A stretch of DNA of 64,000 nucleotides, from assembly GCF_000710775.1 (NCBI RefSeq), contig NZ_JOJP01000001.1, forward strand, positions 649,400-713,399, read 5' to 3'. A model generated the notes under the pieces. That model was not told where the DNA came from. It saw nothing but the letters and a program-made list of their open reading frames with translations, and did no database searches. The stretch comes from Endozoicomonas elysicola. Lineage in GTDB: Bacteria; Pseudomonadota; Gammaproteobacteria; Pseudomonadales; Endozoicomonadaceae. Positions within the stretch are counted from its first letter, which is position 1. The number at the start of each line of letters is the position of its first letter. Shown here piece by piece: positions 1 to 64,000 of this stretch. Made by a program: the position numbers and the translations under genes.

Positions 1-46
1 AAAAATTTAGTTTTTCCGTGGGCTTATTAAGATTTTCTTAATCAAT

Positions 47-68
47 AAAGCCAGCAAGTGCTGGCTTT
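47..68. terminator. Bidirectional hairpin terminator after RidA gene
   Basis: A perfect 10-bp stem (AAAGCCAGCA / TGCTGGCTTT) with a 2-nt loop lies about 40 nt beyond the stop of the leftward RidA gene. The T-rich tract is better on the + strand (ATTTTTG), so it may also serve a rightward gene ending left of the window. Confidence 0.7.
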
Positions 69-110
69 ATTTTTGATTATTTGACCGTTATTTAAACGAT
101 GAAATACCCG

Positions 111-1349
111 TTATAATTGTGGCGGTGTACCTTCACAATTAGAAACAACCGCATCAATTTGTACTAGGGCATCCATAGGAATAGCTGAAACGCCAACGAT
201 TGTTCTTGCAGGAAGGTCGCTATTGAAGAATGTTGTGTAAACATCGTTTACAGCACCAACATCGGAGACATCTTTCAGCTGGATATTAATTTTAACCACA
301 TCGTCCATAACATGGTCGACGCTTTCCACAATGGCCTTGATGTTTTCCAGGCACTGTCTGGCCTGGTCACTGACACCACCGGCTACGATTTCACCGGTTT
401 TCGGGTCTAAAGGTAATTGGCCTGAAATATGGTTGTAATGGGAGAAAGCAACAGTGTGTGAGTATGTAGCTTTTGGTGCATTTTCTGTATTGTTTGCTTC
501 GATAACAATCAAGCGGGCATCTTCAACCAGTTGTGGAGGGGTACCATCGCCATGTGACACAGCAGTATCGATTTGTACCAGGGCATCCATCGGTAAAGCG
601 GCAACGTTAACGGTTGTCCGTGCAGGAACATAGCCCGGGAAAAATTTTGCACAAACTTCGCTTACGGCTTCAATATCCGCGATATCTTTAAGGAATATCG
701 TTGTTTTAACCACATCGTCCATAACATGGTCGATACTTTCTAAAATGGCTTTAATGTTGTTTAAGCACTGCTCAGTCTGCTCTTTCACACCGCCAGCGAC
801 GAGTTCACCGGTTTTTGGATCGATAGGTAATTGAGCTGAGAGATTGTTGTAATGAGAAAAAGCAACCGTTTGTGTAGATACAGAACTTATTGGTGCATTT
901 TCAGTATTTCTTGAAACTTTGATAAGAGCGCAAGGATCTTGTGGAGCGGTACCTTCACCGTTTGAAATAAGTGCTTCAATTTGTACCAAAGCATCAGTCA
1001 TAGGCAGATCCGCAACGGCAACTGTCGTCCGTGTAGGAAGATCGCTTTGGAAGAATGTTTTATAAACTTCGTCTACTGCGGCAATGTCTGAGATATCCTT
1101 AAGGAATACAGTGATTTTAACGGCATCGTCCATCACATGGTCGATACTTTCTACAATGGCTTTGATGTTTTTCAGGCACTGGGTTACCTGTTCTTTTACG
1201 GCACCAACGACCAATTTACCGGTTTTTGGATCGATAGGTAATTGAGCTGAAATATTGTTGTAATGAGAAAAAGCCACCGTTTGTGTCGATAGAAAACTTT
1301 TCGGTGCATTTTCCGTATTTCTTGAAACCTTGATGATGTTGCCACTCAT
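111..1349 (-). CDS. Triple RidA-domain (YjgF/UK114) protein
   Basis: Three tandem RidA domains (about residues 1-138, 139-276 and 277-412) make up a 412-residue protein; ordinary RidA proteins are single domains of about 130 residues that form trimers. Each repeat opens with an NTENAP motif and carries LPIDPKTG (LPLDPKTG in the third), SIDHVMDD-like and PxRTxV motifs. The arginine that binds the substrate carboxylate in RidA enamine/imine deaminases is present in all three (R107, R244, R382). The nearby acidic residue is Glu in the first (E125) and Asp in the others (D261, D399). RidA enzymes hydrolyse reactive 2-aminoacrylate-type intermediates; activity here is inferred. An AGGAT precedes the ATG by 11 nt. 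It is co-directional with carbamate kinase but separated by 217 bp with hairpins, so it is probably a separate unit. Family assignment is firm; substrate is unknown. Confidence 0.9.
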   Translation of the reverse strand: MSGNIIKVSRNTENAPKSFLSTQTVAFSHYNNISAQLPIDPKTGKLVVGAVKEQVTQCLKNIKAIVESIDHVMDDAVKITVFLKDISDIAAVDEVYKTFFQSDLPTRTTVAVADLPMTDALVQIEALISNGEGTAPQDPCALIKVSRNTENAPISSVSTQTVAFSHYNNLSAQLPIDPKTGELVAGGVKEQTEQCLNNIKAILESIDHVMDDVVKTTIFLKDIADIEAVSEVCAKFFPGYVPARTTVNVAALPMDALVQIDTAVSHGDGTPPQLVEDARLIVIEANNTENAPKATYSHTVAFSHYNHISGQLPLDPKTGEIVAGGVSDQARQCLENIKAIVESVDHVMDDVVKINIQLKDVSDVGAVNDVYTTFFNSDLPARTIVGVSAIPMDALVQIDAVVSNCEGTPPQL

Positions 1350-1515
1350 ACCAGTAATTATCCTGTATTTTGTCGGTGCTTAATGATTAGGCGTTGAAAA
1401 TATTCTTGATATTTAAGAAGTAAGATTATTCATAATTCCTGTTTTTTAAACAGGATATGGCTCGGGCTTGTATAGCAGGCAATGTTTTTGGCGACCGTGC
1501 CCGTCTGGGAAATCA

Positions 1516-1560
1516 GGCCTGATGTGTAATACAAAGGTGCAATACAAAGTTCATCAGGCC
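1516..1560 (-). terminator. Hairpin just downstream of carbamate kinase
   Basis: GGCCTGATG and CATCAGGCC form a perfect 9-bp stem beginning 7 nt beyond the carbamate kinase stop. The loop carries AATACAAAG twice. There is no clear U tract, so it may act as a transcript-end stabiliser rather than a classical terminator. A second small hairpin (1437-1455, TCCTGTTT/AAACAGGA) lies between it and the RidA gene. Confidence 0.4.
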
Positions 1561-1566
1561 ATGCTT

Positions 1567-2475
1567 TCAGGGATGGATACGAGTGCCCGTGGTTCGATTC
1601 ATAACGTCCAGCGCATGATACAAATCACCAATATTACCAATGCCGCCGGTGCTTTCGGCAAATGAGCAGCAGGCATCTACCTTAGGTCCCATGGAGCCAG
1701 CGGCAAATTCATAACCTTTCATTTCACTGACGGTTACGTCGGTTAATGCACGCTCATCGGGTTTTCCCCAGTTCACACAAACATGCTGACCATCGGTAAG
1801 AATCAATAGTTCCGCCGCGCCGATTTCACGAGCTAGCATTGACGCTGTGGCATCTTTATCGATAACCGCTTCAAAGCCTTCAATATCAGAGCCATTTTTC
1901 ACAACAGGGGTGCCACCGCCGCCGCCACAAATGACAATATGGTCTCGTTCCAGCAGGCATTTGATGGCATCCGTTTCCATAATCTTTACCGGAGCAGGTG
2001 ACGGAACCACACGACGCCAGTAGTCTCCATCAGCCTTGATAGTCCAGCCATACTCTTTGGCCAGTTGTTCTGCTGTTTCCCTGTCATAAACCGGGCCAAT
2101 AAACTTTGATGGATCAGCAATCGAAGGGTCAGTGGCATCTACCATAACCTGCGTGACCAGTGTGCTTACTTCAGTGTGCGGTAGTTCCTTTTTGATGCCC
2201 TGCTGCATGAGATACCCGATCATTCCCTGGGTTTCAGCGCCCAGTACATCCATTGGGTAGGGTGGGCAGTCACGATAGGCCAGATTCTGCAGAGCCAGCA
2301 AGCCAACCTGTGGGCCGTTGCCGTGTACAATCACCAGGCGATACTGTTCATGTAATTTTGCCAGGGACTGAGCTGTAGCGGCGATACTTTTCCGCTGGTT
2401 CTCACAGCTCATTAACTCGCCGCGTTGCAACAGTGCATTACCGCCAATGGCGACAACCAGAATAGGCTTATCCAT
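1567..2475 (-). CDS. arcC: Carbamate kinase
   Basis: This 302-residue protein matches the full length of carbamate kinase, which makes ATP and carbamate from carbamoyl phosphate and ADP in the cytoplasm. Visible family features are the N-terminal VVAIGGNAL phosphate-binding start, VIVHGNGPQVG, the VICGGGGGTPV loop, DKDATASMLA, LLILTD and the C-terminal AGSMGPKVDA motif. It lies 106 bp downstream of the carbamoyltransferase gene on the same strand and faces the agmatine deiminase genes. It is therefore the last, energy-yielding step of the agmatine pathway and could equally be named aguC. No sign of truncation. Confidence 0.95.
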   Translation of the reverse strand: MDKPILVVAIGGNALLQRGELMSCENQRKSIAATAQSLAKLHEQYRLVIVHGNGPQVGLLALQNLAYRDCPPYPMDVLGAETQGMIGYLMQQGIKKELPHTEVSTLVTQVMVDATDPSIADPSKFIGPVYDRETAEQLAKEYGWTIKADGDYWRRVVPSPAPVKIMETDAIKCLLERDHIVICGGGGGTPVVKNGSDIEGFEAVIDKDATASMLAREIGAAELLILTDGQHVCVNWGKPDERALTDVTVSEMKGYEFAAGSMGPKVDACCSFAESTGGIGNIGDLYHALDVMNRTTGTRIHP

Positions 2476-2581
2476 AGTGCAGCTCTCTTTATTTTTTTAT
2501 CAGCCACAGTTTTATCAGTGACAAAGGGTTGGCTGATATCAGAAAGAAAAAGGCAGCCTGATCAGGCTGCCGGAGATGTGC

Positions 2582-3628
2582 TTACATGTGGCTCAGGAAG
2601 GTGCCGATGCGATCCTGGTGGAAAGCCAGGATTTCTGCAGTTGGCTCTTCGATATGCTTGTGGGTCAGGTAAACCAGCAGCGCCATTTGAGCGGTCAGGC
2701 GGTTTTCCGCTTCGTCGAAGATCACTGAGCGTGGGCCGTCCATGACTTCGCGGGTGCACTCGCGCTGATCGTTAGCAGGCAGGCAGTGCATGAACATGGC
2801 ATTTTCACCGGCCTTGGCCATCAGTTCTTCAGTGATTACATAGTGAGGAATGAAAGTAGCCAGACGTTCTTCTTTCTCGGCTTCCTGGCCGAACCAGTAG
2901 AAGCTGTCAGCCACCAGGATGTCACAGCCTTCTACTTCATTGATGTCGTCAGTCACTGTCAGACGGCCACCGTATGTTTCGCAGTTTTCGGCAGCGATGT
3001 CTTGCCACATTTGTGGAGCCTGGTATTTCTTGGGTCCGATGTGTTTGAAGTGCATGCCGAATTTAGTGCAGCAGAACATCAGGTCGGAACAGACGTTAGT
3101 GGCATCACCAACGAAGGCAACAGTCAGGTCGTCCATCTTCTTGCCTTCAGGCAGGTGTTCCATCATGGTGAACAGATCAGCCATCATCTGGGTTGGGTGC
3201 AGCCAGTCACAAAGGCCGTTGATTACAGGAACAGAGGCGTGTTCAGCCAGGCCTGCAACAGTTTTGTGATCGTCTACACGGGCCAGGATTACGTCACACA
3301 TACGGGAAAGTACACGGCCAGTGTCTGACAGGCTTTCTTTTGCGCCTAGGTGGATGTCTTTAGGAGAAAGGAACAGGCCATGTCCGCCAAGGATGGTGGC
3401 TGCGGTTTCAAAGGAAACGCGAGTCCGGGTGGAAGGCTGTTCGAAGATCATGGCAACGGACTTGCCTTTGAACAGCTGAGGAACCGCATTGGCTTTGCGG
3501 GCTTCTTTCAGCATGCCCATCAGTTCAAGAATGTTTTCCAGGTCCTTGCGGGTGTAGTCCTGTGTTTTGAGGAAGTGCTTCAGTTCTGGCTTGTTCAGTT
3601 CAGTGGCGCTGGAAGATGGCAGTTTCAT
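2582..3628 (-). CDS. ptcA: Putrescine carbamoyltransferase
   Basis: A 348-residue aspartate/ornithine carbamoyltransferase-family enzyme. The carbamoyl-phosphate site is intact: STRTR (66-70), HPTQ (144-147) and HCLP (281-284). Ornithine carbamoyltransferases carry an SMG loop after the D-x-W motif, but here the segment is DSFYWFGQEAEKEER (241-255). That segment, the FVGDATNVC and HLPEGKK motifs and the long C-terminal tail resemble putrescine carbamoyltransferase as I recall it from Enterococcus. It would phosphorolyse carbamoylputrescine to putrescine and carbamoyl phosphate. Context agrees: carbamate kinase follows, and agmatine deiminase with antiporters is divergent. No arginine deiminase gene is visible. 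An automatic call of ornithine carbamoyltransferase (arcB/argF) is the main alternative. Confidence 0.75.
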   Translation of the reverse strand: MKLPSSSATELNKPELKHFLKTQDYTRKDLENILELMGMLKEARKANAVPQLFKGKSVAMIFEQPSTRTRVSFETAATILGGHGLFLSPKDIHLGAKESLSDTGRVLSRMCDVILARVDDHKTVAGLAEHASVPVINGLCDWLHPTQMMADLFTMMEHLPEGKKMDDLTVAFVGDATNVCSDLMFCCTKFGMHFKHIGPKKYQAPQMWQDIAAENCETYGGRLTVTDDINEVEGCDILVADSFYWFGQEAEKEERLATFIPHYVITEELMAKAGENAMFMHCLPANDQRECTREVMDGPRSVIFDEAENRLTAQMALLVYLTHKHIEEPTAEILAFHQDRIGTFLSHM

Positions 3629-4133
3629 TGGAATACTCCTGGTCTTTAATTAAGTGCGTGCTTGGTTCCCCCGATGCAGCGCACTTTGTTTTTTTGGAGC
3701 TGATGGCCTCGCCATCAGTTGTTTTCTTAAAAGTGTTATGTCGAGAGCACTGTTGTTGTCGTTGTGCCCCGTCGTTTGAATACACTCTATAAAAACCGAT
3801 AAATATCTATATTGATCTGAGTCAAGTTTGATATTTATTGGTTCATTGTTTGTTATTTCTTGCTTGCTTTCTGTGCGGATTGGTTGTCTTTATTCATTTA
3901 TATAGGATTTTTGCCGACATTTCGCGCCGATTATCTGTTGTTTTGTGTTATTTGTTCAAAACACCCTAATTCCTGATATGGATCAATATCGAAAATAATT
4001 CGATATTTATCATGTTAGTGAAGTTCAAAATAAATCGACTTTTCGCTAATCCCACGTTCATGACGGGTTGGGTCAGTGTCATTGATCGTCGGGTTCTGTA
4101 TTGGCCGGAGTCGCCAATAGGGGGAGTACAATA
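3629..4133. promoter_or_regulatory. Divergent agu control region with palindromes
   Basis: A 505-bp AT-rich gap separates the leftward ptcA-arcC genes from the rightward exchanger-aguA genes, so it must hold both promoters. Two inverted repeats stand out. AATATCGAA-N5-TTCGATATT at 3985-4007 is perfect. CCGATAAATATC (3796-3807) pairs with GATATTTATTGG (3830-3841) with one mismatch. These are candidate operators for the two TetR-type regulators of the cluster; this is inferred from position only. Confidence 0.5.
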
Positions 4134-5525
4134 ATGTCAAATGCAGCAACCGGAAAAATGGGCCTGACCAGCCTGACGCTATTCAGCGTTTGTGCGGTAC
4201 TGGTGGTTGATGGCTTAACCGCCAGCGCGTCCATAGGACCTTCATCCATTTCCTGGTGGATTATCACCCTGGTCCTGTTCGTTATACCTTACGGCCTTAT
4301 TTCATCAGAGCTGGGTACCACCTATCCCGGTGATGGCGGAATATACGACTGGGTAAAGAAAGCGTTTGGCTTCAAGTGGGCGGTACGGACCACCTGGTTT
4401 TACTGGATTAACGTTGGTCTCTGGATGCCGGCGGTTTACATCATGTTTGCCGGCATGTTTGCCGAGATGTTTTTCCCGGATCTTAGCCTCTGGTGGCAGA
4501 TCATTATTTGTATTGCACTGACCTGGTTAACTATCTGGATCTGTAATATTTCCGTCGATGCGGGCGTCTGGGTTACCAACCTTGGTGCGCTATTTAAGGT
4601 TACCGTTATTGTGGTTCTTGGCCTGGGTGGCTTCTGGTATGCCAGCCAAAATGGCGTAGCCAATGAATTCACGCTCAGCTCAATGATTCCTTCTGTGGAT
4701 TCAGGTCTTGGCTTCCTGCCTGTCATCATCTTTAACCTGATGGGATTCGAATTGATTGCCTGTATGGGCGATGAAATCAAAGACCCACGTCGTGATATTC
4801 CGAAGTCCATCCTTATCTCTGCGGTTATTGTTACCGGGCTTTATGTGTTTGGCACACTGGGAATTCTGATGGCATTGCCAGTAGAAGAGATTGGTCTGGT
4901 AGCCGGTATTGTCTCTACGCTGAGAACCCTCTTTGGTGACGGTGCCTTTGGTCAATTCATGGTGTATGGCATTGGATCTCTGGCCCTGCTGACATTTATT
5001 GCCAACATGACAACCTGGACCATGGGCGCCAGCCGTGCCGCGATGGAAGCTGCTCAGGCCGGAGAGTTACCTGCGTTTGTTGCCAAAGAGCATCCCGTGC
5101 ACAAAACACCGATCGGCGCCAATATGATTACCGGTATCGTGTCCACAGTCGTCATTTTGTTGTACGGCTTGACTTCCGGTGAGAGTGATGAACTGTTCTG
5201 GTCCATCTTTGCTTTCTCTTCCTGCATCTTCCTGCTGCCTTACCTCTTTATGTTCCCTGCTTACTTCAAACTGCGGATCAGCGATCCAGACAGGGAACGT
5301 CCATACAAAGTACCAGGTGGCATAAAGGCCCAGGCAGCCATCAGTATCATCTGCTTCCTGTTCATTGTTCAGGCCGTGGTGCTCTTCATCTTCCCGGATA
5401 TCGGTAATGGTACTGTTGACTGGGGATATTCCATGCCCGTAGCGCTGGGGATTGCCATCACCATTGGTATTGGTGAATGGATTCTGGGATTAGCAACAAA
5501 ACGACTGCAACTGGCTAGTGCGTAA
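4134..5525 (+). CDS. aguD: APC agmatine/putrescine exchanger
   Basis: A 463-residue membrane protein of the amino acid-polyamine-organocation superfamily with about 12 hydrophobic segments. The glycine-rich first helix (DGLTASASIGPSS), GTTYPGDGGIYDWVKKAFG after the second helix and GDEIKDPRRDIPK in the middle are family hallmarks. The ATG at 4134 was chosen because an AGGGGGA lies 8 nt upstream; a TTG at 4101 would add 11 unlikely residues. It is 45 bp ahead of agmatine deiminase and probably co-transcribed. The role as an agmatine-in/putrescine-out exchanger is inferred from this neighbourhood. Glutamate/GABA-type antiporters are close relatives, so the substrate is not proven by sequence. 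Confidence 0.8.
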   Translation: MSNAATGKMGLTSLTLFSVCAVLVVDGLTASASIGPSSISWWIITLVLFVIPYGLISSELGTTYPGDGGIYDWVKKAFGFKWAVRTTWFYWINVGLWMPAVYIMFAGMFAEMFFPDLSLWWQIIICIALTWLTIWICNISVDAGVWVTNLGALFKVTVIVVLGLGGFWYASQNGVANEFTLSSMIPSVDSGLGFLPVIIFNLMGFELIACMGDEIKDPRRDIPKSILISAVIVTGLYVFGTLGILMALPVEEIGLVAGIVSTLRTLFGDGAFGQFMVYGIGSLALLTFIANMTTWTMGASRAAMEAAQAGELPAFVAKEHPVHKTPIGANMITGIVSTVVILLYGLTSGESDELFWSIFAFSSCIFLLPYLFMFPAYFKLRISDPDRERPYKVPGGIKAQAAISIICFLFIVQAVVLFIFPDIGNGTVDWGYSMPVALGIAITIGIGEWILGLATKRLQLASA

Positions 5526-5570
5526 TAGCAATAAAACAGCAACATCAAAAAGGAAATAAGGAAATCGACT

Positions 5571-6662
5571 ATGAGTAAGACCTTGCAAACCACACCAAAA
5601 AACGACGGATTCCGTATGCCAGCCGAGCATGAGGCTCATGAAGAAATGTGGATGGCTTGGCCGGAAAGAACTGATAACTGGCGTTACGGGGGTAAGCCAG
5701 CTCAGCAAGTGTTTGTCAACGTTGCCAAAGCGATTGCCGAAGTAACATCGGTGACCATGGCAGTATCCGCTGAACAATACGACAATGCTCGTCGAATGTT
5801 GCCAGAAAATATCCGCCTGGTGGAAATGGCCACTAACGATTCATGGATGCGTGATATCGGTCCAAGCTATGTTGTTAATGATAAAGGTGAAAGACGGGGC
5901 GTAGACTGGGAATTCAATGCCTGGGGCGGACTGGTAGATGGCCTGTATTTCCCTTGGGACCGCGATGATCAGGTGGCCAGTAAAATCTGTGAAATCCATC
6001 GGGATAATCACTATCGCGCCCCGCTGATTCTGGAAGGCGGCTCCATTCATGTGGATGGTGAAGGCACACTGTACACCACGGAAGAGTGCCTGCTTCATGA
6101 AAGCCGGAACCCAGATCTGAGCAAAGCCGAGATTGAGCAGATTCTGGGTGATTACCTGAATGTTGAAAAGGTCATCTGGATTCCACGGGGGCTCTATAAT
6201 GATGAGACCAATGGTCACGTCGATAACTTGATTCATATTGTTCGTCCCGGTGAAGTGATTCTTTCCTGGTGTGACGATGAGAATGACCCACAGTATGAAA
6301 TTTCCCAGGAAGCCTATCGGGTTCTGTCTGAAGAGACAGACGCTCGTGGTCGTAAGCTGAAGATCCACAAGATGCACGTACCCGGCCCACTTTATATTCG
6401 TGAAGATGAGGCCGGCGGCATTGATGCCTGCAATAGTATGGAGCGCAGTGCTGGCGAGCGTCTGGCAGGGTCTTATGCTAATTACCTGATTACCAATATG
6501 CGAATTGTTCTGCCATTGCTTGACCCTGCTTACGATGGCGAAGCAAAAGCGCTGTTGGAAGATCTCTATCCAGGTTATGAAGTTGTCGGTGTTGATGCCC
6601 GGGAGATCTTGCTGGGTGGTGGGAATATTCACTGCATTACACAACAAGTACCTGCAGTGTAA
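5571..6662 (+). CDS. aguA: Agmatine deiminase
   Basis: A full-length (363-residue) agmatine deiminase of the peptidylarginine-deiminase-like superfamily, converting agmatine to N-carbamoylputrescine and ammonia. Visible motifs are [18 protein letters not shown] at the start, [36 protein letters not shown], and the catalytic cysteine near the end in [11 protein letters not shown] (C355). A purine-rich AGGAAATAAGGA precedes the ATG. It lies between the two exchangers. No N-carbamoylputrescine amidase gene is seen, which fits carbamoylputrescine going to the carbamoyltransferase on the other side of the promoter region. Confidence 0.95.
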
Positions 6663-6670
6663 AGCTGAAA

Positions 6671-6694
6671 ACGGGCCAGAGCCTTCTGGCCCGT
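6671..6694 (+). terminator. Hairpin between aguA and second exchanger
   Basis: A perfect 10-bp GC-rich stem (ACGGGCCAGA / TCTGGCCCGT) with a 4-nt loop sits 8 nt after the aguA stop. No U run follows, so it is more likely a partial terminator or mRNA-stability element that lowers expression of the downstream genes. Confidence 0.5.
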
Positions 6695-6728
6695 TGTGTA
6701 AAAACAAAAATAACCCACATGGTGATCC

Positions 6729-8114
6729 ATGAATACCCGACGATTGACTCGTAAAGATATTACGTTTTTTACCCTCAGTGCAGTACTGACTATAGACGGA
6801 CTGGCTGCAGCGGCGTCGATCGGGGTTCAATCGTTGACCTGGTGGCTGATTGCCTTCCTCTTTTTCGCCATTCCTTACACACTGATCAGTATCGAAATGG
6901 GTACTCGCTGGCCATCCCGTGGAGGGATTGTCCATTGGGTAAAGCTGGCTTTCGGGCCGGCTTGGTCAGCCCGAACCAGCTGGCTCTACTGGGTCAATGT
7001 CGCTTTATGGATGCCGGCCACATTTATTATGATGGCAGGTGTTTTTACCAAAATGTTCTGGCCAGAGATGACCTTGGCCAGTCAAATACTGTTTGCTTTG
7101 GTAGCCACCTGGCTGACTGTGTTGATTTGTTGCCTGTCACTGGAAACCGGTAAATGGATTCCTAATGCCGGGGCATGTAGCAAAGTTATTGTGGTATTTT
7201 TACTAGGTATTGGTGGATTAATGACTGCCTGGAACTCAGGTCTTGCCAATCCAGTGACTCTGCAAACCCTGACCCCCAAACTTGATGAAGGGTTACGATT
7301 TTTCCCGGTCATTATCTTTTCGCTGGTTGGTTTTGACCTTGTGAGTTGTATTGGTGACGAGATTAAAGATCCTGAAAAAGATTTACCGGTTGCACAATTA
7401 TTTGCGGCCGGGCTTATTACCGTTCTTTATCTTTTTGCCGTCTTCGGAATGCTCGCCGCTCTGCCTGTTGAGGAAATTGGCCTGATCAATGGTTTGCTGT
7501 CAACGCTGTCCAGAATGATGGCGCCTCTGCCGGGTAGTAACATCATAACCATGGCTCTTGGCCTGTTGATTATGTTCAGTCTGGTTGCCAATATGGTGAC
7601 CTGGAGTATCGGGGCAAACTATGCTGCCGCCGAAGCTGCCCGTTGCGAAGAGCTTCCTGGCATATTTGGCATTGAGCATGGGAAATACGGCACACCTGTT
7701 GGTGCCAGTGTCCTCAGTGGACTTCTGGCATCCTTGGCTATTCTGCTGTACGGCGTTATGGCGGAGTCCGCTGACTCGTTATACTGGTCCCTGTTTTCAT
7801 TTGCTAATCTGATTTTCCTGCTTCCCTACCTGCTCTTGTTTCCCGCCTACCTGGTGTTGAAAAAGCGATATCCTTTGCCCGTTGATGGGTTGCAAATTAT
7901 CCAGCGTCGCTGGTTAATTAATTCTGCTGCTCTTGCTCCATGGTTGCTAACGGCAATGGCAGTATTCTTTTTTGTTTTCCCTGTTGGTGTCTATGATCCT
8001 TTACATACGTCATCTACAATACTCGGCCTTTTTGTCGTGATTGGTATTGGTGAGTGGATGCGTCTGCATCGTCAGTTTCAGAAGGAGAAGTTAAGTGGCT
8101 GTCTTGCTGGCTAA
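6729..8114 (+). CDS. Second APC-family exchanger
   Basis: A 461-residue paralogue of the exchanger at 4134. It has the same glycine/serine-rich first helix (DGLAAAASIGVQS), GTRWPSRGGIVHWVKLAFG, GDEIKDPEKDLP and LPVEEIGL motifs and about 12 hydrophobic segments. It probably moves a related substrate such as agmatine, putrescine or another amino acid/amine. No good Shine-Dalgarno is visible before the ATG, and the GC-rich hairpin upstream may reduce its expression. Its 3' end overlaps the next gene by 20 bp, suggesting translational coupling to the regulator. Confidence 0.8.
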   Translation: MNTRRLTRKDITFFTLSAVLTIDGLAAAASIGVQSLTWWLIAFLFFAIPYTLISIEMGTRWPSRGGIVHWVKLAFGPAWSARTSWLYWVNVALWMPATFIMMAGVFTKMFWPEMTLASQILFALVATWLTVLICCLSLETGKWIPNAGACSKVIVVFLLGIGGLMTAWNSGLANPVTLQTLTPKLDEGLRFFPVIIFSLVGFDLVSCIGDEIKDPEKDLPVAQLFAAGLITVLYLFAVFGMLAALPVEEIGLINGLLSTLSRMMAPLPGSNIITMALGLLIMFSLVANMVTWSIGANYAAAEAARCEELPGIFGIEHGKYGTPVGASVLSGLLASLAILLYGVMAESADSLYWSLFSFANLIFLLPYLLLFPAYLVLKKRYPLPVDGLQIIQRRWLINSAALAPWLLTAMAVFFFVFPVGVYDPLHTSSTILGLFVVIGIGEWMRLHRQFQKEKLSGCLAG

Positions 8115-8766
8115 GCCGTCGACCAGTAAAGATGCTGGCGTACCGAAAGGCCGACGTCTTCAGGCCAGAAGTCTGGAGCGGCGCCTGAAAATATTAAATG
8201 TAGCCAGAGAGATGATTACTACGGATGCGATTCCCCATCTCTCTCTCTATGATATTGCCCATAAGGCAGGAATTCCTCCATCCTCCCTATACCACTTTTT
8301 TCCGAAAACTGAGGTGCTGCTGCAAGCACTGGCGGAAGAAGTGTTTGCTGCCTTCGACGAATGTGTTTCCAGGCCGCTGGTTGATGAGGAAGTCAATCAC
8401 TGGAGCGATATCAGTCGGATTCTGGAGACCAGAATGCTGGAGTACTACCAGCAAAATGAGATGGCCCGGGCTTTGATACTCGGACAACACCTTCATGTTG
8501 ATATTCTGGCTTCGGATCATCAACATGATGATGAGATGGGAAAACGCATTGAACAAATTTATCGCCGCTATTTTGAATTACCAAAACTTCCTGAGAGCTA
8601 CAATATTTTTGCCATCGCCTTGCAAATAGCCGATAAAGTCTATGCAATGTCACATCAGGAGTTTGGTAATATCACGCCCACTATGGCAATGGAAGGTTGG
8701 CGTGCTGCCCGGTCTTATCTTGCTCTCTATCTGCCGGAGTGCTTGCAGCGTAGAACTCAGTCATAA
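8095..8766 (+). CDS. TetR/AcrR-type transcriptional regulator 1
   Basis: A 223-residue protein with an N-terminal TetR-like helix-turn-helix (about residues 28-75; SLYDIAHKAGIPPSSLYHFFPKTEVLL) and an alpha-helical C-terminal ligand domain. The GTG start at 8095 lies inside the end of the exchanger gene and is preceded by AAGGAGAAG at good spacing, so the two are probably translationally coupled. It is clearly paralogous to the next gene (shared LQARSLERR/LQSRSLERR, PPSSxYHFFPK and LPESYNIFAIA). Control of the agmatine genes is inferred from position; the ligand is unknown. Confidence 0.85.
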   Translation: MAVLLAKPSTSKDAGVPKGRRLQARSLERRLKILNVAREMITTDAIPHLSLYDIAHKAGIPPSSLYHFFPKTEVLLQALAEEVFAAFDECVSRPLVDEEVNHWSDISRILETRMLEYYQQNEMARALILGQHLHVDILASDHQHDDEMGKRIEQIYRRYFELPKLPESYNIFAIALQIADKVYAMSHQEFGNITPTMAMEGWRAARSYLALYLPECLQRRTQS

Positions 8767-8853
8767 AAAGAGGTTTGTGGTAGTGTTGCAGGTAAGAAAT
8801 AAGAGGGTGACAATACGCTGATGTTGAGATCCTCTCCTATTTTATAAATTTCT

Positions 8854-9510
8854 ATGACAGAGTCTATAAACACCCCTGCTGATGTGCATGAACAGCCCCG
8901 TCGGAAACTGCAATCAAGAAGTCTTGAACGCAGGAATACGATTCTCAGTGTTTCTCGCCAGCTGCTGGAAAATACTGCGATTAATGAACTTTCTCTCTAC
9001 CAGGTGGCTGACAGTGCCGGAATTCCTCCATCCTCTGTTTATCACTTCTTTCCCAAGGTCGATACCATTCTGGAGGTTTTACAAGAGGAAATTTTCCAGG
9101 ATTTCGAGGCTATCCTGGATCGGCCGTTTGATGATAAAAAAATACATCACTGGTCTGATATTATGCGGCAGTTACAAGCAAGATACGTGGCCTACTACAG
9201 GGAACGAAAATACGCTAGGGATTTGATTCTTGGTCAGTATTCCACAGGGTCGCTCCGTCATGCTGACTACAAGCATGATGATGTGTTAGGTTGTCGAATC
9301 CGGGCGTGTCATGAAAATTATTACCAGCTTCCGCCTTTGCCTGAGAGTTATAATATTTTCGCAATAGCTATCCAGGTGGCTGATAAGGTTTATTCCATAT
9401 CCCATCAGGAGCATGGTGATATTACTGATGTGATGGCCCTTGAAGGAGTTAATGCGGCCCTGGCTTATCTTGGAGAGTACATACCAAGGCAGCTGATCAA
9501 GGTGTCATAA
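8854..9510 (+). CDS. TetR/AcrR-type transcriptional regulator 2
   Basis: A 218-residue tandem paralogue of the preceding gene with the same layout: basic N-terminus, helix-turn-helix (about residues 24-70; SLYQVADSAGIPPSSVYHFFPK) and a C-terminal half sharing LPESYNIFAIA, ADKVYSISHQEHGDIT and YLGEYIP-like stretches. The start ATG at 8854 has no strong Shine-Dalgarno. The pair looks like a tandem duplication that has diverged; the two may sense different ligands or form a heterodimer. It is the last coding gene of the rightward agmatine cluster. Confidence 0.85.
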   Translation: MTESINTPADVHEQPRRKLQSRSLERRNTILSVSRQLLENTAINELSLYQVADSAGIPPSSVYHFFPKVDTILEVLQEEIFQDFEAILDRPFDDKKIHHWSDIMRQLQARYVAYYRERKYARDLILGQYSTGSLRHADYKHDDVLGCRIRACHENYYQLPPLPESYNIFAIAIQVADKVYSISHQEHGDITDVMALEGVNAALAYLGEYIPRQLIKVS

Positions 9511-9560
9511 TAGATATTTGTTTGGGAATATCTCTAACCTTGGCCGGTCACATCGGAGGT

Positions 9561-9735
9561 AAGACTGTAGCAGATAAGGTAGGTTGCTGTAAGCCATGGC
9601 CCTGCTACAGCTTTAGGAGAAGTGACAACTCAAGCAGGAACCCTCTGGGTAGAAAAATCAGTTGTCATTTATTTTTTAAAAGCTGGTTATTGGTAGCCCT
9701 TGCTATCAGTGACCTCAAGTTGTCACTTCTTTTTT
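9561..9735 (+). ncRNA. Candidate structured RNA with terminator
   Basis: This non-coding stretch starts about 50 bp after the second TetR gene and holds paired elements in series. CTGTAGCAG (9565-9573) pairs perfectly with CTGCTACAG (9602-9610). AAGTGACAACT (9620-9630) can pair with AGTTGTCA (9659-9666, followed by TTTATTTTTT) or over 11 bp with AGTTGTCACTT (9718-9728, followed by CTTTTTT). A local hairpin AGTGAC-N8-GTCACT (9708-9727) before the last T run is a good intrinsic terminator. It may be a small RNA or a structured 3' UTR of the regulator gene. No known RNA family is recognised. Confidence 0.4.
9708..9735 (+). terminator. Intrinsic terminator
   Basis: AGTGAC-N8-GTCACT followed by TCTTTTTT. 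It ends the rightward TetR/structured-RNA transcript before the convergent giant gene. The remaining 9736-10142 is AT-rich and shows only a weak GGTGGCC/GGCCATCC pairing near 9783-9810; no gene was seen there. Confidence 0.65.
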
Positions 9736-10142
9736 AATCCTCCAGTTAAAAAAAGAAATTTTTAATTTTCAATGTGGTACTGGGTGGCCGCGATAAAATC
9801 ATGGCCATCCACTCACGAGTATGAAAAAGCCATTAATACCAGTTGTGCCCTCTAAACCTCTATTGTGCTGTTGATCTGAACAGGAAATTTTGTTTTGAAG
9901 CTCCTCGTCATTGCTAAGACTATGAGTCACTACTTTCTGCCCAATTCATCTTCATATCAATAGAATTGTTATAGCTCCTGAGAATATTTGAGACGATTGT
10001 TTGGGAAATTCTGCAGTCACAGAAAATTGGTCTAAAGATAAATTTTTGCTTGGTGAATAGAGCCTCTGTTCACCGAGTACAACCGAATTTCTACTCCAGA
10101 TTTTCTTCCATTCTTGTTATAGGCATACTCTTGGGCAACAAT

Positions 10143-13100
10143 CTAAACGCTGGTGACTGCTCGCTCATGTACTCTAATCTCAGGTATGATATGTGGTTCA
10201 GAGCAGCTTTGTTGAGGAAATGGTTGCTGTGTAATTGCGCTCCCTGGTTTACGTGCATTTAGAATGTGAACTGAGTGTTTTTTGAGTAATTCAGCTTTTT
10301 CGGCTGGATCAACGCTTTGAAGTGGGTGAATAATATGTCCTGCCAGAAAAGCTTCTATATCTTCCTTAGTATATTTTTGCATTAGTTGTTCAAGGTAACC
10401 TATTAGTACTTCAGGGCGGGAGTCATCTTTACCGATAGTCTGGCAAAATTGCTTGAGCTCACTCATTTTCTGCTTGGTCTCTTCTGAGCTAACTGCACCG
10501 AAGGATACAAGATGTTTAGGCATTTCTTCCCTTACTTTGGCAATTACGTCATTAAAAAACTCTACCTCAGTAGCCTTTGTTGCAGATTTTAACCCTTGCT
10601 GTTCTTCTGACAACTGCTGAACCATCGGTAAAACGGTTGACTCTATTCTATTTGCGAGAATTTTTGTTGCTCGATTGAGATTTGGTAAGCCGATTTTTCG
10701 CAGGTGATCAAATTTTGGTCTCAAAATCTCATGGATACTCTCTACGCTGCCTGTACTGGAAATTACAGCTTCTTCCATCATATCCCCGATTGCGTTTCGG
10801 ATGTTTTGTGGACAGTAAAGGCCAATGTTTCCTAATTTGCTGATTGCTAACTCTGCAAGAGGTGAGTCCAGTTTATCCAATAGGCTGAACAGAGTTCTAA
10901 GGGTTTCATCGTCAAGTAGCATTGCATATCTTGCAGCAATACCTGTGCTGTCTTTAATGAGATAGGCAATGAATGCTCCCAGTGCTTCCCAATTGATGCT
11001 TTGGATTCCCATGTCTCGTTCATGTAATGCTGAATTAGTATACATGGACAAGTTAATTAATTCCTTAATACCCCACAGCAACGTTGACTGCTCAACTTTT
11101 TCGCTTGAACGGCCGCCAGAAGTGTAATGGCACAGCAACTCAAGGTCATTCATGTCACGAGGTGTTGTATCATATTTCATGGTTGATCTGGCTTTTTCTG
11201 CCATTTTTTTGATTACGTCAGAGTCTCTACCAAACATGTGTTCGACTGTCTCTGCCAATGTCAGGTCTTCATTAAAAATATTTCCAGCCTTATTCAATAA
11301 TTGTTGCGCCATGCTAATTGGGCTTACTGTATACCAAATCAGGTTCAGTGCTTCCAGAGTGTATATAGCTACCATAGGGGCTATGCCACATACAGTATGC
11401 GTTATACAGCTCCATGCTGTAGATACTTCCTGTTCTAATTGCTGGATGTCAGGATCCGGGCCGAGAATACTATTAATCAATACATCTCCATATGTGTTTC
11501 TCAGCATGGTAATAGCTGCTGAATCAAGTCGTTTCTGGCCTTGTAGGTCATGAAGCGTTGCAGATAATTTAGTCTCCATGCTTCTCAGGGTGAGGTAATC
11601 TGAAATAGATGCTTTTTCATTCAGAGCAATGGGCATGTCCAGTTCTTTGAGAAGAATCAGAAAACCAAGCATGTATGCCTTGGATTTGAAAACATCCATG
11701 AATTCTTTTGCTGTATTATATCCACCCATGCGTAGCAGGGTTCCTCCAATTCGGCTATTGGCGGCACTTGCTAGCCGAGTTAGTAGTTCCTGATAAGAGT
11801 GGGGGCGTTTTTGAAAGGCCATGGATGCAGGTCGTAAAGCAAGAGTCAGCAAATATACTATTGGCCAAACTTTTTTGCCTTTAATTTTGGGGTTTGGGTC
11901 GCAAATCATGAAATCAATGCAGTTTAAAATGCCGTGTTTTAGTTTTTCCAAGCCTGAATAAGCTGTCAACCCAGGATAAATTTCATCTGAATCTTGATTA
12001 TGGATAGTAAATTGTTGTGATGTTTTTAGCATTAGTGTCTCTGTCATTTCGGATGGTAGGCTTTGGAATGCTAGGGGAATGGTTGAATAATGGTTAACGT
12101 CATGAGTGCGGTGATTGACCTCCTGATACCAACCACCTAGGCACGCAGCCAGCCCGGAAGCAATACTGGCAACAGTAGTAATAAGGTTTGCCAGATTGTA
12201 ATTTGCATCAGGAGGAAATTTTTTTAATCCACCGCTAGGGCAGCCGCCTGTATCTGTTTCTCGAAGATGCTGCTGGAGAGCCTGCGACTCTGTTTCCAGT
12301 TGTCTTAGCCCATCTTGCAAACTCATATTGAAGGGGGAATTATTTAGGTTAAACATTCTATCTGAACAGTTGGTAGAGCTAACATTTGAAGAAACGGTGA
12401 AAACTCTATCAGAGTGTCCTAACAGTTCTGGTGACTCCTTGCTTAGTTGATCAACTATATCTTTGATTCCAAATATCAGCGTTGATATTTTATCACTTCT
12501 TCCTTGGATATCTTTGAGTAGTTCTGTTGCTGTACCTGTGAATATCATACTGGTCACTGCACAACCTACAAAGAACCCAGGTAAAAAAGCTTGCTGTTCT
12601 TTCATATAATTCCATGTCTTAAGAGCTAGCTTTCCTAAAGCACCTCTTTTAGAGAATAAGCGTTGAAATTCATGTTGATTGAATAACTCATCAAGTTTCT
12701 CATTAAGTGCTTTTAGTTTTTCCTGGTTATCCTTGTCCTCGCTGAATTTTTTTCCTATTTCTGCTAATTTAGTCATTGACTCGTTTTTGGCAACATCCAT
12801 AACTCGTGAAAAAGTAGTGTCAAGATCTTTCTCTTTAAGATCACTATTCACTCTGTCATTAAAAACAGCATCGGCCATTTGCATGGCCATAGCATCAATG
12901 TGATCATTATATCTGCTCAATGCAAATTGATAGCTTTTATAGTTATCCGGACCACTCGTTGTTGCACCTGATTTTAATCCCGCAGCCATCAGAAGATAGC
13001 GAACTGTTTCTTTGGCTGGAGGTAGGTTCTGGTGTGCTAATTTTGAATCCATGCAATGCTCAAGAGACTGTTGGTATGTTTCAAATACATCGGCAAGCAA

Positions 13101-16100
13101 ATGCCTAACAGCTGCCTCTTCTTGATTTTTTTGATCGATGTTATGTAAAAAAATATCTCGAAAAGGCCTTGTTTTATGCTCGTGAATTGTTATAAGAGTT
13201 TGCCAAGGGGGGGCTGGTTTGCCTGTATCATCCATACCAATGTAGTTTTCTTTAGCAGTGCGGTTAAAATTCTGAAGTATGGAGTTGAAGTTCTCCATTA
13301 ACTCTTCTCTTAATCTAGAAGTTTGATCGCTACTACTCTCTCCCACGATTGCATCAAAAATCTCCAGAAATCTATCCATGGGGTTACAGGTTCCTGAATC
13401 TGTCAGTTTCTGCCTTCTATTAATCATGTTGCTGATTGTGCTATCAACCCTGACTATACGCTCGTCATTGGGGTATTGATCATTTAATTTCAGGCGGGCA
13501 TGCTGTAATGCAATTTGAGTAAGAGATATTAGGGTCTGATGGTCACTGGCATCCATCTTAATTAAATCACACTGCCGGTGGTTCTCTCTTGCCCGCAGAC
13601 TTCTTGTTTCACGAGCTATCTCATTATAAAAGCCATGTGTTGAAAAACCCCTTACAGTATGTTTTAACGCGGAAGTAACTCGTGTCCACCCTCCAACGGA
13701 TGATAAAGCCTGTTCAATCCGTCGGCTATCCCACTCAGAGATTTTTGCTATCCGACTTCTCGACACTTTCCCTGTCTGAGCCTCCCTGAGAATGCCTTGA
13801 ACAAGATCCTGGGGGGCATGTTTTCTTTCAACACAAGCCTTATGAGCCTTGAGTGTTTTGTATATATCAAAAGCTTCATCAAAAGTTATTCCCCCTTTTG
13901 CAGGGAGTAGATTGACTGTGACGTGATTATCATCAGAAGTATTTCCCCCCTGTGTTTTTACTTTCATATCTATATCCTTATAACTTCTGGCGCCTTCTGA
14001 GAGAGAGGTTCGTATATCCAGTTTTCCTGCGACATTGGTGACCATTTCAGTGGCTCTTTCATAGCACTTTCTTTTCGTCCGTACTTCTGCATCAAGCTGT
14101 TCAAGAGTTCCGGCCACCTTTACCATGTATTCCTTTTGATAGTCTTGGAAGTGATTTAAGATGCTCGATTTTGCCTGAAGAAATTCTGATTCCATGATCT
14201 TCAGGTAATCATCAGTAGGACTACTATTGTCAGAAGTGCCCTCAACCTGTGCCAATTGATCAGAAAGCTTATTAGACAAACTGACTACGACTTTTGAAAA
14301 CACAGGGGTAAGCAGGTCTCCAGCTTCTTCTCTGGCGAGCACTTTTGTCACTTCATTATATAAACTGCAGAAGTGCTTCAGTATCTTAAACCTTATATTC
14401 AGTTGTTCCCTGAAGCAGAGGTTTTGCATATGATCTGTAGAAAATCCAAAAATAGAGAGTGTTCGCCTCAAGTCTTTTCGAGCGGTTGCTCTGAGCTCCT
14501 CGTTGCCTTGAATGCCCGGGAATAACAATAACTCAGGGGAAAATTCAGTTAGCATTTCATGAATAAGGCGTTCGAAACCTTCGCATATCGCACGCTCCTG
14601 ATGGCGTGCAGCCTGTCTGAAAATACTTTCTATAGCAGTTGTCTTTTTTTCAGTCTCTTTCTTAATATCAGTCATTATTTCCAACAGTCTGGAATCTATC
14701 ATTTCAAGCTCTTGTGCTGCTTCATGATCAGTTTTTTCGGTTCTTTTTTGAATATCTTTTTTTTTGGTTTCTAAGACTGATTGCTCGGTTTTTAGTTCTT
14801 TGATTCTCTGGTTTGCCTGATCAATTTTTTCTTTTTCATGCCTTCGTTCATCATTGTGTATATCAATTAATTCAGGCAGTCTAAATGCTTCATTTAGTAC
14901 ATGATCGGCGATCATTTTGCGATGAGATGTTTTTAATCCAGAAACTTCTTTCAATACAGAAGTTGGCCTGCCCAATAATTTGTCAAAGAGATCAATTTCT
15001 TTGTAGAATTCAACCTTATCCAAAAGGAGGCCATTGTCTGCCATATGCCGGACTACTTTTCCTGTACACTCCAGTATCTTCTGACGGTAAAATGGTTGAA
15101 GTTGCTCAAATGACTGGTTTTGTCCAGTCATATTGTTGTATACATAAACAAGATAATCACGTACCTTTCCAGAAAACTCATTTATTCGACGTAGAGGTTT
15201 ACTGATTGACTTGTCAGAACTTAAGTGAGTATCCAGTGTATGTAAAAATTTTCTGATATCTCTTTTAGGATTATTTGCTGCTTCATGTATTCTATCGAAT
15301 ACGGTTGAGATGTTTTCACTATTGAGCAGTTTCATTGAACAGCGGTATAATATTTCTGTGCTACAGGTTTCTTTTAGCTCTCGAGCATTAATTCTTAGAA
15401 AATTTTCTAATGTTGCAACGTCTGTTGTTTCTGGGGTAAAGCAGATGATAAGGCTTGCTCTCATCAAGTCTGGAATAAAAGCTTTGAAATCATTTTGAAT
15501 AGTTGTAGATTTAGTATCACTTTTTATGGCTCTAATTTTTTCATAAAGTTCTCTTATAATATCTAACTCAGACGAAATTAGATCTGTCATGTGTAGCTGA
15601 TAGTCGATTTTGTGTTGATATTGTTCGTAATAATCCAGCTTGAACTGAAATGCTCTTAAATGATCGATTATCCATTCTTGAAGTTCAGTACCTCTCAATA
15701 ATGCCTCTGCGGAATCTGTAGGCAGATTATCTGCTTTACTGCCGAATAATATTTCTAGCCCCTCTCTGAGCTGTGGTATTAATAGTTTGCAGATACCTAT
15801 GCTGGCGGCTTTGGGAGATATCTGCAGATCAAAAGACTCCGTTAATGTTATTGTTTCTGGAGTTTTTGCTTTGTGGGATTCTGGGCTACCATCATCAACT
15901 TGGGTAAATGATGAGCATGAATGATAAATCGCTACTGGTAGGTGCAGCATTCTCTCTCCCAGAGATCTTAACCTCTGTTCCGTTGTTGTTGGTCTAGGAA
16001 TATTCAAAGCTTTGAAAGGCTGATCAGAGGAGTGGGTAATTTCTAATCCTAAATCCTGAGTGTGATACACTGCTCCTGCTTCAGATGTCGTTGTAAGCAT
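10143..16100 (-). CDS. Giant orphan protein, 1,985 residues
   Basis: Not recognised. It has no obvious signal peptide and no enzymatic motif I can name. Visible features are a charged coiled coil at about residues 415-510 (ERRHEKEKIDQANQRIKELK and onward) and mostly helical, polar sequence. Hydrophobic stretches at about 1170-1192 and 1298-1320 could span a membrane; another lies near 1567-1590. Its reading frame is intact over 6 kb, with GGAGAG 5 nt before the ATG, so it is maintained. DNA is AT-richer than the neighbouring metabolic genes. It may be grouped with the 206-residue gene 270 bp upstream. A secreted host-interaction protein is one possibility in this genomic company, but nothing in the sequence proves secretion. 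Confidence 0.8.
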   Translation of the reverse strand: MLTTTSEAGAVYHTQDLGLEITHSSDQPFKALNIPRPTTTEQRLRSLGERMLHLPVAIYHSCSSFTQVDDGSPESHKAKTPETITLTESFDLQISPKAASIGICKLLIPQLREGLEILFGSKADNLPTDSAEALLRGTELQEWIIDHLRAFQFKLDYYEQYQHKIDYQLHMTDLISSELDIIRELYEKIRAIKSDTKSTTIQNDFKAFIPDLMRASLIICFTPETTDVATLENFLRINARELKETCSTEILYRCSMKLLNSENISTVFDRIHEAANNPKRDIRKFLHTLDTHLSSDKSISKPLRRINEFSGKVRDYLVYVYNNMTGQNQSFEQLQPFYRQKILECTGKVVRHMADNGLLLDKVEFYKEIDLFDKLLGRPTSVLKEVSGLKTSHRKMIADHVLNEAFRLPELIDIHNDERRHEKEKIDQANQRIKELKTEQSVLETKKKDIQKRTEKTDHEAAQELEMIDSRLLEIMTDIKKETEKKTTAIESIFRQAARHQERAICEGFERLIHEMLTEFSPELLLFPGIQGNEELRATARKDLRRTLSIFGFSTDHMQNLCFREQLNIRFKILKHFCSLYNEVTKVLAREEAGDLLTPVFSKVVVSLSNKLSDQLAQVEGTSDNSSPTDDYLKIMESEFLQAKSSILNHFQDYQKEYMVKVAGTLEQLDAEVRTKRKCYERATEMVTNVAGKLDIRTSLSEGARSYKDIDMKVKTQGGNTSDDNHVTVNLLPAKGGITFDEAFDIYKTLKAHKACVERKHAPQDLVQGILREAQTGKVSRSRIAKISEWDSRRIEQALSSVGGWTRVTSALKHTVRGFSTHGFYNEIARETRSLRARENHRQCDLIKMDASDHQTLISLTQIALQHARLKLNDQYPNDERIVRVDSTISNMINRRQKLTDSGTCNPMDRFLEIFDAIVGESSSDQTSRLREELMENFNSILQNFNRTAKENYIGMDDTGKPAPPWQTLITIHEHKTRPFRDIFLHNIDQKNQEEAAVRHLLADVFETYQQSLEHCMDSKLAHQNLPPAKETVRYLLMAAGLKSGATTSGPDNYKSYQFALSRYNDHIDAMAMQMADAVFNDRVNSDLKEKDLDTTFSRVMDVAKNESMTKLAEIGKKFSEDKDNQEKLKALNEKLDELFNQHEFQRLFSKRGALGKLALKTWNYMKEQQAFLPGFFVGCAVTSMIFTGTATELLKDIQGRSDKISTLIFGIKDIVDQLSKESPELLGHSDRVFTVSSNVSSTNCSDRMFNLNNSPFNMSLQDGLRQLETESQALQQHLRETDTGGCPSGGLKKFPPDANYNLANLITTVASIASGLAACLGGWYQEVNHRTHDVNHYSTIPLAFQSLPSEMTETLMLKTSQQFTIHNQDSDEIYPGLTAYSGLEKLKHGILNCIDFMICDPNPKIKGKKVWPIVYLLTLALRPASMAFQKRPHSYQELLTRLASAANSRIGGTLLRMGGYNTAKEFMDVFKSKAYMLGFLILLKELDMPIALNEKASISDYLTLRSMETKLSATLHDLQGQKRLDSAAITMLRNTYGDVLINSILGPDPDIQQLEQEVSTAWSCITHTVCGIAPMVAIYTLEALNLIWYTVSPISMAQQLLNKAGNIFNEDLTLAETVEHMFGRDSDVIKKMAEKARSTMKYDTTPRDMNDLELLCHYTSGGRSSEKVEQSTLLWGIKELINLSMYTNSALHERDMGIQSINWEALGAFIAYLIKDSTGIAARYAMLLDDETLRTLFSLLDKLDSPLAELAISKLGNIGLYCPQNIRNAIGDMMEEAVISSTGSVESIHEILRPKFDHLRKIGLPNLNRATKILANRIESTVLPMVQQLSEEQQGLKSATKATEVEFFNDVIAKVREEMPKHLVSFGAVSSEETKQKMSELKQFCQTIGKDDSRPEVLIGYLEQLMQKYTKEDIEAFLAGHIIHPLQSVDPAEKAELLKKHSVHILNARKPGSAITQQPFPQQSCSEPHIIPEIRVHERAVTSV

Positions 16101-16370
16101 TTATTCTCTCCAATTCATATGTTTATTCTGTTTGAATTTCTTGGTTTCTGATAAATGTTGTTATTTTTTAAAGCATTACTGGGTTGGTATTATTCTCTAT
16201 TCCAGAGATTGCTTTAAAAACTGCTCATCCACTATCACTAATAAACTGTCTTGTTATTTAATTATTTAATGCTCTTCAATAGAGATTTATTCTCTTGGTA
16301 TTATTTTTTTGCAAAGACGCATTAACATCAATTAACCTGAGTTTATTTCCTTGTTTTAAAGTTAAAGCAG

Positions 16371-16991
16371 TTAAACTAAGAATGGATAAGGGGGCTGTAA
16401 AGTAAACTGAAGTTGCAATCTGGCTAGAGAATAAAAATGGTTTTTGTTTTCATCTGGTATGTCAGGGCTGTTTAGTCGACTGGCAACAACTATAAGGCCT
16501 ATTTTTATGCTATTGATTAAAGAGTGTAATAAATTGACAGTGTATTCATCATTTTCAACAAAAATCTTAATAAGTGTCTTTAACACAGCTTTTAATGATC
16601 TCATCTGTTGTTTGTTTTCTTTATTTACCGTCGAGTGATGAAGTGGTTTCGAAATAATTCTTTCTAAATCCGGGTCTAATTCTCCTGTAGTTATTGTTGA
16701 TGATTGACTCTCTTCCTCAGTATTTTGTTTTTTCTGATCATGATTAGTAATCCTGCTTAAATTTGAAAACCTTGTGGTCATTTCACCACTTATGCTGACA
16801 TTATCCGTTTGATATTTTTGGTGCGATAGCAGGGGAATGTTTTGACTGGATGGAATGGCTGTAGTGTCATGAAAAGCAAATTGTGAGGTTGATCTTTGAG
16901 AGGTTTCCTGCCTCCCAGTAAATAGACTAGCAGTTGATGATGGTTCACCTGTAAGTCTATGTCTAGGATTTTCAAATGCAGATTCCATCAT
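16371..16991 (-). CDS. Orphan 206-residue protein
   Basis: Not recognised. The N-terminal half (about 1-110) is polar and rich in Ser, Thr, Gln and Asn, so probably disordered. The C-terminal half is helical with a leucine/isoleucine-rich segment around residues 130-170. GAGGA precedes the ATG at a proper distance, supporting a real gene. It lies directly upstream of and co-directional with the giant orphan gene in the same AT-rich DNA. A Ser/Thr-rich disordered N-terminus is common in type III effectors but not diagnostic. Confidence 0.6.
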   Translation of the reverse strand: MMESAFENPRHRLTGEPSSTASLFTGRQETSQRSTSQFAFHDTTAIPSSQNIPLLSHQKYQTDNVSISGEMTTRFSNLSRITNHDQKKQNTEEESQSSTITTGELDPDLERIISKPLHHSTVNKENKQQMRSLKAVLKTLIKIFVENDEYTVNLLHSLINSIKIGLIVVASRLNSPDIPDENKNHFYSLARLQLQFTLQPPYPFLV

Positions 16992-18056
16992 ATTTAATCC
17001 TCAGCATTGTAAAAATTCAGCGTCAAAAATGGAAGATTGATTCAGCAGAATGAATGGGTTTTCTGCTGTCTATGTGATGTAGAATTTATCTTTCTATGTT
17101 TTATTTTTCCAAGCCTGAAAATAAAATTTAATTCTTTAAAAGCTGCTGATTTGGACAATTAATTAATATTCTTGATAGTTCTTCAGAAAGACCAGTTGTC
17201 AACAGATGATCTTGAGTCACCAGTATATCGGAAATATAACTCCTTACACTTTTCTTAAAGAATAAATAGGAAAAATATACGTTTTTTTTATTTCTCTCTT
17301 TACTTTTTGTATACGTTTAAGGATCCTGCATTGTCTATGAGGTATAAGCTATCTCTTATGATTAATTTTCTGTCTATTATTCATTTTATATATATCGATA
17401 AAGATTATTGATCTCTTGGTCAAAATATCTGTTCTTAAATTTTCATTGATTCAAATGCCTGAATTTGTCATTTTTTTAGTGAATGCTGGTCTGGGTCGCT
17501 TTCATGATGTAGGTGTCACTAATGTTGGGTAGAGTATTTTCAAATATGCGGACATTTTGTGTTACAAGGTCAAATAATAACGTCTTTATAATACCTACAG
17601 GCCCCTAGGGGAGCGTCTTAATAGTTTTAGGACTATGACGGATACTTTAGCAAGGTCACCTGTCTAGCAGAGAAAAACGGTGATAAATCCTCTGACAGTG
17701 TTGGTAATCCTGCTTTGATTTTATTGTTCTTAATATCATGAGGGTATATTCCCTCATGATATTTATATTCCATTAATAGAGGAATGTTACTTTGAAGAAT
17801 AATGATTATCTATGATGTAGATCAAATACAGTAACTAAAAATCAATAGAGACGTAACGAATAATTGAATTTGATCATTTTTGTTTTATTAGACTTTTACT
17901 ATGGAAATGAATATGACCAAATCCTTACATTAATGTTCTATTTTTATTCAAAATTAAATGTATTGAGTTGACTTAATTCTTACAGTTATCCATTTCGCGG
18001 AGAGTTAACAGAAAAACTTATAACACTCCATACGGCATGTAATAAAAAAGAAGTTT
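16992..18056. other. AT-rich non-coding region of about 1 kb
   Basis: No credible reading frame. It contains a CCCCTAGGGG palindrome at 17602-17611, a possible stem CTGT/CAGAG with CTCTG/ACAG around 17660-17700, and a perfect long hairpin at 17732-17763. It must include the promoter of the leftward orphan genes (16.1-17.0 kb) near its left end; its right end lies beyond the 3' end of glpR. Confidence 0.6.
17732..17763. repeat. Perfect 13-bp inverted repeat hairpin
   Basis: AATATCATGAGGG and CCCTCATGATATT flank a 6-nt TATATT loop. No long U run follows on either strand. It lies about 300 bp beyond the glpR stop and may end transcripts from either side, or mark a separate small transcript. Confidence 0.55.
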
Positions 18057-18863
18057 TTAGCAGACAACCACCTTTGTCTGTCCCAGCTTGAGCTGCTCCA
18101 TAAGTGGTAGCGGAGGTTGTGCGTCAGTGAACAGCGTATCAATGTCTGCAACATGACCCAGCCGGATCATGGCGCTTCGTCCAAATTTACTGTGATCCGC
18201 AATAGTCAGGGTTTTTCGTGCGTTGGACATCATGGCCTGCGCCACACGGACTTCATGGTAATCAAAGTCCAGCAGGGTACCATCCATATCAATACCGCTG
18301 ATGCCGGTAATCGCAAAATCCATACGGAACTGGCTGATGAAATCCCGGGTAGCTTCTCCAATGATGCCGCCATCCCGGTTGCGTACCTCACCACCGGCAA
18401 TAATTACTGTGAAATCCTCTCTTGCCAGGAGTATGGAGGCCACATGCAGGTTGTTGGTGACGACTTTGAGATTTCTGTGGTTAACCAGGGCCCTGGCTAC
18501 CGACTCTGTTGATGTTCCAATATCAATGAATAGAGAAGAGTTGTTGGGAATATACTTTACCAGCTCAATAGCAATTCGATCTTTTTCGGCACTCAGGTGA
18601 TGCTTCCGCTCGCTGTACTGTGTGTTTTCAATGCTACTGTTAGGCAAGCCGGCTCCACCATGATGGCGGGTAATCTTACCCTGAAGATCAAGCTCATTAA
18701 GATCACGGCGAATGGTCTGTGGCGTTACATTAAAATGTTGCACCAGACCTTCAGTGGTAACAAAGCCTTCCTGCTTGATCAGAGTGATGATCATCTCATG
18801 GCGTTGGCTCTGAGGGACCTGTTGCTGTGTCTGCAAAAGCTGTGTCGTTTTCTGAGCTTCCAT
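18057..18863 (-). CDS. glpR: Glycerol-3-phosphate regulon repressor
   Basis: A DeoR-family repressor of 268 residues. The N-terminal helix-turn-helix (about 24-75) contains VTPQTIRRDLNELD and RHHGGAGLP. The sugar-phosphate-binding domain contains FIDIGTSTESVA, VVTNNLHVA, IIAGGEVRNRDGGIIGEAT, FRMDFAITGISGID and DHSKFGRSAMI, closely like E. coli GlpR. The N-terminus is some 18 residues longer than usual, so the real start could be slightly downstream. It is last in the leftward glpABC operon (13-nt gap after glpC) and should repress glpABC and the divergent glpFK until glycerol-3-phosphate binds. Confidence 0.93.
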   Translation of the reverse strand: MEAQKTTQLLQTQQQVPQSQRHEMIITLIKQEGFVTTEGLVQHFNVTPQTIRRDLNELDLQGKITRHHGGAGLPNSSIENTQYSERKHHLSAEKDRIAIELVKYIPNNSSLFIDIGTSTESVARALVNHRNLKVVTNNLHVASILLAREDFTVIIAGGEVRNRDGGIIGEATRDFISQFRMDFAITGISGIDMDGTLLDFDYHEVRVAQAMMSNARKTLTIADHSKFGRSAMIRLGHVADIDTLFTDAQPPLPLMEQLKLGQTKVVVC

Positions 18864-18876
18864 AAGTGTCGAATTC

Positions 18877-20073
18877 TTAGGCTAATGATTGTGCCATGAG
18901 GGTCAGTGGATGCATGACTTGGTGAGGAGTGTTCATTTCTATTTGCATCTTACAGGACTCGCAGTCTGTGACTACATAATCCACATTAAGCGCTTCAATC
19001 TGATCAAAGACGCCCTGACCAATGCTCTGAGAGGTTTGATAGTTCTCTTTTTTGAACCCGTAGGTGCCCGACATGCCGCAGCATTTCTGATCCAGCATAA
19101 TCACTTCCAGCCCGGGGATACTGTTCAGTAACTCCATGGTGTGAATCACACCTCCCTGCTTTATCAGATGGCAGGGGCTATGATACGCAACCCGCAGGTT
19201 AACGGGCTTCATGTCTGGTTTATTGCCTTTGGCAAACTCCCTGGTAATGAATGCTGCGGCAAACAGAATACGTTCCCTGATGGCATGGTTATCCACATGA
19301 AGCACTTCTAGGTATTCGTCTCGAAGCGTCATTGCACAGCTGGGTTCAGTGGCCAGTACACATTCACTGTCCATTAATGAATCTGAGAACTGACCCATGT
19401 TCAGCTCTGCATTTTTGCGTGCTTTATCGAAGAAGCCATTGGCAATCAGTGGGACACCACAGCACTTCTCTTTCTTCAACAGTGTGACACCAATATTCAT
19501 GGCATTCAGTACTGCGACCAAGTGTTTCCCCACTGTTGGGTCATTGTAGTTGGTGAAACAGCCATGGAAGAAGCTGACTTTTCGCTCAAAGAGGGTCTGT
19601 CGTGCTGTTTGCTGTTTGAACCAGCTACGGAATGTCTGGTGAGTGTATTTTGGTAAAGTTTGTCGCTCATCAATTCCCAGCACTTTATCCAGCAGTTTTT
19701 TCACAGGTTTTAGCTGAGTTGCGATATTGACGACAGGTGCAGCAGGGGCAGAAAGCGATCCCATCATATCGGTGTGGCTGAGAATAAATTCCCGAGGGCC
19801 TTTTTTGAAACCACCGTGTCGGGCCTTTGCCAGTTGAATCACTGTACCCACCTGCACACCTGACGGGCAGGCAACCTCACAGCGTTTGCAGTTGGTGCAG
19901 TGTTTCAGGGCTTCATCATACAGCGCCGGGTTTTTAATGCGTAAGCGTTCCCCATCGGGTCCAGCCTGTTTGGGGCCGGGATAATCCGGGTTCACTTCGG
20001 CGACCGGACATCGGGTTGTGCAGACGGTGCATTTAATGCAGCTGTCAAAGCTGGTATCAATGATGTTCAGCAT
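18877..20073 (-). CDS. glpC: Anaerobic G3P dehydrogenase subunit C
   Basis: A 398-residue iron-sulfur subunit that passes electrons from GlpAB to the quinone pool at the membrane. Two 4Fe-4S clusters are visible near the N-terminus (CIKCTVCTTRCP at 12-23, CTNCKRCEVACPSG at about 59-72). Two cysteine-rich CCG-type motifs follow (KEKCCGVP and DQKCCGMSGTYG). It overlaps the end of glpB by 7 bp, so translation is coupled. Confidence 0.95.
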   Translation of the reverse strand: MLNIIDTSFDSCIKCTVCTTRCPVAEVNPDYPGPKQAGPDGERLRIKNPALYDEALKHCTNCKRCEVACPSGVQVGTVIQLAKARHGGFKKGPREFILSHTDMMGSLSAPAAPVVNIATQLKPVKKLLDKVLGIDERQTLPKYTHQTFRSWFKQQTARQTLFERKVSFFHGCFTNYNDPTVGKHLVAVLNAMNIGVTLLKKEKCCGVPLIANGFFDKARKNAELNMGQFSDSLMDSECVLATEPSCAMTLRDEYLEVLHVDNHAIRERILFAAAFITREFAKGNKPDMKPVNLRVAYHSPCHLIKQGGVIHTMELLNSIPGLEVIMLDQKCCGMSGTYGFKKENYQTSQSIGQGVFDQIEALNVDYVVTDCESCKMQIEMNTPHQVMHPLTLMAQSLA

Positions 20074-21377
20074 GATTTTTCCGCCTGAGACAGGGTTTCA
20101 ATAATCCGGCTTGCAGCAAACCAGCCAGTACTGATGGCTACGCCACCCGAGCTGGCTTCCTGAACTGGATTGAAACCATTAAGCACTGCACCTGCGCAGT
20201 AAAGATTATGGACTTTCTGACCGTTGCGGTATGGATTTAACTGTTCACCGGTCTTAATGCCGAAGTGGCTGAAATGATGCTCGTTGCCATCCATAAAACG
20301 ACTATTTGACCACTGTTCTCTACTTCCTGAGGTGTCAACATCAAGGCCAAAAACCGGCTCAGTTATCTGATGACGGTTGCTGGCCAGGCCCTGACTGAAA
20401 AAGCTGCCTGTGGCCAGAATAAAGTGGCTGGCAGATATTGGCATATCAGGGTTCAGTTTGGTTTTGAGCGAGCGCAGCTGGTTTTCTTCAAAGAAACCAG
20501 ACAGCACTTCATCACCTTCAAGAAGGATGCCACCCAATTGGCGAAAGCGCTGCTTTAGAGCAGAGGCCATACGCATACCAGGTAGTGATGGTGGTAGTGT
20601 TGCCACTTCACAGATACGCAGGCCGGTCAGCGATTCAAGTTGGCGGATTATTTCATTACCACCTTCGACAGCAAGAACGGATGGTATAACCACCAGGTCA
20701 GCATCTCGTGCTGCTTTCTGCAAAGCAGACGACAATACATTGATACCATTAGGTTGGCTGAGCAGATCACGCTTAAGAGTCCTGGCTAACTCAAGAGAGC
20801 GCAGTTCGTAGGAATTTCTGGCGTTAATGTTCAGGGTTTCCGTTTTGATATCCGCCAGTATGAACTCTACTTCAGAGAATCCAGGCTGTTGCTTCATGCC
20901 TGCAGCCATCAGTGCCGGTTGAAAGTCACGAAAGCCTGCGATATTGATGATGGCAACACGGTGTAAGCCTTCTGCAGGAGCGGATAAAGATAGGCTTCGT
21001 GAACCTTCCTGGCTCAGCCAGCCTGGGCGAATGGCTCCCAATGCTGTCAGGCGGCCATGATTCTGCTGGTCACTGCTGATCAGCTTAATGCCGGCTTCTG
21101 CCATTTGATCGATAAAAAATGCCAGCCCTTTCGGTAAGGACTCTGTCCCCACTTTCTGGTAGGGATGCATGGAAGGCAACTGGCGAATGGCTTCAAATGG
21201 AAACTCCACAAGCGCATTATCTTTTTGAATGCCGAGGACATCGATGGAACCGGATGCAAAAGCCAGGGCGCTCTCTCCAGCACTGACAACAACGGTTTTT
21301 AAGCCCGCTTCTGAACAGCGGATTGCGCTGGTTAATCCCGCAAGGCCACCACCAATAACAATAACGTCGTATTTCAT
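20067..21377 (-). CDS. glpB: Anaerobic G3P dehydrogenase subunit B
   Basis: A 436-residue flavoprotein subunit. It begins with the FAD/NAD-binding VIVIGGGLAGLTSAIR motif and ends with a second flavin-contact region (LYCAGAVLNGFNPVQEASSGG). Its start overlaps the glpA stop by 4 bp (ATGA), the expected arrangement for a fixed-ratio complex. No damage seen. Confidence 0.95.
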   Translation of the reverse strand: MKYDVIVIGGGLAGLTSAIRCSEAGLKTVVVSAGESALAFASGSIDVLGIQKDNALVEFPFEAIRQLPSMHPYQKVGTESLPKGLAFFIDQMAEAGIKLISSDQQNHGRLTALGAIRPGWLSQEGSRSLSLSAPAEGLHRVAIINIAGFRDFQPALMAAGMKQQPGFSEVEFILADIKTETLNINARNSYELRSLELARTLKRDLLSQPNGINVLSSALQKAARDADLVVIPSVLAVEGGNEIIRQLESLTGLRICEVATLPPSLPGMRMASALKQRFRQLGGILLEGDEVLSGFFEENQLRSLKTKLNPDMPISASHFILATGSFFSQGLASNRHQITEPVFGLDVDTSGSREQWSNSRFMDGNEHHFSHFGIKTGEQLNPYRNGQKVHNLYCAGAVLNGFNPVQEASSGGVAISTGWFAASRIIETLSQAEKSC

Positions 21378-23086
21378 GCGGCTACCTCTTCCTTTGACAC
21401 TTTCCTGGGCTCTTCCATGGAGAGCTCAGTAAAAACACTGGCAGCTCTTAGGCTCTGGGAAGTTGTAAGTGCTGATTCATTAGGTTCCAGCTGGCTGTAG
21501 CCAAGAAGGTTGTTATACAGCCAGTAGCTAAGATCCGCTTCGCGCATTGCATCCCCCCACAGCACGGGCCTGACTCCCTTCCAGCGTTCCTGCATAAACT
21601 CACCAATGCTGTTCAACGCTTTTTCACCGTTATCATTGTGGGTGATTTCGCTGACAATACCCGCAGCCCGGCAGGCGCACATTTTTCCCTGACACGGCCC
21701 CATGCCAATACGAGTTCGGCGACGAAGGTCAACCAGATCCATGGCATTCAGGTTATGAACGGCGTATTCGATTTCGCCACGAGTCACCATTTCGCACTCA
21801 CAGATGACGGCGTTCTGTTTCTTATCATTGGCAAGAAACCTGGCGGCTCTTTCTCCATGGCGGTACTTTGCAGAGCCGGAAACCGGGATAGAAACCTGGG
21901 GAGCATAAATATCGGTGTGTTTACCATTGGCACCGGGCAGTGGTCGTATCGCCGTTTCGCAGGGCTTCGTATTTCCCAGGTTTTTTGCGACGGCATCCGT
22001 TGCCATTTCCGCCATCAAACGGTAAGTCATCAACTTCCCACCGGTAATGGTAATAAGACCCGGCAAGGCATCCGTTTCGCCATGGTCGAGTAAAACAATA
22101 CCACGACTGATGTTTCGACCCGATGGGTCATCACCCAGAGAGATCAGGGGACGAACCCCACAATAGGCCCGAAGTACCCGAGTCTTGGCCATAATCGGAC
22201 AGAGTTTTTCACCCTCAGCTAACAGGACGTCAACCTCGTCTGGGTTCACCCGGATGTTCTCAATGTCACTGTATGGGATTTTTTCAGAGGTGGTACCAAT
22301 AAGAGAGATGGTGTCCCCGGGAACCAGAATGTCGGCATCGGATGGTTTACGACAACGGTTGATTACCATGCCATTAATTCGGTAATCAACAATCAATAAC
22401 GAGCCTTTAGCCGGGAACATACGAATGGAAAGATCGGCGTACTCAATGATCTGCTGGCCCCAGATACCGGCTGCATTGACTACCTGCTGAGCATGGATAT
22501 CAATTTTTTCACCGGTTTTCAGGTTGATGCAGTGAACACCTTGTACCCGGCCATTATTGATGATTAAGCCAACGACTTTGGTATAGCTGAGAAGTCGGCT
22601 GCCATACTCTTCTGCGTCAAGAATGTTGGATGCGGTTAAACGAAAAGGGTCTACAGTACCATCTGGAACACGAACGGCACCCAGCAGTTTGGGATTAACA
22701 TTTGGCTCAATGCGCAGGGCTTCTGCAGGCGTTAATGCGTCGGCTTGTATCCCAGCAGCAGTACAGGCGCTGATGAATTTTTCCTGAAAGGAGAGTTCGT
22801 CCTCAGGCAGCGTGATGAATAGGCCGCCTGTTTCTTCAATACAATGGCTTGCCACTTTCCGCAGAATACGATTTTCACTAATGCATTCAATGGCAGAGTG
22901 AGGGTCGGTCACTGCGTAGCGGGCACCAGAATGCAGCAGGCCGTGGTTACGCCCAGTGGTACCGTTGGCAATATCATCCTTCTCGACCAGGATGGCACGC
23001 ATTCCCCGTTGAGCACAGTCGCGAAGAACGCCCGCTCCGGTCGCGCCCCCACCGATGATAACGACGTCGGTCTCTATCTGCCTCAT
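21374..23086 (-). CDS. glpA: Anaerobic G3P dehydrogenase subunit A
   Basis: The catalytic flavoprotein that oxidises glycerol-3-phosphate to dihydroxyacetone phosphate. Motifs include VVIIGGGATGAG, TGRNHGLLHSGARY, VPDGTVDPFRL, NAAGIWGQ, GRNISRGIVLLDH and ITGGKLMTYRLMAE, then the C-terminal cysteine-containing BFD-like region (VICECEMVTRGE, GMGPCQGKMCACRAAG). The ATG at 23086 was chosen (570 residues, MRQIETDVV) because it matches the family N-terminus; a GTG at 23128 would add 14 residues over an apparent operator. It heads the leftward glpABC-R operon. Confidence 0.95.
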   Translation of the reverse strand: MRQIETDVVIIGGGATGAGVLRDCAQRGMRAILVEKDDIANGTTGRNHGLLHSGARYAVTDPHSAIECISENRILRKVASHCIEETGGLFITLPEDELSFQEKFISACTAAGIQADALTPAEALRIEPNVNPKLLGAVRVPDGTVDPFRLTASNILDAEEYGSRLLSYTKVVGLIINNGRVQGVHCINLKTGEKIDIHAQQVVNAAGIWGQQIIEYADLSIRMFPAKGSLLIVDYRINGMVINRCRKPSDADILVPGDTISLIGTTSEKIPYSDIENIRVNPDEVDVLLAEGEKLCPIMAKTRVLRAYCGVRPLISLGDDPSGRNISRGIVLLDHGETDALPGLITITGGKLMTYRLMAEMATDAVAKNLGNTKPCETAIRPLPGANGKHTDIYAPQVSIPVSGSAKYRHGERAARFLANDKKQNAVICECEMVTRGEIEYAVHNLNAMDLVDLRRRTRIGMGPCQGKMCACRAAGIVSEITHNDNGEKALNSIGEFMQERWKGVRPVLWGDAMREADLSYWLYNNLLGYSQLEPNESALTTSQSLRAASVFTELSMEEPRKVSKEEVAA

Positions 23087-23101
23087 TGAATATGCTCTTA
23101 C

Positions 23102-23245
23102 ATGTTCGTTTATGTTCGCGACGCGCACTATAAATAAACGGCATTATTTAAAAAATGACATGAATCAACACAAAAACACGAATTTTCATTCGGTCATACA
23201 AAAAAGCGAACATCAAAAGTATCTGGTGTTATTGAAAAATGTTCA
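23102..23245. promoter_or_regulatory. GlpR-type half-sites between glpA and glpF
   Basis: Several ATGTTCG/CGAACAT words, the half-site of the known GlpR operator, lie in the divergent control region: ATGTTCG at 23102-23108 and 23112-23118 (direct, 10-bp period), CGAACAT at 23207-23213 and ATGTTCA at 23239-23245. The first pair sits immediately upstream of the glpA start. The gap 23087-23502 otherwise holds the two promoters. Confidence 0.65.
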
Positions 23246-23502
23246 GTGATTAATCGAAGTCCATGATGTGCATGATAATAAATGTTGTTCTGTTAATGGT
23301 TTTTGTGCGTATTTCCCGTAATTCACATTCTTTGTAGGTAATTGCTTGATTCATATCAATCTTTCAGGATTGATAATGTTTGTTTTTGTTTGTAAAAATT
23401 CGCCCGCCAACAAGGCATTCGTTGAGTTCTGTATTTTTGGATAAACGACGTTGCCTTAATTAATAATTGTTGACCTGCATGAAGCAGGTGGAAGTAGCCA
23501 TT

Positions 23503-24321
23503 ATGAGAAAATCATTGCTGGGGGAATGTCTTGCCGAGTTTATTGGCACAGGTCTTCTTATTTTCTTCGGTGTGGGTTGTGTAGCGGCTTTGGTTCTGGC
23601 TGGTGTTGATTTTGGTCAGTGGGAAATATCGATCGTCTGGGGTCTGGGTGTGGCAATTGCCATCTATGTTACTGGTGGTATTTCCGGCGCTCATTTGAAT
23701 CCGGCAGTTACGCTTGCATTGACGGTTTTTAAAGGCTTCGACAAGCAAAAGGTTGTTCCTTTCATTGTTTCCCAGGTGTTGGGTGCCTTCTGTTCTGCAG
23801 CCCTCGTTTACTTCCTGTACAGCGGCTTATTCGCTGATTATGAGTTGACCAATAATATTATCCGTGGTTCTGAGGAGAGTCTGGCTACAGCTGGTATTTT
23901 CTCGACTTATGCAAACTCTGCACTGACTAACCTGCAGGCCTTCGCTGTTGAGTTCGTCATCACCGCTGTTCTCATGGGCGGAATTCTGGCGATCGGTGAT
24001 GATAACAATGGTGTTTCCAACGGTGCGCTTTCCGCCCTTCTCATTGGTGTTCTCATTGCTGTGATCGGCGCGTCTTTTGGCCCTCTGACAGGTTTTGCCA
24101 TGAATCCTGCACGGGACTTTGGCCCGAAACTCTTTGCATTTTTCGCAGGCTGGGGCGAAGTGGCACTGACGGGTGCACGAGCTAACCCCTATTTCTGGGT
24201 ACCGATTGTTGCTCCTATCTGTGGTGCCATGACCGGCGCATGGCTTTACATCAATGTGCTGGGTAAACAGGTAGAACCTGTTGACTGCGCGACCCCTGGT
24301 TGTGAAATCAAAACCGCCTGA
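23503..24321 (+). CDS. glpF: Glycerol uptake facilitator (aquaglyceroporin)
   Basis: A 272-residue inner-membrane channel of the MIP family with six membrane helices. Both pore NPA motifs are present (GAHLNPAVTLAL and FAMNPARDFGP); the aspartate after the second NPAR is typical of glycerol channels rather than strict aquaporins. The ATG at 23503 (MRKSLLGE) was chosen for the GGTGGAAG upstream; an earlier ATG at 23467 adds 12 non-family residues. It is followed 72 bp later by glycerol kinase. Confidence 0.95.
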   Translation: MRKSLLGECLAEFIGTGLLIFFGVGCVAALVLAGVDFGQWEISIVWGLGVAIAIYVTGGISGAHLNPAVTLALTVFKGFDKQKVVPFIVSQVLGAFCSAALVYFLYSGLFADYELTNNIIRGSEESLATAGIFSTYANSALTNLQAFAVEFVITAVLMGGILAIGDDNNGVSNGALSALLIGVLIAVIGASFGPLTGFAMNPARDFGPKLFAFFAGWGEVALTGARANPYFWVPIVAPICGAMTGAWLYINVLGKQVEPVDCATPGCEIKTA

Positions 24322-24375
24322 TCGTTTATTGACCTCTTTTTATGAGAAGGTAGGGGTAAGACCCCTGCCAGTTAA

Positions 24376-25902
<1,527 letters not shown>

Positions 25903-25915
25903 ACGAAAGCGTCCT

Positions 25916-26207
25916 CGGGCTTAGGGGGCGTTCTCAATTAGCCATGAGTCCAGTTGATCACACACGCATTCATGCTGTGTTGAACGGCTTGAACATGGAA
26001 CCACCATGCCCTGCACCGTTCGCCTTGCCTGAATGCGTGTGTGATCAACCCGAAGGGCCGCCCATGGTTTGTGCCATTCTGCGTTGCGCACTACTTATGT
26101 GGAATAACCACACTACGCAGTTCACGCCTTGCCTGGCGCAAACCATGGGTGGCTGGTCACATGTCTAATTGAGAACGCCCCCTAGGGTGTGTTGCACTCT
26201 AAGCCCG
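25916..26207. terminator. glpK terminator hairpin split by insertion
   Basis: CGGGCTTA (25916-25923) on the left and GGGTGTGTTGCACTCTAAGCCCG (26185-26207) on the right become one hairpin when the intervening element and one TA are removed: stem CGGGCTTAG / CTAAGCCCG with an inner GTG/CAC pair. It lies between the convergent glpK and PEBP genes, as a shared terminator would. The restored structure is direct evidence that the DNA between is an insertion. Confidence 0.7.
25924..26182. mobile_element. 259-bp MITE-like twin-hairpin element
   Basis: The ends are a perfect 18-bp terminal inverted repeat (GGGGGCGTTCTCAATTAG and its complement) flanked on both sides by TA, the target duplication typical of IS630/Tc1-mariner-type elements. 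Inside are two long hairpins of exactly 97 bp each. Hairpin 1 (25953-26049) has a perfect 20-bp outer stem beginning GTTGATCACACACGC. Hairpin 2 (26057-26153) has a 19-bp outer stem beginning GCCGCCCATGG with two mismatches. Both have further pairing inside and share the words CGCCTTGCCTG and CATTC near their loops, so they look like diverged copies. No transposase is encoded; reading frames across it are by-products of the palindromes. Confidence 0.75.
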
Positions 26208-26226
26208 AACAGTTTGAAGCAAGTGA

Positions 26227-26805
26227 TTATCTGGCATTGGTAGGCGCAGTGAGTACGGCTTTAGCCAATGTATGCTGTAGAATATAAAAGCCAGCCATTG
26301 CTGGTGATGCACTACTGTTTACATCCAAATTAGGAATGTCGAGCGCGTAAACGGTAATGTGATAGTTGTGTGGTGCAGCGTTTGGTGGAGGGCATGCACC
26401 GCCGTAGCCTTTAAAGCCAAAATCATTTCTCAGCATGCTTGCCCCTTTTGGAAGATTCTTTCCACCCTCCGTACCGGCATTTAACGGCAGGCTTTTGACA
26501 TTACCAGGAATATTGATCACTACCCAGTGCCACCAACCACTGCCAGTGGGGGCATCCGGGTCATACATGGTCACAGCAAAGCTTTTTGTTCCTTTGGGTA
26601 TATTGGTCCACTTCAGCTCCGGTGAAGTGTTTTTACCTGTGCAGCCCCACTGGTTGTAAATTTGCTGACTCTGGAAGGATTTGCCGTTGGTTACCTGGTT
26701 GCTCATCAACGTCATGATGTCTGAATCGGGCTTTTTCCCCATGCCAGGCGTAGAAAGACTGATGGCCAGTAACCCTATACCAACAAGAGTAACTACACGT
26801 TTCAT
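26227..26805 (-). CDS. PEBP/YbhB-family secreted protein
   Basis: A 192-residue protein of the phosphatidylethanolamine-binding (Raf kinase inhibitor-like, YbhB/YbcL) family. It shows the conserved MYDPDAPTGSGWWHWVV ligand-pocket motif, then GYGGACPPP and NYHITVYALD. Residues 1-24 form a signal peptide ending near TPGMGK, so export to the periplasm is expected. The ATG at 26805 lies behind AAAGGG; a GTG one codon earlier is possible. Bacterial function is not established. It is convergent with glpK and not obviously linked to the glycerol genes. Confidence 0.88.
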   Translation of the reverse strand: MKRVVTLVGIGLLAISLSTPGMGKKPDSDIMTLMSNQVTNGKSFQSQQIYNQWGCTGKNTSPELKWTNIPKGTKSFAVTMYDPDAPTGSGWWHWVVINIPGNVKSLPLNAGTEGGKNLPKGASMLRNDFGFKGYGGACPPPNAAPHNYHITVYALDIPNLDVNSSASPAMAGFYILQHTLAKAVLTAPTNAR

Positions 26806-27518
26806 CACTCAACCCTTTTAGATGGTTCCTGTGGAAGATTAGCTGCGGATCATTGAAGCTGCCCAAACTTTTGAGTGAAAGCTGTCGTTTTTTTGAGTGG
26901 ATTTCAACAAGTAACAAAGAAGGACATTAAGAAACACTGGGTTGCTGTTTCTACTGCATAGCGGTAGGAATATCAGCCTGATTTTCGATGTAATATGCAA
27001 AAAAAATAGTTATTTATTCATTTTTTGTTTTTTTTATTAACTCTGGTTTTGGTGGTTTTTTCCTGGTTATTTGTGTGATTTCCCATCTTTTTGGGAAAAA
27101 TTGCTGATATTTTTGATGCAAAAGTAAATAGGTAATCCCACTGACAAGTGTTGTTAATTACCACTTTGTCAAAAAATCACTTACTATGTGTGCCCTGATT
27201 TATGAGAAGGGCTTTTGAGACAGGCTGCCTGTAGCTGGTTTCCATCTTATGAAACAGCTCAATATGCCTGAATTTTTGGTGTGAGAATGACGTCGTGTAC
27301 TGGCTACTGTGTTACAGGTTCGTGTGATCTTGTCAACGTACAAATCAGGTAAGAATTTCGATCGTTTTCACAGTAAAAGTTCCTGCAGTTTTGATTGGGG
27401 TCGGCATTCTGGAAGTGACAAAAGTACATTATGGTTACTTAGTCATGCCCAGGAACGCTGGGTGCTGATGCACTGAACGAAAAGACTATTAATTTAGCTT
27501 CCTAGCTAGGTGACCGTT
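26806..27518. other. Intergenic region upstream of pntA
   Basis: This 713-bp AT-rich stretch between divergent genes holds the promoters of the PEBP gene and pntAB. It has long T runs around 27020-27080 and a small palindrome ACAGGC-T-GCCTGT near 27220. No reading frame or RNA structure was convincing. Confidence 0.5.
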
Positions 27519-29051
27519 ATGCGCATAGGGATCCCTGGAGAGGTCCAGGAAAACGAGAATCGCGTTGCTGCAACGCCCGATACAGTGGGTAAATTGCAGA
27601 AGCTCGGTTTTGACGTCGTCGTTGAACGAGGTGCAGGGGTAAAAGCGAGCTTTGAGGATGAAGCATTCACTCAGGCTGGCGCCCAGATAGTTGATCGTGA
27701 TGATGTCTGGAATTCAGACATTATTTTGAAGGTTAACGCTCCGATTGATGATGAAATTGCACTGCTGAAAGATGGCGCTACCCTGGCCAGTTTCATCTGG
27801 CCTGCCCAGAATGAAGAGCTGATGAATAAGCTAAGCCAGCGTAATGTGAACATTCTGGCGATGGACAGCGTACCACGTCTGTCTCGCTCCCAGTCTCTGG
27901 ATGCCCTGAGTTCGATGGCCAATATCGGTGGTTATCGTGCAGTGGTTGAAGCATCTCATGAGTTTGGCCGCTTCTTTAACGGCCAGATCACGGCAGCAGG
28001 AAAAATTCCACCAGCGAAGGTACTGGTTATTGGTGCCGGAGTTGCTGGTCTGGCTGCTCTTGGTGCAGCGGGCAGCATGGGTGCTATCGTGCGTGCATTC
28101 GATACCCGGCCTGAAGTAAAAGAGCAGGTTGAGAGTATGGGTGCTGAGTTTCTTGAGCTGGACTATGAAGAAGAGCAGGACTCTTCTGATGGCTATGCCA
28201 AGGAGATGAGCCAGGCATTTATTGATGCCGAGATGGCGCTCTTTATGGAACAGGCCAAAGAAGTTGATATCATCATCACTACTGCGCTTATTCCTGGCAA
28301 ACCGGCACCAAAGCTGATCACAGAAGACATGGTTAAGGCAATGAAGCCTGGCAGTGTTATTGTGGATCTTGCTGCTCAGACCGGTGGTAACTGTGCATGC
28401 ACCGTCAAAGATCAGATTACGGTTGCTCATGGCGTAAAAGTTATCGGTTATACAGATCTGCCAAGCCGCCTGCCTACCCAGTCATCTCAACTGTACGGCA
28501 CTAACCTGGTAAATCTGCTGAAACTGCTCTGTCCAAATAAGGATGGAGAGATTGATATCAACTTCGATGATGAAGTTATCCGTGGCTTGACCGTTATCCG
28601 TGACGGCAGCATCACCTGGCCACCACCCCCTGTTAAAGTCAGCGCTGCCCCTGCTGCCAAACCAGAACCTGTAGCTGAAAAAGCAGTGAAAGAAGAGGCA
28701 AAACCCAAGCCCTGGCTGAAACCCCTGTTGATGTCTGTAGGTGCAGTGTTGTTTGGCTGTATTGCCAATTCAGCGCCAACCGCTTTCCTTGAACATTTCA
28801 CCGTTTTCGTACTTGCTTCCATCGTAGGCTATTACGTCATTTGGAATGTGACATCAGCGCTGCATACTCCGCTGATGAGTGTCACGAATGCCATCAGTGG
28901 CATTGTGGTTGTTGGAGGTCTGGTCCAGATGGGCAGTGATAACAATATTGTACTTGCACTGTCGGGTATTGCCATCACGGTTGCTGTCATCAATATTGTT
29001 GGTGGATTCGCTGTTACTCAGCGGATGCTCAAGATGTTCCGTCTGGATTAA
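27519..29051 (+). CDS. pntA: NAD(P) transhydrogenase alpha subunit
   Basis: A 510-residue alpha subunit of the proton-translocating transhydrogenase. The NAD(H)-binding domain I is visible ([89 protein letters not shown]). An Ala/Pro/Lys-rich linker follows near 370-405, then about four membrane helices ending VTQRMLKMF. The ATG at 27519 with AGGTGA upstream matches the family start; an earlier in-frame codon at 27510 adds three residues. It forms an operon with pntB (15-bp gap). Confidence 0.97.
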
Positions 29052-29066
29052 CAGGAGTCGCTCGCA

Positions 29067-30467
29067 ATGTCTGAAGGATTACTGGTAGCGGCTTATCTGG
29101 TCGCTGCATTAATGTTTGTTATGAGCCTTGCCGGGCTTAGCCGACAGGATACGGCAAAAAACGGCAATATATACGGCATCACCGGTATGGTGGTTGCGGT
29201 TCTGGCAACCCTTGCTCATGCCCATATTGCCGGTATTACCCTGGTCACTCTGTGCATGATTATTGGTGCAGGCGTAGGTCTTTATCTGGCGATTAAGGTT
29301 CAGATGACGGAGATGCCACAGCTGGTTGCCATTCTGAACGGTTTTGGTGGTCTGGCGGCAGTACTGATTGGCTTTGCCAGTGCGCTGGAAGTGAATGACT
29401 CGCTGGTGGGCCAGTTTAAAGACTTGGTCATGTCGACTGAACAGCTGATTCACAGCTCTGAAATCTTTATCGGGATTATCATTGGTGCGGTGACGTTCAG
29501 TGGTTCGGTTGTGGCTGCGCTGAAGCTTCATGGCAAGATTTCCAGCCGCCCTGTGTCACTGCCTGGAAAGCACTGGACCAACCTGGCCATTCTTGCCCTG
29601 GCGGTTTTGATGGGTGTTGTGTATGTACAGCAGCACAGTATTCTGGCGCTATTGCTGGTCACCATCCTGGCATTTGCTTTTGGTGTAACCCTGGTGCTGG
29701 GCATTGGCGGCGCGGATATGCCTGTTGTGGTATCCATGCTTAATGCTTACTCAGGTCTGGCAGCTGCCATGACTGGTTTTATGCTGGGCAACAACCTGCT
29801 GATCATTACCGGTGCGATGGTAGGTTCATCTGGTGCCATTCTTTCTTACCTGATGTGCTCAGCCATGAATCGTTCGTTTATTTCGGTGATTCTGGGTGGC
29901 TTTGGTACCGAAGAAGGTACGATCGTCGAAGGCGGTGATGAGGGTGAGTACACTGAAGTCAGCGCAGAAGAAGTTGCGGAGCGTCTGAAGAACTCCTCCA
30001 GTGTGATTATCACTCCAGGCTATGGTATGGCCGTTGCCCAGGCTCAGCACCCTGTTCGTGACCTGGTCAATAAGCTACGGGACCGGGGAATCAAGGTTCG
30101 TTTTGGTATCCATCCGGTTGCCGGTCGTCTGCCGGGTCATATGAATGTACTGCTGGCAGAGGCGAAAGTGCCTTATGATATCGTGGAAGAGATGGATGAA
30201 ATCAACGATGACTTTGCCGATACCGACACGGTACTGGTCATCGGTGCAAACGACACGGTGAACCCGGCTGCTGCCGAAGATCCTAACAGCCCAATTGCCG
30301 GCATGCCGGTACTGAGGGTCTGGGAAGCTGGAGAAGTGATCGTATTCAAACGTTCAATGGCCACCGGTTATGCGGGTGTTCAGAACCCACTGTTCTTCCG
30401 TGAGAACAGCCGTATGCTGTTTGGTGATGCGACCGACAGTGTTGAGCAGATTCTCAAGCAGTTCTGA
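29067..30467 (+). CDS. pntB: NAD(P) transhydrogenase beta subunit
   Basis: A 466-residue beta subunit with about nine membrane helices (residues 1-270) followed by the NADP(H)-binding domain III ([69 protein letters not shown]). With PntA it uses the proton gradient to make NADPH from NADH. AGGAG precedes its ATG at 29067. Confidence 0.97.
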
Positions 30468-30533
30468 TAATCCTTCCTCCCTGGCTGGCAGCTAACGCTG
30501 CCAGCTGGCACTCTCTTCAAGATTAAAACGACG

Positions 30534-30902
30534 ATGGATATTCCTGCCCTGAAGTCCTGGTGTGATGAACTGTTAGGCATTCGCTTTGATGTTAAATGGG
30601 GTGGTGTCGACGTTTACAGTGTCCACAAAACCAAGATGGTCTGTATCTTTTACGACGGCTGTAAGATGGCCTGTAAGGTACCAGATGACCTTTTTCTGAT
30701 GATGACGGGCATACCCGGTTGTCGACCAGCACCACATCTGGCGAGAGCAGGGTGGGTAGAATTTGGGGACGATTGCCCTTTATCAACAGCAGAGTTACAA
30801 GACCTGATTACCCAGTCCTGGAATCTGGTGGTGGATAAGTTACCAAAGTATGTCCAGAAAGCCTTAAGACCAGACTCCTTTATTGCACGTAGCTCAGAGT
30901 GA
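30534..30902 (+). CDS. MmcQ/YjbR-family protein
   Basis: A 122-residue protein with the YjbR layout: an N-terminal alpha-beta region with FDVKWGGVDVYSVHKTKMVCIF, then GWVEFGDDCPLSTAELQDLITQSWNLVVDKLPKY, the characteristic helix pair with an S/W-LV--KLPK ending. The fold is related to CyaY; a DNA-binding role has been suggested for the family but is not established. Its 3' end overlaps the convergent LysR gene by 23 bp. Confidence 0.75.
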   Translation: MDIPALKSWCDELLGIRFDVKWGGVDVYSVHKTKMVCIFYDGCKMACKVPDDLFLMMTGIPGCRPAPHLARAGWVEFGDDCPLSTAELQDLITQSWNLVVDKLPKYVQKALRPDSFIARSSE

Positions 30903-31788
30903 GCGTATTGAACTCTTCACACGCCTGTTTAAGCCAATGCGAAAATACCCGTATTCTTGGGTCAGATTGACTGTTTGGACGACTGACGAGGTAGTAGGAA
31001 AAGCTGGATTCCAACACCAGCTCAAAAGGTTTGATCAACAACCCTTTATCCAGGTCATCTTTGACCAGTGATGCCCTGCTCAGTGCAACGCCATGACCTG
31101 TTCTGGCCAGGTCCAGTAAAAGTCCAGCGTCTGTTATTTGTGTGCCGTAACGTACGTCAAGCTGGGTACCTCCGGCCTGATCCAGCCACTCCCTCCATGT
31201 TATTGCGCCTACCCCGGCATCCTGCAGGAGTGGCACTCCATCCAGCTCATGAATTTCAGGATTATCAGTACTAAAGAAATCAGGCCTGCACACTGGAAAC
31301 GCCTTTTCTTCCATTAAAAACTCAGTACTCACTCCGGGGTAGTTGCCCGCACCAAATCGAATAGCCAGATCGATATCTTCCTTGGAAAAATCCGTCAGTG
31401 CCAGCGAGGGCAATAAGCGAATTTCGATATCAGGGTGTTTTTGAGAAAATTGACCCAGCCTGGGTATAAGCCAGCGTGAGGCGAAGGATGGGAGTACTGA
31501 TATGTTGAGGTAGTGGTAACGATCAGTACGAACTTTGTTAAGGCCTTTTTCCAGCTCCCTGAACGCTTTCTGTACATGAATAAGCAACCGTTCGCCATTG
31601 TCGGATAAGTGCAGTTGGCGGGTTGTCCTTCGAAATAGCGGTATCCCAAGCTCCTCTTCAAGGTTCCGTATCTGCTGGCTGACAGCTGCCTGGGTAATAT
31701 TCAGCTCATCTGCTGCACGGGTAAAGCTGAGATGTCGTGCAACGACTTCAAAGGTTCGAAGCCCTTTCAGTGAAGGAGGGCGGGCCAT
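30880..31788 (-). CDS. LysR-family regulator (GcvA-like)
   Basis: A 302-residue LysR-type regulator. The N-terminal winged helix-turn-helix (about 6-65) has LKGLRTFEVVARHLSFTRAA, LNITQAAVSQQIRNLEEELG and PLFRRTTRQLHLSDNG, the GcvA-subgroup pattern. The substrate-binding half starts near residue 90 (LNISVLPSFASRWLIPRLGQF). It is divergent from the small DUF1127 gene 122 bp away, a common pairing, and probably controls itself and that gene. The effector is unknown. Confidence 0.9.
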   Translation of the reverse strand: MARPPSLKGLRTFEVVARHLSFTRAADELNITQAAVSQQIRNLEEELGIPLFRRTTRQLHLSDNGERLLIHVQKAFRELEKGLNKVRTDRYHYLNISVLPSFASRWLIPRLGQFSQKHPDIEIRLLPSLALTDFSKEDIDLAIRFGAGNYPGVSTEFLMEEKAFPVCRPDFFSTDNPEIHELDGVPLLQDAGVGAITWREWLDQAGGTQLDVRYGTQITDAGLLLDLARTGHGVALSRASLVKDDLDKGLLIKPFELVLESSFSYYLVSRPNSQSDPRIRVFSHWLKQACEEFNTLTLSYVQ

Positions 31789-31909
31789 GGCGTACCTATT
31801 TATTAGTTTTTCTTATAAATGGAGAAAAAATATATCGTTTGTCCGGAGTGAAGATCAACCTTAATTTATAAGCACAGATCAACAACGCTTATGGAAGGAA
31901 ATAACAACG

Positions 31910-32116
31910 ATGGATACTTCTTTAGATGGAGAGTTCTCTTATCTTGATTTGAGTAAAAAAATAGTCGGGAAATTAAAGTCACTGATCATTACCTGGAAAG
32001 TGCGAGCCCAGTCCCGCAAACATCTTGCTGAAATGGATTCACGACTGTTGAAAGACATTGGCTTAACAGAAGCTGATCGCTCTCAAGAAATAATGAAACC
32101 CTTTTGGGCAGAATAA
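31910..32116 (+). CDS. DUF1127 small protein
   Basis: A 68-residue basic protein whose C-terminal half fits DUF1127: a W followed by arginines, HLAEMDSRLLKDIGLTEADR and a final KPFW. A GGAAGGAAATAAC stretch precedes the ATG. DUF1127 proteins in other proteobacteria have been linked to RNA turnover and phosphate or stress physiology; no specific role is claimed here. Confidence 0.85.
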   Translation: MDTSLDGEFSYLDLSKKIVGKLKSLIITWKVRAQSRKHLAEMDSRLLKDIGLTEADRSQEIMKPFWAE

Positions 32117-32139
32117 TTTTTACTTGACCGAAGAGGTCG

Positions 32140-33585
32140 TTATCCTCCAGTTAAAACTGCAGAGGGATGATGCCAGTAGGCTTCTCGTTCAGGTAATTTT
32201 TTTCTCAGTTCCTTAAGCTGCTCTGGTTTCCAGACATTGGTTTGCCAAAATACTTTATTGCTTACCCATAAATAGAGTTTCAGTACGTTGACCAGGAAGT
32301 TTTTGAGCTTGGCTTTAAAGCCTTCCCAGCGAGCTCTTCGGCTGGCGTATTTCTCATAGGCTTTTCCTGTTTTGGCAAGTTTTGATCTGGTGGTAGATCC
32401 CAGTTTTCTGCCAAGGTCTGCACCAACAACCAGAAAGTTATTCAACGATCGGAAATAGGGTAGAGATGTGGCAGCATCTCCGGCAATGCAGATGAGCTTT
32501 CCTGATGGAGTTACATAGTGGACTTTTCTGGCATGGAAAATAGAAAGAGTATAAGGCGTTAATTCCTCTGTGCCAGGAATAGGGATTTCTTGACAGAACT
32601 TATGCTTTATAGCCTGCCAGTTTTTTAATTTTTCTTTCAGGAAGTCACTAATTTTAGTGTCAGATAGCTTTCCTGCATTGCCAAGGTTGTAACCAGACAA
32701 ACTGTCATACTCTTCTTTTGAAATAAAGAAGTCGATGGTGACTTCACTGGTCTTTTCATTGAGTTTGCGAACTCTCTCTTCAACAGGTGATAACATTACT
32801 TTAAAGGTTGCATAAGCATAACGGCAAAAATTAAGCCAGCTGTTGGCCAGCTTCTTAGTTGGACCCTGAACCTGGTATTTTATTCTGACTCGATATTGAA
32901 GGTCTTTTTTAGCTTGAAACTCACTGTCTTCATCGGTTGATGACAGTTCAGAAAAATCAATATCTTCTCCCTGGTAGTTGGGATTATCTGCCATTTTTAA
33001 TAAAGCTTTTCTACTTTTTGAATGCGCTCCATCTGCACAGACCAAGGCATCAAACAGGGCCTCTCCTGATTTGAACTTCACTTTACCATCATTAATGGAA
33101 GTAACTTCGAAATCACCACCAGTATGCATGGTTATTCCCATTTTTTCTGCAATTAACTTAAGATCCGTTTCAAACTCTTTACAGCTGATATGGCCCTTTT
33201 GTTTGATGATTTTCTCCCTGAGCTGGCTTATTCCATCTTTTAAGATTTTATTATCATAATGTTTTAATGATCTGAAGCACTTGTCATCAATACTAACAGT
33301 ATGGTTTCGAACATATTCTGTTCTTTTCTCGAACATTTCTATCTCAGTACCGGCGCACTTTGCCTTTGTCTGCAATGCACTCCAAAGGGCATTAGGACCC
33401 ATACCAACATAGACGACTTTGAGGGTGCGATGGTCTAGAGGCTTGCCTATACATGGCATTTGTTCTTTTTTGAGCCCTTTCCTATTTTTACCCAACCCCT
33501 CTAATATGGCTATTCCTAGTATTACCTGATCTGCAAATAAGCCTTTATATAGTGTATTCCCATCTGGTATTGCTTCCCGCCTCAT
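32140..33585 (-). CDS. Orphan FAD-dependent monooxygenase-like protein
   Basis: A 481-residue protein with the three landmarks of class A flavin monooxygenases, some degenerate. The dinucleotide fold is LKVVYVGMGPNALWSAL (about 55-71, normally GxGxxG) followed by an acidic strand end (IEMFEKR). A DALVCADGAHSKSR motif lies near 180-194, and GKLICIAGDAATSLP (normally GDAAH..P) near 375-390. A basic C-terminal tail (residues 405-470) contains a Trp-rich helix that might lie on a membrane. AAGGAG precedes the ATG. The substrate cannot be deduced; it is AT-rich compared with nfo and looks accessory. Confidence 0.6.
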   Translation of the reverse strand: MRREAIPDGNTLYKGLFADQVILGIAILEGLGKNRKGLKKEQMPCIGKPLDHRTLKVVYVGMGPNALWSALQTKAKCAGTEIEMFEKRTEYVRNHTVSIDDKCFRSLKHYDNKILKDGISQLREKIIKQKGHISCKEFETDLKLIAEKMGITMHTGGDFEVTSINDGKVKFKSGEALFDALVCADGAHSKSRKALLKMADNPNYQGEDIDFSELSSTDEDSEFQAKKDLQYRVRIKYQVQGPTKKLANSWLNFCRYAYATFKVMLSPVEERVRKLNEKTSEVTIDFFISKEEYDSLSGYNLGNAGKLSDTKISDFLKEKLKNWQAIKHKFCQEIPIPGTEELTPYTLSIFHARKVHYVTPSGKLICIAGDAATSLPYFRSLNNFLVVGADLGRKLGSTTRSKLAKTGKAYEKYASRRARWEGFKAKLKNFLVNVLKLYLWVSNKVFWQTNVWKPEQLKELRKKLPEREAYWHHPSAVLTGG

Positions 33586-33916
33586 GCTTTATCAGCTCCT
33601 TCTGTAAAAAACATTTGGTTTCAATAAGTAGAATTGATTTATCTGTTGATAAAAATTTGATGATATGACTTTAAGTTCATTCATCCTTAAGCTTGGACAA
33701 TTAAGCTAAAAAAACGTTCGTTTAATATTCGGCCAGACTGTAAGATTTCCAGTGAAATACCCTGACGCATAAGAATTTATGCAATATGACGTTTTTAACT
33801 TGTTGATTAGATGATGCTTTTTTATTGATGAGGGGTATTGAAAGTTTCAAGTCGCTGTTTGATAGAGGGATAGCGCTCCAGCAGAGAGTCCACTGTTCTC
33901 TAATGGAGCCATAAAG
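33586..33916. other. Intergenic region with hairpin after nfo
   Basis: This 331-bp region lies between nfo and the flavoprotein gene, both leftward. A two-part stem (GCTCCA/TGGAGC outside, AGAGA/TCTCT inside, 33875-33909) begins 8 nt beyond the nfo stop, probably a transcript end without a strong U run. The rest is AT-rich and should contain the flavoprotein promoter. Confidence 0.45.
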
Positions 33917-34768
33917 CTATGCTGTCATCATTTTCAAAGCTGTAATTTCATCAGCCCAGATTGTCTCATCAATGGTTTCCAGAACCATGGGGATACCATC
34001 GAAGCGGCTATCAGTCATGATATAGCGGAATACTTCCCAGCCAATCTCGCCCTGTCCAAGACTGTGGTGCCGGTCTTTTCGTGAGCCCAGTGCGCCTTTT
34101 GAGTCATTCAGGTGCATACCTTTCAGGTAGTTAAAACCAATGATTTTTTCGAACTCGGCAAACGTTTTCTGGCAGGCATCCTGGGTCCGAAGGTCGTAAC
34201 CGGCAGCAAAAGTATGACAGGTATCCAGGCAGACCCCGATCCGGCTTTTGTCTTCAACCTGATCAATGATTTCGGCGATTTCTTCAAACTGCCACCCCAG
34301 GTTGCTTCCCTGGCCCGCAGTATTCTCTATCACTGCAATCACGCCCTGGGTTTGTTCGAGAGCAATATTGATGGATTGAGCGATCTTGCTCAGGCAGTCT
34401 GCTATATCAATTTTTCTCAGGTGACTGCCTGGGTGGAAATTAAGGCGGTCAAGCCCAAGCTGCATGCATCGTTCCATCTCATCAATAAATGCAAGGCGAG
34501 ACTTCTCAAGTGCTTCCTGCTCCGGATGACCCAGGTTGATCAGATAGCTGTCGTGAGGAAGAATCTGTTCAGGTTTGAAGTGGTACTTCTCACAGCGTTC
34601 TCTAAACAACTCAATGCTCTTCATTGAGAGCGGTTTGGCATTCCACTGTCTCTGATTTTTTGTGAACAGGGCAAAGGCAGTTGCGCCTATTTCATGAGCA
34701 TTTAATGGAGCATTTTCTACCCCACCGGCTGCACTGACGTGTGCTCCAATATATTTCACAGAGTGCAC
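33917..34768 (-). CDS. nfo: Endonuclease IV
   Basis: A 283-residue zinc-dependent AP endonuclease of base-excision repair. Visible features are the [12 protein letters not shown] start, [35 protein letters not shown] and the C-terminal PMVLETID, which supply the His/Glu/Asp ligands of the three-zinc site. Length and motif order are normal. It is a single-gene unit. Confidence 0.97.
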
Positions 34769-34959
34769 TCCCTGTATATTGCAGAATAGTTTTATCCGAT
34801 TTCAGTCAGTTACACTTTATTAGTGTGCTGACTATAGCGATCCTATATTACTGATAATTTAAAAGAAAATATTGTCCTTATTGTTCGTACTGGTTAGGAA
34901 CTTTTGATATCGACATTCTCTAAAAACGCGTTCTTAATTTGTGTTAGAGAATACAGTTA

Positions 34960-35256
34960 ATGATCGCTAATGGTTCTATTCATAGTCAGTATGTATCGGG
35001 AGCTACCCAAGAGCCCCCAACATCTTCTGACTCCAGTAATTGGCTTGGTCGCAGTCTTCGGGTATTAGCTGGTGTAACCTGTTTGGTGTCTGGTGCCATC
35101 GCAGCGGTTTCTGCGGCTTCAGGTTTCTATTCTTTGGCCGTAGTATTTGGGCTGGTTTCAGCCGTCTCCGTGCTAGTCATGCTATTTTGTGGCAGTAAAA
35201 ATGCGGTGGGAGCATTAGAGACAAGTGGGCAGCAACATTGGCAGCCTACTGAATAG
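34960..35256 (+). CDS. Inc-like two-helix membrane protein
   Basis: A 98-residue protein with a polar, Ser/Thr-rich N-terminus (1-30) and a paired hydrophobic region: helix 1 about 33-52, a short SAASG turn, helix 2 about 57-77. The C-terminal tail is short and polar. A bilobed hydrophobic domain of about 40 residues is the hallmark by which chlamydial inclusion-membrane proteins are recognised, but many unrelated small membrane proteins share it. It overlaps the following ORF by 32 bp in the +1 frame, so the two may be parts of one protein separated by a frameshift. Confidence 0.55.
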   Translation: MIANGSIHSQYVSGATQEPPTSSDSSNWLGRSLRVLAGVTCLVSGAIAAVSAASGFYSLAVVFGLVSAVSVLVMLFCGSKNAVGALETSGQQHWQPTE

Positions 35257-35890
35257 TAGCCATAACCCTATTGGAAATGTATCAGGTTTCAGTCCTTCTT
35301 ATACGGGTTGTTCAACAAGGCTAGCAGAGAGCAGCCAATATGCTCCATTGCCTATACTTAATGTACCCTCCGAACTGGAAGGAATGGTTAGGAAATTCTC
35401 TCCGGAGATGCAAAGGCGTATCAGCGCAGTCATGGAAGAAAAGGAATTTCCTGTTTATGAGTATGGGCGTTCAGGATACCAGGAGAACAATGATAAACGT
35501 ACACTTACTGCAAATGTGACTATCTGTATTGATGGCAGAGAATGTACTAACTCTTATAGCGACATGGAAGTCAATAGAAGTCTTTCTCCTTATGAACCAC
35601 AACACATGTTTGCCAATGGACGAGAGCGCATTCGGCAGGAGGCGCTTAATAAGGCAGAAAGGTCATTGTTTAAATTGCAGAAGGCTATTGCCCATTTTCC
35701 ATCATCGGTACACGATAAGATAGTTTTCTATAAATGCCCGAAAAGCCAATTTATAGGGCCACCCTTCGAAGTATGTGTTAATGGTATGTCTGCAAAAGAC
35801 TTCAAAATACACGCTTATCCAACAACTTTTGATGATGCAATAGAAGTGTTAGAGAAAATTGGTAAAAATTATCAATTAAATGGTGTCTAG
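35225..35890 (+). CDS. Orphan 221-residue protein
   Basis: Not recognised. A soluble, mixed alpha/beta protein with a polar N-terminus (1-50) and a core containing FSPEMQRRISAVMEEKEFPV. The GTG start lies inside the end of the preceding membrane-protein gene, and its frame opens only 6 nt earlier after a TAG. It is therefore either translationally coupled or the continuation of that protein after a +1 shift. Its 3' end overlaps the convergent hydrolase gene by 15 bp. Confidence 0.5.
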   Translation: MGSNIGSLLNSSHNPIGNVSGFSPSYTGCSTRLAESSQYAPLPILNVPSELEGMVRKFSPEMQRRISAVMEEKEFPVYEYGRSGYQENNDKRTLTANVTICIDGRECTNSYSDMEVNRSLSPYEPQHMFANGRERIRQEALNKAERSLFKLQKAIAHFPSSVHDKIVFYKCPKSQFIGPPFEVCVNGMSAKDFKIHAYPTTFDDAIEVLEKIGKNYQLNGV

Positions 35891-36826
35891 AATTAAATGA
35901 TTCGATAGCCAGCTCATGTACTGCTCCCTGGTTTCCTTCAGCTCATTGGGCAGATGGTGTCGCGCACCTTCCAGCCAGAGTACTTTAGGAGACTGATAGA
36001 GTTGGCCCAAAGCTTTAACATTGTATTGCCCGTCGACAGTAGTGTCATCTGTGCCCTGCAGGATAAGGGGGCTTAGGGAAATTTGTACTTGAGATGACTC
36101 AATTCTGCGAATCCAGCGGTCTAGAGCAGATACCCACTGTGTTGGCAGAACCCTGGGAGCAAGCGGGTCGTTGTGCGCCAGGTTTAAGAAACTTTTATTC
36201 CGACAGTTATCGTTGAACTTTCTGGGGATTTGGCGAATAAAGGGCCTGACCAGGTAGAGCTGAATGCGGCTGAGTTTCCATAACCATGGTCGTACTAGAG
36301 GAGCAGACAGAATGACCTGCTCAAAAGGAAGTGGCCTGTCTTTTTTGACATAATGAGCCAGAAGCTCCGTGATAATAGCGCACCCTGTACTTTGACCGTA
36401 GGCCAACCAAGGCTTTGGCATCACTGACTCGCAGTAACGCATTACATCCTCAAGAACTATTCGATAGTGCTCAAAATCTTCAATAGTCGCAGGTTTTCCA
36501 CTAGAAAGACCATGTCCCGGAAGGTCATACGCCAGAACGTTGTAACCTTGTTCCAGAAAGAAACGTATGACATGTCCGAATAAACCAACATGGTCGTAGT
36601 AACCGTGCAGGAGGAATACTGAGCCTTTTGCTTCAGGTCTTGTGTATAAGTGGCAGGCAATACGGTAATTGTTGCTGTTTACATACCCAAGGCAGTGATT
36701 GACACCCTGAATACTGTTTTCCAGATCTATTTCATAATATTGGAAGTAGGTCGTTTCATGAGGGTGAGGTGCGACCTGGCTATAGGAAAGTGGGCGCATA
36801 CCTGAGATCAGCTTGAGTTTGTCCAT
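35876..36826 (-). CDS. Lysophospholipase-like alpha/beta hydrolase
   Basis: A 316-residue S33-type alpha/beta hydrolase related to PldB and monoacylglycerol lipases. The oxyanion region is VFLLHGYYDHVG and LAYDLPGHGLSSG. The nucleophile elbow is GQSTG (about 143-147). A likely acid lies in LQGTDDTTVD, and the histidine in GARHHLPNE. No signal peptide, so cytoplasmic. Its ATG overlaps the rfaH stop (TAATG), so the two are co-transcribed and translationally coupled. Substrate probably a lysolipid or acyl ester; not proven. Confidence 0.82.
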   Translation of the reverse strand: MDKLKLISGMRPLSYSQVAPHPHETTYFQYYEIDLENSIQGVNHCLGYVNSNNYRIACHLYTRPEAKGSVFLLHGYYDHVGLFGHVIRFFLEQGYNVLAYDLPGHGLSSGKPATIEDFEHYRIVLEDVMRYCESVMPKPWLAYGQSTGCAIITELLAHYVKKDRPLPFEQVILSAPLVRPWLWKLSRIQLYLVRPFIRQIPRKFNDNCRNKSFLNLAHNDPLAPRVLPTQWVSALDRWIRRIESSQVQISLSPLILQGTDDTTVDGQYNVKALGQLYQSPKVLWLEGARHHLPNELKETREQYMSWLSNHLILDTI

Positions 36827-37452
36827 TAACTCTCTTCGGATACTTTCTGTAAGTCTTTAAGTGGAACTTCGATCTGTTTTTTGGCAATAACCTGTTCTTC
36901 TATCCCTTCTTTGGTGCGCAGGCTCTCAATAAACTGAATGAGAATGATGCCTCGATCCATGTTAACACCTTTTATAAAGGTACTTTCAAGGTGGCGAAAA
37001 AGCGGGTTGTCGTACAGCACTGACTCGCCTTCCCGAAAGCGAATAGAAACGGGCTTCTCATCAGGAATGCAGCCATTGTACTTCCAGACGAATGCTTCGA
37101 TCTGATCAATCATCTGATCCCCATTGGGGATTGGACTGGGCAGCAACTTGCTCAGTTCACCCTTTGGCAGCTTGCCTTCGTTATAGAGCTTGTGGCTAAC
37201 CTTGTTAAACCGAACAACCTGTGTGATTCCACGGGTTGAGCGGATTTTGTGATACGACGGGAGATCTTTCTCGCTGAGTCGTATAAAGACATAGCCCGGG
37301 AATAATGGAGCACGACAGCTCTTTTCCTGAATCAGTGGGCAATACGCTTCAAACCCCTGGCTCTCAAGGTTGTCCTGAGCTCTGACTTCTGCCCTGTACT
37401 TCGCCTTCAGCAAATACCACCCGTGCTTCAAAGCCGTTTCTCTAGATGACAT
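36826..37452 (-). CDS. rfaH: RfaH/NusG-family antitermination factor
   Basis: A 208-residue NusG paralogue. The N-terminal NGN domain has the expected WYLLKAKYRAEVRAQDNLESQGFEAYCPL and PLFPGYVFIRL patterns; the C-terminal domain contains FREGESVLYDNPLF. RfaH binds RNA polymerase paused at ops sites and lets it read through long surface-polysaccharide or virulence operons. The ATG at 37452 was chosen for AAAGGA 7 nt upstream; a start at 37473 would add 7 residues. It is somewhat longer than E. coli RfaH because of an extended linker around residues 95-140, so some uncertainty about the exact subfamily remains. Confidence 0.8.
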   Translation of the reverse strand: MSSRETALKHGWYLLKAKYRAEVRAQDNLESQGFEAYCPLIQEKSCRAPLFPGYVFIRLSEKDLPSYHKIRSTRGITQVVRFNKVSHKLYNEGKLPKGELSKLLPSPIPNGDQMIDQIEAFVWKYNGCIPDEKPVSIRFREGESVLYDNPLFRHLESTFIKGVNMDRGIILIQFIESLRTKEGIEEQVIAKKQIEVPLKDLQKVSEES

Positions 37453-37904
37453 TACAAATCCTTTTGGTGACATTTACCGGAAAAAAACTGGTTGCAGGAA
37501 ATAGAGGGTTGCATCTTTGGTGACCATTTCCTGAGGCATTTGAGCATCATAAGACTGACAGCTAGTCTGGCAAGCTGCTGATCTGCCGTGCGGAACGCTC
37601 TCTCCCTATTGACCGTGGGCAGCATATAACAGTAAAGGCCAGTAAAAGTCCTACGGGCAAGAACGGTGCCAGATGACGTTTTGCTACGGGCACACAGATC
37701 ATTCTTGGTACCAGTAGGATCGGCTGATCTACAGGTGTTAAACGGGAGCATTCTACAGGACTCTAATATTCAGACAATACTCTGGAAGCAGTAGCATCCT
37801 GTAAGGAAAGACTATTTTGGCTGGGAAGCAAGTAGAACAGGGCGTGGGGGGAGGCCAAGAGCCGGAAGAAAATACACTTGCCTCCGGCTTTTGGGTACAG
37901 GTGA
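37453..37904. terminator. Intergenic region with pgk hairpin
   Basis: The 452-bp gap between pgk and rfaH contains a 12-bp stem with one G-U pair (37855-37866 with 37883-37894; core AGCCGGA/TCCGGCT) a short distance beyond the pgk stop, a likely terminator. The remainder up to rfaH should hold the rfaH promoter; no gene was supported. Confidence 0.5.
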
Positions 37905-39071
37905 TTAGCGTTTGGCTGCTTCTTCGAGCATCGCTACTGCAGGGAGCACCTTGCCTTCAACGAACTCTAGGAATGCACCGCCACCGGTAGAGATGTACGA
38001 CACTTTTTCTTTAATTCCGTACTTGTCAATGGCTGCCAGGGTATCGCCACCACCGGCAATAGAAAAGGCATCAGAGTTTGCAATGGCCATGGATAGTGAA
38101 CGTGTACCTTCACCAAACTGGTCAAATTCGAAAACACCGACAGGGCCGTTCCACAGAATAGTTTTTGCTGCAGTCAGAACATCGGCAAACAACTTCTGGG
38201 TTTCAGGGCCAACGTCAAAGATCATGTCATCATCTTCTACTTCATCAACAGACTTGATGATAGCTGGCTCGTTCTCATCGAACTTCTTGCCGCAGACAAC
38301 ATCTGTTGGCATTGGGATATTGCACTTCTCCATCAGTGCTTTAGCCTGAGGGATCAGATCTGCTTCATAGAGCGACTTACCAACATTCTTACCCGCAGCA
38401 GCCAGGAAGGTGTTGGCGATACCACCGCCCACGATCAGTTGGTCACAAATGCCTGACAGGGATTCCAGAACGGTCAGTTTTGTGGAGACTTTGGAGCCGC
38501 CCACGATAGCAGTCATTGGACGTTGAGGCTTATCCATAGCCTTGCCAAGTGCTTCAAGCTCAGCAGCGAGCAGAGGGCCTGCACAGGCAATAGCAGCAAA
38601 CTTGCCAACGCCATGAGTAGAGGCCTGGGCACGGTGTGCGGTACCAAAAGCATCCATCACATAGATGTCACACAGGGCTGCCATTTTGCGGGACAGTGCT
38701 TCATCGTCCTTCTTTTCACCAAGGTTAAAGCGGCAGTTTTCCAGAATAACCAGTTCGCCAGCGGCAACCTCAAAGCCTCCGTCGACCCAGTCTTTAACCA
38801 GACGAACGTCCTTGCCCAGCAACTCGCCAATATAGTCAGCAACAGGCTTGAGAGAGAACTGCTCTTCGTACTCACCTTCGGTAGGACGGCCCAGGTGAGA
38901 GGTGACCATTACATGAGCACCTGATTCCAGTGCCAGTTTAATGGTAGGCAGTGATGCCAGAATACGGGCGTCACTGGTGACTTTCCCGTTTTTTACTGGA
39001 ACATTGAGGTCTTCACGGATCAGTACGCGTTTGCCTGCCAGATCCAGATCGGTCATTTTTAAAACGTTCAT
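37905..39071 (-). CDS. pgk: Phosphoglycerate kinase
   Basis: A 388-residue glycolytic kinase, monomer-sized and intact. It shows [83 protein letters not shown] and [13 protein letters not shown]. In many gammaproteobacteria pgk directly follows epd; here an accessory gene on the opposite strand lies between them. Confidence 0.97.
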
Positions 39072-39569
39072 GGAGAGCCCTCTTGATATTCACTCGTGGC
39101 TGATTTTTTACATATGGCAACATTTTTATTAATGCATACTCGGTAAAAAACAGCCGGGGATAACTTCGGAACAGCGAAAAAACGTCGGGGACAATAGCAT
39201 ATAAATTGCGCTTCAGGTATTCATTGATACGCTCTAATGACTTGAATCAAATGGTATTTCAAGAGTTTTCTAAGGTTTTCAGTATTAAGGTAATGATGTG
39301 TTTGCTTTTGTGAAACTCAAGGAGGCATCAAAACCGAGAAACTGAATTATATCAATAGATAAAGTATGTTGCGTTTATGATTCCAAATTCTTGTAATGAA
39401 CTATTTTCTAATAAAATAATCTAATAGTACTTAAGCGGATAAAATTTATAACCCTTATTACTCAGCTATTTTGTCAGGTTTTTCAGTAAGGAGAATTGGA
39501 ATATAGAATCAAGATGAAATTAGTTTTACAGGATGGGCTTTTAAAGTTTTCGATTCAGGAATTGTTATC
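39072..39569. other. AT-rich divergent region
   Basis: A 498-bp gap between pgk and the rightward module-family gene. It presumably carries both promoters; the part after about 39200 is markedly AT-rich and low in structure. Nothing else was recognised. Confidence 0.4.
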
Positions 39570-40238
39570 ATGGAGTCAATTGGCAATGCAGTCTCTTGTC
39601 TGGCTAACATCGTGGGGCAGGTAATTAAGGCTGTTATCTTTCCAGTCAGATTTGTTTTTAACAGAGTAGTGTATGTTGTCTCTTCTGTAGTTTCATATCT
39701 TAAGGGTGATAGGGAAAGCTCCGGTAATATCTCAGCCACTGACCAGTCTAAACTTGAAGAGAGAAAGGTCGCAGTTCTGAAAACTTGGGACTTTGCAGCA
39801 CTTAAACCGATGATTTTAGAACTGAAGTCATTGATGGTAGGGCAAACGGATTTTTTTGAGCAGCAGCGTTCAGGAGGCTTATTTAATATTGAAGAGGGAG
39901 AGAGGCTCTTCCGTTGGTGTGTTGGTCGACCTTTTGGAGACGAAAGCGACTCCCTGAAAGCGAAGTTCAACTCCTTTTTTGAGAAGTTACCTGATGGTAA
40001 TATTATAAAAATCACAAGTGCCAACCTTGAAGGGATGCTTAACCTTGCGTGTTTGACAGAGTCAAGCCTCCATATGATCAGGGTAGGAGAAATATTTAAA
40101 ACGGCGATTTATCCAAAGACTAAAGAAATGGTCGATAATCACTTGGATAGGGTGTACAAGCTTCGATGCAGTATTCACGAATTGTTAGATAGGCCTAGAC
40201 CTCAACCCTTGCTACCTTTTGGCAAAGCCAGCCAGTAG
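39570..40238 (+). CDS. Module-family orphan protein A
   Basis: A 222-residue protein of unknown function whose first 46 residues (MESIGNAVSCLANIVGQVIK, then FPVRFVFNRVV and SYLKG) match the N-termini of the proteins at 41478 and 42246. The module is hydrophobic or amphipathic with basic residues, more like a membrane-association or secretion segment than a cleavable signal. The remaining 175 residues are soluble-looking and not recognised. AGGA precedes the ATG by 10 nt. The last 12 codons lie antisense to the 3' end of epd, which suggests the gene acquired a new 3' end at the junction. Confidence 0.65.
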   Translation: MESIGNAVSCLANIVGQVIKAVIFPVRFVFNRVVYVVSSVVSYLKGDRESSGNISATDQSKLEERKVAVLKTWDFAALKPMILELKSLMVGQTDFFEQQRSGGLFNIEEGERLFRWCVGRPFGDESDSLKAKFNSFFEKLPDGNIIKITSANLEGMLNLACLTESSLHMIRVGEIFKTAIYPKTKEMVDNHLDRVYKLRCSIHELLDRPRPQPLLPFGKASQ

Positions 40239-41245
40239 CTTGCAATATCCAGCATTCGGTTGGCGAACCCCCATTCATTATCGAACCAGCATAGGAGTCT
40301 GACCAGACGATGGCCAGAAACCTGGGTTTGAGTCCCGTCAACGATGCATGAGCGGGTGTCATGGTTAAAGTCAACTGAGGCATGAGGTTCGTTGGTAATA
40401 CTTAATATACCTTCAAGGCGACCAAAGGTTGCCTTCTCCAGGATGCGGTTAACTTCCACTTTAGATGTATCTCTGCTGACCTGAACAGTGAGGTCAATGC
40501 AAGAAACATTAATGGTAGGTACTCGAATGGCGCTGGTTTTAAAGCGGCCTTTGAGTTCAGGCAGCAAACGGTTAATCCCTCTGGCAAGACCCGTATCAAC
40601 TGGAATGATGGAGTGCAGGGCGCTGCGGGTCAGGCGTAGATCGTTCTGGTGATACGCATCGATGACGGGCTGATCATTCATGGCTGAATGGATTGTGGTC
40701 ATAGAGCCGTACTCTATTCCCAGGGAGTCATTTAGTGTTTTGAGAACAGGAACAATACAGTTGGTGGTACAAGATGCACTGGAGACAATACGATGCCTGG
40801 GGTTTAACTGCTCTTCATTGATGCCATATACGATGGTTGCATCTACATCAGGTTTAGCGGGCTGAGAAAACAGCAGGCGGGATGCCCCTCTTTCAATATG
40901 GAGCTCTGCTGTTTCCCGGTCGTTAAATGAGCCTGAGCACTCAAGCAAAAGGTCAATGTCCAGTGCTTGCCAGTCAAGCTGTTGGGGAGAGGGCTCATTG
41001 AAAACCCGAATGCGGTCATCACCAATAAAGATGTGGGTGTCATTTGCACTGACCTTACCAGGGAAGCGCCCATGGGTGGTGTCATAGCGAGTCAGGTAAG
41101 CCAGTGTTTCAATATTGGCAAGCTCATTGATGGCAACCACTTCCATTCCGTGTAAAGGGTTGTGACGATAGCCATTTTCATAGAGTGCACGCAGCACGCA
41201 CTGACCAATTCGCCCATACCCATTAATGGCCACCCTGTATGTCAT
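40202..41245 (-). CDS. epd: Erythrose-4-phosphate dehydrogenase
   Basis: A 347-residue GAPDH-family enzyme with the epd pattern: VAINGYGRIGQCVLRALYE, the catalytic cysteine in SSASCTTNC, a histidine in TIHSAMNDQPVIDAYH, and a C-terminal WFDNEWGFANRM. It oxidises erythrose-4-phosphate for pyridoxal phosphate synthesis. The Epd-type SxHS(A/Y)MNDQ stretch separates it from true GAPDH. It normally sits between tkt and pgk; here accessory genes flank both sides. Confidence 0.92.
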   Translation of the reverse strand: MTYRVAINGYGRIGQCVLRALYENGYRHNPLHGMEVVAINELANIETLAYLTRYDTTHGRFPGKVSANDTHIFIGDDRIRVFNEPSPQQLDWQALDIDLLLECSGSFNDRETAELHIERGASRLLFSQPAKPDVDATIVYGINEEQLNPRHRIVSSASCTTNCIVPVLKTLNDSLGIEYGSMTTIHSAMNDQPVIDAYHQNDLRLTRSALHSIIPVDTGLARGINRLLPELKGRFKTSAIRVPTINVSCIDLTVQVSRDTSKVEVNRILEKATFGRLEGILSITNEPHASVDFNHDTRSCIVDGTQTQVSGHRLVRLLCWFDNEWGFANRMLDIASYWLALPKGSKG

Positions 41246-41477
41246 GGCTTCTCTTATTCCAGCTGGTTGTCAAAGCTCGGTATTGTACAGAAATCTTTAT
41301 GGAATGTGAGCAGGTTTGCTTTAGCCCGGCTTTAATGACTTGGAACTTAATACATTAAATGCACTCTTAAAAGTACATCACAACTCAGAGGGCTGTCTGT
41401 TATTGTGAAAAGGTTAAGAGTAGTGATGTTAAGTGGTTGTACTTCATTGAATTTTAAGAGAAAAATTAGAGGCGCTC

Positions 41478-42239
41478 ATGGATTCTGCTGGAGCCGCAGT
41501 CAGAAGTATTGTTGACGTTGCCGGACAAGTGCTGATGGCGCCTTTTCGTTTCGGTTGCTGGCTTGGTCGCAAAGTCGTAAGTGCTGTTGCGAGCTTGTGC
41601 AACTATTTAACGGGTCACTCAGAAATAAAGTCTAAAAACCAGACTTTCCAAGTGCCTATTGATGATCGTAAGGTGACAACTGTAGATGTTTCTCAGGTGT
41701 CAACAGCACCTGAACAGCCTGTTCAGCCTACCTCTGCTTCCTCTGTACAAATGGTTTCAGGTACTTCTTCGCTGGTAAAGGTTGATAATGTTGGGGTTTT
41801 TATAGACGCCGTTTCAGCCTTAAACAATGCTTCAGAGTTTTTTAGAACTGCATTAGCTTTCATATCAACCAGTGTTGATAATGGGCCTGCAAGAAAAGAA
41901 ATTGAGGCTTCTGGGCAGAAACCACAAGATTACTGGCCGCTTTACCTGGCACCTTTAGAAAAACGTCGATCTTCAATTGAGCTGGTTATTCATGATTTAA
42001 AAAATTTTGCATTGAAGGTTCAAGGACAGGATGGACATGTCCCTCACTCGAAATTCTCTGTGTTGAGAGTTCAAATGGATGATCTTACTCAGCTTATTCA
42101 AGACTGTAAGATTAAACATTGTCGTTTTATAACTGAAGATGAAAATAATTGTTTTATAAGAGCGAAGGCTTTTATTGATGACTGTAAAAAAGCGCTTTCG
42201 ATGGAGCTCAATACGCCACATTCGGTCAGGGGTTATTAA
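41478..42239 (+). CDS. Module-family orphan protein B
   Basis: A 253-residue unknown protein with the shared N-terminal module: MDSAGAAVRSIVDVAGQV, then APFRFGCWLGRKVVS and LCNYLTG (residues 1-46). A Ser/Thr/Gln-rich linker follows (about 47-95), then a helical C-terminal domain. GAGG precedes the ATG. The third family member starts only 6 nt after its stop, so B and C form one transcription unit. No enzymatic motif seen. Confidence 0.7.
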   Translation: MDSAGAAVRSIVDVAGQVLMAPFRFGCWLGRKVVSAVASLCNYLTGHSEIKSKNQTFQVPIDDRKVTTVDVSQVSTAPEQPVQPTSASSVQMVSGTSSLVKVDNVGVFIDAVSALNNASEFFRTALAFISTSVDNGPARKEIEASGQKPQDYWPLYLAPLEKRRSSIELVIHDLKNFALKVQGQDGHVPHSKFSVLRVQMDDLTQLIQDCKIKHCRFITEDENNCFIRAKAFIDDCKKALSMELNTPHSVRGY

Positions 42240-42245
42240 ATTGAT

Positions 42246-43367
42246 ATGGCTTCAATTGCGAGTGCTGTTGCATATGCTGCTCATTTAGCCCTGGAGGCTG
42301 TAAAGCTACCTTATCGTTTTGGGTACTGGCTTTGTGGAAGAGTGGTAAGCATCGTATCGGACGTATGTAATTACCTGACGGGTGCAAAACGGAATGATGT
42401 TTCCGTCTTCTCTCGAGCGAGTATTTCTGATCGCAATGTCTCAGTTTATGTTGGTTCAAGCTGTTACGGCTCTATCAAAGGTGCTGGGGAGCCTGTCATG
42501 AATACACGTGATGTAGGAAGCTTTCAGGCTGTGTCTATCTCTGGAATAGGTGATATCTACCTGCATAAAGGTCCTGTGCGGCCTATTGAAATTACGACAG
42601 AGCCCAATATACATGACTATCTGGATACTCGCGTTGAGCATGGCAAGCTAATGGTTGGAGTTAAACCGGGTTATTCCATCAGTACTGACAAAGGGGTGAC
42701 TATTCATGCCTGGTCACCCTCATATGATGCAGCTGAAGGCAGTGGACTTACTAAGATTAAAGTAGTGGATGGGATTGTACAGGATACATTCAGGATTAAT
42801 GTGTCTGGCTCTGGAGCTTTTGAAGGTGATGTGAATGTTCGGGATTTAAGAACCGACATCAGTTCTCTTGCAAAAGCTAAGCTCACAGGGGGTGCACTTA
42901 ACCATACTGCTCATGTTTCTGGCTCGGGTGTTCTCGAGGCTAGCGGTTTAAATACATCGCAATGTGATGTTGATATTTCCTCTTTGGGGAGTGCAAATAT
43001 TAACTGTGACAGGAACCTTGATAGTACAGTTTCCGGAAGTGGTAAGCTCCATGGAAACCTGGCTGTTGAGAGACTGCAGTCCTCAGTTAGTTCACTTGGG
43101 AAAGCTACATTCACTGGTCATGCGACGACACATAATATGAAAATTTCCGGTTCAGGATTTGTGAATGCCGGGGAGCTTAGAACCGCTGATAGCACTGCAG
43201 AGATCTCGTCTCTTGGTAAAGCTGAAATTTTTTGTGAGCACCGCCTTAAGGCGTCTGTGTCTTCCAGTGGCAGCCTGAAATATAAGGGACAACCGAAAGT
43301 TGAAGCGAATATTTCCAGTTTAGGGAAAGTGGAGCCATTTGGTCCAGTTTCTGTACTGGGAGGGTAA
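42246..43367 (+). CDS. Module-family protein C with DUF2807-like repeats
   Basis: A 373-residue protein: the shared N-terminal module (1-46; PYRFGYWLCGRVVS, CNYLTG), a linker, then from about 85 to the end a DUF2807 (GIN-domain)-like beta-rich region. Repeated ISGSG/VSGSG and ISSLGKA words alternate about every 20-25 residues (for example INVSGSGAFEG, DISSLAKAKL, VSGSGVLEA, DISSLGSAN, VSSLGKATF, EISSLGKAE), as in a right-handed beta-solenoid. In other bacteria DUF2807 proteins are usually exported lipoproteins; here there is no lipobox, and the hydrophobic module takes that place. Role unknown; adhesion-like functions are only a suggestion for the family. Confidence 0.75.
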   Translation: MASIASAVAYAAHLALEAVKLPYRFGYWLCGRVVSIVSDVCNYLTGAKRNDVSVFSRASISDRNVSVYVGSSCYGSIKGAGEPVMNTRDVGSFQAVSISGIGDIYLHKGPVRPIEITTEPNIHDYLDTRVEHGKLMVGVKPGYSISTDKGVTIHAWSPSYDAAEGSGLTKIKVVDGIVQDTFRINVSGSGAFEGDVNVRDLRTDISSLAKAKLTGGALNHTAHVSGSGVLEASGLNTSQCDVDISSLGSANINCDRNLDSTVSGSGKLHGNLAVERLQSSVSSLGKATFTGHATTHNMKISGSGFVNAGELRTADSTAEISSLGKAEIFCEHRLKASVSSSGSLKYKGQPKVEANISSLGKVEPFGPVSVLGG

Positions 43368-43912
43368 ATCACTGTTGTGATTGAGTTTGGCTAATTATCG
43401 CTACTGTTTTATTTATTAAAAGAAGCCTCTTTACTTGAATTTATTCATTTTTCATAAAAGAAACTTTTTAATCTTTACTCAGTCTAAAAAATCTTATTAA
43501 TGTCCTAGCTGAATATAACTTTTGATTGCTGATAGCCCAATACATGCTAGGCAAGGTGTGGAAGCTGCTCATGATCATTCGGCAGTTTCTGATTCTGGCA
43601 GTTGGCTCGGTCGAGCAATTTTCCTGAGATTCAGTGTCGTGTAGCAGAATGTAGGAGAGTTTTAAGCAAAGCACGCTCCGGAGCTGGGGGGAGTTTTTTT
43701 TGATTGAGATAATGGTAACTATCAATAACCTTTTTCTTGCATCAATTACCAACAAGATCTAAAGCCGTAATCTTAAGAACTTTGTTGAATCGAGCTTATC
43801 GTTAGTATGAGTGAAGTGGGCTATTTCAGTAGGTAACTTTAACTCTGAAATAGCCTGTTTGAGGTTAACACCACTCCCTTAAGGCTTGTAGTCCAGTTTT
43901 GCTATTCGTTTC
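43368..43912. terminator. Intergenic region with convergent hairpin
   Basis: A 545-bp gap between the convergent protein C and MFS genes. An 11-bp perfect stem GGCTATTTCAG / CTGAAATAGCC with a 15-nt loop (43819-43855) lies 57 bp from the MFS stop and is the likely terminator. The rest shows only short palindromes (such as GCTCGGTCGAGC near 43605) and no supported gene. Confidence 0.45.
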
Positions 43913-45136
43913 TTACCCTACAGGTAACGGTTCTTCTATTTCCCCTTCTTTCTTTACCAGTAGCAGGGAAGCAACAGAGAGTATTCCGCAACCTGCCATT
44001 ACAGCTGCCATGGGTATCGCTGTACCATCGTGAAGATAGCCTACCAGTGCAGAGGCAATCCCCCCCATCGTAAAACGCAGCGCTCCAGCCAGGGCATTTG
44101 CAGAACCCGCTGATTTTGGAAAGTGAGCCAGAGCCAGCGCGTTCGAGTTCGGTCCGGTGAAACCAATGCAGGCGATGTAGCAGGCAATGGGAATCATCAG
44201 ACCTGGCAATCCGCCCAGTCCGGTTGCTGTGTTGAACAGCAGTAGTAGTGCAGAGACAGCCGCAATCAAACTGCCTGCCCGCAGAATCGTAAACAGCTTG
44301 AACTGCTCAACCAGACGAATATTCACCATGTTGGTAATACCCATGGCCAGAATATTGATGGCGAACAGAAGCCCGTACTGTTCTGCAGGGATTCCAAACA
44401 GCTCGATGTAAACGAAAGGTGAGCCGGAAATAAACGCAAACATGCCGCCAAAGAAAAATGCATGGCAGAGAATACAACCAATGGCCTCGCGATTTTTAAG
44501 AATCGTGGTGTAGTTTAAAGCCAGTTGTAACGGAGAGACCATAAGGCGGTCTTCATCTGGCAGTGTCTCTTTAACCCGCAGGAATGCCAGAACTAATGAC
44601 AGGCAAGCCATAATGGCCAAAAAAATAAACAGGCTCTGCCAGCCGAAGAATTTAAGGATCTGTCCGCCCAATAGTGGTGCGGCCAGTGGTGCAACGGTCA
44701 TTACCATCAGAATGGATGATAGTGCTTTGGCAACCTGCTCTTTTGGGAAAAGGTCCCGAATCATGGCTGGAATAGTGACCATGATGGCAGCACCGGCCAT
44801 TGCCTGCAGGACGCGCACAATAATCAGTTGTGTGGCATTGGTGCAGAGTGCGGCAAGAATATTCGTCAAAATATAGAAGATGATCCCGGGGAACATCACG
44901 GTTCTCCGGCCGAATCGATCAGCTAAAGGACCATAAACCAGCTGGCTGATAGCAAAGCCAATGGTGTAGGCACTCAGTGTGTACTGTATCCGACTCAGTG
45001 GTTCACCCATGCTTTTAGCAATGGCTGGCATGGCGGGTAAATAAAGGTCAATGGCCAGAGGCCCAAGAGCTGTCAGCGCTCCAAGGGTAAGAATCAGGAA
45101 TAAGCGTTCACTCCTGTCCATGGTTGCAGTTGTCAT
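43913..45136 (-). CDS. Bcr/CflA-type MFS drug exporter
   Basis: A 407-residue major facilitator with about 12 membrane helices. The Bcr/CflA signature is present: PLAIDLYLPAMPAIA in helix 1, YGPLADRFGRRTVMFPG in the first cytoplasmic loop, then RVLQAMAGAAIMVTIPAMIRD and APLLGGQI. Relatives export bicyclomycin, chloramphenicol, sulfonamides or dipeptides by proton antiport; the actual substrate is unknown. It sits between the module-family genes and tkt as a single leftward gene. Confidence 0.9.
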   Translation of the reverse strand: MTTATMDRSERLFLILTLGALTALGPLAIDLYLPAMPAIAKSMGEPLSRIQYTLSAYTIGFAISQLVYGPLADRFGRRTVMFPGIIFYILTNILAALCTNATQLIIVRVLQAMAGAAIMVTIPAMIRDLFPKEQVAKALSSILMVMTVAPLAAPLLGGQILKFFGWQSLFIFLAIMACLSLVLAFLRVKETLPDEDRLMVSPLQLALNYTTILKNREAIGCILCHAFFFGGMFAFISGSPFVYIELFGIPAEQYGLLFAINILAMGITNMVNIRLVEQFKLFTILRAGSLIAAVSALLLLFNTATGLGGLPGLMIPIACYIACIGFTGPNSNALALAHFPKSAGSANALAGALRFTMGGIASALVGYLHDGTAIPMAAVMAGCGILSVASLLLVKKEGEIEEPLPVG

Positions 45137-45503
45137 TATGTCAGGCTCGTATTATTGGGCAGCCAAGAGCCTTTCTGCGTGTTTCAACAGAATCTGGTTT
45201 CGTCCCGAAATGGCGGTGGCTGCATTTACGTAAAAATTCTGTGATAGCCAGTACTTCTGGCTTAAGAGCCGAACCGTTGTAGTGCCTTGAGGTATGGACG
45301 ACATTGGTTTGTCGTTTTTTTTGGAGGAGAGTCTTGTTCGCTAAATCCAGAGAGCAGCGAAAAGGTGACTACATCGATTTATAGTTTATACGGCTATAAA
45401 TGATTCTTTCATAAAAGCCATAAGTGATAAATAGATGAGTACACTTGTGCAAATAGTACTTACCAAGAATTTACATCAAAAAAAGTGCCTAAGAGGCTTA
45501 CCA

Positions 45504-45542
45504 GAAAAGAAAACGGCAGAAGACGTTAATCTTCTGCCGTTT
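45504..45542 (-). terminator. tkt intrinsic terminator
   Basis: A perfect 13-bp stem (AAACGGCAGAAGA / TCTTCTGCCGTTT, 45511-45523 with 45530-45542) with a 6-nt loop. On the minus strand it is followed by TTTTCTTTTC, a strong Rho-independent terminator about 30 nt beyond the tkt stop. The rest of 45137-45503 contains the MFS promoter side and no supported gene. Confidence 0.88.
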
Positions 45543-45573
45543 ATAGGGTGGGCTGATCTGTTGATTTCAGATA

Positions 45574-47571
45574 TTAGTCGAGCAGCTCTTCTGCTGCCGC
45601 CACAATGTTCTCAACCGTAAAGCCAAAGTATGGGAACAGGTCTTCAGCAGGTGCTGATTCACCGTAGGTGGTCATGCCAATAATACGGCCATCCAGTCCA
45701 ACATACTTGTACCAGAAATCTGCAGCCGCTGCTTCAATGGCAATGCGTGCAGGTACTTCCAGAGGAAGAACAGACTGCTTGTACTGGGCATCCTGAGCAT
45801 CGAATACATCGGTCGATGGCATAGATACGACACGTACTTTACGTCCCTGTCCAGAGAGCGTTGCTTCGGCGTTCATGGCCAGTTCAACTTCTGAACCGGT
45901 AGCAATCAGAATCAGTTCTGGAGTACCTTCGCAATCTTTCAGAACATAGCCACCACGTTCGACCAGGGCTACCTGCTCATCGGTTCTTGCCATGCATGGC
46001 AGACCCTGACGGGAGAAGATAAGTGCACTTGGACCATCAATGCGTTCAATGGCGTGCTTCCAGGCAACGGCTGATTCAACCGTATCGCATGGGCGCCAGG
46101 CGTTCATGTTTGGTGTCATGCGCAGGCTGGCAATTTGCTCTATAGGCTGGTGGGTTGGACCATCTTCACCCAAGCCGATGGAGTCATGGGTATAAACCAG
46201 AATAGAGCGCTGCTTCATCAGCGCAGCCATACGAACGGCGTTACAGGCGTATTCCATGAAGACCAGGAAGGTTGCACCGTAAGGAATAAAGCCACCGTGT
46301 AGGGCAATACCATTCATCATGGCGGTCATACCGAACTCACGCACACCGTAGAACAGGTAGTTGCCATCAGCATCTTCACGCTTGATGCCCTTGGAGCCAC
46401 TCCAGAGGGTCAGGTTGGAACCGGCCAGATCTGCAGAACCACCCAGCAGTTCAGGAAGCATTGGGCCGTACGCGTTCAAGGTATTCTGGGATGCTTTGCG
46501 GCTGGCGACTTTTTCACCTTCCTGCTGGCAGGATTTGATGTAAGCCGAGGATTTTTCCACAAAGTCAGCGGGCAGATCACCTTTCTGACGACGGGTAAAT
46601 TCAGCAGCGAGTTCAGGGTATTCAGCCTGATAGGCAGCAAATTTCTCGTTCCAGGAAGTTTCTTTTGCTGCACCGGCCTCTTTGGCATTCCACTGACTGT
46701 AGATCTCTGAAGGTACTTCAAAAGAGGCGTAGTTCCAGCCGAGGCGCTCACGGGTCAGCTTGATTTCTTCATCGCCCAGTGGCGCGCCGTGACAGTCTTC
46801 CTTACCTTCCTTATTCGGTGAGCCAAAGCCAATGATGGTCTTGCAGCAGATCAGAGTTGGCTTATCTTTTTCTGCACGAGCGGATTCAATAGCCGCTTTG
46901 ATGGCTTCAGCATCGTGACCATCAACAGCAGGAATTACGTGCCAGTTATAAGCTTCAAAACGCTTGACGGTATCGTCGGTGAACCAGCCTTCCACTTCAC
47001 CGTCAATGGAGATGCCGTTGTCATCGTAAAATGCGATCAGCTTACCCAGCCCCAAAGTTCCGGCCAGTGAGCATACTTCGTGGGAGATCCCTTCCATCAT
47101 GCAGCCATCACCCATGAATGCATAGGTATAGTGGTCAACGATATCATGGCCAGGCTTGTTAAACTGGGCTGCCAGCGCTTTCTCTGCAGCGGCCATGCCT
47201 ACTGCGTTAGCGATACCCTGACCCAGAGGACCGGTAGTGGTTTCAATGCCTGGTGCATAGCCGTACTCGGGGTGACCTGCGGTTTTTGAGTGTAGCTGAC
47301 GGAAGTTTTTCAGGTCCTCAATGCTTAAATCGTACCCAGTCAGGTGCAGCAAAGAGTAGATCAGCATGGAGCCGTGGCCATTGGACAGAATAAACCGGTC
47401 ACGATCGACCCACTCGGGATTGGTGGGGTTATGGTTCATGTAGTCGCGCCAAAGCACTTCAGCAATATCCGCCATACCCATTGGGGCGCCGGGGTGACCG
47501 GACTTGGCTTTTTGTACGGCGTCCATGCTGAGGGCGCGGATGGCATTGGCAAGCTCACGACGTGAGGACAT
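45574..47571 (-). CDS. tkt: Transketolase
   Basis: A full-length (665-residue) transketolase of the non-oxidative pentose phosphate pathway. It shows [37 protein letters not shown], the TPP-binding [46 protein letters not shown], the pyrimidine-domain [18 protein letters not shown], and the phosphate-binding [18 protein letters not shown]. It would normally lead an epd-pgk group; three accessory genes now intervene. Confidence 0.97.
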
Positions 47572-47967
47572 GGGAATTAGTGCTCCTGGGGATCTCAGGA
47601 GGTTGACAGAGAATAGACTGCCCTACGCGGCAACAGCTCCTGCGTTGCTCTAGCTCCTGCATCCATGCAGTCGTGCGACAATAGCAAGTTGGCATAAAAG
47701 TTTGCTTTTATTTGTCAAATAGCGCGCTATTCTCCTCATAAAATCAAATTTTTATTCTCAGCTTTCTGTTGTCCTCGCTACGGGCGCTATTCTCAGCCAA
47801 TCTCCCGATCTGTTTAAATTCGTGCGCTATTTTAAAGCCTTCACGCACAAACTTAAAACAATATGCACAGTTACGTTCCATACTTTAAATATTGGTAGGA
47901 TAATCAAGCGATTATGGGGAGTAATTGATAGCCAGTTTTTAAGTGGCAATACATCGTGACTCGGGGC
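47572..47967. promoter_or_regulatory. tkt upstream region with repeats
   Basis: This 396-bp gap holds the tkt promoter and unusual repeats. The word GCGCTAT occurs at 47724, 47784 and 47824, spaced 60 and 40 bp, the first inside a perfect palindrome AATAGCGCGCTATT (47718-47731). The block 47602-47630 (GAGAATAGACTGCCCTACGCGG core) and the 21-bp block 47776-47796 (CGCTACGGGCGCTATTCTCA core) recur on the far side of the nucleotide translocase gene at 49441-49470 and 49574-49594. Confidence 0.55.
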
Positions 47968-49404
47968 TCATAGGTCCGTTCGTGCATGATAGTGTCTGCC
48001 TAGCTTCTTAATGGCTACTAGCCAGAGTGCTATTGCCAGGATGAAAGCACCTGCCAGCCAGGACATTGCAAGGCTGAGTGAGCCAAAAAGAGCGATGAGT
48101 ATTTGCTGAAAAAATGAGCTTCCGGATTTTCCTACACGGCTGACCACAAGCTCAATAGCTGCCTTTCCTTTGTATTTTCGTTCAGCATCGAGGGGGACAA
48201 AGGTAATCTCCTTGGTGGCATCAAAGAGCGTATATTTTGCGGACTTGCCGAGGGCGTGGCAGTACATGCCAATCTGCAGACCAATCATGGGTAGGTCAAT
48301 ACAGCATAGGCCCATGAAATTGATCTGGGTTTTCTGAAACATCGCCAGAAGAAAAAAGGGAAGGGCTGTTGCTGTCAAAATGACGGGGGTTGCAAAGGCT
48401 GCAGCCCACCAACTGATATTTAACAGGGTTGGCGTTAGCAGCCCGCATAGCAGGCTACCAATACCGTTAATCAGCGCCACTTTCCCCATGAACATCGAGT
48501 AATCCGCCTCACTGGGATACTGTTCAACCAGCTGGCTCTTCCATGCCAATTCGACCATATTAATTGCGACGCAGTATGCCAACATCACCAGGGCGATACT
48601 GGCAAGATAGGGGCATCGAAAAAGATACCGGGCGCTGGCCATGAGTGGCAGGTTGGTGGTGGTCTGATTTTGAGAGAGAGATTCGGTTATTTTTTCCGGG
48701 GTTAATCGATAGCAGTACTCATTGAGTAACAAGATCAACAGACCAAAAATCACGAAAAGTAATGACAGTATTTTCAGGCTCTCCTGCCATCCGGAACCTG
48801 GGGTAGTGACTTCTCTTGAAACACAGTAGTAAAGTAAAGGGCCTGAAATAATGGATGCACTGCTTCCGATCATGGTGATCAGGGGATACTGTCGTGTAGC
48901 GCTTTGAGTATTATGAAAATCATTAACGGCCGTCCAGAAAAGAATGCAGATCACCGCTGACCCCCAAAGCTCGGCCAATGCAAAAAAAAGGGTGAGTGGC
49001 CAGTAGTAGAGCATGCCAACAATAAACTGGAGGTGTTCCGGAATCAGTGGAGAGAGTAAATCAAGCGCAGACGTAGGGGCGAATGCTTCAAGGTTTGGGT
49101 AAATGACAATGGAAAACAGCGGCATCCAAATAAGAAAAGGAATTATCGCTACAATAAAGAGTGTTCTTTTGCTCAGTCTATTGGCAAGAAAGCTGTATGA
49201 AATTAAAAATACAAAAGCGACAGGCATAACAACACACAGTTTGATAAAAGGAATAACTTCCGCACCAAGCCGGGTAATTAACAGGGACTCTTTCAGGTTC
49301 CAGAGTATGTCAAAGTTAAAAATACAGCAGGACATCATGGCAATTTGCAGATAAAGCATTGAGTTTGAATTGCCAGCAACATCCTTGGAAAACATTTTAG
49401 TCAT
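47968..49404 (-). CDS. ATP/ADP (nucleotide) translocase, Npt/Tlc family
   Basis: A 478-residue membrane protein with about 12 hydrophobic segments, belonging to the nucleotide transporter family of Chlamydiae, Rickettsiae and plastids. Diagnostic stretches are LWNLKESLLITRLGAEVIPF, the AELWGS helix, INMVELAWKSQLVEQYPS followed by DYSMFMGKV, and KYTLFDATKEITFVPLDAE followed by KGKAAIE and RVGKSGSS. The charged residues usually needed for adenylate exchange (K38, E145, E285 and the KGK lysines) are all kept. In obligate intracellular bacteria such carriers import host ATP or nucleotides. The ATG at 49404 was chosen because GGAAAG lies 9 nt upstream; one at 49437 lacks a ribosome site. It lies alone between tkt and the metK group, bracketed by repeated blocks. 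Whether it exchanges ATP/ADP or imports nucleotides with protons cannot be told from sequence. Confidence 0.93.
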   Translation of the reverse strand: MTKMFSKDVAGNSNSMLYLQIAMMSCCIFNFDILWNLKESLLITRLGAEVIPFIKLCVVMPVAFVFLISYSFLANRLSKRTLFIVAIIPFLIWMPLFSIVIYPNLEAFAPTSALDLLSPLIPEHLQFIVGMLYYWPLTLFFALAELWGSAVICILFWTAVNDFHNTQSATRQYPLITMIGSSASIISGPLLYYCVSREVTTPGSGWQESLKILSLLFVIFGLLILLLNEYCYRLTPEKITESLSQNQTTTNLPLMASARYLFRCPYLASIALVMLAYCVAINMVELAWKSQLVEQYPSEADYSMFMGKVALINGIGSLLCGLLTPTLLNISWWAAAFATPVILTATALPFFLLAMFQKTQINFMGLCCIDLPMIGLQIGMYCHALGKSAKYTLFDATKEITFVPLDAERKYKGKAAIELVVSRVGKSGSSFFQQILIALFGSLSLAMSWLAGAFILAIALWLVAIKKLGRHYHARTDL

Positions 49405-49961
49405 ATACAGCTTACTTTCCTTCCTCCCGCTCAGCATGAGGCTGACCGAGAATAGAATACCCTACTGCGGTGGCAGCAAATTGGTCTAAAAGTTCCGTTT
49501 TGCTCGGCAAAAAAATTGAACCGCAATTGCACCTTGCAAAACAGAGCTTTTATCCTCAACTTACTGCCATCCCCGCTACGGGCGCTATTCTCAGACAGCC
49601 TCCTGGCTGCTAATAATCTACCGGATCTTTCTGACCACTACTGGAAGAAGTCAGGTTTAAGACTGTTTCTATGCTGTATAAGCGAAAGCATTAGTCTCTA
49701 TCGCAGAAAATCAGTAAATAAGTTCGACAGGCTGCTAGGTCCCCATTTTGGGCAGGTTACTTTATAGGCCTGAGAGCGCAGCATAAATATAGTGCAGAGA
49801 ATGAGTTTCTTGTGTCTACTGATTGTATATAAAAATATTTTGATATAGGTTTTGGGTCTTGCTAAACTTCATCGTCAGAATACCCAAGTAAATGAGTCAG
49901 TGATGTCTTTTTGAGATAAAGGGCGCAGGCGGGTACGAAATGATGGAAAGGATGTCGTGCG
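49405..49961. promoter_or_regulatory. Translocase/regulator divergent region
   Basis: This 557-bp gap between the leftward translocase and the rightward ArsR-methyltransferase gene contains the second copies of the tkt-side repeat blocks (49441-49470 and 49574-49594) and the promoter and operator of the regulator gene (49825-49868). No supported gene; a 83-codon frame at 49516-49767 shows no protein-like features. Confidence 0.5.
49825..49868 (+). promoter_or_regulatory. Promoter and candidate SahR operator
   Basis: An imperfect palindrome GTATATAA-N8-TTGATATAG (49825-49848) overlaps a -35 box TTGATA (49840-49845). This is followed after 17 bp by a -10 box TAAACT (49863-49868). The palindrome is 20/24 identical to one overlapping the ahcY -35 box. 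It is a candidate autoregulatory site for the ArsR-methyltransferase regulator just downstream. Confidence 0.65.
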
Positions 49962-50930
49962 TTGATTGAGGCTTTCGAGCAGCTGGCTATGGTGACTAAG
50001 GCCAGTGGTGATGTTCTAAGGTTACAGATCCTCCGGGTCTTAAGTACTGAGTCCCTTGGGGTGCTGGAGCTAAGTGGCGTCTTTCAAATGCGCCAGCCAG
50101 CAATGAGTCACCATTTGAAAGTATTGTCTCAAGCCGGGTTGGTTTCTACTCGTAAAGAGGGGAACACGGTTTTCTATCGACGTGCTCTGCCGCCTTCTGG
50201 TGGCGATGTAGAAGGACTGGAATGGATTGTGCGCTCAGTGTTTCAGGCCGTGGATATCTTGCCGCTGCCTGATGCGCAGTCAGAACGGTTACAAACCATT
50301 CGTCAGCAGCGATCAGAGCTCTCTCAAGCTTTCTTTGCCCGAAATACTGAAGAGTTTCGTCAGCACCAGGAATTGATAGCTGAGCACCAGCTTTATGCCG
50401 AAACGGTATCAGATCTCATTGCAGCGACGACATTTCCTGCGCTTGACCTTGCGCTTGAGCTTGGGCCCGGGGAGGGTGATTTTCTTGAGGCACTCTCTTC
50501 GGTTTTCCAATCGGTTTATGCCGTGGATAACTCAGAAAAAATGTTGAGTTATTCCCGTAAGCGAGCTGACCAGCAAGGGCTGGACAATATTAAGTTTACT
50601 CACGGTGAAATTCAGGCTCTGAGTGAAATGTCTGGAGAATTTGACTGTGTGGTTGCAAATATGGTTCTGCACCACGTACCCAGCCCGGCAGATATTTTCC
50701 ACTACGCTTCAGCGTTGTTGAAACCCGGCGGTAGCCTGTTTATTAGTGAGCTTAGTCACCATGATCAGGACTGGGTGAGAGACTCTTGTGGCGACCTGTG
50801 GCTGGGTTTTAATGCCGAAGAACTGACGCAGTGGGCAGATAAAGCAGGGCTGATCAATGGTGAATCCCAGTATCTGGGATTACGGAATGGTTTTCAGATC
50901 CAGGTCAGGCGCTTCTTTCTTCCTGAATGA
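49962..50930 (+). CDS. sahR: ArsR-type regulator with methyltransferase domain (SahR-like)
   Basis: A 322-residue fusion: an ArsR-type winged helix-turn-helix (about 8-75; LRLQILRVLSTESLGVLELS, QPAMSHHLKVLSQAGLVSTR) and a class I SAM-binding methyltransferase-like domain (about 145-285; DLALELGPGEGDFLEALS, NMVLHHVPSPADIFHYASAL, LKPGGSLFISEL). This layout is that of SahR, which controls methionine-cycle genes and responds to S-adenosylhomocysteine; the call is supported by metK 107 bp downstream and ahcY close by with a matching operator. The start is a TTG with GGAAAGGATG 8 nt upstream; no ATG is available in frame before codon 10. A real methyltransferase activity is not expected but not excluded. 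Confidence 0.82.
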   Translation: MIEAFEQLAMVTKASGDVLRLQILRVLSTESLGVLELSGVFQMRQPAMSHHLKVLSQAGLVSTRKEGNTVFYRRALPPSGGDVEGLEWIVRSVFQAVDILPLPDAQSERLQTIRQQRSELSQAFFARNTEEFRQHQELIAEHQLYAETVSDLIAATTFPALDLALELGPGEGDFLEALSSVFQSVYAVDNSEKMLSYSRKRADQQGLDNIKFTHGEIQALSEMSGEFDCVVANMVLHHVPSPADIFHYASALLKPGGSLFISELSHHDQDWVRDSCGDLWLGFNAEELTQWADKAGLINGESQYLGLRNGFQIQVRRFFLPE

Positions 50931-50966
50931 TTGATGACCTGGATTTTTGCCGTCGCACTTTATGTT

Positions 50967-50995
50967 CAACGCTCCCTTTTGTTTGGAGAGCGTTG
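50967..50995 (+). terminator. Hairpin between sahR and metK
   Basis: CAACGCTC and GAGCGTTG form an 8-bp stem with a 13-nt T-rich loop, 43 bp before the metK start. No U run follows, so it may be a weak attenuator or processing site between the two genes. Confidence 0.4.
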
Positions 50996-51037
50996 TGGTA
51001 AGTGTACGGAGTTAATTTTTAAGAGGATTATACGGCT

Positions 51038-52201
51038 ATGTCCGAGTATTCACTGTTTACATCCGAGTCTGTATCAGAAGGTCATCCAGACAAAATTGCT
51101 GACCAGATTTCTGATGCCATTCTTGATGCCATTATTAAGGATGATCCAGATGCACGTGTTGCAGTAGAAACCATGGTGAAAACCGGCATGGTTGTTGTTG
51201 CTGGTGAAGTGCGCACCTCAACTTATGTTGATATTGAAGAGTTGGTTCGCAATGTGGTTATTAACATCGGTTATAATCACGGTGATCTTGGCTTTGATGG
51301 GGAATGCGTTGCTGTTCTGAATGCGATCGGTAAGCAGTCCCCGGACATTGCTGTTGGTGTTGATGAAACAGATGAGCGTGAGCAGGGGGCTGGTGATCAG
51401 GGACTAATGTTTGGTTATGCTACAAACGAAACTCCCGTTCTGATGCCTGCACCTATCTACTACTCCCATGAACTGGTTAAGCGTCAGGCGCAGCTGCGTA
51501 AGAATGGTGTTCTGCCCTGGTTGCGTCCAGATGCCAAAAGTCAGGTGACCATGCGCTATGACCAGAATGGCAAAGTTCAGAGTGTAGATGCTGTCGTTCT
51601 TTCTACCCAGCACTCTCCAGAAGTTTCACTGGAAGAGATTCGTCATGAAGTGCTTGAGCAGATTATCAAGCCAGTTTTCCCTGAAGGCTGGCTTCATGAA
51701 GAAACCAAGTTCCATATCAACCCGACCGGGATCTTTGTTATTGGTGGACCTGTTGGAGACTGTGGTCTGACTGGACGTAAGATTATTGTTGATACTTACG
51801 GCGGTATGGCTCGTCACGGCGGTGGTGCTTTCTCCGGTAAAGATCCTTCTAAAGTTGACCGCTCTGCAGCCTATGCCGGACGTTATGTTGCCAAAAATAT
51901 TGTTGCAGCGGGGCTGGCTGATCGTTGTGAGATCCAGATTTCCTATGCAATTGGCGTATCTGAGCCCACCTCTATCTCTATCAATACTTTTGGTACTGGC
52001 AAGGTTTCAGATGAGCGCGTGGCAGAGCTGGTCCGTGAGTACTTTGATTTGCGAGCGGGCGGTCTGGTGAAAATGCTGGATCTTAAACGCCCCATCTACC
52101 AAGCAACGGCTGCTTATGGTCACTTTGGACGTGAAGAGGCTGAATTTACCTGGGAGCGGACAGATAAGGCAGAGCAGCTTCGTAAGGCTGCAGGGCTTTA
52201 A
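51038..52201 (+). CDS. metK: S-adenosylmethionine synthetase
   Basis: A 387-residue methionine adenosyltransferase, intact. It has [21 protein letters not shown], the [18 protein letters not shown] loop, [51 protein letters not shown] and a C-terminal [22 protein letters not shown] precedes the ATG. It makes the SAM used by cellular methylation and is the first enzyme of the SAM-cycle group here. Confidence 0.97.
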
Positions 52202-52326
52202 TCAGTCCTGATTCAGGGGGCCGCAAAGAACTGTCTGTACTTTGTTGCCTCCTGTTCAGGCCAGCTGCCATAATTTGTCAGATTTTTGAAACTTTCATCC
52301 AGCTCATCTTGTATCATTTTTGAAAT

Positions 52327-53772
52327 TCATGATGTAAATGGGGATACAAGGTTAGGGGAGTCATAAGTATGGACATAACGCTTTAACGTTTTTGGTAAAG
52401 GGAGTTCATCTATACTGAGCTGCAGCCCCTGTTTCGTTTTCTCTCTGTTATCCATAAGATTTTTTCGTACGGTTGAGGCACAAATCAATTTTAATGGTCG
52501 GAGGTTTTGAAGGCTTCTTGCGTTTGCTGAGGCAGGCAGATTTGAAATTTGTAGATTATGTAGAGAAATGCTGAGTTTCTCTGAGCCTGGGTGAACCCCT
52601 ATGAGGAGAAGCTCGTCAACAACTCTGACCATCTCATGCCTGCATGCGTGGTGTAGAGCCTCTGATCCATTTTTCGATTTTTCCTCAGATTTAAGGTCAA
52701 GTTCAACGCCGGACGCCAGAAGCGTTAGAGCTATCTCTTCATGATTCGAACTGGTGGCCTCATCGAGGGGGGAGCGTTGATAAGCAAACAGGTTTGGATT
52801 GACTCCCCTGTTCAACAACTCATTAACGACTTTGACCATCCCATGCCTGCATGCGTAGTGTAGAGCCTCTGATCCATTTTTCGATTTTTCCTCAGATTTA
52901 AGGTCAAGTTCAAGGCTGGACACCAGAAGCGTTAGAGCTATCTCTTCATGATTCGAACTGGTGGCCTCATCGAGGGGAGAACGTTGATAAGCGAACAAGT
53001 TTGGATTGACTCCCCTGTTCAACAACTCATTAACGACTTTGGCCATCCCATGCCTGCATGCGTGGTGTAGAGCCTCTGATCCATTTTTCGATTTTTCCTC
53101 AGATTTAAGGTCAAGTTTAAGGCCGGACACCAGAAGCGTTAGAGCTATCTTTTCATGATTCGAACTGGTGGCCTCATCGAGGGGAGAACGTTGATAAGCG
53201 AGCAGGTTTGGATTGACTCCCCTATTCAACAGCTCATTAACGACTTTGGCCATCCCATACCTGCATGCGTAGTGTAGAGCCTCTGATCCATTTTTCGATT
53301 TTTCTTCAGATTTAAGGTCAAGTGCAACGCCGGACGCCAGAAGCGTTAGAGCTATCTCTTCATGATTCGAGCTGGTGGCTTCATCGAGGGGTGAACGTTG
53401 ATTAGCGAACAGGTTTGGTTTGACGCCCCTGTTCAACAGCTCATTAACGACTTTAGCCATCCCATACCTGCATGCGTAGAGTAGTTCCTTTGATTCATTT
53501 TCCCATTCTTCCCGAGAGCCTGAAGGCAAGATCTTTTTATTATATTCACTTAATTTTTTAGGTGCTCCTGCCTGACCTGTCTGATGAATTGGCTCTGTCA
53601 TTACTGCTTTGCCACGAGCAGGTAATAGTTTCTGTTCATCTGTAGTAATGGCGACTTGTAAGTTATGAAAGCAGCTTTCAATGGGTAACGGTTGGCTGGG
53701 CTCTATATCATTATTAGGCTCACCAGAGCCTATTACTGATTGGGCTGACTTGATCGGGGTTGTTGTGTCCAT
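52327..53772 (-). CDS. Ankyrin-repeat protein
   Basis: A 481-residue protein. Residues 1-95 are polar and probably disordered. Residues about 96-395 are ankyrin repeats arranged as 69-residue double units: ALHYACRYGMAKVVNELLNR-GVNPN, then RSPLDEATSSNHEEIALTLL, then a DLKSEEKSKNGSE spacer. The C-terminal 90 residues are unrelated (LHNLQISNLPASANARSLQN). Ankyrin proteins bind other proteins and in host-associated bacteria are often secreted effectors, but no secretion signal is evident. There is no good Shine-Dalgarno before the ATG. It interrupts the SAM-cycle genes between metK and ahcY, on the opposite strand. Confidence 0.85.
   Translation of the reverse strand: MDTTTPIKSAQSVIGSGEPNNDIEPSQPLPIESCFHNLQVAITTDEQKLLPARGKAVMTEPIHQTGQAGAPKKLSEYNKKILPSGSREEWENESKELLYACRYGMAKVVNELLNRGVKPNLFANQRSPLDEATSSNHEEIALTLLASGVALDLKSEEKSKNGSEALHYACRYGMAKVVNELLNRGVNPNLLAYQRSPLDEATSSNHEKIALTLLVSGLKLDLKSEEKSKNGSEALHHACRHGMAKVVNELLNRGVNPNLFAYQRSPLDEATSSNHEEIALTLLVSSLELDLKSEEKSKNGSEALHYACRHGMVKVVNELLNRGVNPNLFAYQRSPLDEATSSNHEEIALTLLASGVELDLKSEEKSKNGSEALHHACRHEMVRVVDELLLIGVHPGSEKLSISLHNLQISNLPASANARSLQNLRPLKLICASTVRKNLMDNREKTKQGLQLSIDELPLPKTLKRYVHTYDSPNLVSPFTS
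52620..53500. repeat. 207-bp tandem repeats inside the ankyrin gene
   Basis: The same 14-bp word (CATGCCTGCATGCG or CATACCTGCATGCG) recurs at 52635, 52842, 53049, 53256 and 53463, exactly 207 bp apart, and the intervening DNA is nearly identical. The unit encodes one 69-residue double ankyrin. Such repeats readily gain or lose units by recombination. Confidence 0.9.
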
Positions 53773-53836
53773 AACTTTATCGATTATTTTTAGAAATTCT
53801 TACTTTTAGTACCATTAATCTGCAATAAAGTTCCTT

Positions 53837-53883
53837 AATCTATATCAAAATTTATTGATATAGATTATTGCCGCTGCTAGACT
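53837..53883 (+). promoter_or_regulatory. ahcY promoter with palindromic operator
   Basis: A perfect 12-bp inverted repeat AATCTATATCAA-N6-TTGATATAGATT (53837-53866) overlaps the -35 box TTGATA (53855-53860). The -10 box TAGACT follows at 53878-53883 after a 17-bp spacer. The layout matches the promoter of the ArsR-methyltransferase regulator gene, so repression by that protein is likely. The leader to the ahcY ATG is only about 35 nt, too short for a riboswitch. Confidence 0.72.
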
Positions 53884-53923
53884 TTACAGTAATTCGGATA
53901 ATACGCAGAGTGGGATACAGTTT

Positions 53924-55339
53924 ATGAGTGCTAACCCTGATTTAACTGCTGAATTTCAAGGATCTACTGAGGTACAGGACTACCGGGTGGCTGATATTTC
54001 TCTCGCGGACTGGGGAAGAAGCGAGATTCAGATTGCTGAGGGTGAAATGCCCGCATTGATGGCAATTCGGGCTAAATACCGTGATCAGCAGCCTCTGAAA
54101 GGTTCGAAAATCATGGGCTGTATCCATATGACCATTCAGACTGCTGTGTTAATTGAGACTCTGGTAGAGCTTGGGGCTGAAGTACGCTGGTCTTCCTGCA
54201 ATATTTTCTCCACTCAGGATCATGCAGCTGCTGCAATTGCTGCAGCGGGTATTCCGGTATTTGCCTGGAAGGGTGAAACAGAAGAAGAGTTCTGGTGGTG
54301 CATTGAACAGACTATTTTGGATGGTGCTGGCAAGCCTTGGCATGCCAACATGGTGTTGGATGACGGAGGTGACCTGACACTGCTGCTACATGACAAGTAT
54401 CCTGAACTGTTGGATAACATTCATGGTATTTCTGAAGAAACCACCACAGGTGTTCATCGCCTGCTTGAAATGCTGGAAAAAGGAACGCTTAAGGTACCGG
54501 CTATCAACGTGAATGATGCGGTCACTAAAAGTAAAAATGACAATAAATACGGTTGTCGTCACTCGCTGAACGATGCGATCAAGCGGGCCACTGACCATTT
54601 ACTGGCAGGTAAAAAAGCGTTGGTTATCGGCTATGGTGATGTAGGCAAGGGTTCTGCTGCATCCCTCCGTCAGGAAGGTATGATTGTTAAAGTGACAGAA
54701 GTTGACCCTATCTGTGCCATGCAGGCTTGTATGGACGGTTTTGAGGTCGTTTCACCCTTTATCAATGGCGCGAATGATGGAACAGAAGCCTGTATTAACA
54801 AGGCACTCCTGACTACCACTGATCTCCTGGTCACGACGACGGGTAATGTGCATGTCTGCGACCGCAACATGCTTAAAGCACTGAAAAATGCTTGTGTCGT
54901 TTGTAATATTGGCCACTTTGATACTGAAATTGATACTCAGTTCATGCGGGAAAACTGGGAATGGGAAGAAGTTAAGCCTCAGGTACACAAAATTGTCCGA
55001 GATGCGTCATCCAACGATCACTTGATTCTTCTCTCTGAGGGGCGCCTAGTTAACCTTGGTAACGCTACAGGACACCCGTCGCGTATTATGGACGGCTCTT
55101 TTGCCAACCAGGTGCTGGCTCAGATCCATCTTTATGAAGCCCGGTTTGCGGATCTGCCCGCTGAGCAGAAAACTGAAAATCTGGCGGTAACATTGTTGCC
55201 GAAGAAGCTGGATGAAGAAGTTGCAGCTTACATGGTGGAAGGCTTTGGTGGTGTCATCACCCGCCTGACTCAGGATCAGGCTGACTACATCAATGTGCCT
55301 GTTGACGGCCCATTCAAAAATAACGATTACAAATATTAA
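53924..55339 (+). CDS. ahcY: S-adenosylhomocysteine hydrolase
   Basis: A 471-residue NAD-dependent enzyme that splits S-adenosylhomocysteine into adenosine and homocysteine. Visible are [61 protein letters not shown], the NAD-binding [27 protein letters not shown], and C-terminal PFKNNDYKY. The length is that of the bacterial long form with an insertion. It recycles the product of SAM-dependent methylation and is followed closely by metF. Confidence 0.97.
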
Positions 55340-55396
55340 AGGCTGTGCTGGCTGGTGTTTCCTCATCAGCCAGTCTCCTTTCTGCTGGTGAACACC

Positions 55397-56257
55397 ATGG
55401 CAAATACAATAATCAATAACACCCCTATCAGCTTTGAGTTTTTCCCCACTAAAACTGAAGATGGAGCCCGAAAGCTGGAGCTGAGTGCTCTCAGCCTTGC
55501 TAAGTACCAGCCGGAGTTCTTTTCAGTCACTTATGGTGCTGGTGGTTCAACGCGGGATCGAACTCTTGAAACAGTACTATCCACCCAGAACCAGACCCTT
55601 ATAGCTACGGCTCCACACCTTTCGTGCGTCGGTGACTCCCGAGAGCAGATTAAAGAACTACTGAATTTTTATCGTACTCAGGGTGTAAAGCGCATCGTTG
55701 CCCTGAGGGGGGACCTGCCATCTGGAATGGGGCGTGACAGCGGTGAGCTGCGTTATGCGAATGAGCTGGTTGAGTTTATTCGCGCGGAAACCAATGATCA
55801 CTTCCATATTGAGGTCGCTGCCTATCCTGAGGTTCATCCGCAGGCTCCGAATATGGAAAAGGATCTGGAAAATTTCAAACGTAAAGTAGATGCGGGTGCA
55901 GACTCGGCGATTACCCAGTACTTTTTTAATGCGGACAGCTATTTTTACTTCCTCGAACGTACCCGCGCGTTTGGAATTGACGTTCCTGTTATCCCGGGCA
56001 TTATGCCGATTACCAATTACACTCGGCTTGCCCGGTTTTCTGATGCTTGTGGTGCTGAGATTCCACGGTGGATTCGTAAGCAGCTGGAAGCCTATGGTGA
56101 TGACATCACCAGTATTAAAAAGTTTGGTGAAGAGGTGGTAACTCAGCTTTGTGAAAAACTGTTGGAAGGCGGGGCTCCCGGCTTGCATTTCTACACACTT
56201 AACCAGGCTACACCCTGTCAGGGCATCTGCGATAACCTGGGTATTTCTGTTTCCTGA
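55397..56257 (+). CDS. metF: Methylenetetrahydrofolate reductase
   Basis: A 286-residue TIM-barrel flavoprotein making 5-methyl-THF for methionine synthesis. It has ISFEFFPTKTEDGARKLE, FFSVTYGAGGSTRDRT, HLSCVGDSREQIKELL, VKRIVALRGDLPSG, KVDAGADSAITQYFFNADSY and PVIPGIMPITNYTRLARFSDACGAEIP. The ATG at 55397 (MANTIINN) is chosen over an upstream GTG at 55355 because it aligns with the family start. It is 57 bp behind ahcY, presumably the same transcript. Confidence 0.96.
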   Translation: MANTIINNTPISFEFFPTKTEDGARKLELSALSLAKYQPEFFSVTYGAGGSTRDRTLETVLSTQNQTLIATAPHLSCVGDSREQIKELLNFYRTQGVKRIVALRGDLPSGMGRDSGELRYANELVEFIRAETNDHFHIEVAAYPEVHPQAPNMEKDLENFKRKVDAGADSAITQYFFNADSYFYFLERTRAFGIDVPVIPGIMPITNYTRLARFSDACGAEIPRWIRKQLEAYGDDITSIKKFGEEVVTQLCEKLLEGGAPGLHFYTLNQATPCQGICDNLGISVS

Positions 56258-56270
56258 GATTTTTTGGAAT

Positions 56271-56318
56271 CACAAAGCGCACAGAGAAAGACTTGTCTTT
56301 TTCTTTGTGCACTTTGTG
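56271..56318. repeat. Imperfect CACAAAG hairpin
   Basis: CACAAAGCGCACAGAGAAAG and the complementary CTTTTTCTTTGTGCACTTTGTG region form a long imperfect hairpin just after metF. It could end the ahcY-metF transcript. The CACAAAG/CACAGAG word type is common in intergenic repeats, but only one clear copy is in the window. Confidence 0.45.
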
Positions 56319-56378
56319 GTCTCTGTGGTTAAACGCTTATAATTCCTCTTTCTTGCATATAAACCTCAGTACCTTCCC

Positions 56379-57107
56379 ATGAGAAATCCCCGTATTTTTT
56401 CAGACCAGCCTCTTCAGGCCGGTAGCTCAGTCGGACTTTCAGAAAGTGCGGCCAATCATGTCGGTCGTGTTTTGCGGATGAGGCCCGATGAGCCACTGAT
56501 TCTGTTCAATGGTCAGGGCGGAGCCTGGCAGGGTACTGTAGAGAGTGTCAGTAAAAAGGCGGTCACTGTTTATCTGGAATCCGTTATCGAAGGTGATGCC
56601 CAGTCTCCTTTGATTATTGAGCTTGGACAGACACTCAGTCGTGGCGAACGTATGGACTATGCCATACAGAAGGCAACGGAAGCTGGAGTGACATCAATCA
56701 CTCCCCTGTGGAGTGAGCGGTGTGAGGTCAAGTTAAATGCTGACCGATTGGATAAGCGAGTCAAGCACTGGCAGCAAGTGGCCATCAGCGCCTGTGAACA
56801 ATGTGGTCGTAATATAGTGCCTGTAATAAATACGCCCGTGAAACTGGAAGAGTGGTTCTCAACACGTAGCACCGAGCTTAACTTTGTTTTACATCATCGA
56901 ACTCGGGAAAAGCTAAGTGGTTTTGATCAGCCAACATCTGTATCTCTTCTTATTGGCCCAGAGGGTGGCTTAACCTCTCAGGAAATTGAGCTGGCAGAGA
57001 GTCAACAGTTTAATCCTCTGGCGTTAGGTCCCCGGGTTCTAAGAACTGAAACCGCACCGGTGGTTGCCATTTCTCTGATGCAGTACCTCTGGGGAGATTA
57101 TCAATAG
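56379..57107 (+). CDS. rsmE: 16S rRNA m3U1498 methyltransferase
   Basis: A 242-residue SPOUT-class methyltransferase. N-terminal PUA-like region includes NHVGRVLRMRPDEPLILFNGQG. The knotted SAM-binding end has VSLLIGPEGGLTSQEIELA and LGPRVLRTETAPVVAI. It methylates U1498 of 16S rRNA. Size and motifs are normal. Confidence 0.95.
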   Translation: MRNPRIFSDQPLQAGSSVGLSESAANHVGRVLRMRPDEPLILFNGQGGAWQGTVESVSKKAVTVYLESVIEGDAQSPLIIELGQTLSRGERMDYAIQKATEAGVTSITPLWSERCEVKLNADRLDKRVKHWQQVAISACEQCGRNIVPVINTPVKLEEWFSTRSTELNFVLHHRTREKLSGFDQPTSVSLLIGPEGGLTSQEIELAESQQFNPLALGPRVLRTETAPVVAISLMQYLWGDYQ

Positions 57108-57291
57108 TACTTATTTAGTGAGTATAAGTAGCGAGAGTAAATAGCTGGTCAGCTTGAACAAAAGCCCTATAATTCGCCGTCCTTTTTTGTAAGAGCCTAT
57201 TGTTATGAAAGTGTCGCCTTTCAGGCTCTTTACTTATTTGGCCTTGGGCGAGCGGCACTTTTGTTCAGGGCTGTTTTGGAGTAAATCATTC

Positions 57292-57819
57292 ATGAAGAAG
57301 GTAGCGATTAAAGCTCTGGCTGCTGCTGTTTTTGCTGCATCACTGACTGGCTGTATGGGGCAAATGGGCACCTCCGCGATGGTGACCAAAGCTAACCTGT
57401 CTGTTGTTGATAACCGTTATGGTCGTGCCGGACTGTTCATGCTGCTTAGCCCTGTGTACGGTATTGCAGCCACTGCAGACTTTTTCATTTTCAATACCAT
57501 TGAGTTCTGGACCGGCACTAACCCGATCACCGGTAAGTCTCCAGCAGTCGTTGATATGCCTGTGGATGCTATCTTCAAGGTCAACCACAAGCTGGACAAG
57601 TCCATGACTGAAGTGCCTCTGGATGGTGTGGCTTCTACTTCTTTCAAACAGGTTGATGAGAATACTGTTGAAATGCAGGTGACTTATACCGATGGCCAGC
57701 AGGCCACGATGCGTGGTGAAAAGTCTGGTGAAGAAGTGAATTTCTTCATGGACGGTGAGTTTGTTGCTACCGCTCAGGTTGCTGAACTGAACGATTATGT
57801 TGCTTCCAAGCAGTCTTAA
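57292..57819 (+). CDS. DUF3332 lipoprotein
   Basis: A 175-residue lipoprotein: signal MKKVAIKALAAAVFAASLTG followed by the lipobox cysteine, then VDNRYGRAGLFMLLSPVYG, FFIFNTIEFWTGTNPITGKS and PAVVD, the DUF3332 pattern. The ATG at 57292 follows TGGAGTAA; an earlier in-frame ATG at 57205 would bury the signal peptide. It is probably anchored in the envelope; function unknown. A strong terminator follows. Confidence 0.9.
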   Translation: MKKVAIKALAAAVFAASLTGCMGQMGTSAMVTKANLSVVDNRYGRAGLFMLLSPVYGIAATADFFIFNTIEFWTGTNPITGKSPAVVDMPVDAIFKVNHKLDKSMTEVPLDGVASTSFKQVDENTVEMQVTYTDGQQATMRGEKSGEEVNFFMDGEFVATAQVAELNDYVASKQS

Positions 57820-57835
57820 TTGATTCCGTTAAAGA

Positions 57836-57863
57836 AAAAGGGAGCTTAGAGCTCCCTTTTTTT
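57836..57863 (+). terminator. Intrinsic terminator of DUF3332 gene
   Basis: GGGAGCT-TAG-AGCTCCC with A residues before and TTTTTTT after, about 20 nt beyond the stop. A textbook Rho-independent terminator. Confidence 0.95.
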
Positions 57864-57944
57864 ATGGGTTTTCGGTTTTAGACGATGGAACTATAAAAAT
57901 GAAATACAGTCCAAGTTGGCTTAATATGATACTTGGAATTGATA

Positions 57945-59573
57945 ATGCCAGAAGTTGGAGGAACATCGTCATCAGTTGTTGGGAAAATATTATCAAAATT
58001 TGAAGAAGATATTTTAGACCACATAGATACCTATCCTAGGTGGAGTGCAATTGATGGACGCTGCTATTTTGTTGATGGTCTTTCAATGGAAGGTCGGCGT
58101 AAATTCATTCCTGAATGTATTTTAGAGGATTTTAAATGCCTCGATAAATTTTCAATAAGAGCATTTGACTGCCACTCATCAAAAGAGTTGATTCATAATT
58201 CCAAACACTTTTTTGATCGTAAATTTAAGACTATTGGTCCTGAAGATAGTATTACCCTGCAGAATGATGATAAGTGTGAAGCCTTTATTGTTGGTGGCGA
58301 TAGTAAGAATAATAGTGCTGAATTATTTGTCGCTGTTAATGATAGGGACCAAATGGTGGCTGGAAAGAAAATGATCCTGACTAACTCTAGTAAGAAAAGT
58401 GTTTTACCCTTTGCCAAGGAAAAGGGAGTAAGTTTTGAAAGTCGCCTGAAAGGAAAAAATATTTGGCTGAAACCCTCAGAGTCAGTTCTATTAGAGTTTG
58501 AGATAGAAAGAGATAGAAGAGTGTGGAAGGAGGTAGGAAAGAGCATATCTCACAATGTTTTTTTCGATGCTAACCCGCTGGCTCGGCAGTCAGGTCCGGT
58601 GCTCCAATATGTGGAAAACGGGAAGAGTCAGGGAGTTAACTATGAATTCGATGGCGAGTTATTTCTTCCTCTGAATGTTATTAATAGGTTATTACAGAGT
58701 AGGGTTGATGCAAGTAATGGATCATTTTCCCGGTTCGCTTTTACCAGCAGTGATGCGGAAATTAAGGAATTCCTTGAAGTTGCAAAGACTGAGTTGAAAG
58801 AGAGAGAAGCATCTGTGGCCAAGAAGGAATTTATGCTTCGATGTATAGTTTATGAGCACTTGCCAGAGCATCATACTTTGGCTGTTGCTTTCTATATTAA
58901 AGCGGACAAAGTGTATTGCTATATCCATGAGACGTTAGGGTGCAAAAGTAATCTGGGCAGGAAAATACGAAGTAAACTATTACAAACTATTCAATCCTGT
59001 TTCTCTGGTTATTCAATTATTTGCCTCATACCAAAAGAAGCGATGCAAAAGGATTTTAGTGTTTGTGGCGTTTTTGCTATTAAATTCATAAAATATATCT
59101 GCAAAAATCCTGAGGAATGGATCTCCTTGATGGAAGAGCAGGGTGTTCCGGAAAAGCAGTTAGAAACTAGACCCATTCAGGTAGAGATGTTACCTGCTGA
59201 TTTATTAAAAATGTGCCAAGATGAAAAGCTTGCCTCACAAAAACAGAAAAGTTATCCGGTAGTGGGTAAAAAAAGAGGGGCAAGAACTCTTGAACAATAT
59301 TGGGCTGCATATTCTGGTAGGAATCAAAGGGGCTCAAAAAGTTGTGCAGCTCTGGTGAAGTTGTGTAAATATTATTCTGAGTATATTGATCTTAAAAAGA
59401 AGGCTGAAAAAAGAAAAGTTAAGGCAGCGGGTTGTACCCAAACTTTTGTATCAAGAACTTCTGAAAAAAGGAGCTTGAGAGAATATGATAATAGTTTGTA
59501 TCAACCAGGACCTAAAAAGGAAAAAATCCGGGATGCCCTTACTGGTCGAACTATATATGTGGAAAAAAGTTGA
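57945..59573 (+). CDS. YopJ-like (C55) putative effector
   Basis: A 542-residue protein. The N-terminal half is not recognised. The region from about 300 to 390 shows a CE-clan triad laid out as in YopJ acetyltransferases: H310 (EHHTLAVAFYI), E329 (YCYIHETLG, 19 residues later as between His109 and Glu128 of YopJ), then Q368 six residues before C374 (QKDFSVCGVFAIKFIK, 64 after the His; 63 in YopJ). A lysine/arginine-rich tail follows (430-542), with KKRGAR, KKAEKRKVK and GPKKEK, possibly nuclear-targeting or inositol-phosphate-binding. YopJ proteins are type III effectors that acetylate host kinases. An alternative is a Ulp1-like deubiquitinase of the same clan. The ATG at 57945 is preferred to a TTG at 57933. 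DNA is AT-rich. Confidence 0.7.
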   Translation: MPEVGGTSSSVVGKILSKFEEDILDHIDTYPRWSAIDGRCYFVDGLSMEGRRKFIPECILEDFKCLDKFSIRAFDCHSSKELIHNSKHFFDRKFKTIGPEDSITLQNDDKCEAFIVGGDSKNNSAELFVAVNDRDQMVAGKKMILTNSSKKSVLPFAKEKGVSFESRLKGKNIWLKPSESVLLEFEIERDRRVWKEVGKSISHNVFFDANPLARQSGPVLQYVENGKSQGVNYEFDGELFLPLNVINRLLQSRVDASNGSFSRFAFTSSDAEIKEFLEVAKTELKEREASVAKKEFMLRCIVYEHLPEHHTLAVAFYIKADKVYCYIHETLGCKSNLGRKIRSKLLQTIQSCFSGYSIICLIPKEAMQKDFSVCGVFAIKFIKYICKNPEEWISLMEEQGVPEKQLETRPIQVEMLPADLLKMCQDEKLASQKQKSYPVVGKKRGARTLEQYWAAYSGRNQRGSKSCAALVKLCKYYSEYIDLKKKAEKRKVKAAGCTQTFVSRTSEKRSLREYDNSLYQPGPKKEKIRDALTGRTIYVEKS

Positions 59574-59614
59574 GGTAGAGCCCTGCTCTGGACTACTACC
59601 CATTAGATGTGAGA

Positions 59615-60094
59615 TTAGTGTGTAGCCTCGAGCTTACGCGTAGAAATCACTTCCACAATTTTCTGCTCAAGAAGTAGAAGGTCAGGAATTGACGCTGGAA
59701 CCTCCCTCAGGATAACTCTGTGCTTTTCCATTGGCCCTTTTTCTTCCGCCGAATTTCTCACCTCTTCACGCACCAGTGTTAATGGTTGCGGAATACCCTG
59801 TACCACCATTGCATAGAAGGGTAAGTCATCACTCTTACCGGTACGATGCATAATGGCAATGCGGTTAGTGGCAGAGAACTCTGCAAATCGTCCCCCGTTC
59901 AGCCTTTCAAAGGAAACAACCGGGATCTTGATGCCTCGCCAGAGGAGGTCACCCAGCAACCACTCCGTTTCCGGGTAGTTTTGTTCCGGGCGACTGTAGT
60001 CTTGAACAGCTGCGATGCATGCTGAAGGGATCAGCAAGGGGCGTTGCTGCATAGGTATCAGTACGGATGAAATTGGCTGATGGCTTCCGGACAT
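59615..60094 (-). CDS. chpC: CheW-like protein ChpC
   Basis: A 159-residue CheW-domain protein (LIPMQQRPLLIPSACIAAV, WLLGDLLWRGIKIPVVSFE, ATNRIAIMHRTG, FYAMVVQGIPQPLTL). It lies 65 bp downstream of a hybrid CheA kinase of the Chp type, matching the ChpA-ChpC order of the Pseudomonas type IV pilus chemosensory system. It would couple receptors to ChpA. Confidence 0.82.
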   Translation of the reverse strand: MSGSHQPISSVLIPMQQRPLLIPSACIAAVQDYSRPEQNYPETEWLLGDLLWRGIKIPVVSFERLNGGRFAEFSATNRIAIMHRTGKSDDLPFYAMVVQGIPQPLTLVREEVRNSAEEKGPMEKHRVILREVPASIPDLLLLEQKIVEVISTRKLEATH

Positions 60095-60159
60095 GGTTTC
60101 CTCTTAATTCTGGTGCTGCGCTATTGAGGACCGCAGAGCTTCTTAAAGAAGCTCTGCTA

Positions 60160-63100
60160 TCAGGCTGTCTCAACCGCAATCAGCTTTTCAATGGCTTCGA
60201 GTAATGGACCTTCCTGGAAAGGTTTTCCTATGTACTCATTAACACCAAGGCTGAAGGCCCGGTTGCGATGCTTCTCGCCGGTTCTGGAAGTAATCATGAT
60301 GATGGGCAGATCCTGAAGCTCCGGATCATTCCTGACAGCACTGGCTACCTCGAAACCATCCATACGCGGCATTTCGATATCCAGAAGCATGATATCCGGT
60401 TTGTGCTCTGATAGGAGTGCCATTGCCTCGACTCCATCTCGTGCAGATGTGACCTCGTATCCCTGGCGAGCCAACAGTCGGCTGGTGACTTTCCGCACAG
60501 TTACAGAGTCGTCCACAACAAGCACTCTGACCGGCTGATCACTGCTATCGAGCTCATATCTTTCCACTGTGTCAGGCTTGGCTTCCTGTATGGAAATCTG
60601 ATGCTTGCGGTACAGTGCCGCTGGGTCAAGGATAACCACAACCCGGCCATCACCAAGAATGGTGGCACCGTTAACCCCTGCCAGCCCGGAGAACTGAACC
60701 CCCAGACTTTTGGTAATGATTTCCCGGCTACCCACAATGGAGTCAACCTGAACTGCTATATTCTCACTGCCTCTCTGCACCAGTACGACTGGACACTGCC
60801 CGTCGCTTATTTTGGGGCTGGCAGTACCGATAAGGGCACCCATATAAATCAGCTGGTGCTCGGTACCATTGCCATAAACGAGAGGGGCTTTGTTTCTGTA
60901 ACAGTCAGCAAGCATGCTGGATGACACCATGGATATGCCATCAATAGCATGCATGGGAAGTGCGTACAGGCTGTTACCGACTTCTACCATCAATGCACGA
61001 TTGATGGACAGTGTAAATGGTAGCCTGAGGGAGAAGTGTGTTCCCTGTCCGACTTCAGACTTAATCTGGATACTGCCACCCAGTTGACGAACCGAGTTAT
61101 TCACAACGTCCAACCCGACACCTCGACCAGAGAGGTGGGTGACGTTAGTTGCGGTGCTGAATCCGGACTTCATGATCAGCTCAATGGCTTCCTGATCTGT
61201 TATATGTCCATCCGAACTAATCAGCTTTTGCTCAACAGCCTTGGCTTTAACGGTTTCGATATTGATACCACGACCATCATCGGACAACTCAACCAAAACA
61301 TCCGCACCGTCCCGGCGGATAGACAGTGAAATCTGGCCAGATTCAGGCTTACCTGATTTTCGTCGTTCTTCCAGTGTGTCTTCGATACCATGACCAATGG
61401 CATTTCGCAGCATATGCTCCAGTGGGGCCAGAATTCGCTCGAGCATGGTTCTGTCCATTTCACCCTCGGCATTACTGACCAGTAGCTCGACGGGTTTGCC
61501 TAGATCATCGGATACCTGGCGGACAATTTTGCGTAGCCTGGGGACAAGGCGGCTGAAAGACACCATCCGGGCTTTCATCAGCTTTTCCTGCAGCTCAATT
61601 TGGGTTCTGGACTGTTGCAGCAGCAGAGTTTCTGTATCCCGGGTTTTCTCCTGCAGAGCTTCACGCAGGTCCATCAGGTCAGATGCAGATTCAACCAGCG
61701 AGTGAGAAAGTTGTGACAGTTCTGAGTACTGGTCCATCTCCAGTGGGTCGAAGTCTGGATTATCATTAAAATCGCCCTGGTGACGGGAAATAATCTGGGT
61801 CTGTGTTTCTATATCAAGACGCCTTAACTGCTCCCGAACTCGCAGAATGGTTCGATTCATCTCTTCAAGCGTTCTAGTCGCATCTGCTGTCTGCTGCTCA
61901 ATGCGAGAACGGCTGATGCTGGTTTCCCCAGCGAGGTTAATCAATGTCTCCAGTAGCTCCGATGGGACCCGGACCATTTCACTGGATGTTGTGTGGAGTG
62001 TGCTCCCTTCTGTATCAGCGATCGTTTGAGGGGCTACTCTGATGGTGGATACTGGATCCAGTATCAGCTCAGCACTCTGTTCAGATTGCTGTTGCGGCAG
62101 ATCAGAAAGATCACTTATCCAGTCATCTTCAAATACCTCATGAGTGACAGGCTCGCTGACAGAGGTCTGTCCAAGGTAGTCTGGCAAGACTTCGATATTG
62201 GTGACTGTTGAACTATTGGAGTTCAGTCTGTTCTTCCATTGCCTGAGCTCTTCCAGCATGCGCAGAGCATCAGGCGATGATTCCCCTTTACCGAGAGTTT
62301 TCAGCGTTACTTCAATGGTGTCGTGAGTGTTCTGTATCAGTGCCAGAGGCGCATTCTCAGGCTCACAGCTGCCATTGATAATGGACTCATAGACATCTTC
62401 CAGGGCATGGCTCAGCTCTCCAAGCTCAGTGAGCTCTGCCATCATTGCTCCCCCTTTCAGGGTATGAAGGCATCGTTGAAGCTCATGAACGGGCTGTAAC
62501 TCGTTTGGCGCACTTAGCCATATTTCAAGAGACTGGGCTGAGTCCTCGAGCAGTTCAAAAGCTTCTTCTATAAACAGCTTACGCAGCTCCTGGTCGGACT
62601 CGGTCTCATTGATGAAAGGAGCAAGCAGTGTGCTTTCGGCAGGTGCTATAGGACTTTCAGACCTGATCTCAGATTCTTTAAAGTTCTCGTCCGCAATTGA
62701 AGACAGTACAATTTCTTCTTCAGCATCTGAATCCAGGATGAATTCAAAGGACTCATCCTCTGAATTGTGTTCTGCCTTTTGGTCTGGAAAATCATCAGGT
62801 TCTCTTGCACTTGATGTCTGCTCAAGCAGTAGGGACTCAAGTGCCTCGCGCAGAGCGCTGAAAACTGTCTGTGGAGACTCTGGTGTTTGCTGGGAAGCAA
62901 CCTGGTTCATCATTTCGACCAGAGCTTCAAAGCCATCGATAAATGGTGGTAGTAGCTGCTGGGGCAGTGTCGTTTCGTGTGTTTCCAGATAAACGCAGAC
63001 ATCCCGCAATACATCACAGAGCTCTGCCATGGCTGATAGTCCAGCCTCGTTGGCATTCTCGGCCAGCACCTTCAGTTCGAATTTGAACTGATCAAGTTCT

Positions 63101-64000
63101 TCAAGAGAGATGCTGCTAACCCATGCTTTCAGATGGCTGCTGGCATCAAGTAAAAGGTCAAGATCACTCGCCAGGAAGAGTGCTGCCTGCTGGCCTGGTG
63201 GTTGTTTTTCTGGAGAGAGTTCTGCCGTCAACTCATCTTTTAAGCTGTTGCTGAGCAGTTGGTTATGAAGTGCGTTAAGCCAGTTAAGGAAACTATCAAC
63301 TTTTAGCTCCAGAGACTGAGGAGCTGTTTGAAGTTGCAGCAGTGCGTCTTCAATCAGATCAACGCCCTGTTCCAGCATGCTGATAACCTGGTTGTCAGCA
63401 GGAACCAGATGGGCGCGGATTTCCTTGATCGTTTTTTCAATGGCAGCAATCAGCTCAGCCAGGGGTGTGATTTCAGCCATAAATGCACTGCCCTTGAGAG
63501 TATGCAGCGCTCTCTGGACAGTATCACTGATCTGGATATTACCACCCAGCTGATAGGAACTTTCGATAAAGCTTTTGACAACGCTCAGATGCCCTCTGGC
63601 TTCGCTGTCAAATATTTCAAGTAGTTGCTGGTCGTATTCTGGCTCAGGATCAATGGTGATTGACACTTCTCTTGGAAGGTCGTCACTGACTGCTGCTGTT
63701 TCCACAAAACTGGCTGACTCAACGGTGTCACTGCTCTGATCTACTTCAGTCTGACTTTCCTCTATGATGTTGCCAAATAGAATCGCCGGCTCTTGAGTAT
63801 CAGTCTCTTCAGGCTCATCGCGCTCAATAACAAAGCTGATACCTTTGCCAAGGGCATCCGCCTTTTCCATGCAGATGAGTACTTCAGGGGTGAGCTGTTG
63901 GCTATCAGCGGCAAAATCACGCACCAGTTCCGGTAGCATATTGATGACTTCACCCAGCAGCTCAAGCATTGGCTCAGACGTTGCGATGGCTCCATCAATC
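60160..64000 (-). CDS. chpA: ChpA/PilL hybrid chemosensory kinase (partial)
   Basis: The reading frame is open to the right edge, so the N-terminus is missing; about 1,280 residues are visible. In order: an HPt domain with HTLKGSAFMAE (His near visible residue 166), a second HPt with HTLKGGAMMAEL (near 511), a dimerisation region with ISRSRIEQQTADATRTLEE, a CheA-type ATPase domain (MLRNAIGHGIEDTLEERRKS, DDGRGINIETV, LSGRGVGLDVVNNSV), a CheW domain, and a C-terminal receiver (VLVVDDSVTVRKVTS, phospho-Asp in IMLLDIEMPRMDGFEVA). Multiple HPt domains plus a receiver identify ChpA/PilL, which controls type IV pilus twitching and cAMP rather than flagella. The final residues AVETA end 65 bp before chpC. 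Confidence 0.92.
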   Translation of the reverse strand, partial: IDGAIATSEPMLELLGEVINMLPELVRDFAADSQQLTPEVLICMEKADALGKGISFVIERDEPEETDTQEPAILFGNIIEESQTEVDQSSDTVESASFVETAAVSDDLPREVSITIDPEPEYDQQLLEIFDSEARGHLSVVKSFIESSYQLGGNIQISDTVQRALHTLKGSAFMAEITPLAELIAAIEKTIKEIRAHLVPADNQVISMLEQGVDLIEDALLQLQTAPQSLELKVDSFLNWLNALHNQLLSNSLKDELTAELSPEKQPPGQQAALFLASDLDLLLDASSHLKAWVSSISLEELDQFKFELKVLAENANEAGLSAMAELCDVLRDVCVYLETHETTLPQQLLPPFIDGFEALVEMMNQVASQQTPESPQTVFSALREALESLLLEQTSSAREPDDFPDQKAEHNSEDESFEFILDSDAEEEIVLSSIADENFKESEIRSESPIAPAESTLLAPFINETESDQELRKLFIEEAFELLEDSAQSLEIWLSAPNELQPVHELQRCLHTLKGGAMMAELTELGELSHALEDVYESIINGSCEPENAPLALIQNTHDTIEVTLKTLGKGESSPDALRMLEELRQWKNRLNSNSSTVTNIEVLPDYLGQTSVSEPVTHEVFEDDWISDLSDLPQQQSEQSAELILDPVSTIRVAPQTIADTEGSTLHTTSSEMVRVPSELLETLINLAGETSISRSRIEQQTADATRTLEEMNRTILRVREQLRRLDIETQTQIISRHQGDFNDNPDFDPLEMDQYSELSQLSHSLVESASDLMDLREALQEKTRDTETLLLQQSRTQIELQEKLMKARMVSFSRLVPRLRKIVRQVSDDLGKPVELLVSNAEGEMDRTMLERILAPLEHMLRNAIGHGIEDTLEERRKSGKPESGQISLSIRRDGADVLVELSDDGRGINIETVKAKAVEQKLISSDGHITDQEAIELIMKSGFSTATNVTHLSGRGVGLDVVNNSVRQLGGSIQIKSEVGQGTHFSLRLPFTLSINRALMVEVGNSLYALPMHAIDGISMVSSSMLADCYRNKAPLVYGNGTEHQLIYMGALIGTASPKISDGQCPVVLVQRGSENIAVQVDSIVGSREIITKSLGVQFSGLAGVNGATILGDGRVVVILDPAALYRKHQISIQEAKPDTVERYELDSSDQPVRVLVVDDSVTVRKVTSRLLARQGYEVTSARDGVEAMALLSEHKPDIMLLDIEMPRMDGFEVASAVRNDPELQDLPIIMITSRTGEKHRNRAFSLGVNEYIGKPFQEGPLLEAIEKLIAVETA

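What the first reader, a model, noticed from the sequence alone, without database searches (positions are those of the whole stretch)
47968..49404. ATP/ADP translocase in a metabolically complete gammaproteobacterium
Npt/Tlc carriers are best known from obligate intracellular Chlamydiae and Rickettsiae and from plastids. All hallmark motifs and charged residues are intact here, beside full glycolysis and SAM-cycle genes. It implies access to host cytosolic nucleotides and an intracellular or intranuclear phase.
Basis: partly seen in the sequence, partly recalled or inferred. Interest (0 to 1): 0.8.

Follow-up and report, generated by a model that had tools for sequence, protein, structure and literature searches.

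The report
Divergent second nucleotide carrier in Endozoicomonas
A marine animal symbiont with nucleotide-synthesis genes of its own carries an intact gene of the family that parasites use to take ATP from host cells, but it is a diverged second copy whose cargo is unknown, so by itself it proves no life inside cells.

Summary
The gene is real: an intact, conserved TLC/NTT-family carrier (PF03219; start best at 49404) with the AtNTT1 fold and the four charged residues studied by mutation. It is not the genome's typical ATP/ADP translocase. The same genome (probably Endozoicomonas elysicola) has a second TLC gene 53-54% identical to chlamydial NTT1 and AtNTT1; the window gene is 34% identical to them and forms its own long-stemmed clade (class B), seen in 16 of 37 Endozoicomonadaceae genomes and nowhere else sampled. 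Exchanger-like class A is in 20 of 37, both in 8, neither in 9. Class B mostly (14 of 16) lies between transketolase and a SahR-like regulator, is decayed in one genome, and is under purifying selection.

The reading 'ATP/ADP translocase, therefore an intracellular or intranuclear phase' is only partly supported: substrate is untested, NTTs occur in free-living bacteria, intranuclear relatives are reported to lack them, and nucleotide-synthesis markers are present. Yet 10 of 12 sampled genomes outside the family with such carriers are 1.0-1.9 Mb, so a host link is plausible. Best reading: a diverged nucleotide (or nucleotide-like) carrier, a new variant of a known kind.

The parts
47968..49404 (-). 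class B TLC/NTT-family nucleotide carrier (alternative, less likely start at 49437)
   Evidence: PF03219 E 3.3e-117; phylogeny; AlphaFold2 model pLDDT 87.7 matching AtNTT1, TM 0.86; start codon comparison
45574..47571 (-). transketolase, downstream neighbour, same strand
   Evidence: TIGR00232 1039.7 bits; on the same side of class B in 14 of 16 class B genomes, in some with other ORFs between
49826..49847 (.). SahR-operator-like palindrome (one mismatch); overlaps the -35 hexamer of a promoter-like site directed at the SahR-like gene
   Evidence: exact match to the pattern upstream of ahcY at 53841-53862; three poorer matches elsewhere in the window
49962..50930 (+). SahR-like regulator (ArsR HTH plus methyltransferase domain), divergent neighbour
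   Evidence: PF01022 and PF08241
51038..52201 (+). metK, S-adenosylmethionine synthetase
   Evidence: TIGR01034 619.6 bits
53924..55339 (+). ahcY, adenosylhomocysteinase
   Evidence: TIGR00936 531 bits
55355..56257 (+). metF-like methylenetetrahydrofolate reductase
   Evidence: PF02219 301.2 bits

Best explanation
The gene encodes an inner-membrane carrier of the TLC/NTT family with the major-facilitator fold, working by alternating access. It is a diverged, long-kept second lineage (class B) of the canonical NTT group, most likely moving a nucleotide or nucleotide-like solute with a specificity or coupling different from the ATP/ADP exchanger (class A) that the same genome also encodes. By analogy with the chlamydial sets (exchanger plus net importers) I think class B most likely gives net or broader nucleotide uptake when host nucleotides are available, as a supplement in a bacterium that makes its own. 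Shown: family, predicted fold, kept residues, own clade, purifying selection, coexistence with class A in 8 of 37 genomes. Inferred: membrane, direction, substrate, host-phase use.
For: PF03219 392.8 bits; nearest solved sequences AtNTT1 and C. pneumoniae NTT1, E about 1e-80; model TM 0.86, rmsd 2.7 to ADP/Pi-bound AtNTT1; four charged residues kept in 16 of 16 class B rows; class B one clade at 100/100 on the canonical side of a 100/100 branch that parts 42 canonical from 12 distant rows; dN/dS 0.04-0.12 in the 6 of 13 class B comparisons where dS could be computed (five of these have dS 1.6-2.1, near saturation); second TLC gene in the genome 53-54% identical to the two exchangers against 34% for the window gene; purH and carB markers present. 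Chlamydial and diatom exchangers and symporters side by side: table in PMC6995639.
Against: No transport or expression data. Eight of the 16 class B genomes lack class A, so class B is not merely a partner of an exchanger and might itself be the exchanger there. The four charged residues are kept, which if anything favours ordinary ATP/ADP use. The forks around class B in the canonical group are unresolved, and both trees carry long-branch warnings. A common clade with family class A is disfavoured but not rejected (p-AU 0.064).
Confidence: 0.55

Rival explanations
1. Class B is an ordinary ATP/ADP exchanger, functionally redundant with class A, and serves energy uptake inside host cells.
For: All four mutagenised charged residues kept in 16 of 16 rows; fold match to ADP/Pi-bound AtNTT1; eight genomes have class B only; 10 of 12 sampled genomes outside the family with canonical-type NTTs are 1.0-1.9 Mb.
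Against: 34% identity to the exchangers against 53-54% for class A; below the NTP/NDP exchanger cut-off; 14 otherwise conserved columns with another commonest residue, and charges invariant in class B but not conserved elsewhere at D43, R56, D173 and E310 (D173 is also D in 10 of 48 non-B rows); family members with intranuclear life are reported to lack TLC.
Confidence: 0.25
2. Class B belongs functionally to the SAM cycle next door (for instance moves S-adenosylmethionine, S-adenosylhomocysteine or adenosine) and is controlled by the SahR-like regulator.
For: On the transketolase side of the sahR-like/metK block in 14 of 16 class B genomes; the SahR-like gene present in all 16 class B genomes but in 10 of 18 class B-lacking genomes searched; SahR operator-like site in the shared intergenic region. 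An NTT/SAM-methyltransferase fusion is in print for Emiliania huxleyi, with the authors' caution that it may be an annotation error (PMC5381601).
Against: The operator overlaps the promoter-like site of the regulator, not one facing class B; in G032 it lies about 3 kb from class B, and in G012 and G029 class B is elsewhere with no such site in the strip; tkt and sahR-metK are also neighbours without class B in G022 (230-bp gap), so the neighbourhood can be inherited.
Confidence: 0.08
3. Class B is a carrier without a nucleotide substrate, kept for another solute.
For: [quoted passage not shown] a decayed class B remnant in G031 shows the gene can be dispensed with.
Against: Four charged residues linked to nucleotide transport are invariant; fold match to nucleotide-bound structures.
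Confidence: 0.12

Closest known systems
Chlamydia pneumoniae NTT1 and Arabidopsis AtNTT1 (ATP/ADP translocators, PDB 9j3n/9j3o and 9j3j/9j3l/9j3m)
   Same: Family, fold, four key charged residues
   Different: Only 34% identity; G530 to S in 16 of 16 and R133 to W in the genus copies; own long-stem clade
Class A TLC carriers of Endozoicomonadaceae (e.g. G000 C1:4520777-4522243)
   Same: Same bacterial family; 8 genomes carry both
   Different: 32% identity to class B; class A of this genome is 53-54% identical to the known exchangers and scores 660 bits on TIGR00769. Class A is defined by score and is not one supported clade
Chlamydial net importers and NAD carrier (Npt2Ct; PamNTT2, 3, 4, 5)
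   Same: Further carriers beside an exchanger in one genome (PMC6995639 table)
   Different: Their sequences were not on hand, so no direct comparison was made
Distant NTTs of other Gammaproteobacteria
   Same: Weak PF03219 matches
   Different: 12 of them, taken into the tree, are parted from class B and all canonical rows at 100/100 support

Membership tests
TLC/NTT nucleotide transporter family (PF03219) | Profile match above the curated cut-off over the whole domain | tested here: met
   392.8 bits against 21, profile 30-491 of 491
TLC/NTT nucleotide transporter family (PF03219) | Charged residues equivalent to AtNTT1 K155, E245, E385, K527 | tested here: met
   K66, E156, E296, K437; 14 of 14 and 16 of 16
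TLC/NTT nucleotide transporter family (PF03219) | Major-facilitator fold as in the solved NTT1 structures | tested here: met
   pLDDT 87.7, TM 0.86 to 9j3m; a prediction, built on an alignment of family members
TIGR00769 NTP/NDP exchange transporter | Score above the curated cut-off of 387.2 | tested here: not met
   Window 350.7; of 6 other class B rows tested only L020 passes at 390.7; own class A 660.3; one non-B small-genome NTT (L043) also fails at 342.2
ATP/ADP exchangers (NTT1/Npt1/Tlc1 type) | Groups with characterised exchangers | tested here: inconclusive
   On the canonical side at 100/100 but on its own stem of 1.42, its place among the canonical rows unresolved; only two characterised rows were on hand
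ATP/ADP exchangers (NTT1/Npt1/Tlc1 type) | ATP/ADP counter-exchange activity | not testable with these tools
   Needs uptake assays
Obligate intracellular energy parasites | Reduced genome and loss of nucleotide synthesis | tested here: not met
   5.6 Mb genome; purH and carB families found, one marker per pathway only
SahR regulon member | SahR site at the gene's own promoter, conserved across genomes | tested here: not met
   Sites in 8 of 10 loci scanned besides the window, at the regulator and ahcY; absent where class B lies elsewhere (L115, L116) and about 3 kb off in L120

The most novel reading that the evidence does not exclude
Class B is an undescribed NTT subfamily, derived from energy-parasite carriers but retooled in facultative animal symbionts for a cargo other than ATP/ADP (for example net purine nucleotide, NAD or SAM uptake). 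It is kept only in family genomes of 4.5 Mb or more, whereas of the 10 family genomes under 4.5 Mb 7 have class A only and 3 neither (rounded sizes); class A also occurs in large genomes.
Probability: 0.3. Interest if true: 0.65.

Novelty: new variant of a known kind. Interest (0 to 1): 0.4.

Why it matters
Endozoicomonas is a dominant member of the bacteria of many corals, sponges and molluscs, has been seen inside cells in some hosts, and its way of interacting with hosts is unclear (PMC4132622). Two carrier lineages, exchanger-like class A (7 of 10 family genomes under 4.5 Mb) and diverged class B (only in genomes of 4.5 Mb or more), give testable genes for nucleotide exchange with hosts, and warn against reading any TLC gene as proof of an intracellular life.

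Tried and rejected
SAM-cycle link: tempting from the neighbours, weakened because the SahR-like site does not travel with class B.

Contamination or misassembly: rejected; both TLC genes lie on the 5.57-Mb contig and class B recurs in 16 genomes, 7 of them in 1-3 contigs.

Phage or plasmid origin: no match in phages or viral contigs (close relatives only); one plasmid match, a 30%-identical rickettsial carrier. No match in E. coli genomes by distant blastn.

One clade of class B with the family's class A: p-AU 0.064, undecided. Promoter and terminator scans were at the chance level (4 against 3.8, 3 against 2.5); no Rfam match in 47500-54000. Genome size against class: class B median 5.75 Mb (n 16), class A only 4.05 Mb (n 12), neither 4.8 Mb (n 9); Mann-Whitney class B against class A only p 0.024; not corrected for kinship, sizes rounded, several genomes fragmented.

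Strict vertical descent of class B: not supported. G032 groups with G029 and G012 rather than with G033 and G034 of its own genus code (99 and 100/99).

Limits: no chlamydial, rickettsial, Legionella-named or microsporidian sequence set could be fetched by name; the anchors were two PDB chains and one rickettsial plasmid gene. The absence of class B outside the family rests on the tree for the rows put into it and on score alone for G876; the G075 fragments on C731 were in no tree. I found no account of the Endozoicomonas TLC genes in the searches (listings: 1 of 1, 25 of 190, 20 of 481 and 12 of 58 papers shown) or in the passages read.

Full report
What is there. The minus-strand ORF 47968-49437 is an intact TLC/NTT carrier (PF03219, E 3.3e-117). 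The model from a 50-row alignment has pLDDT 87.7, and the five best matches among solved structures are AtNTT1 and C. pneumoniae NTT1 (best TM 0.86, E 3e-23); the next match, MelB, is far weaker (TM 0.56, E 5e-7).

Which organism. The window lies at 649400-713399 of a 5,569,560-base contig in a two-contig, 5,606,375-base genome. E. elysicola DSM 22380 is published as 5.61 Mb in 2 scaffolds with N50 5.57 Mb (PMC4132622, part 1 of 2 read). The closest copy, 97% identical, is in a record titled Endozoicomonas cretensis; the authors of the sharpsnout seabream pathogen genome give 95.8% ANI to E. elysicola (passage of PMC4671022; that this is the cretensis genome is recalled). The identification is therefore likely, but inferred. 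E. elysicola was classed as free-living by insertion-sequence and pseudogene content in PMC4781883 (passage).

Two carriers, two classes. The genome has two TLC genes. The other one (class A, 688 bits) is 53% and 54% identical to the C. pneumoniae and Arabidopsis exchangers; the window gene (class B) is 34% identical to both and 32% to class A. In a 62-row tree class B is a closed clade of 14 Endozoicomonadaceae rows with a stem of 1.78 changes per column. With 12 distant NTTs as outgroup, 42 canonical rows hold together at 100/100; class B is among them on a stem of 1.42, as one of several branches of an unresolved fork, so it may lie at the base or within. Class A is a class by score, not a supported clade: its rows fall into several branches, some near C. 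pneumoniae NTT1. Both trees carry long-branch warnings. One clade of class B plus family class A is disfavoured but not rejected (p-AU 0.064). Inside class B, G032 groups with G029 and G012 rather than with its own genus code, so descent was not strictly vertical.

Distribution. All 37 held Endozoicomonadaceae genomes were searched. By score, class A (630 bits or more) is in 20, class B (374-418 bits) in 16, both in 8, neither in 9; 14 of the class B rows were confirmed by the tree, the other two by a protein search. G001 also has an unclassified 65-residue fragment at a contig end. Outside the family no class B row appeared: the canonical-type copies of 8 of 368 class genomes and 3 of 397 phylum genomes fall outside class B in the tree (the G075 fragments on C731 were not placed), and the one canonical-type copy outside the family in the order sample of 390 (G876, 661 bits) scores as class A (not in a tree). 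Ten of these 12 genomes are 1.0-1.9 Mb; G075 and G876 are 3.1 and 3.7 Mb. The other PF03219 matches outside the family are weak, at most 64 bits, in keeping with the varied NTTs of PMC5381601.

Residues. K155, E245, E385 and K527 of AtNTT1 are kept in all 16 class B rows. The numbering is the chain's plus 84, which I derived by matching the four published residues; the chain shows K, E, E, K there. K155 was linked to ADP binding, K527 to ATP binding and E245 to translocation (passages of PMC3306366). Against a plain ATP/ADP role, in 14 columns conserved at 90% or more in 48 non-B rows the commonest class B residue differs (three of these columns lie before the AtNTT1 fragment), D43, R56, D173 and E310 are invariant charges in 14 class B rows but not conserved elsewhere, and AtNTT1 G530 is S in 16 of 16. 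I know of no measured effect of any of these changes.

Selection and locus. dN/dS against the window gene is 0.118 for G008 and 0.037-0.056 for five others, with dS near saturation in those five; seven comparisons were saturated. Class B lies between transketolase and the SahR-like regulator in 14 of 16 genomes, in some with further ORFs between, and elsewhere in G012 and G029. Of 12 sahR-bearing strips without class B at the site, 8 also show transketolase; in G022 the two genes are 230 bp apart with no ORF of 110 aa between, and in G031 the junction holds a decayed C-terminal class B remnant. Six of 9 queries hit it (E 1e-8 with one, about 1e-4 with five; the three without a hit were one class B and both class A queries); reversed controls gave no hit. 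So class B was lost at this site at least once. SahR, its 20-bp palindrome and its core targets are described for a group with Oceanospirillales in PMC4239095 (passages); that the window's regulator is SahR rests on domain make-up, neighbours and motif.

Function. I take class B to be a working carrier of diverged specificity or coupling (0.55). A plain ATP/ADP exchanger is the main rival (0.25). No call can settle the substrate: a review states that NTT transport properties cannot be predicted by sequence similarity (passage of PMC6995639).

What it says about lifestyle. The family's intranuclear parasites are reported to lack TLC (passage of PMC11521996), 9 of 37 family genomes have no match, and NTTs occur in free-living bacteria, so the gene alone implies no intranuclear phase. 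The small-genome pattern elsewhere keeps a host role plausible.

Noticed in passing
window 47596-47805 and 49435-49603: Two direct copies of a repeat bracket the carrier gene (56-nt and 31-nt segments at 82% and 84%, same order). A 121-base query from the upstream side has 18 matches in the genome including itself, 9 of them (itself included) 90 bases or longer; it may be a small mobile or REP-like element.
   Followed up: partly
window 52327-53772 (-): An ankyrin-repeat protein gene sits inside the SAM-cycle cluster, between metK and ahcY.
   Followed up: no
L159 (G031) 2988-3168: Decayed C-terminal remnant of a class B carrier at the transketolase/SahR-like junction.
   Followed up: yes
L121 7965-9473 (-), G000 C1 near 4.52 Mb: The genome's exchanger-like class A carrier; the genes on one side read as an acyl-CoA dehydrogenase/carboxylase/enoyl-CoA hydratase/lyase run by eye, which was not tested.
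   Followed up: partly
G014 (2.8 Mb) and G019 (3.2 Mb): Small-genome family members with five and three class A copies, two of them near-adjacent in G014.
   Followed up: no
window 10143-16100 (-): A 1985-aa ORF in a low-GC stretch (GC 0.35-0.41 across it); not examined.
   Followed up: no
window 57933-59573 (+): Weak Pfam YopJ-acetyltransferase match below the curated cut-off (19.3 against 24.4 bits).
   Followed up: no
   Followed up: partly
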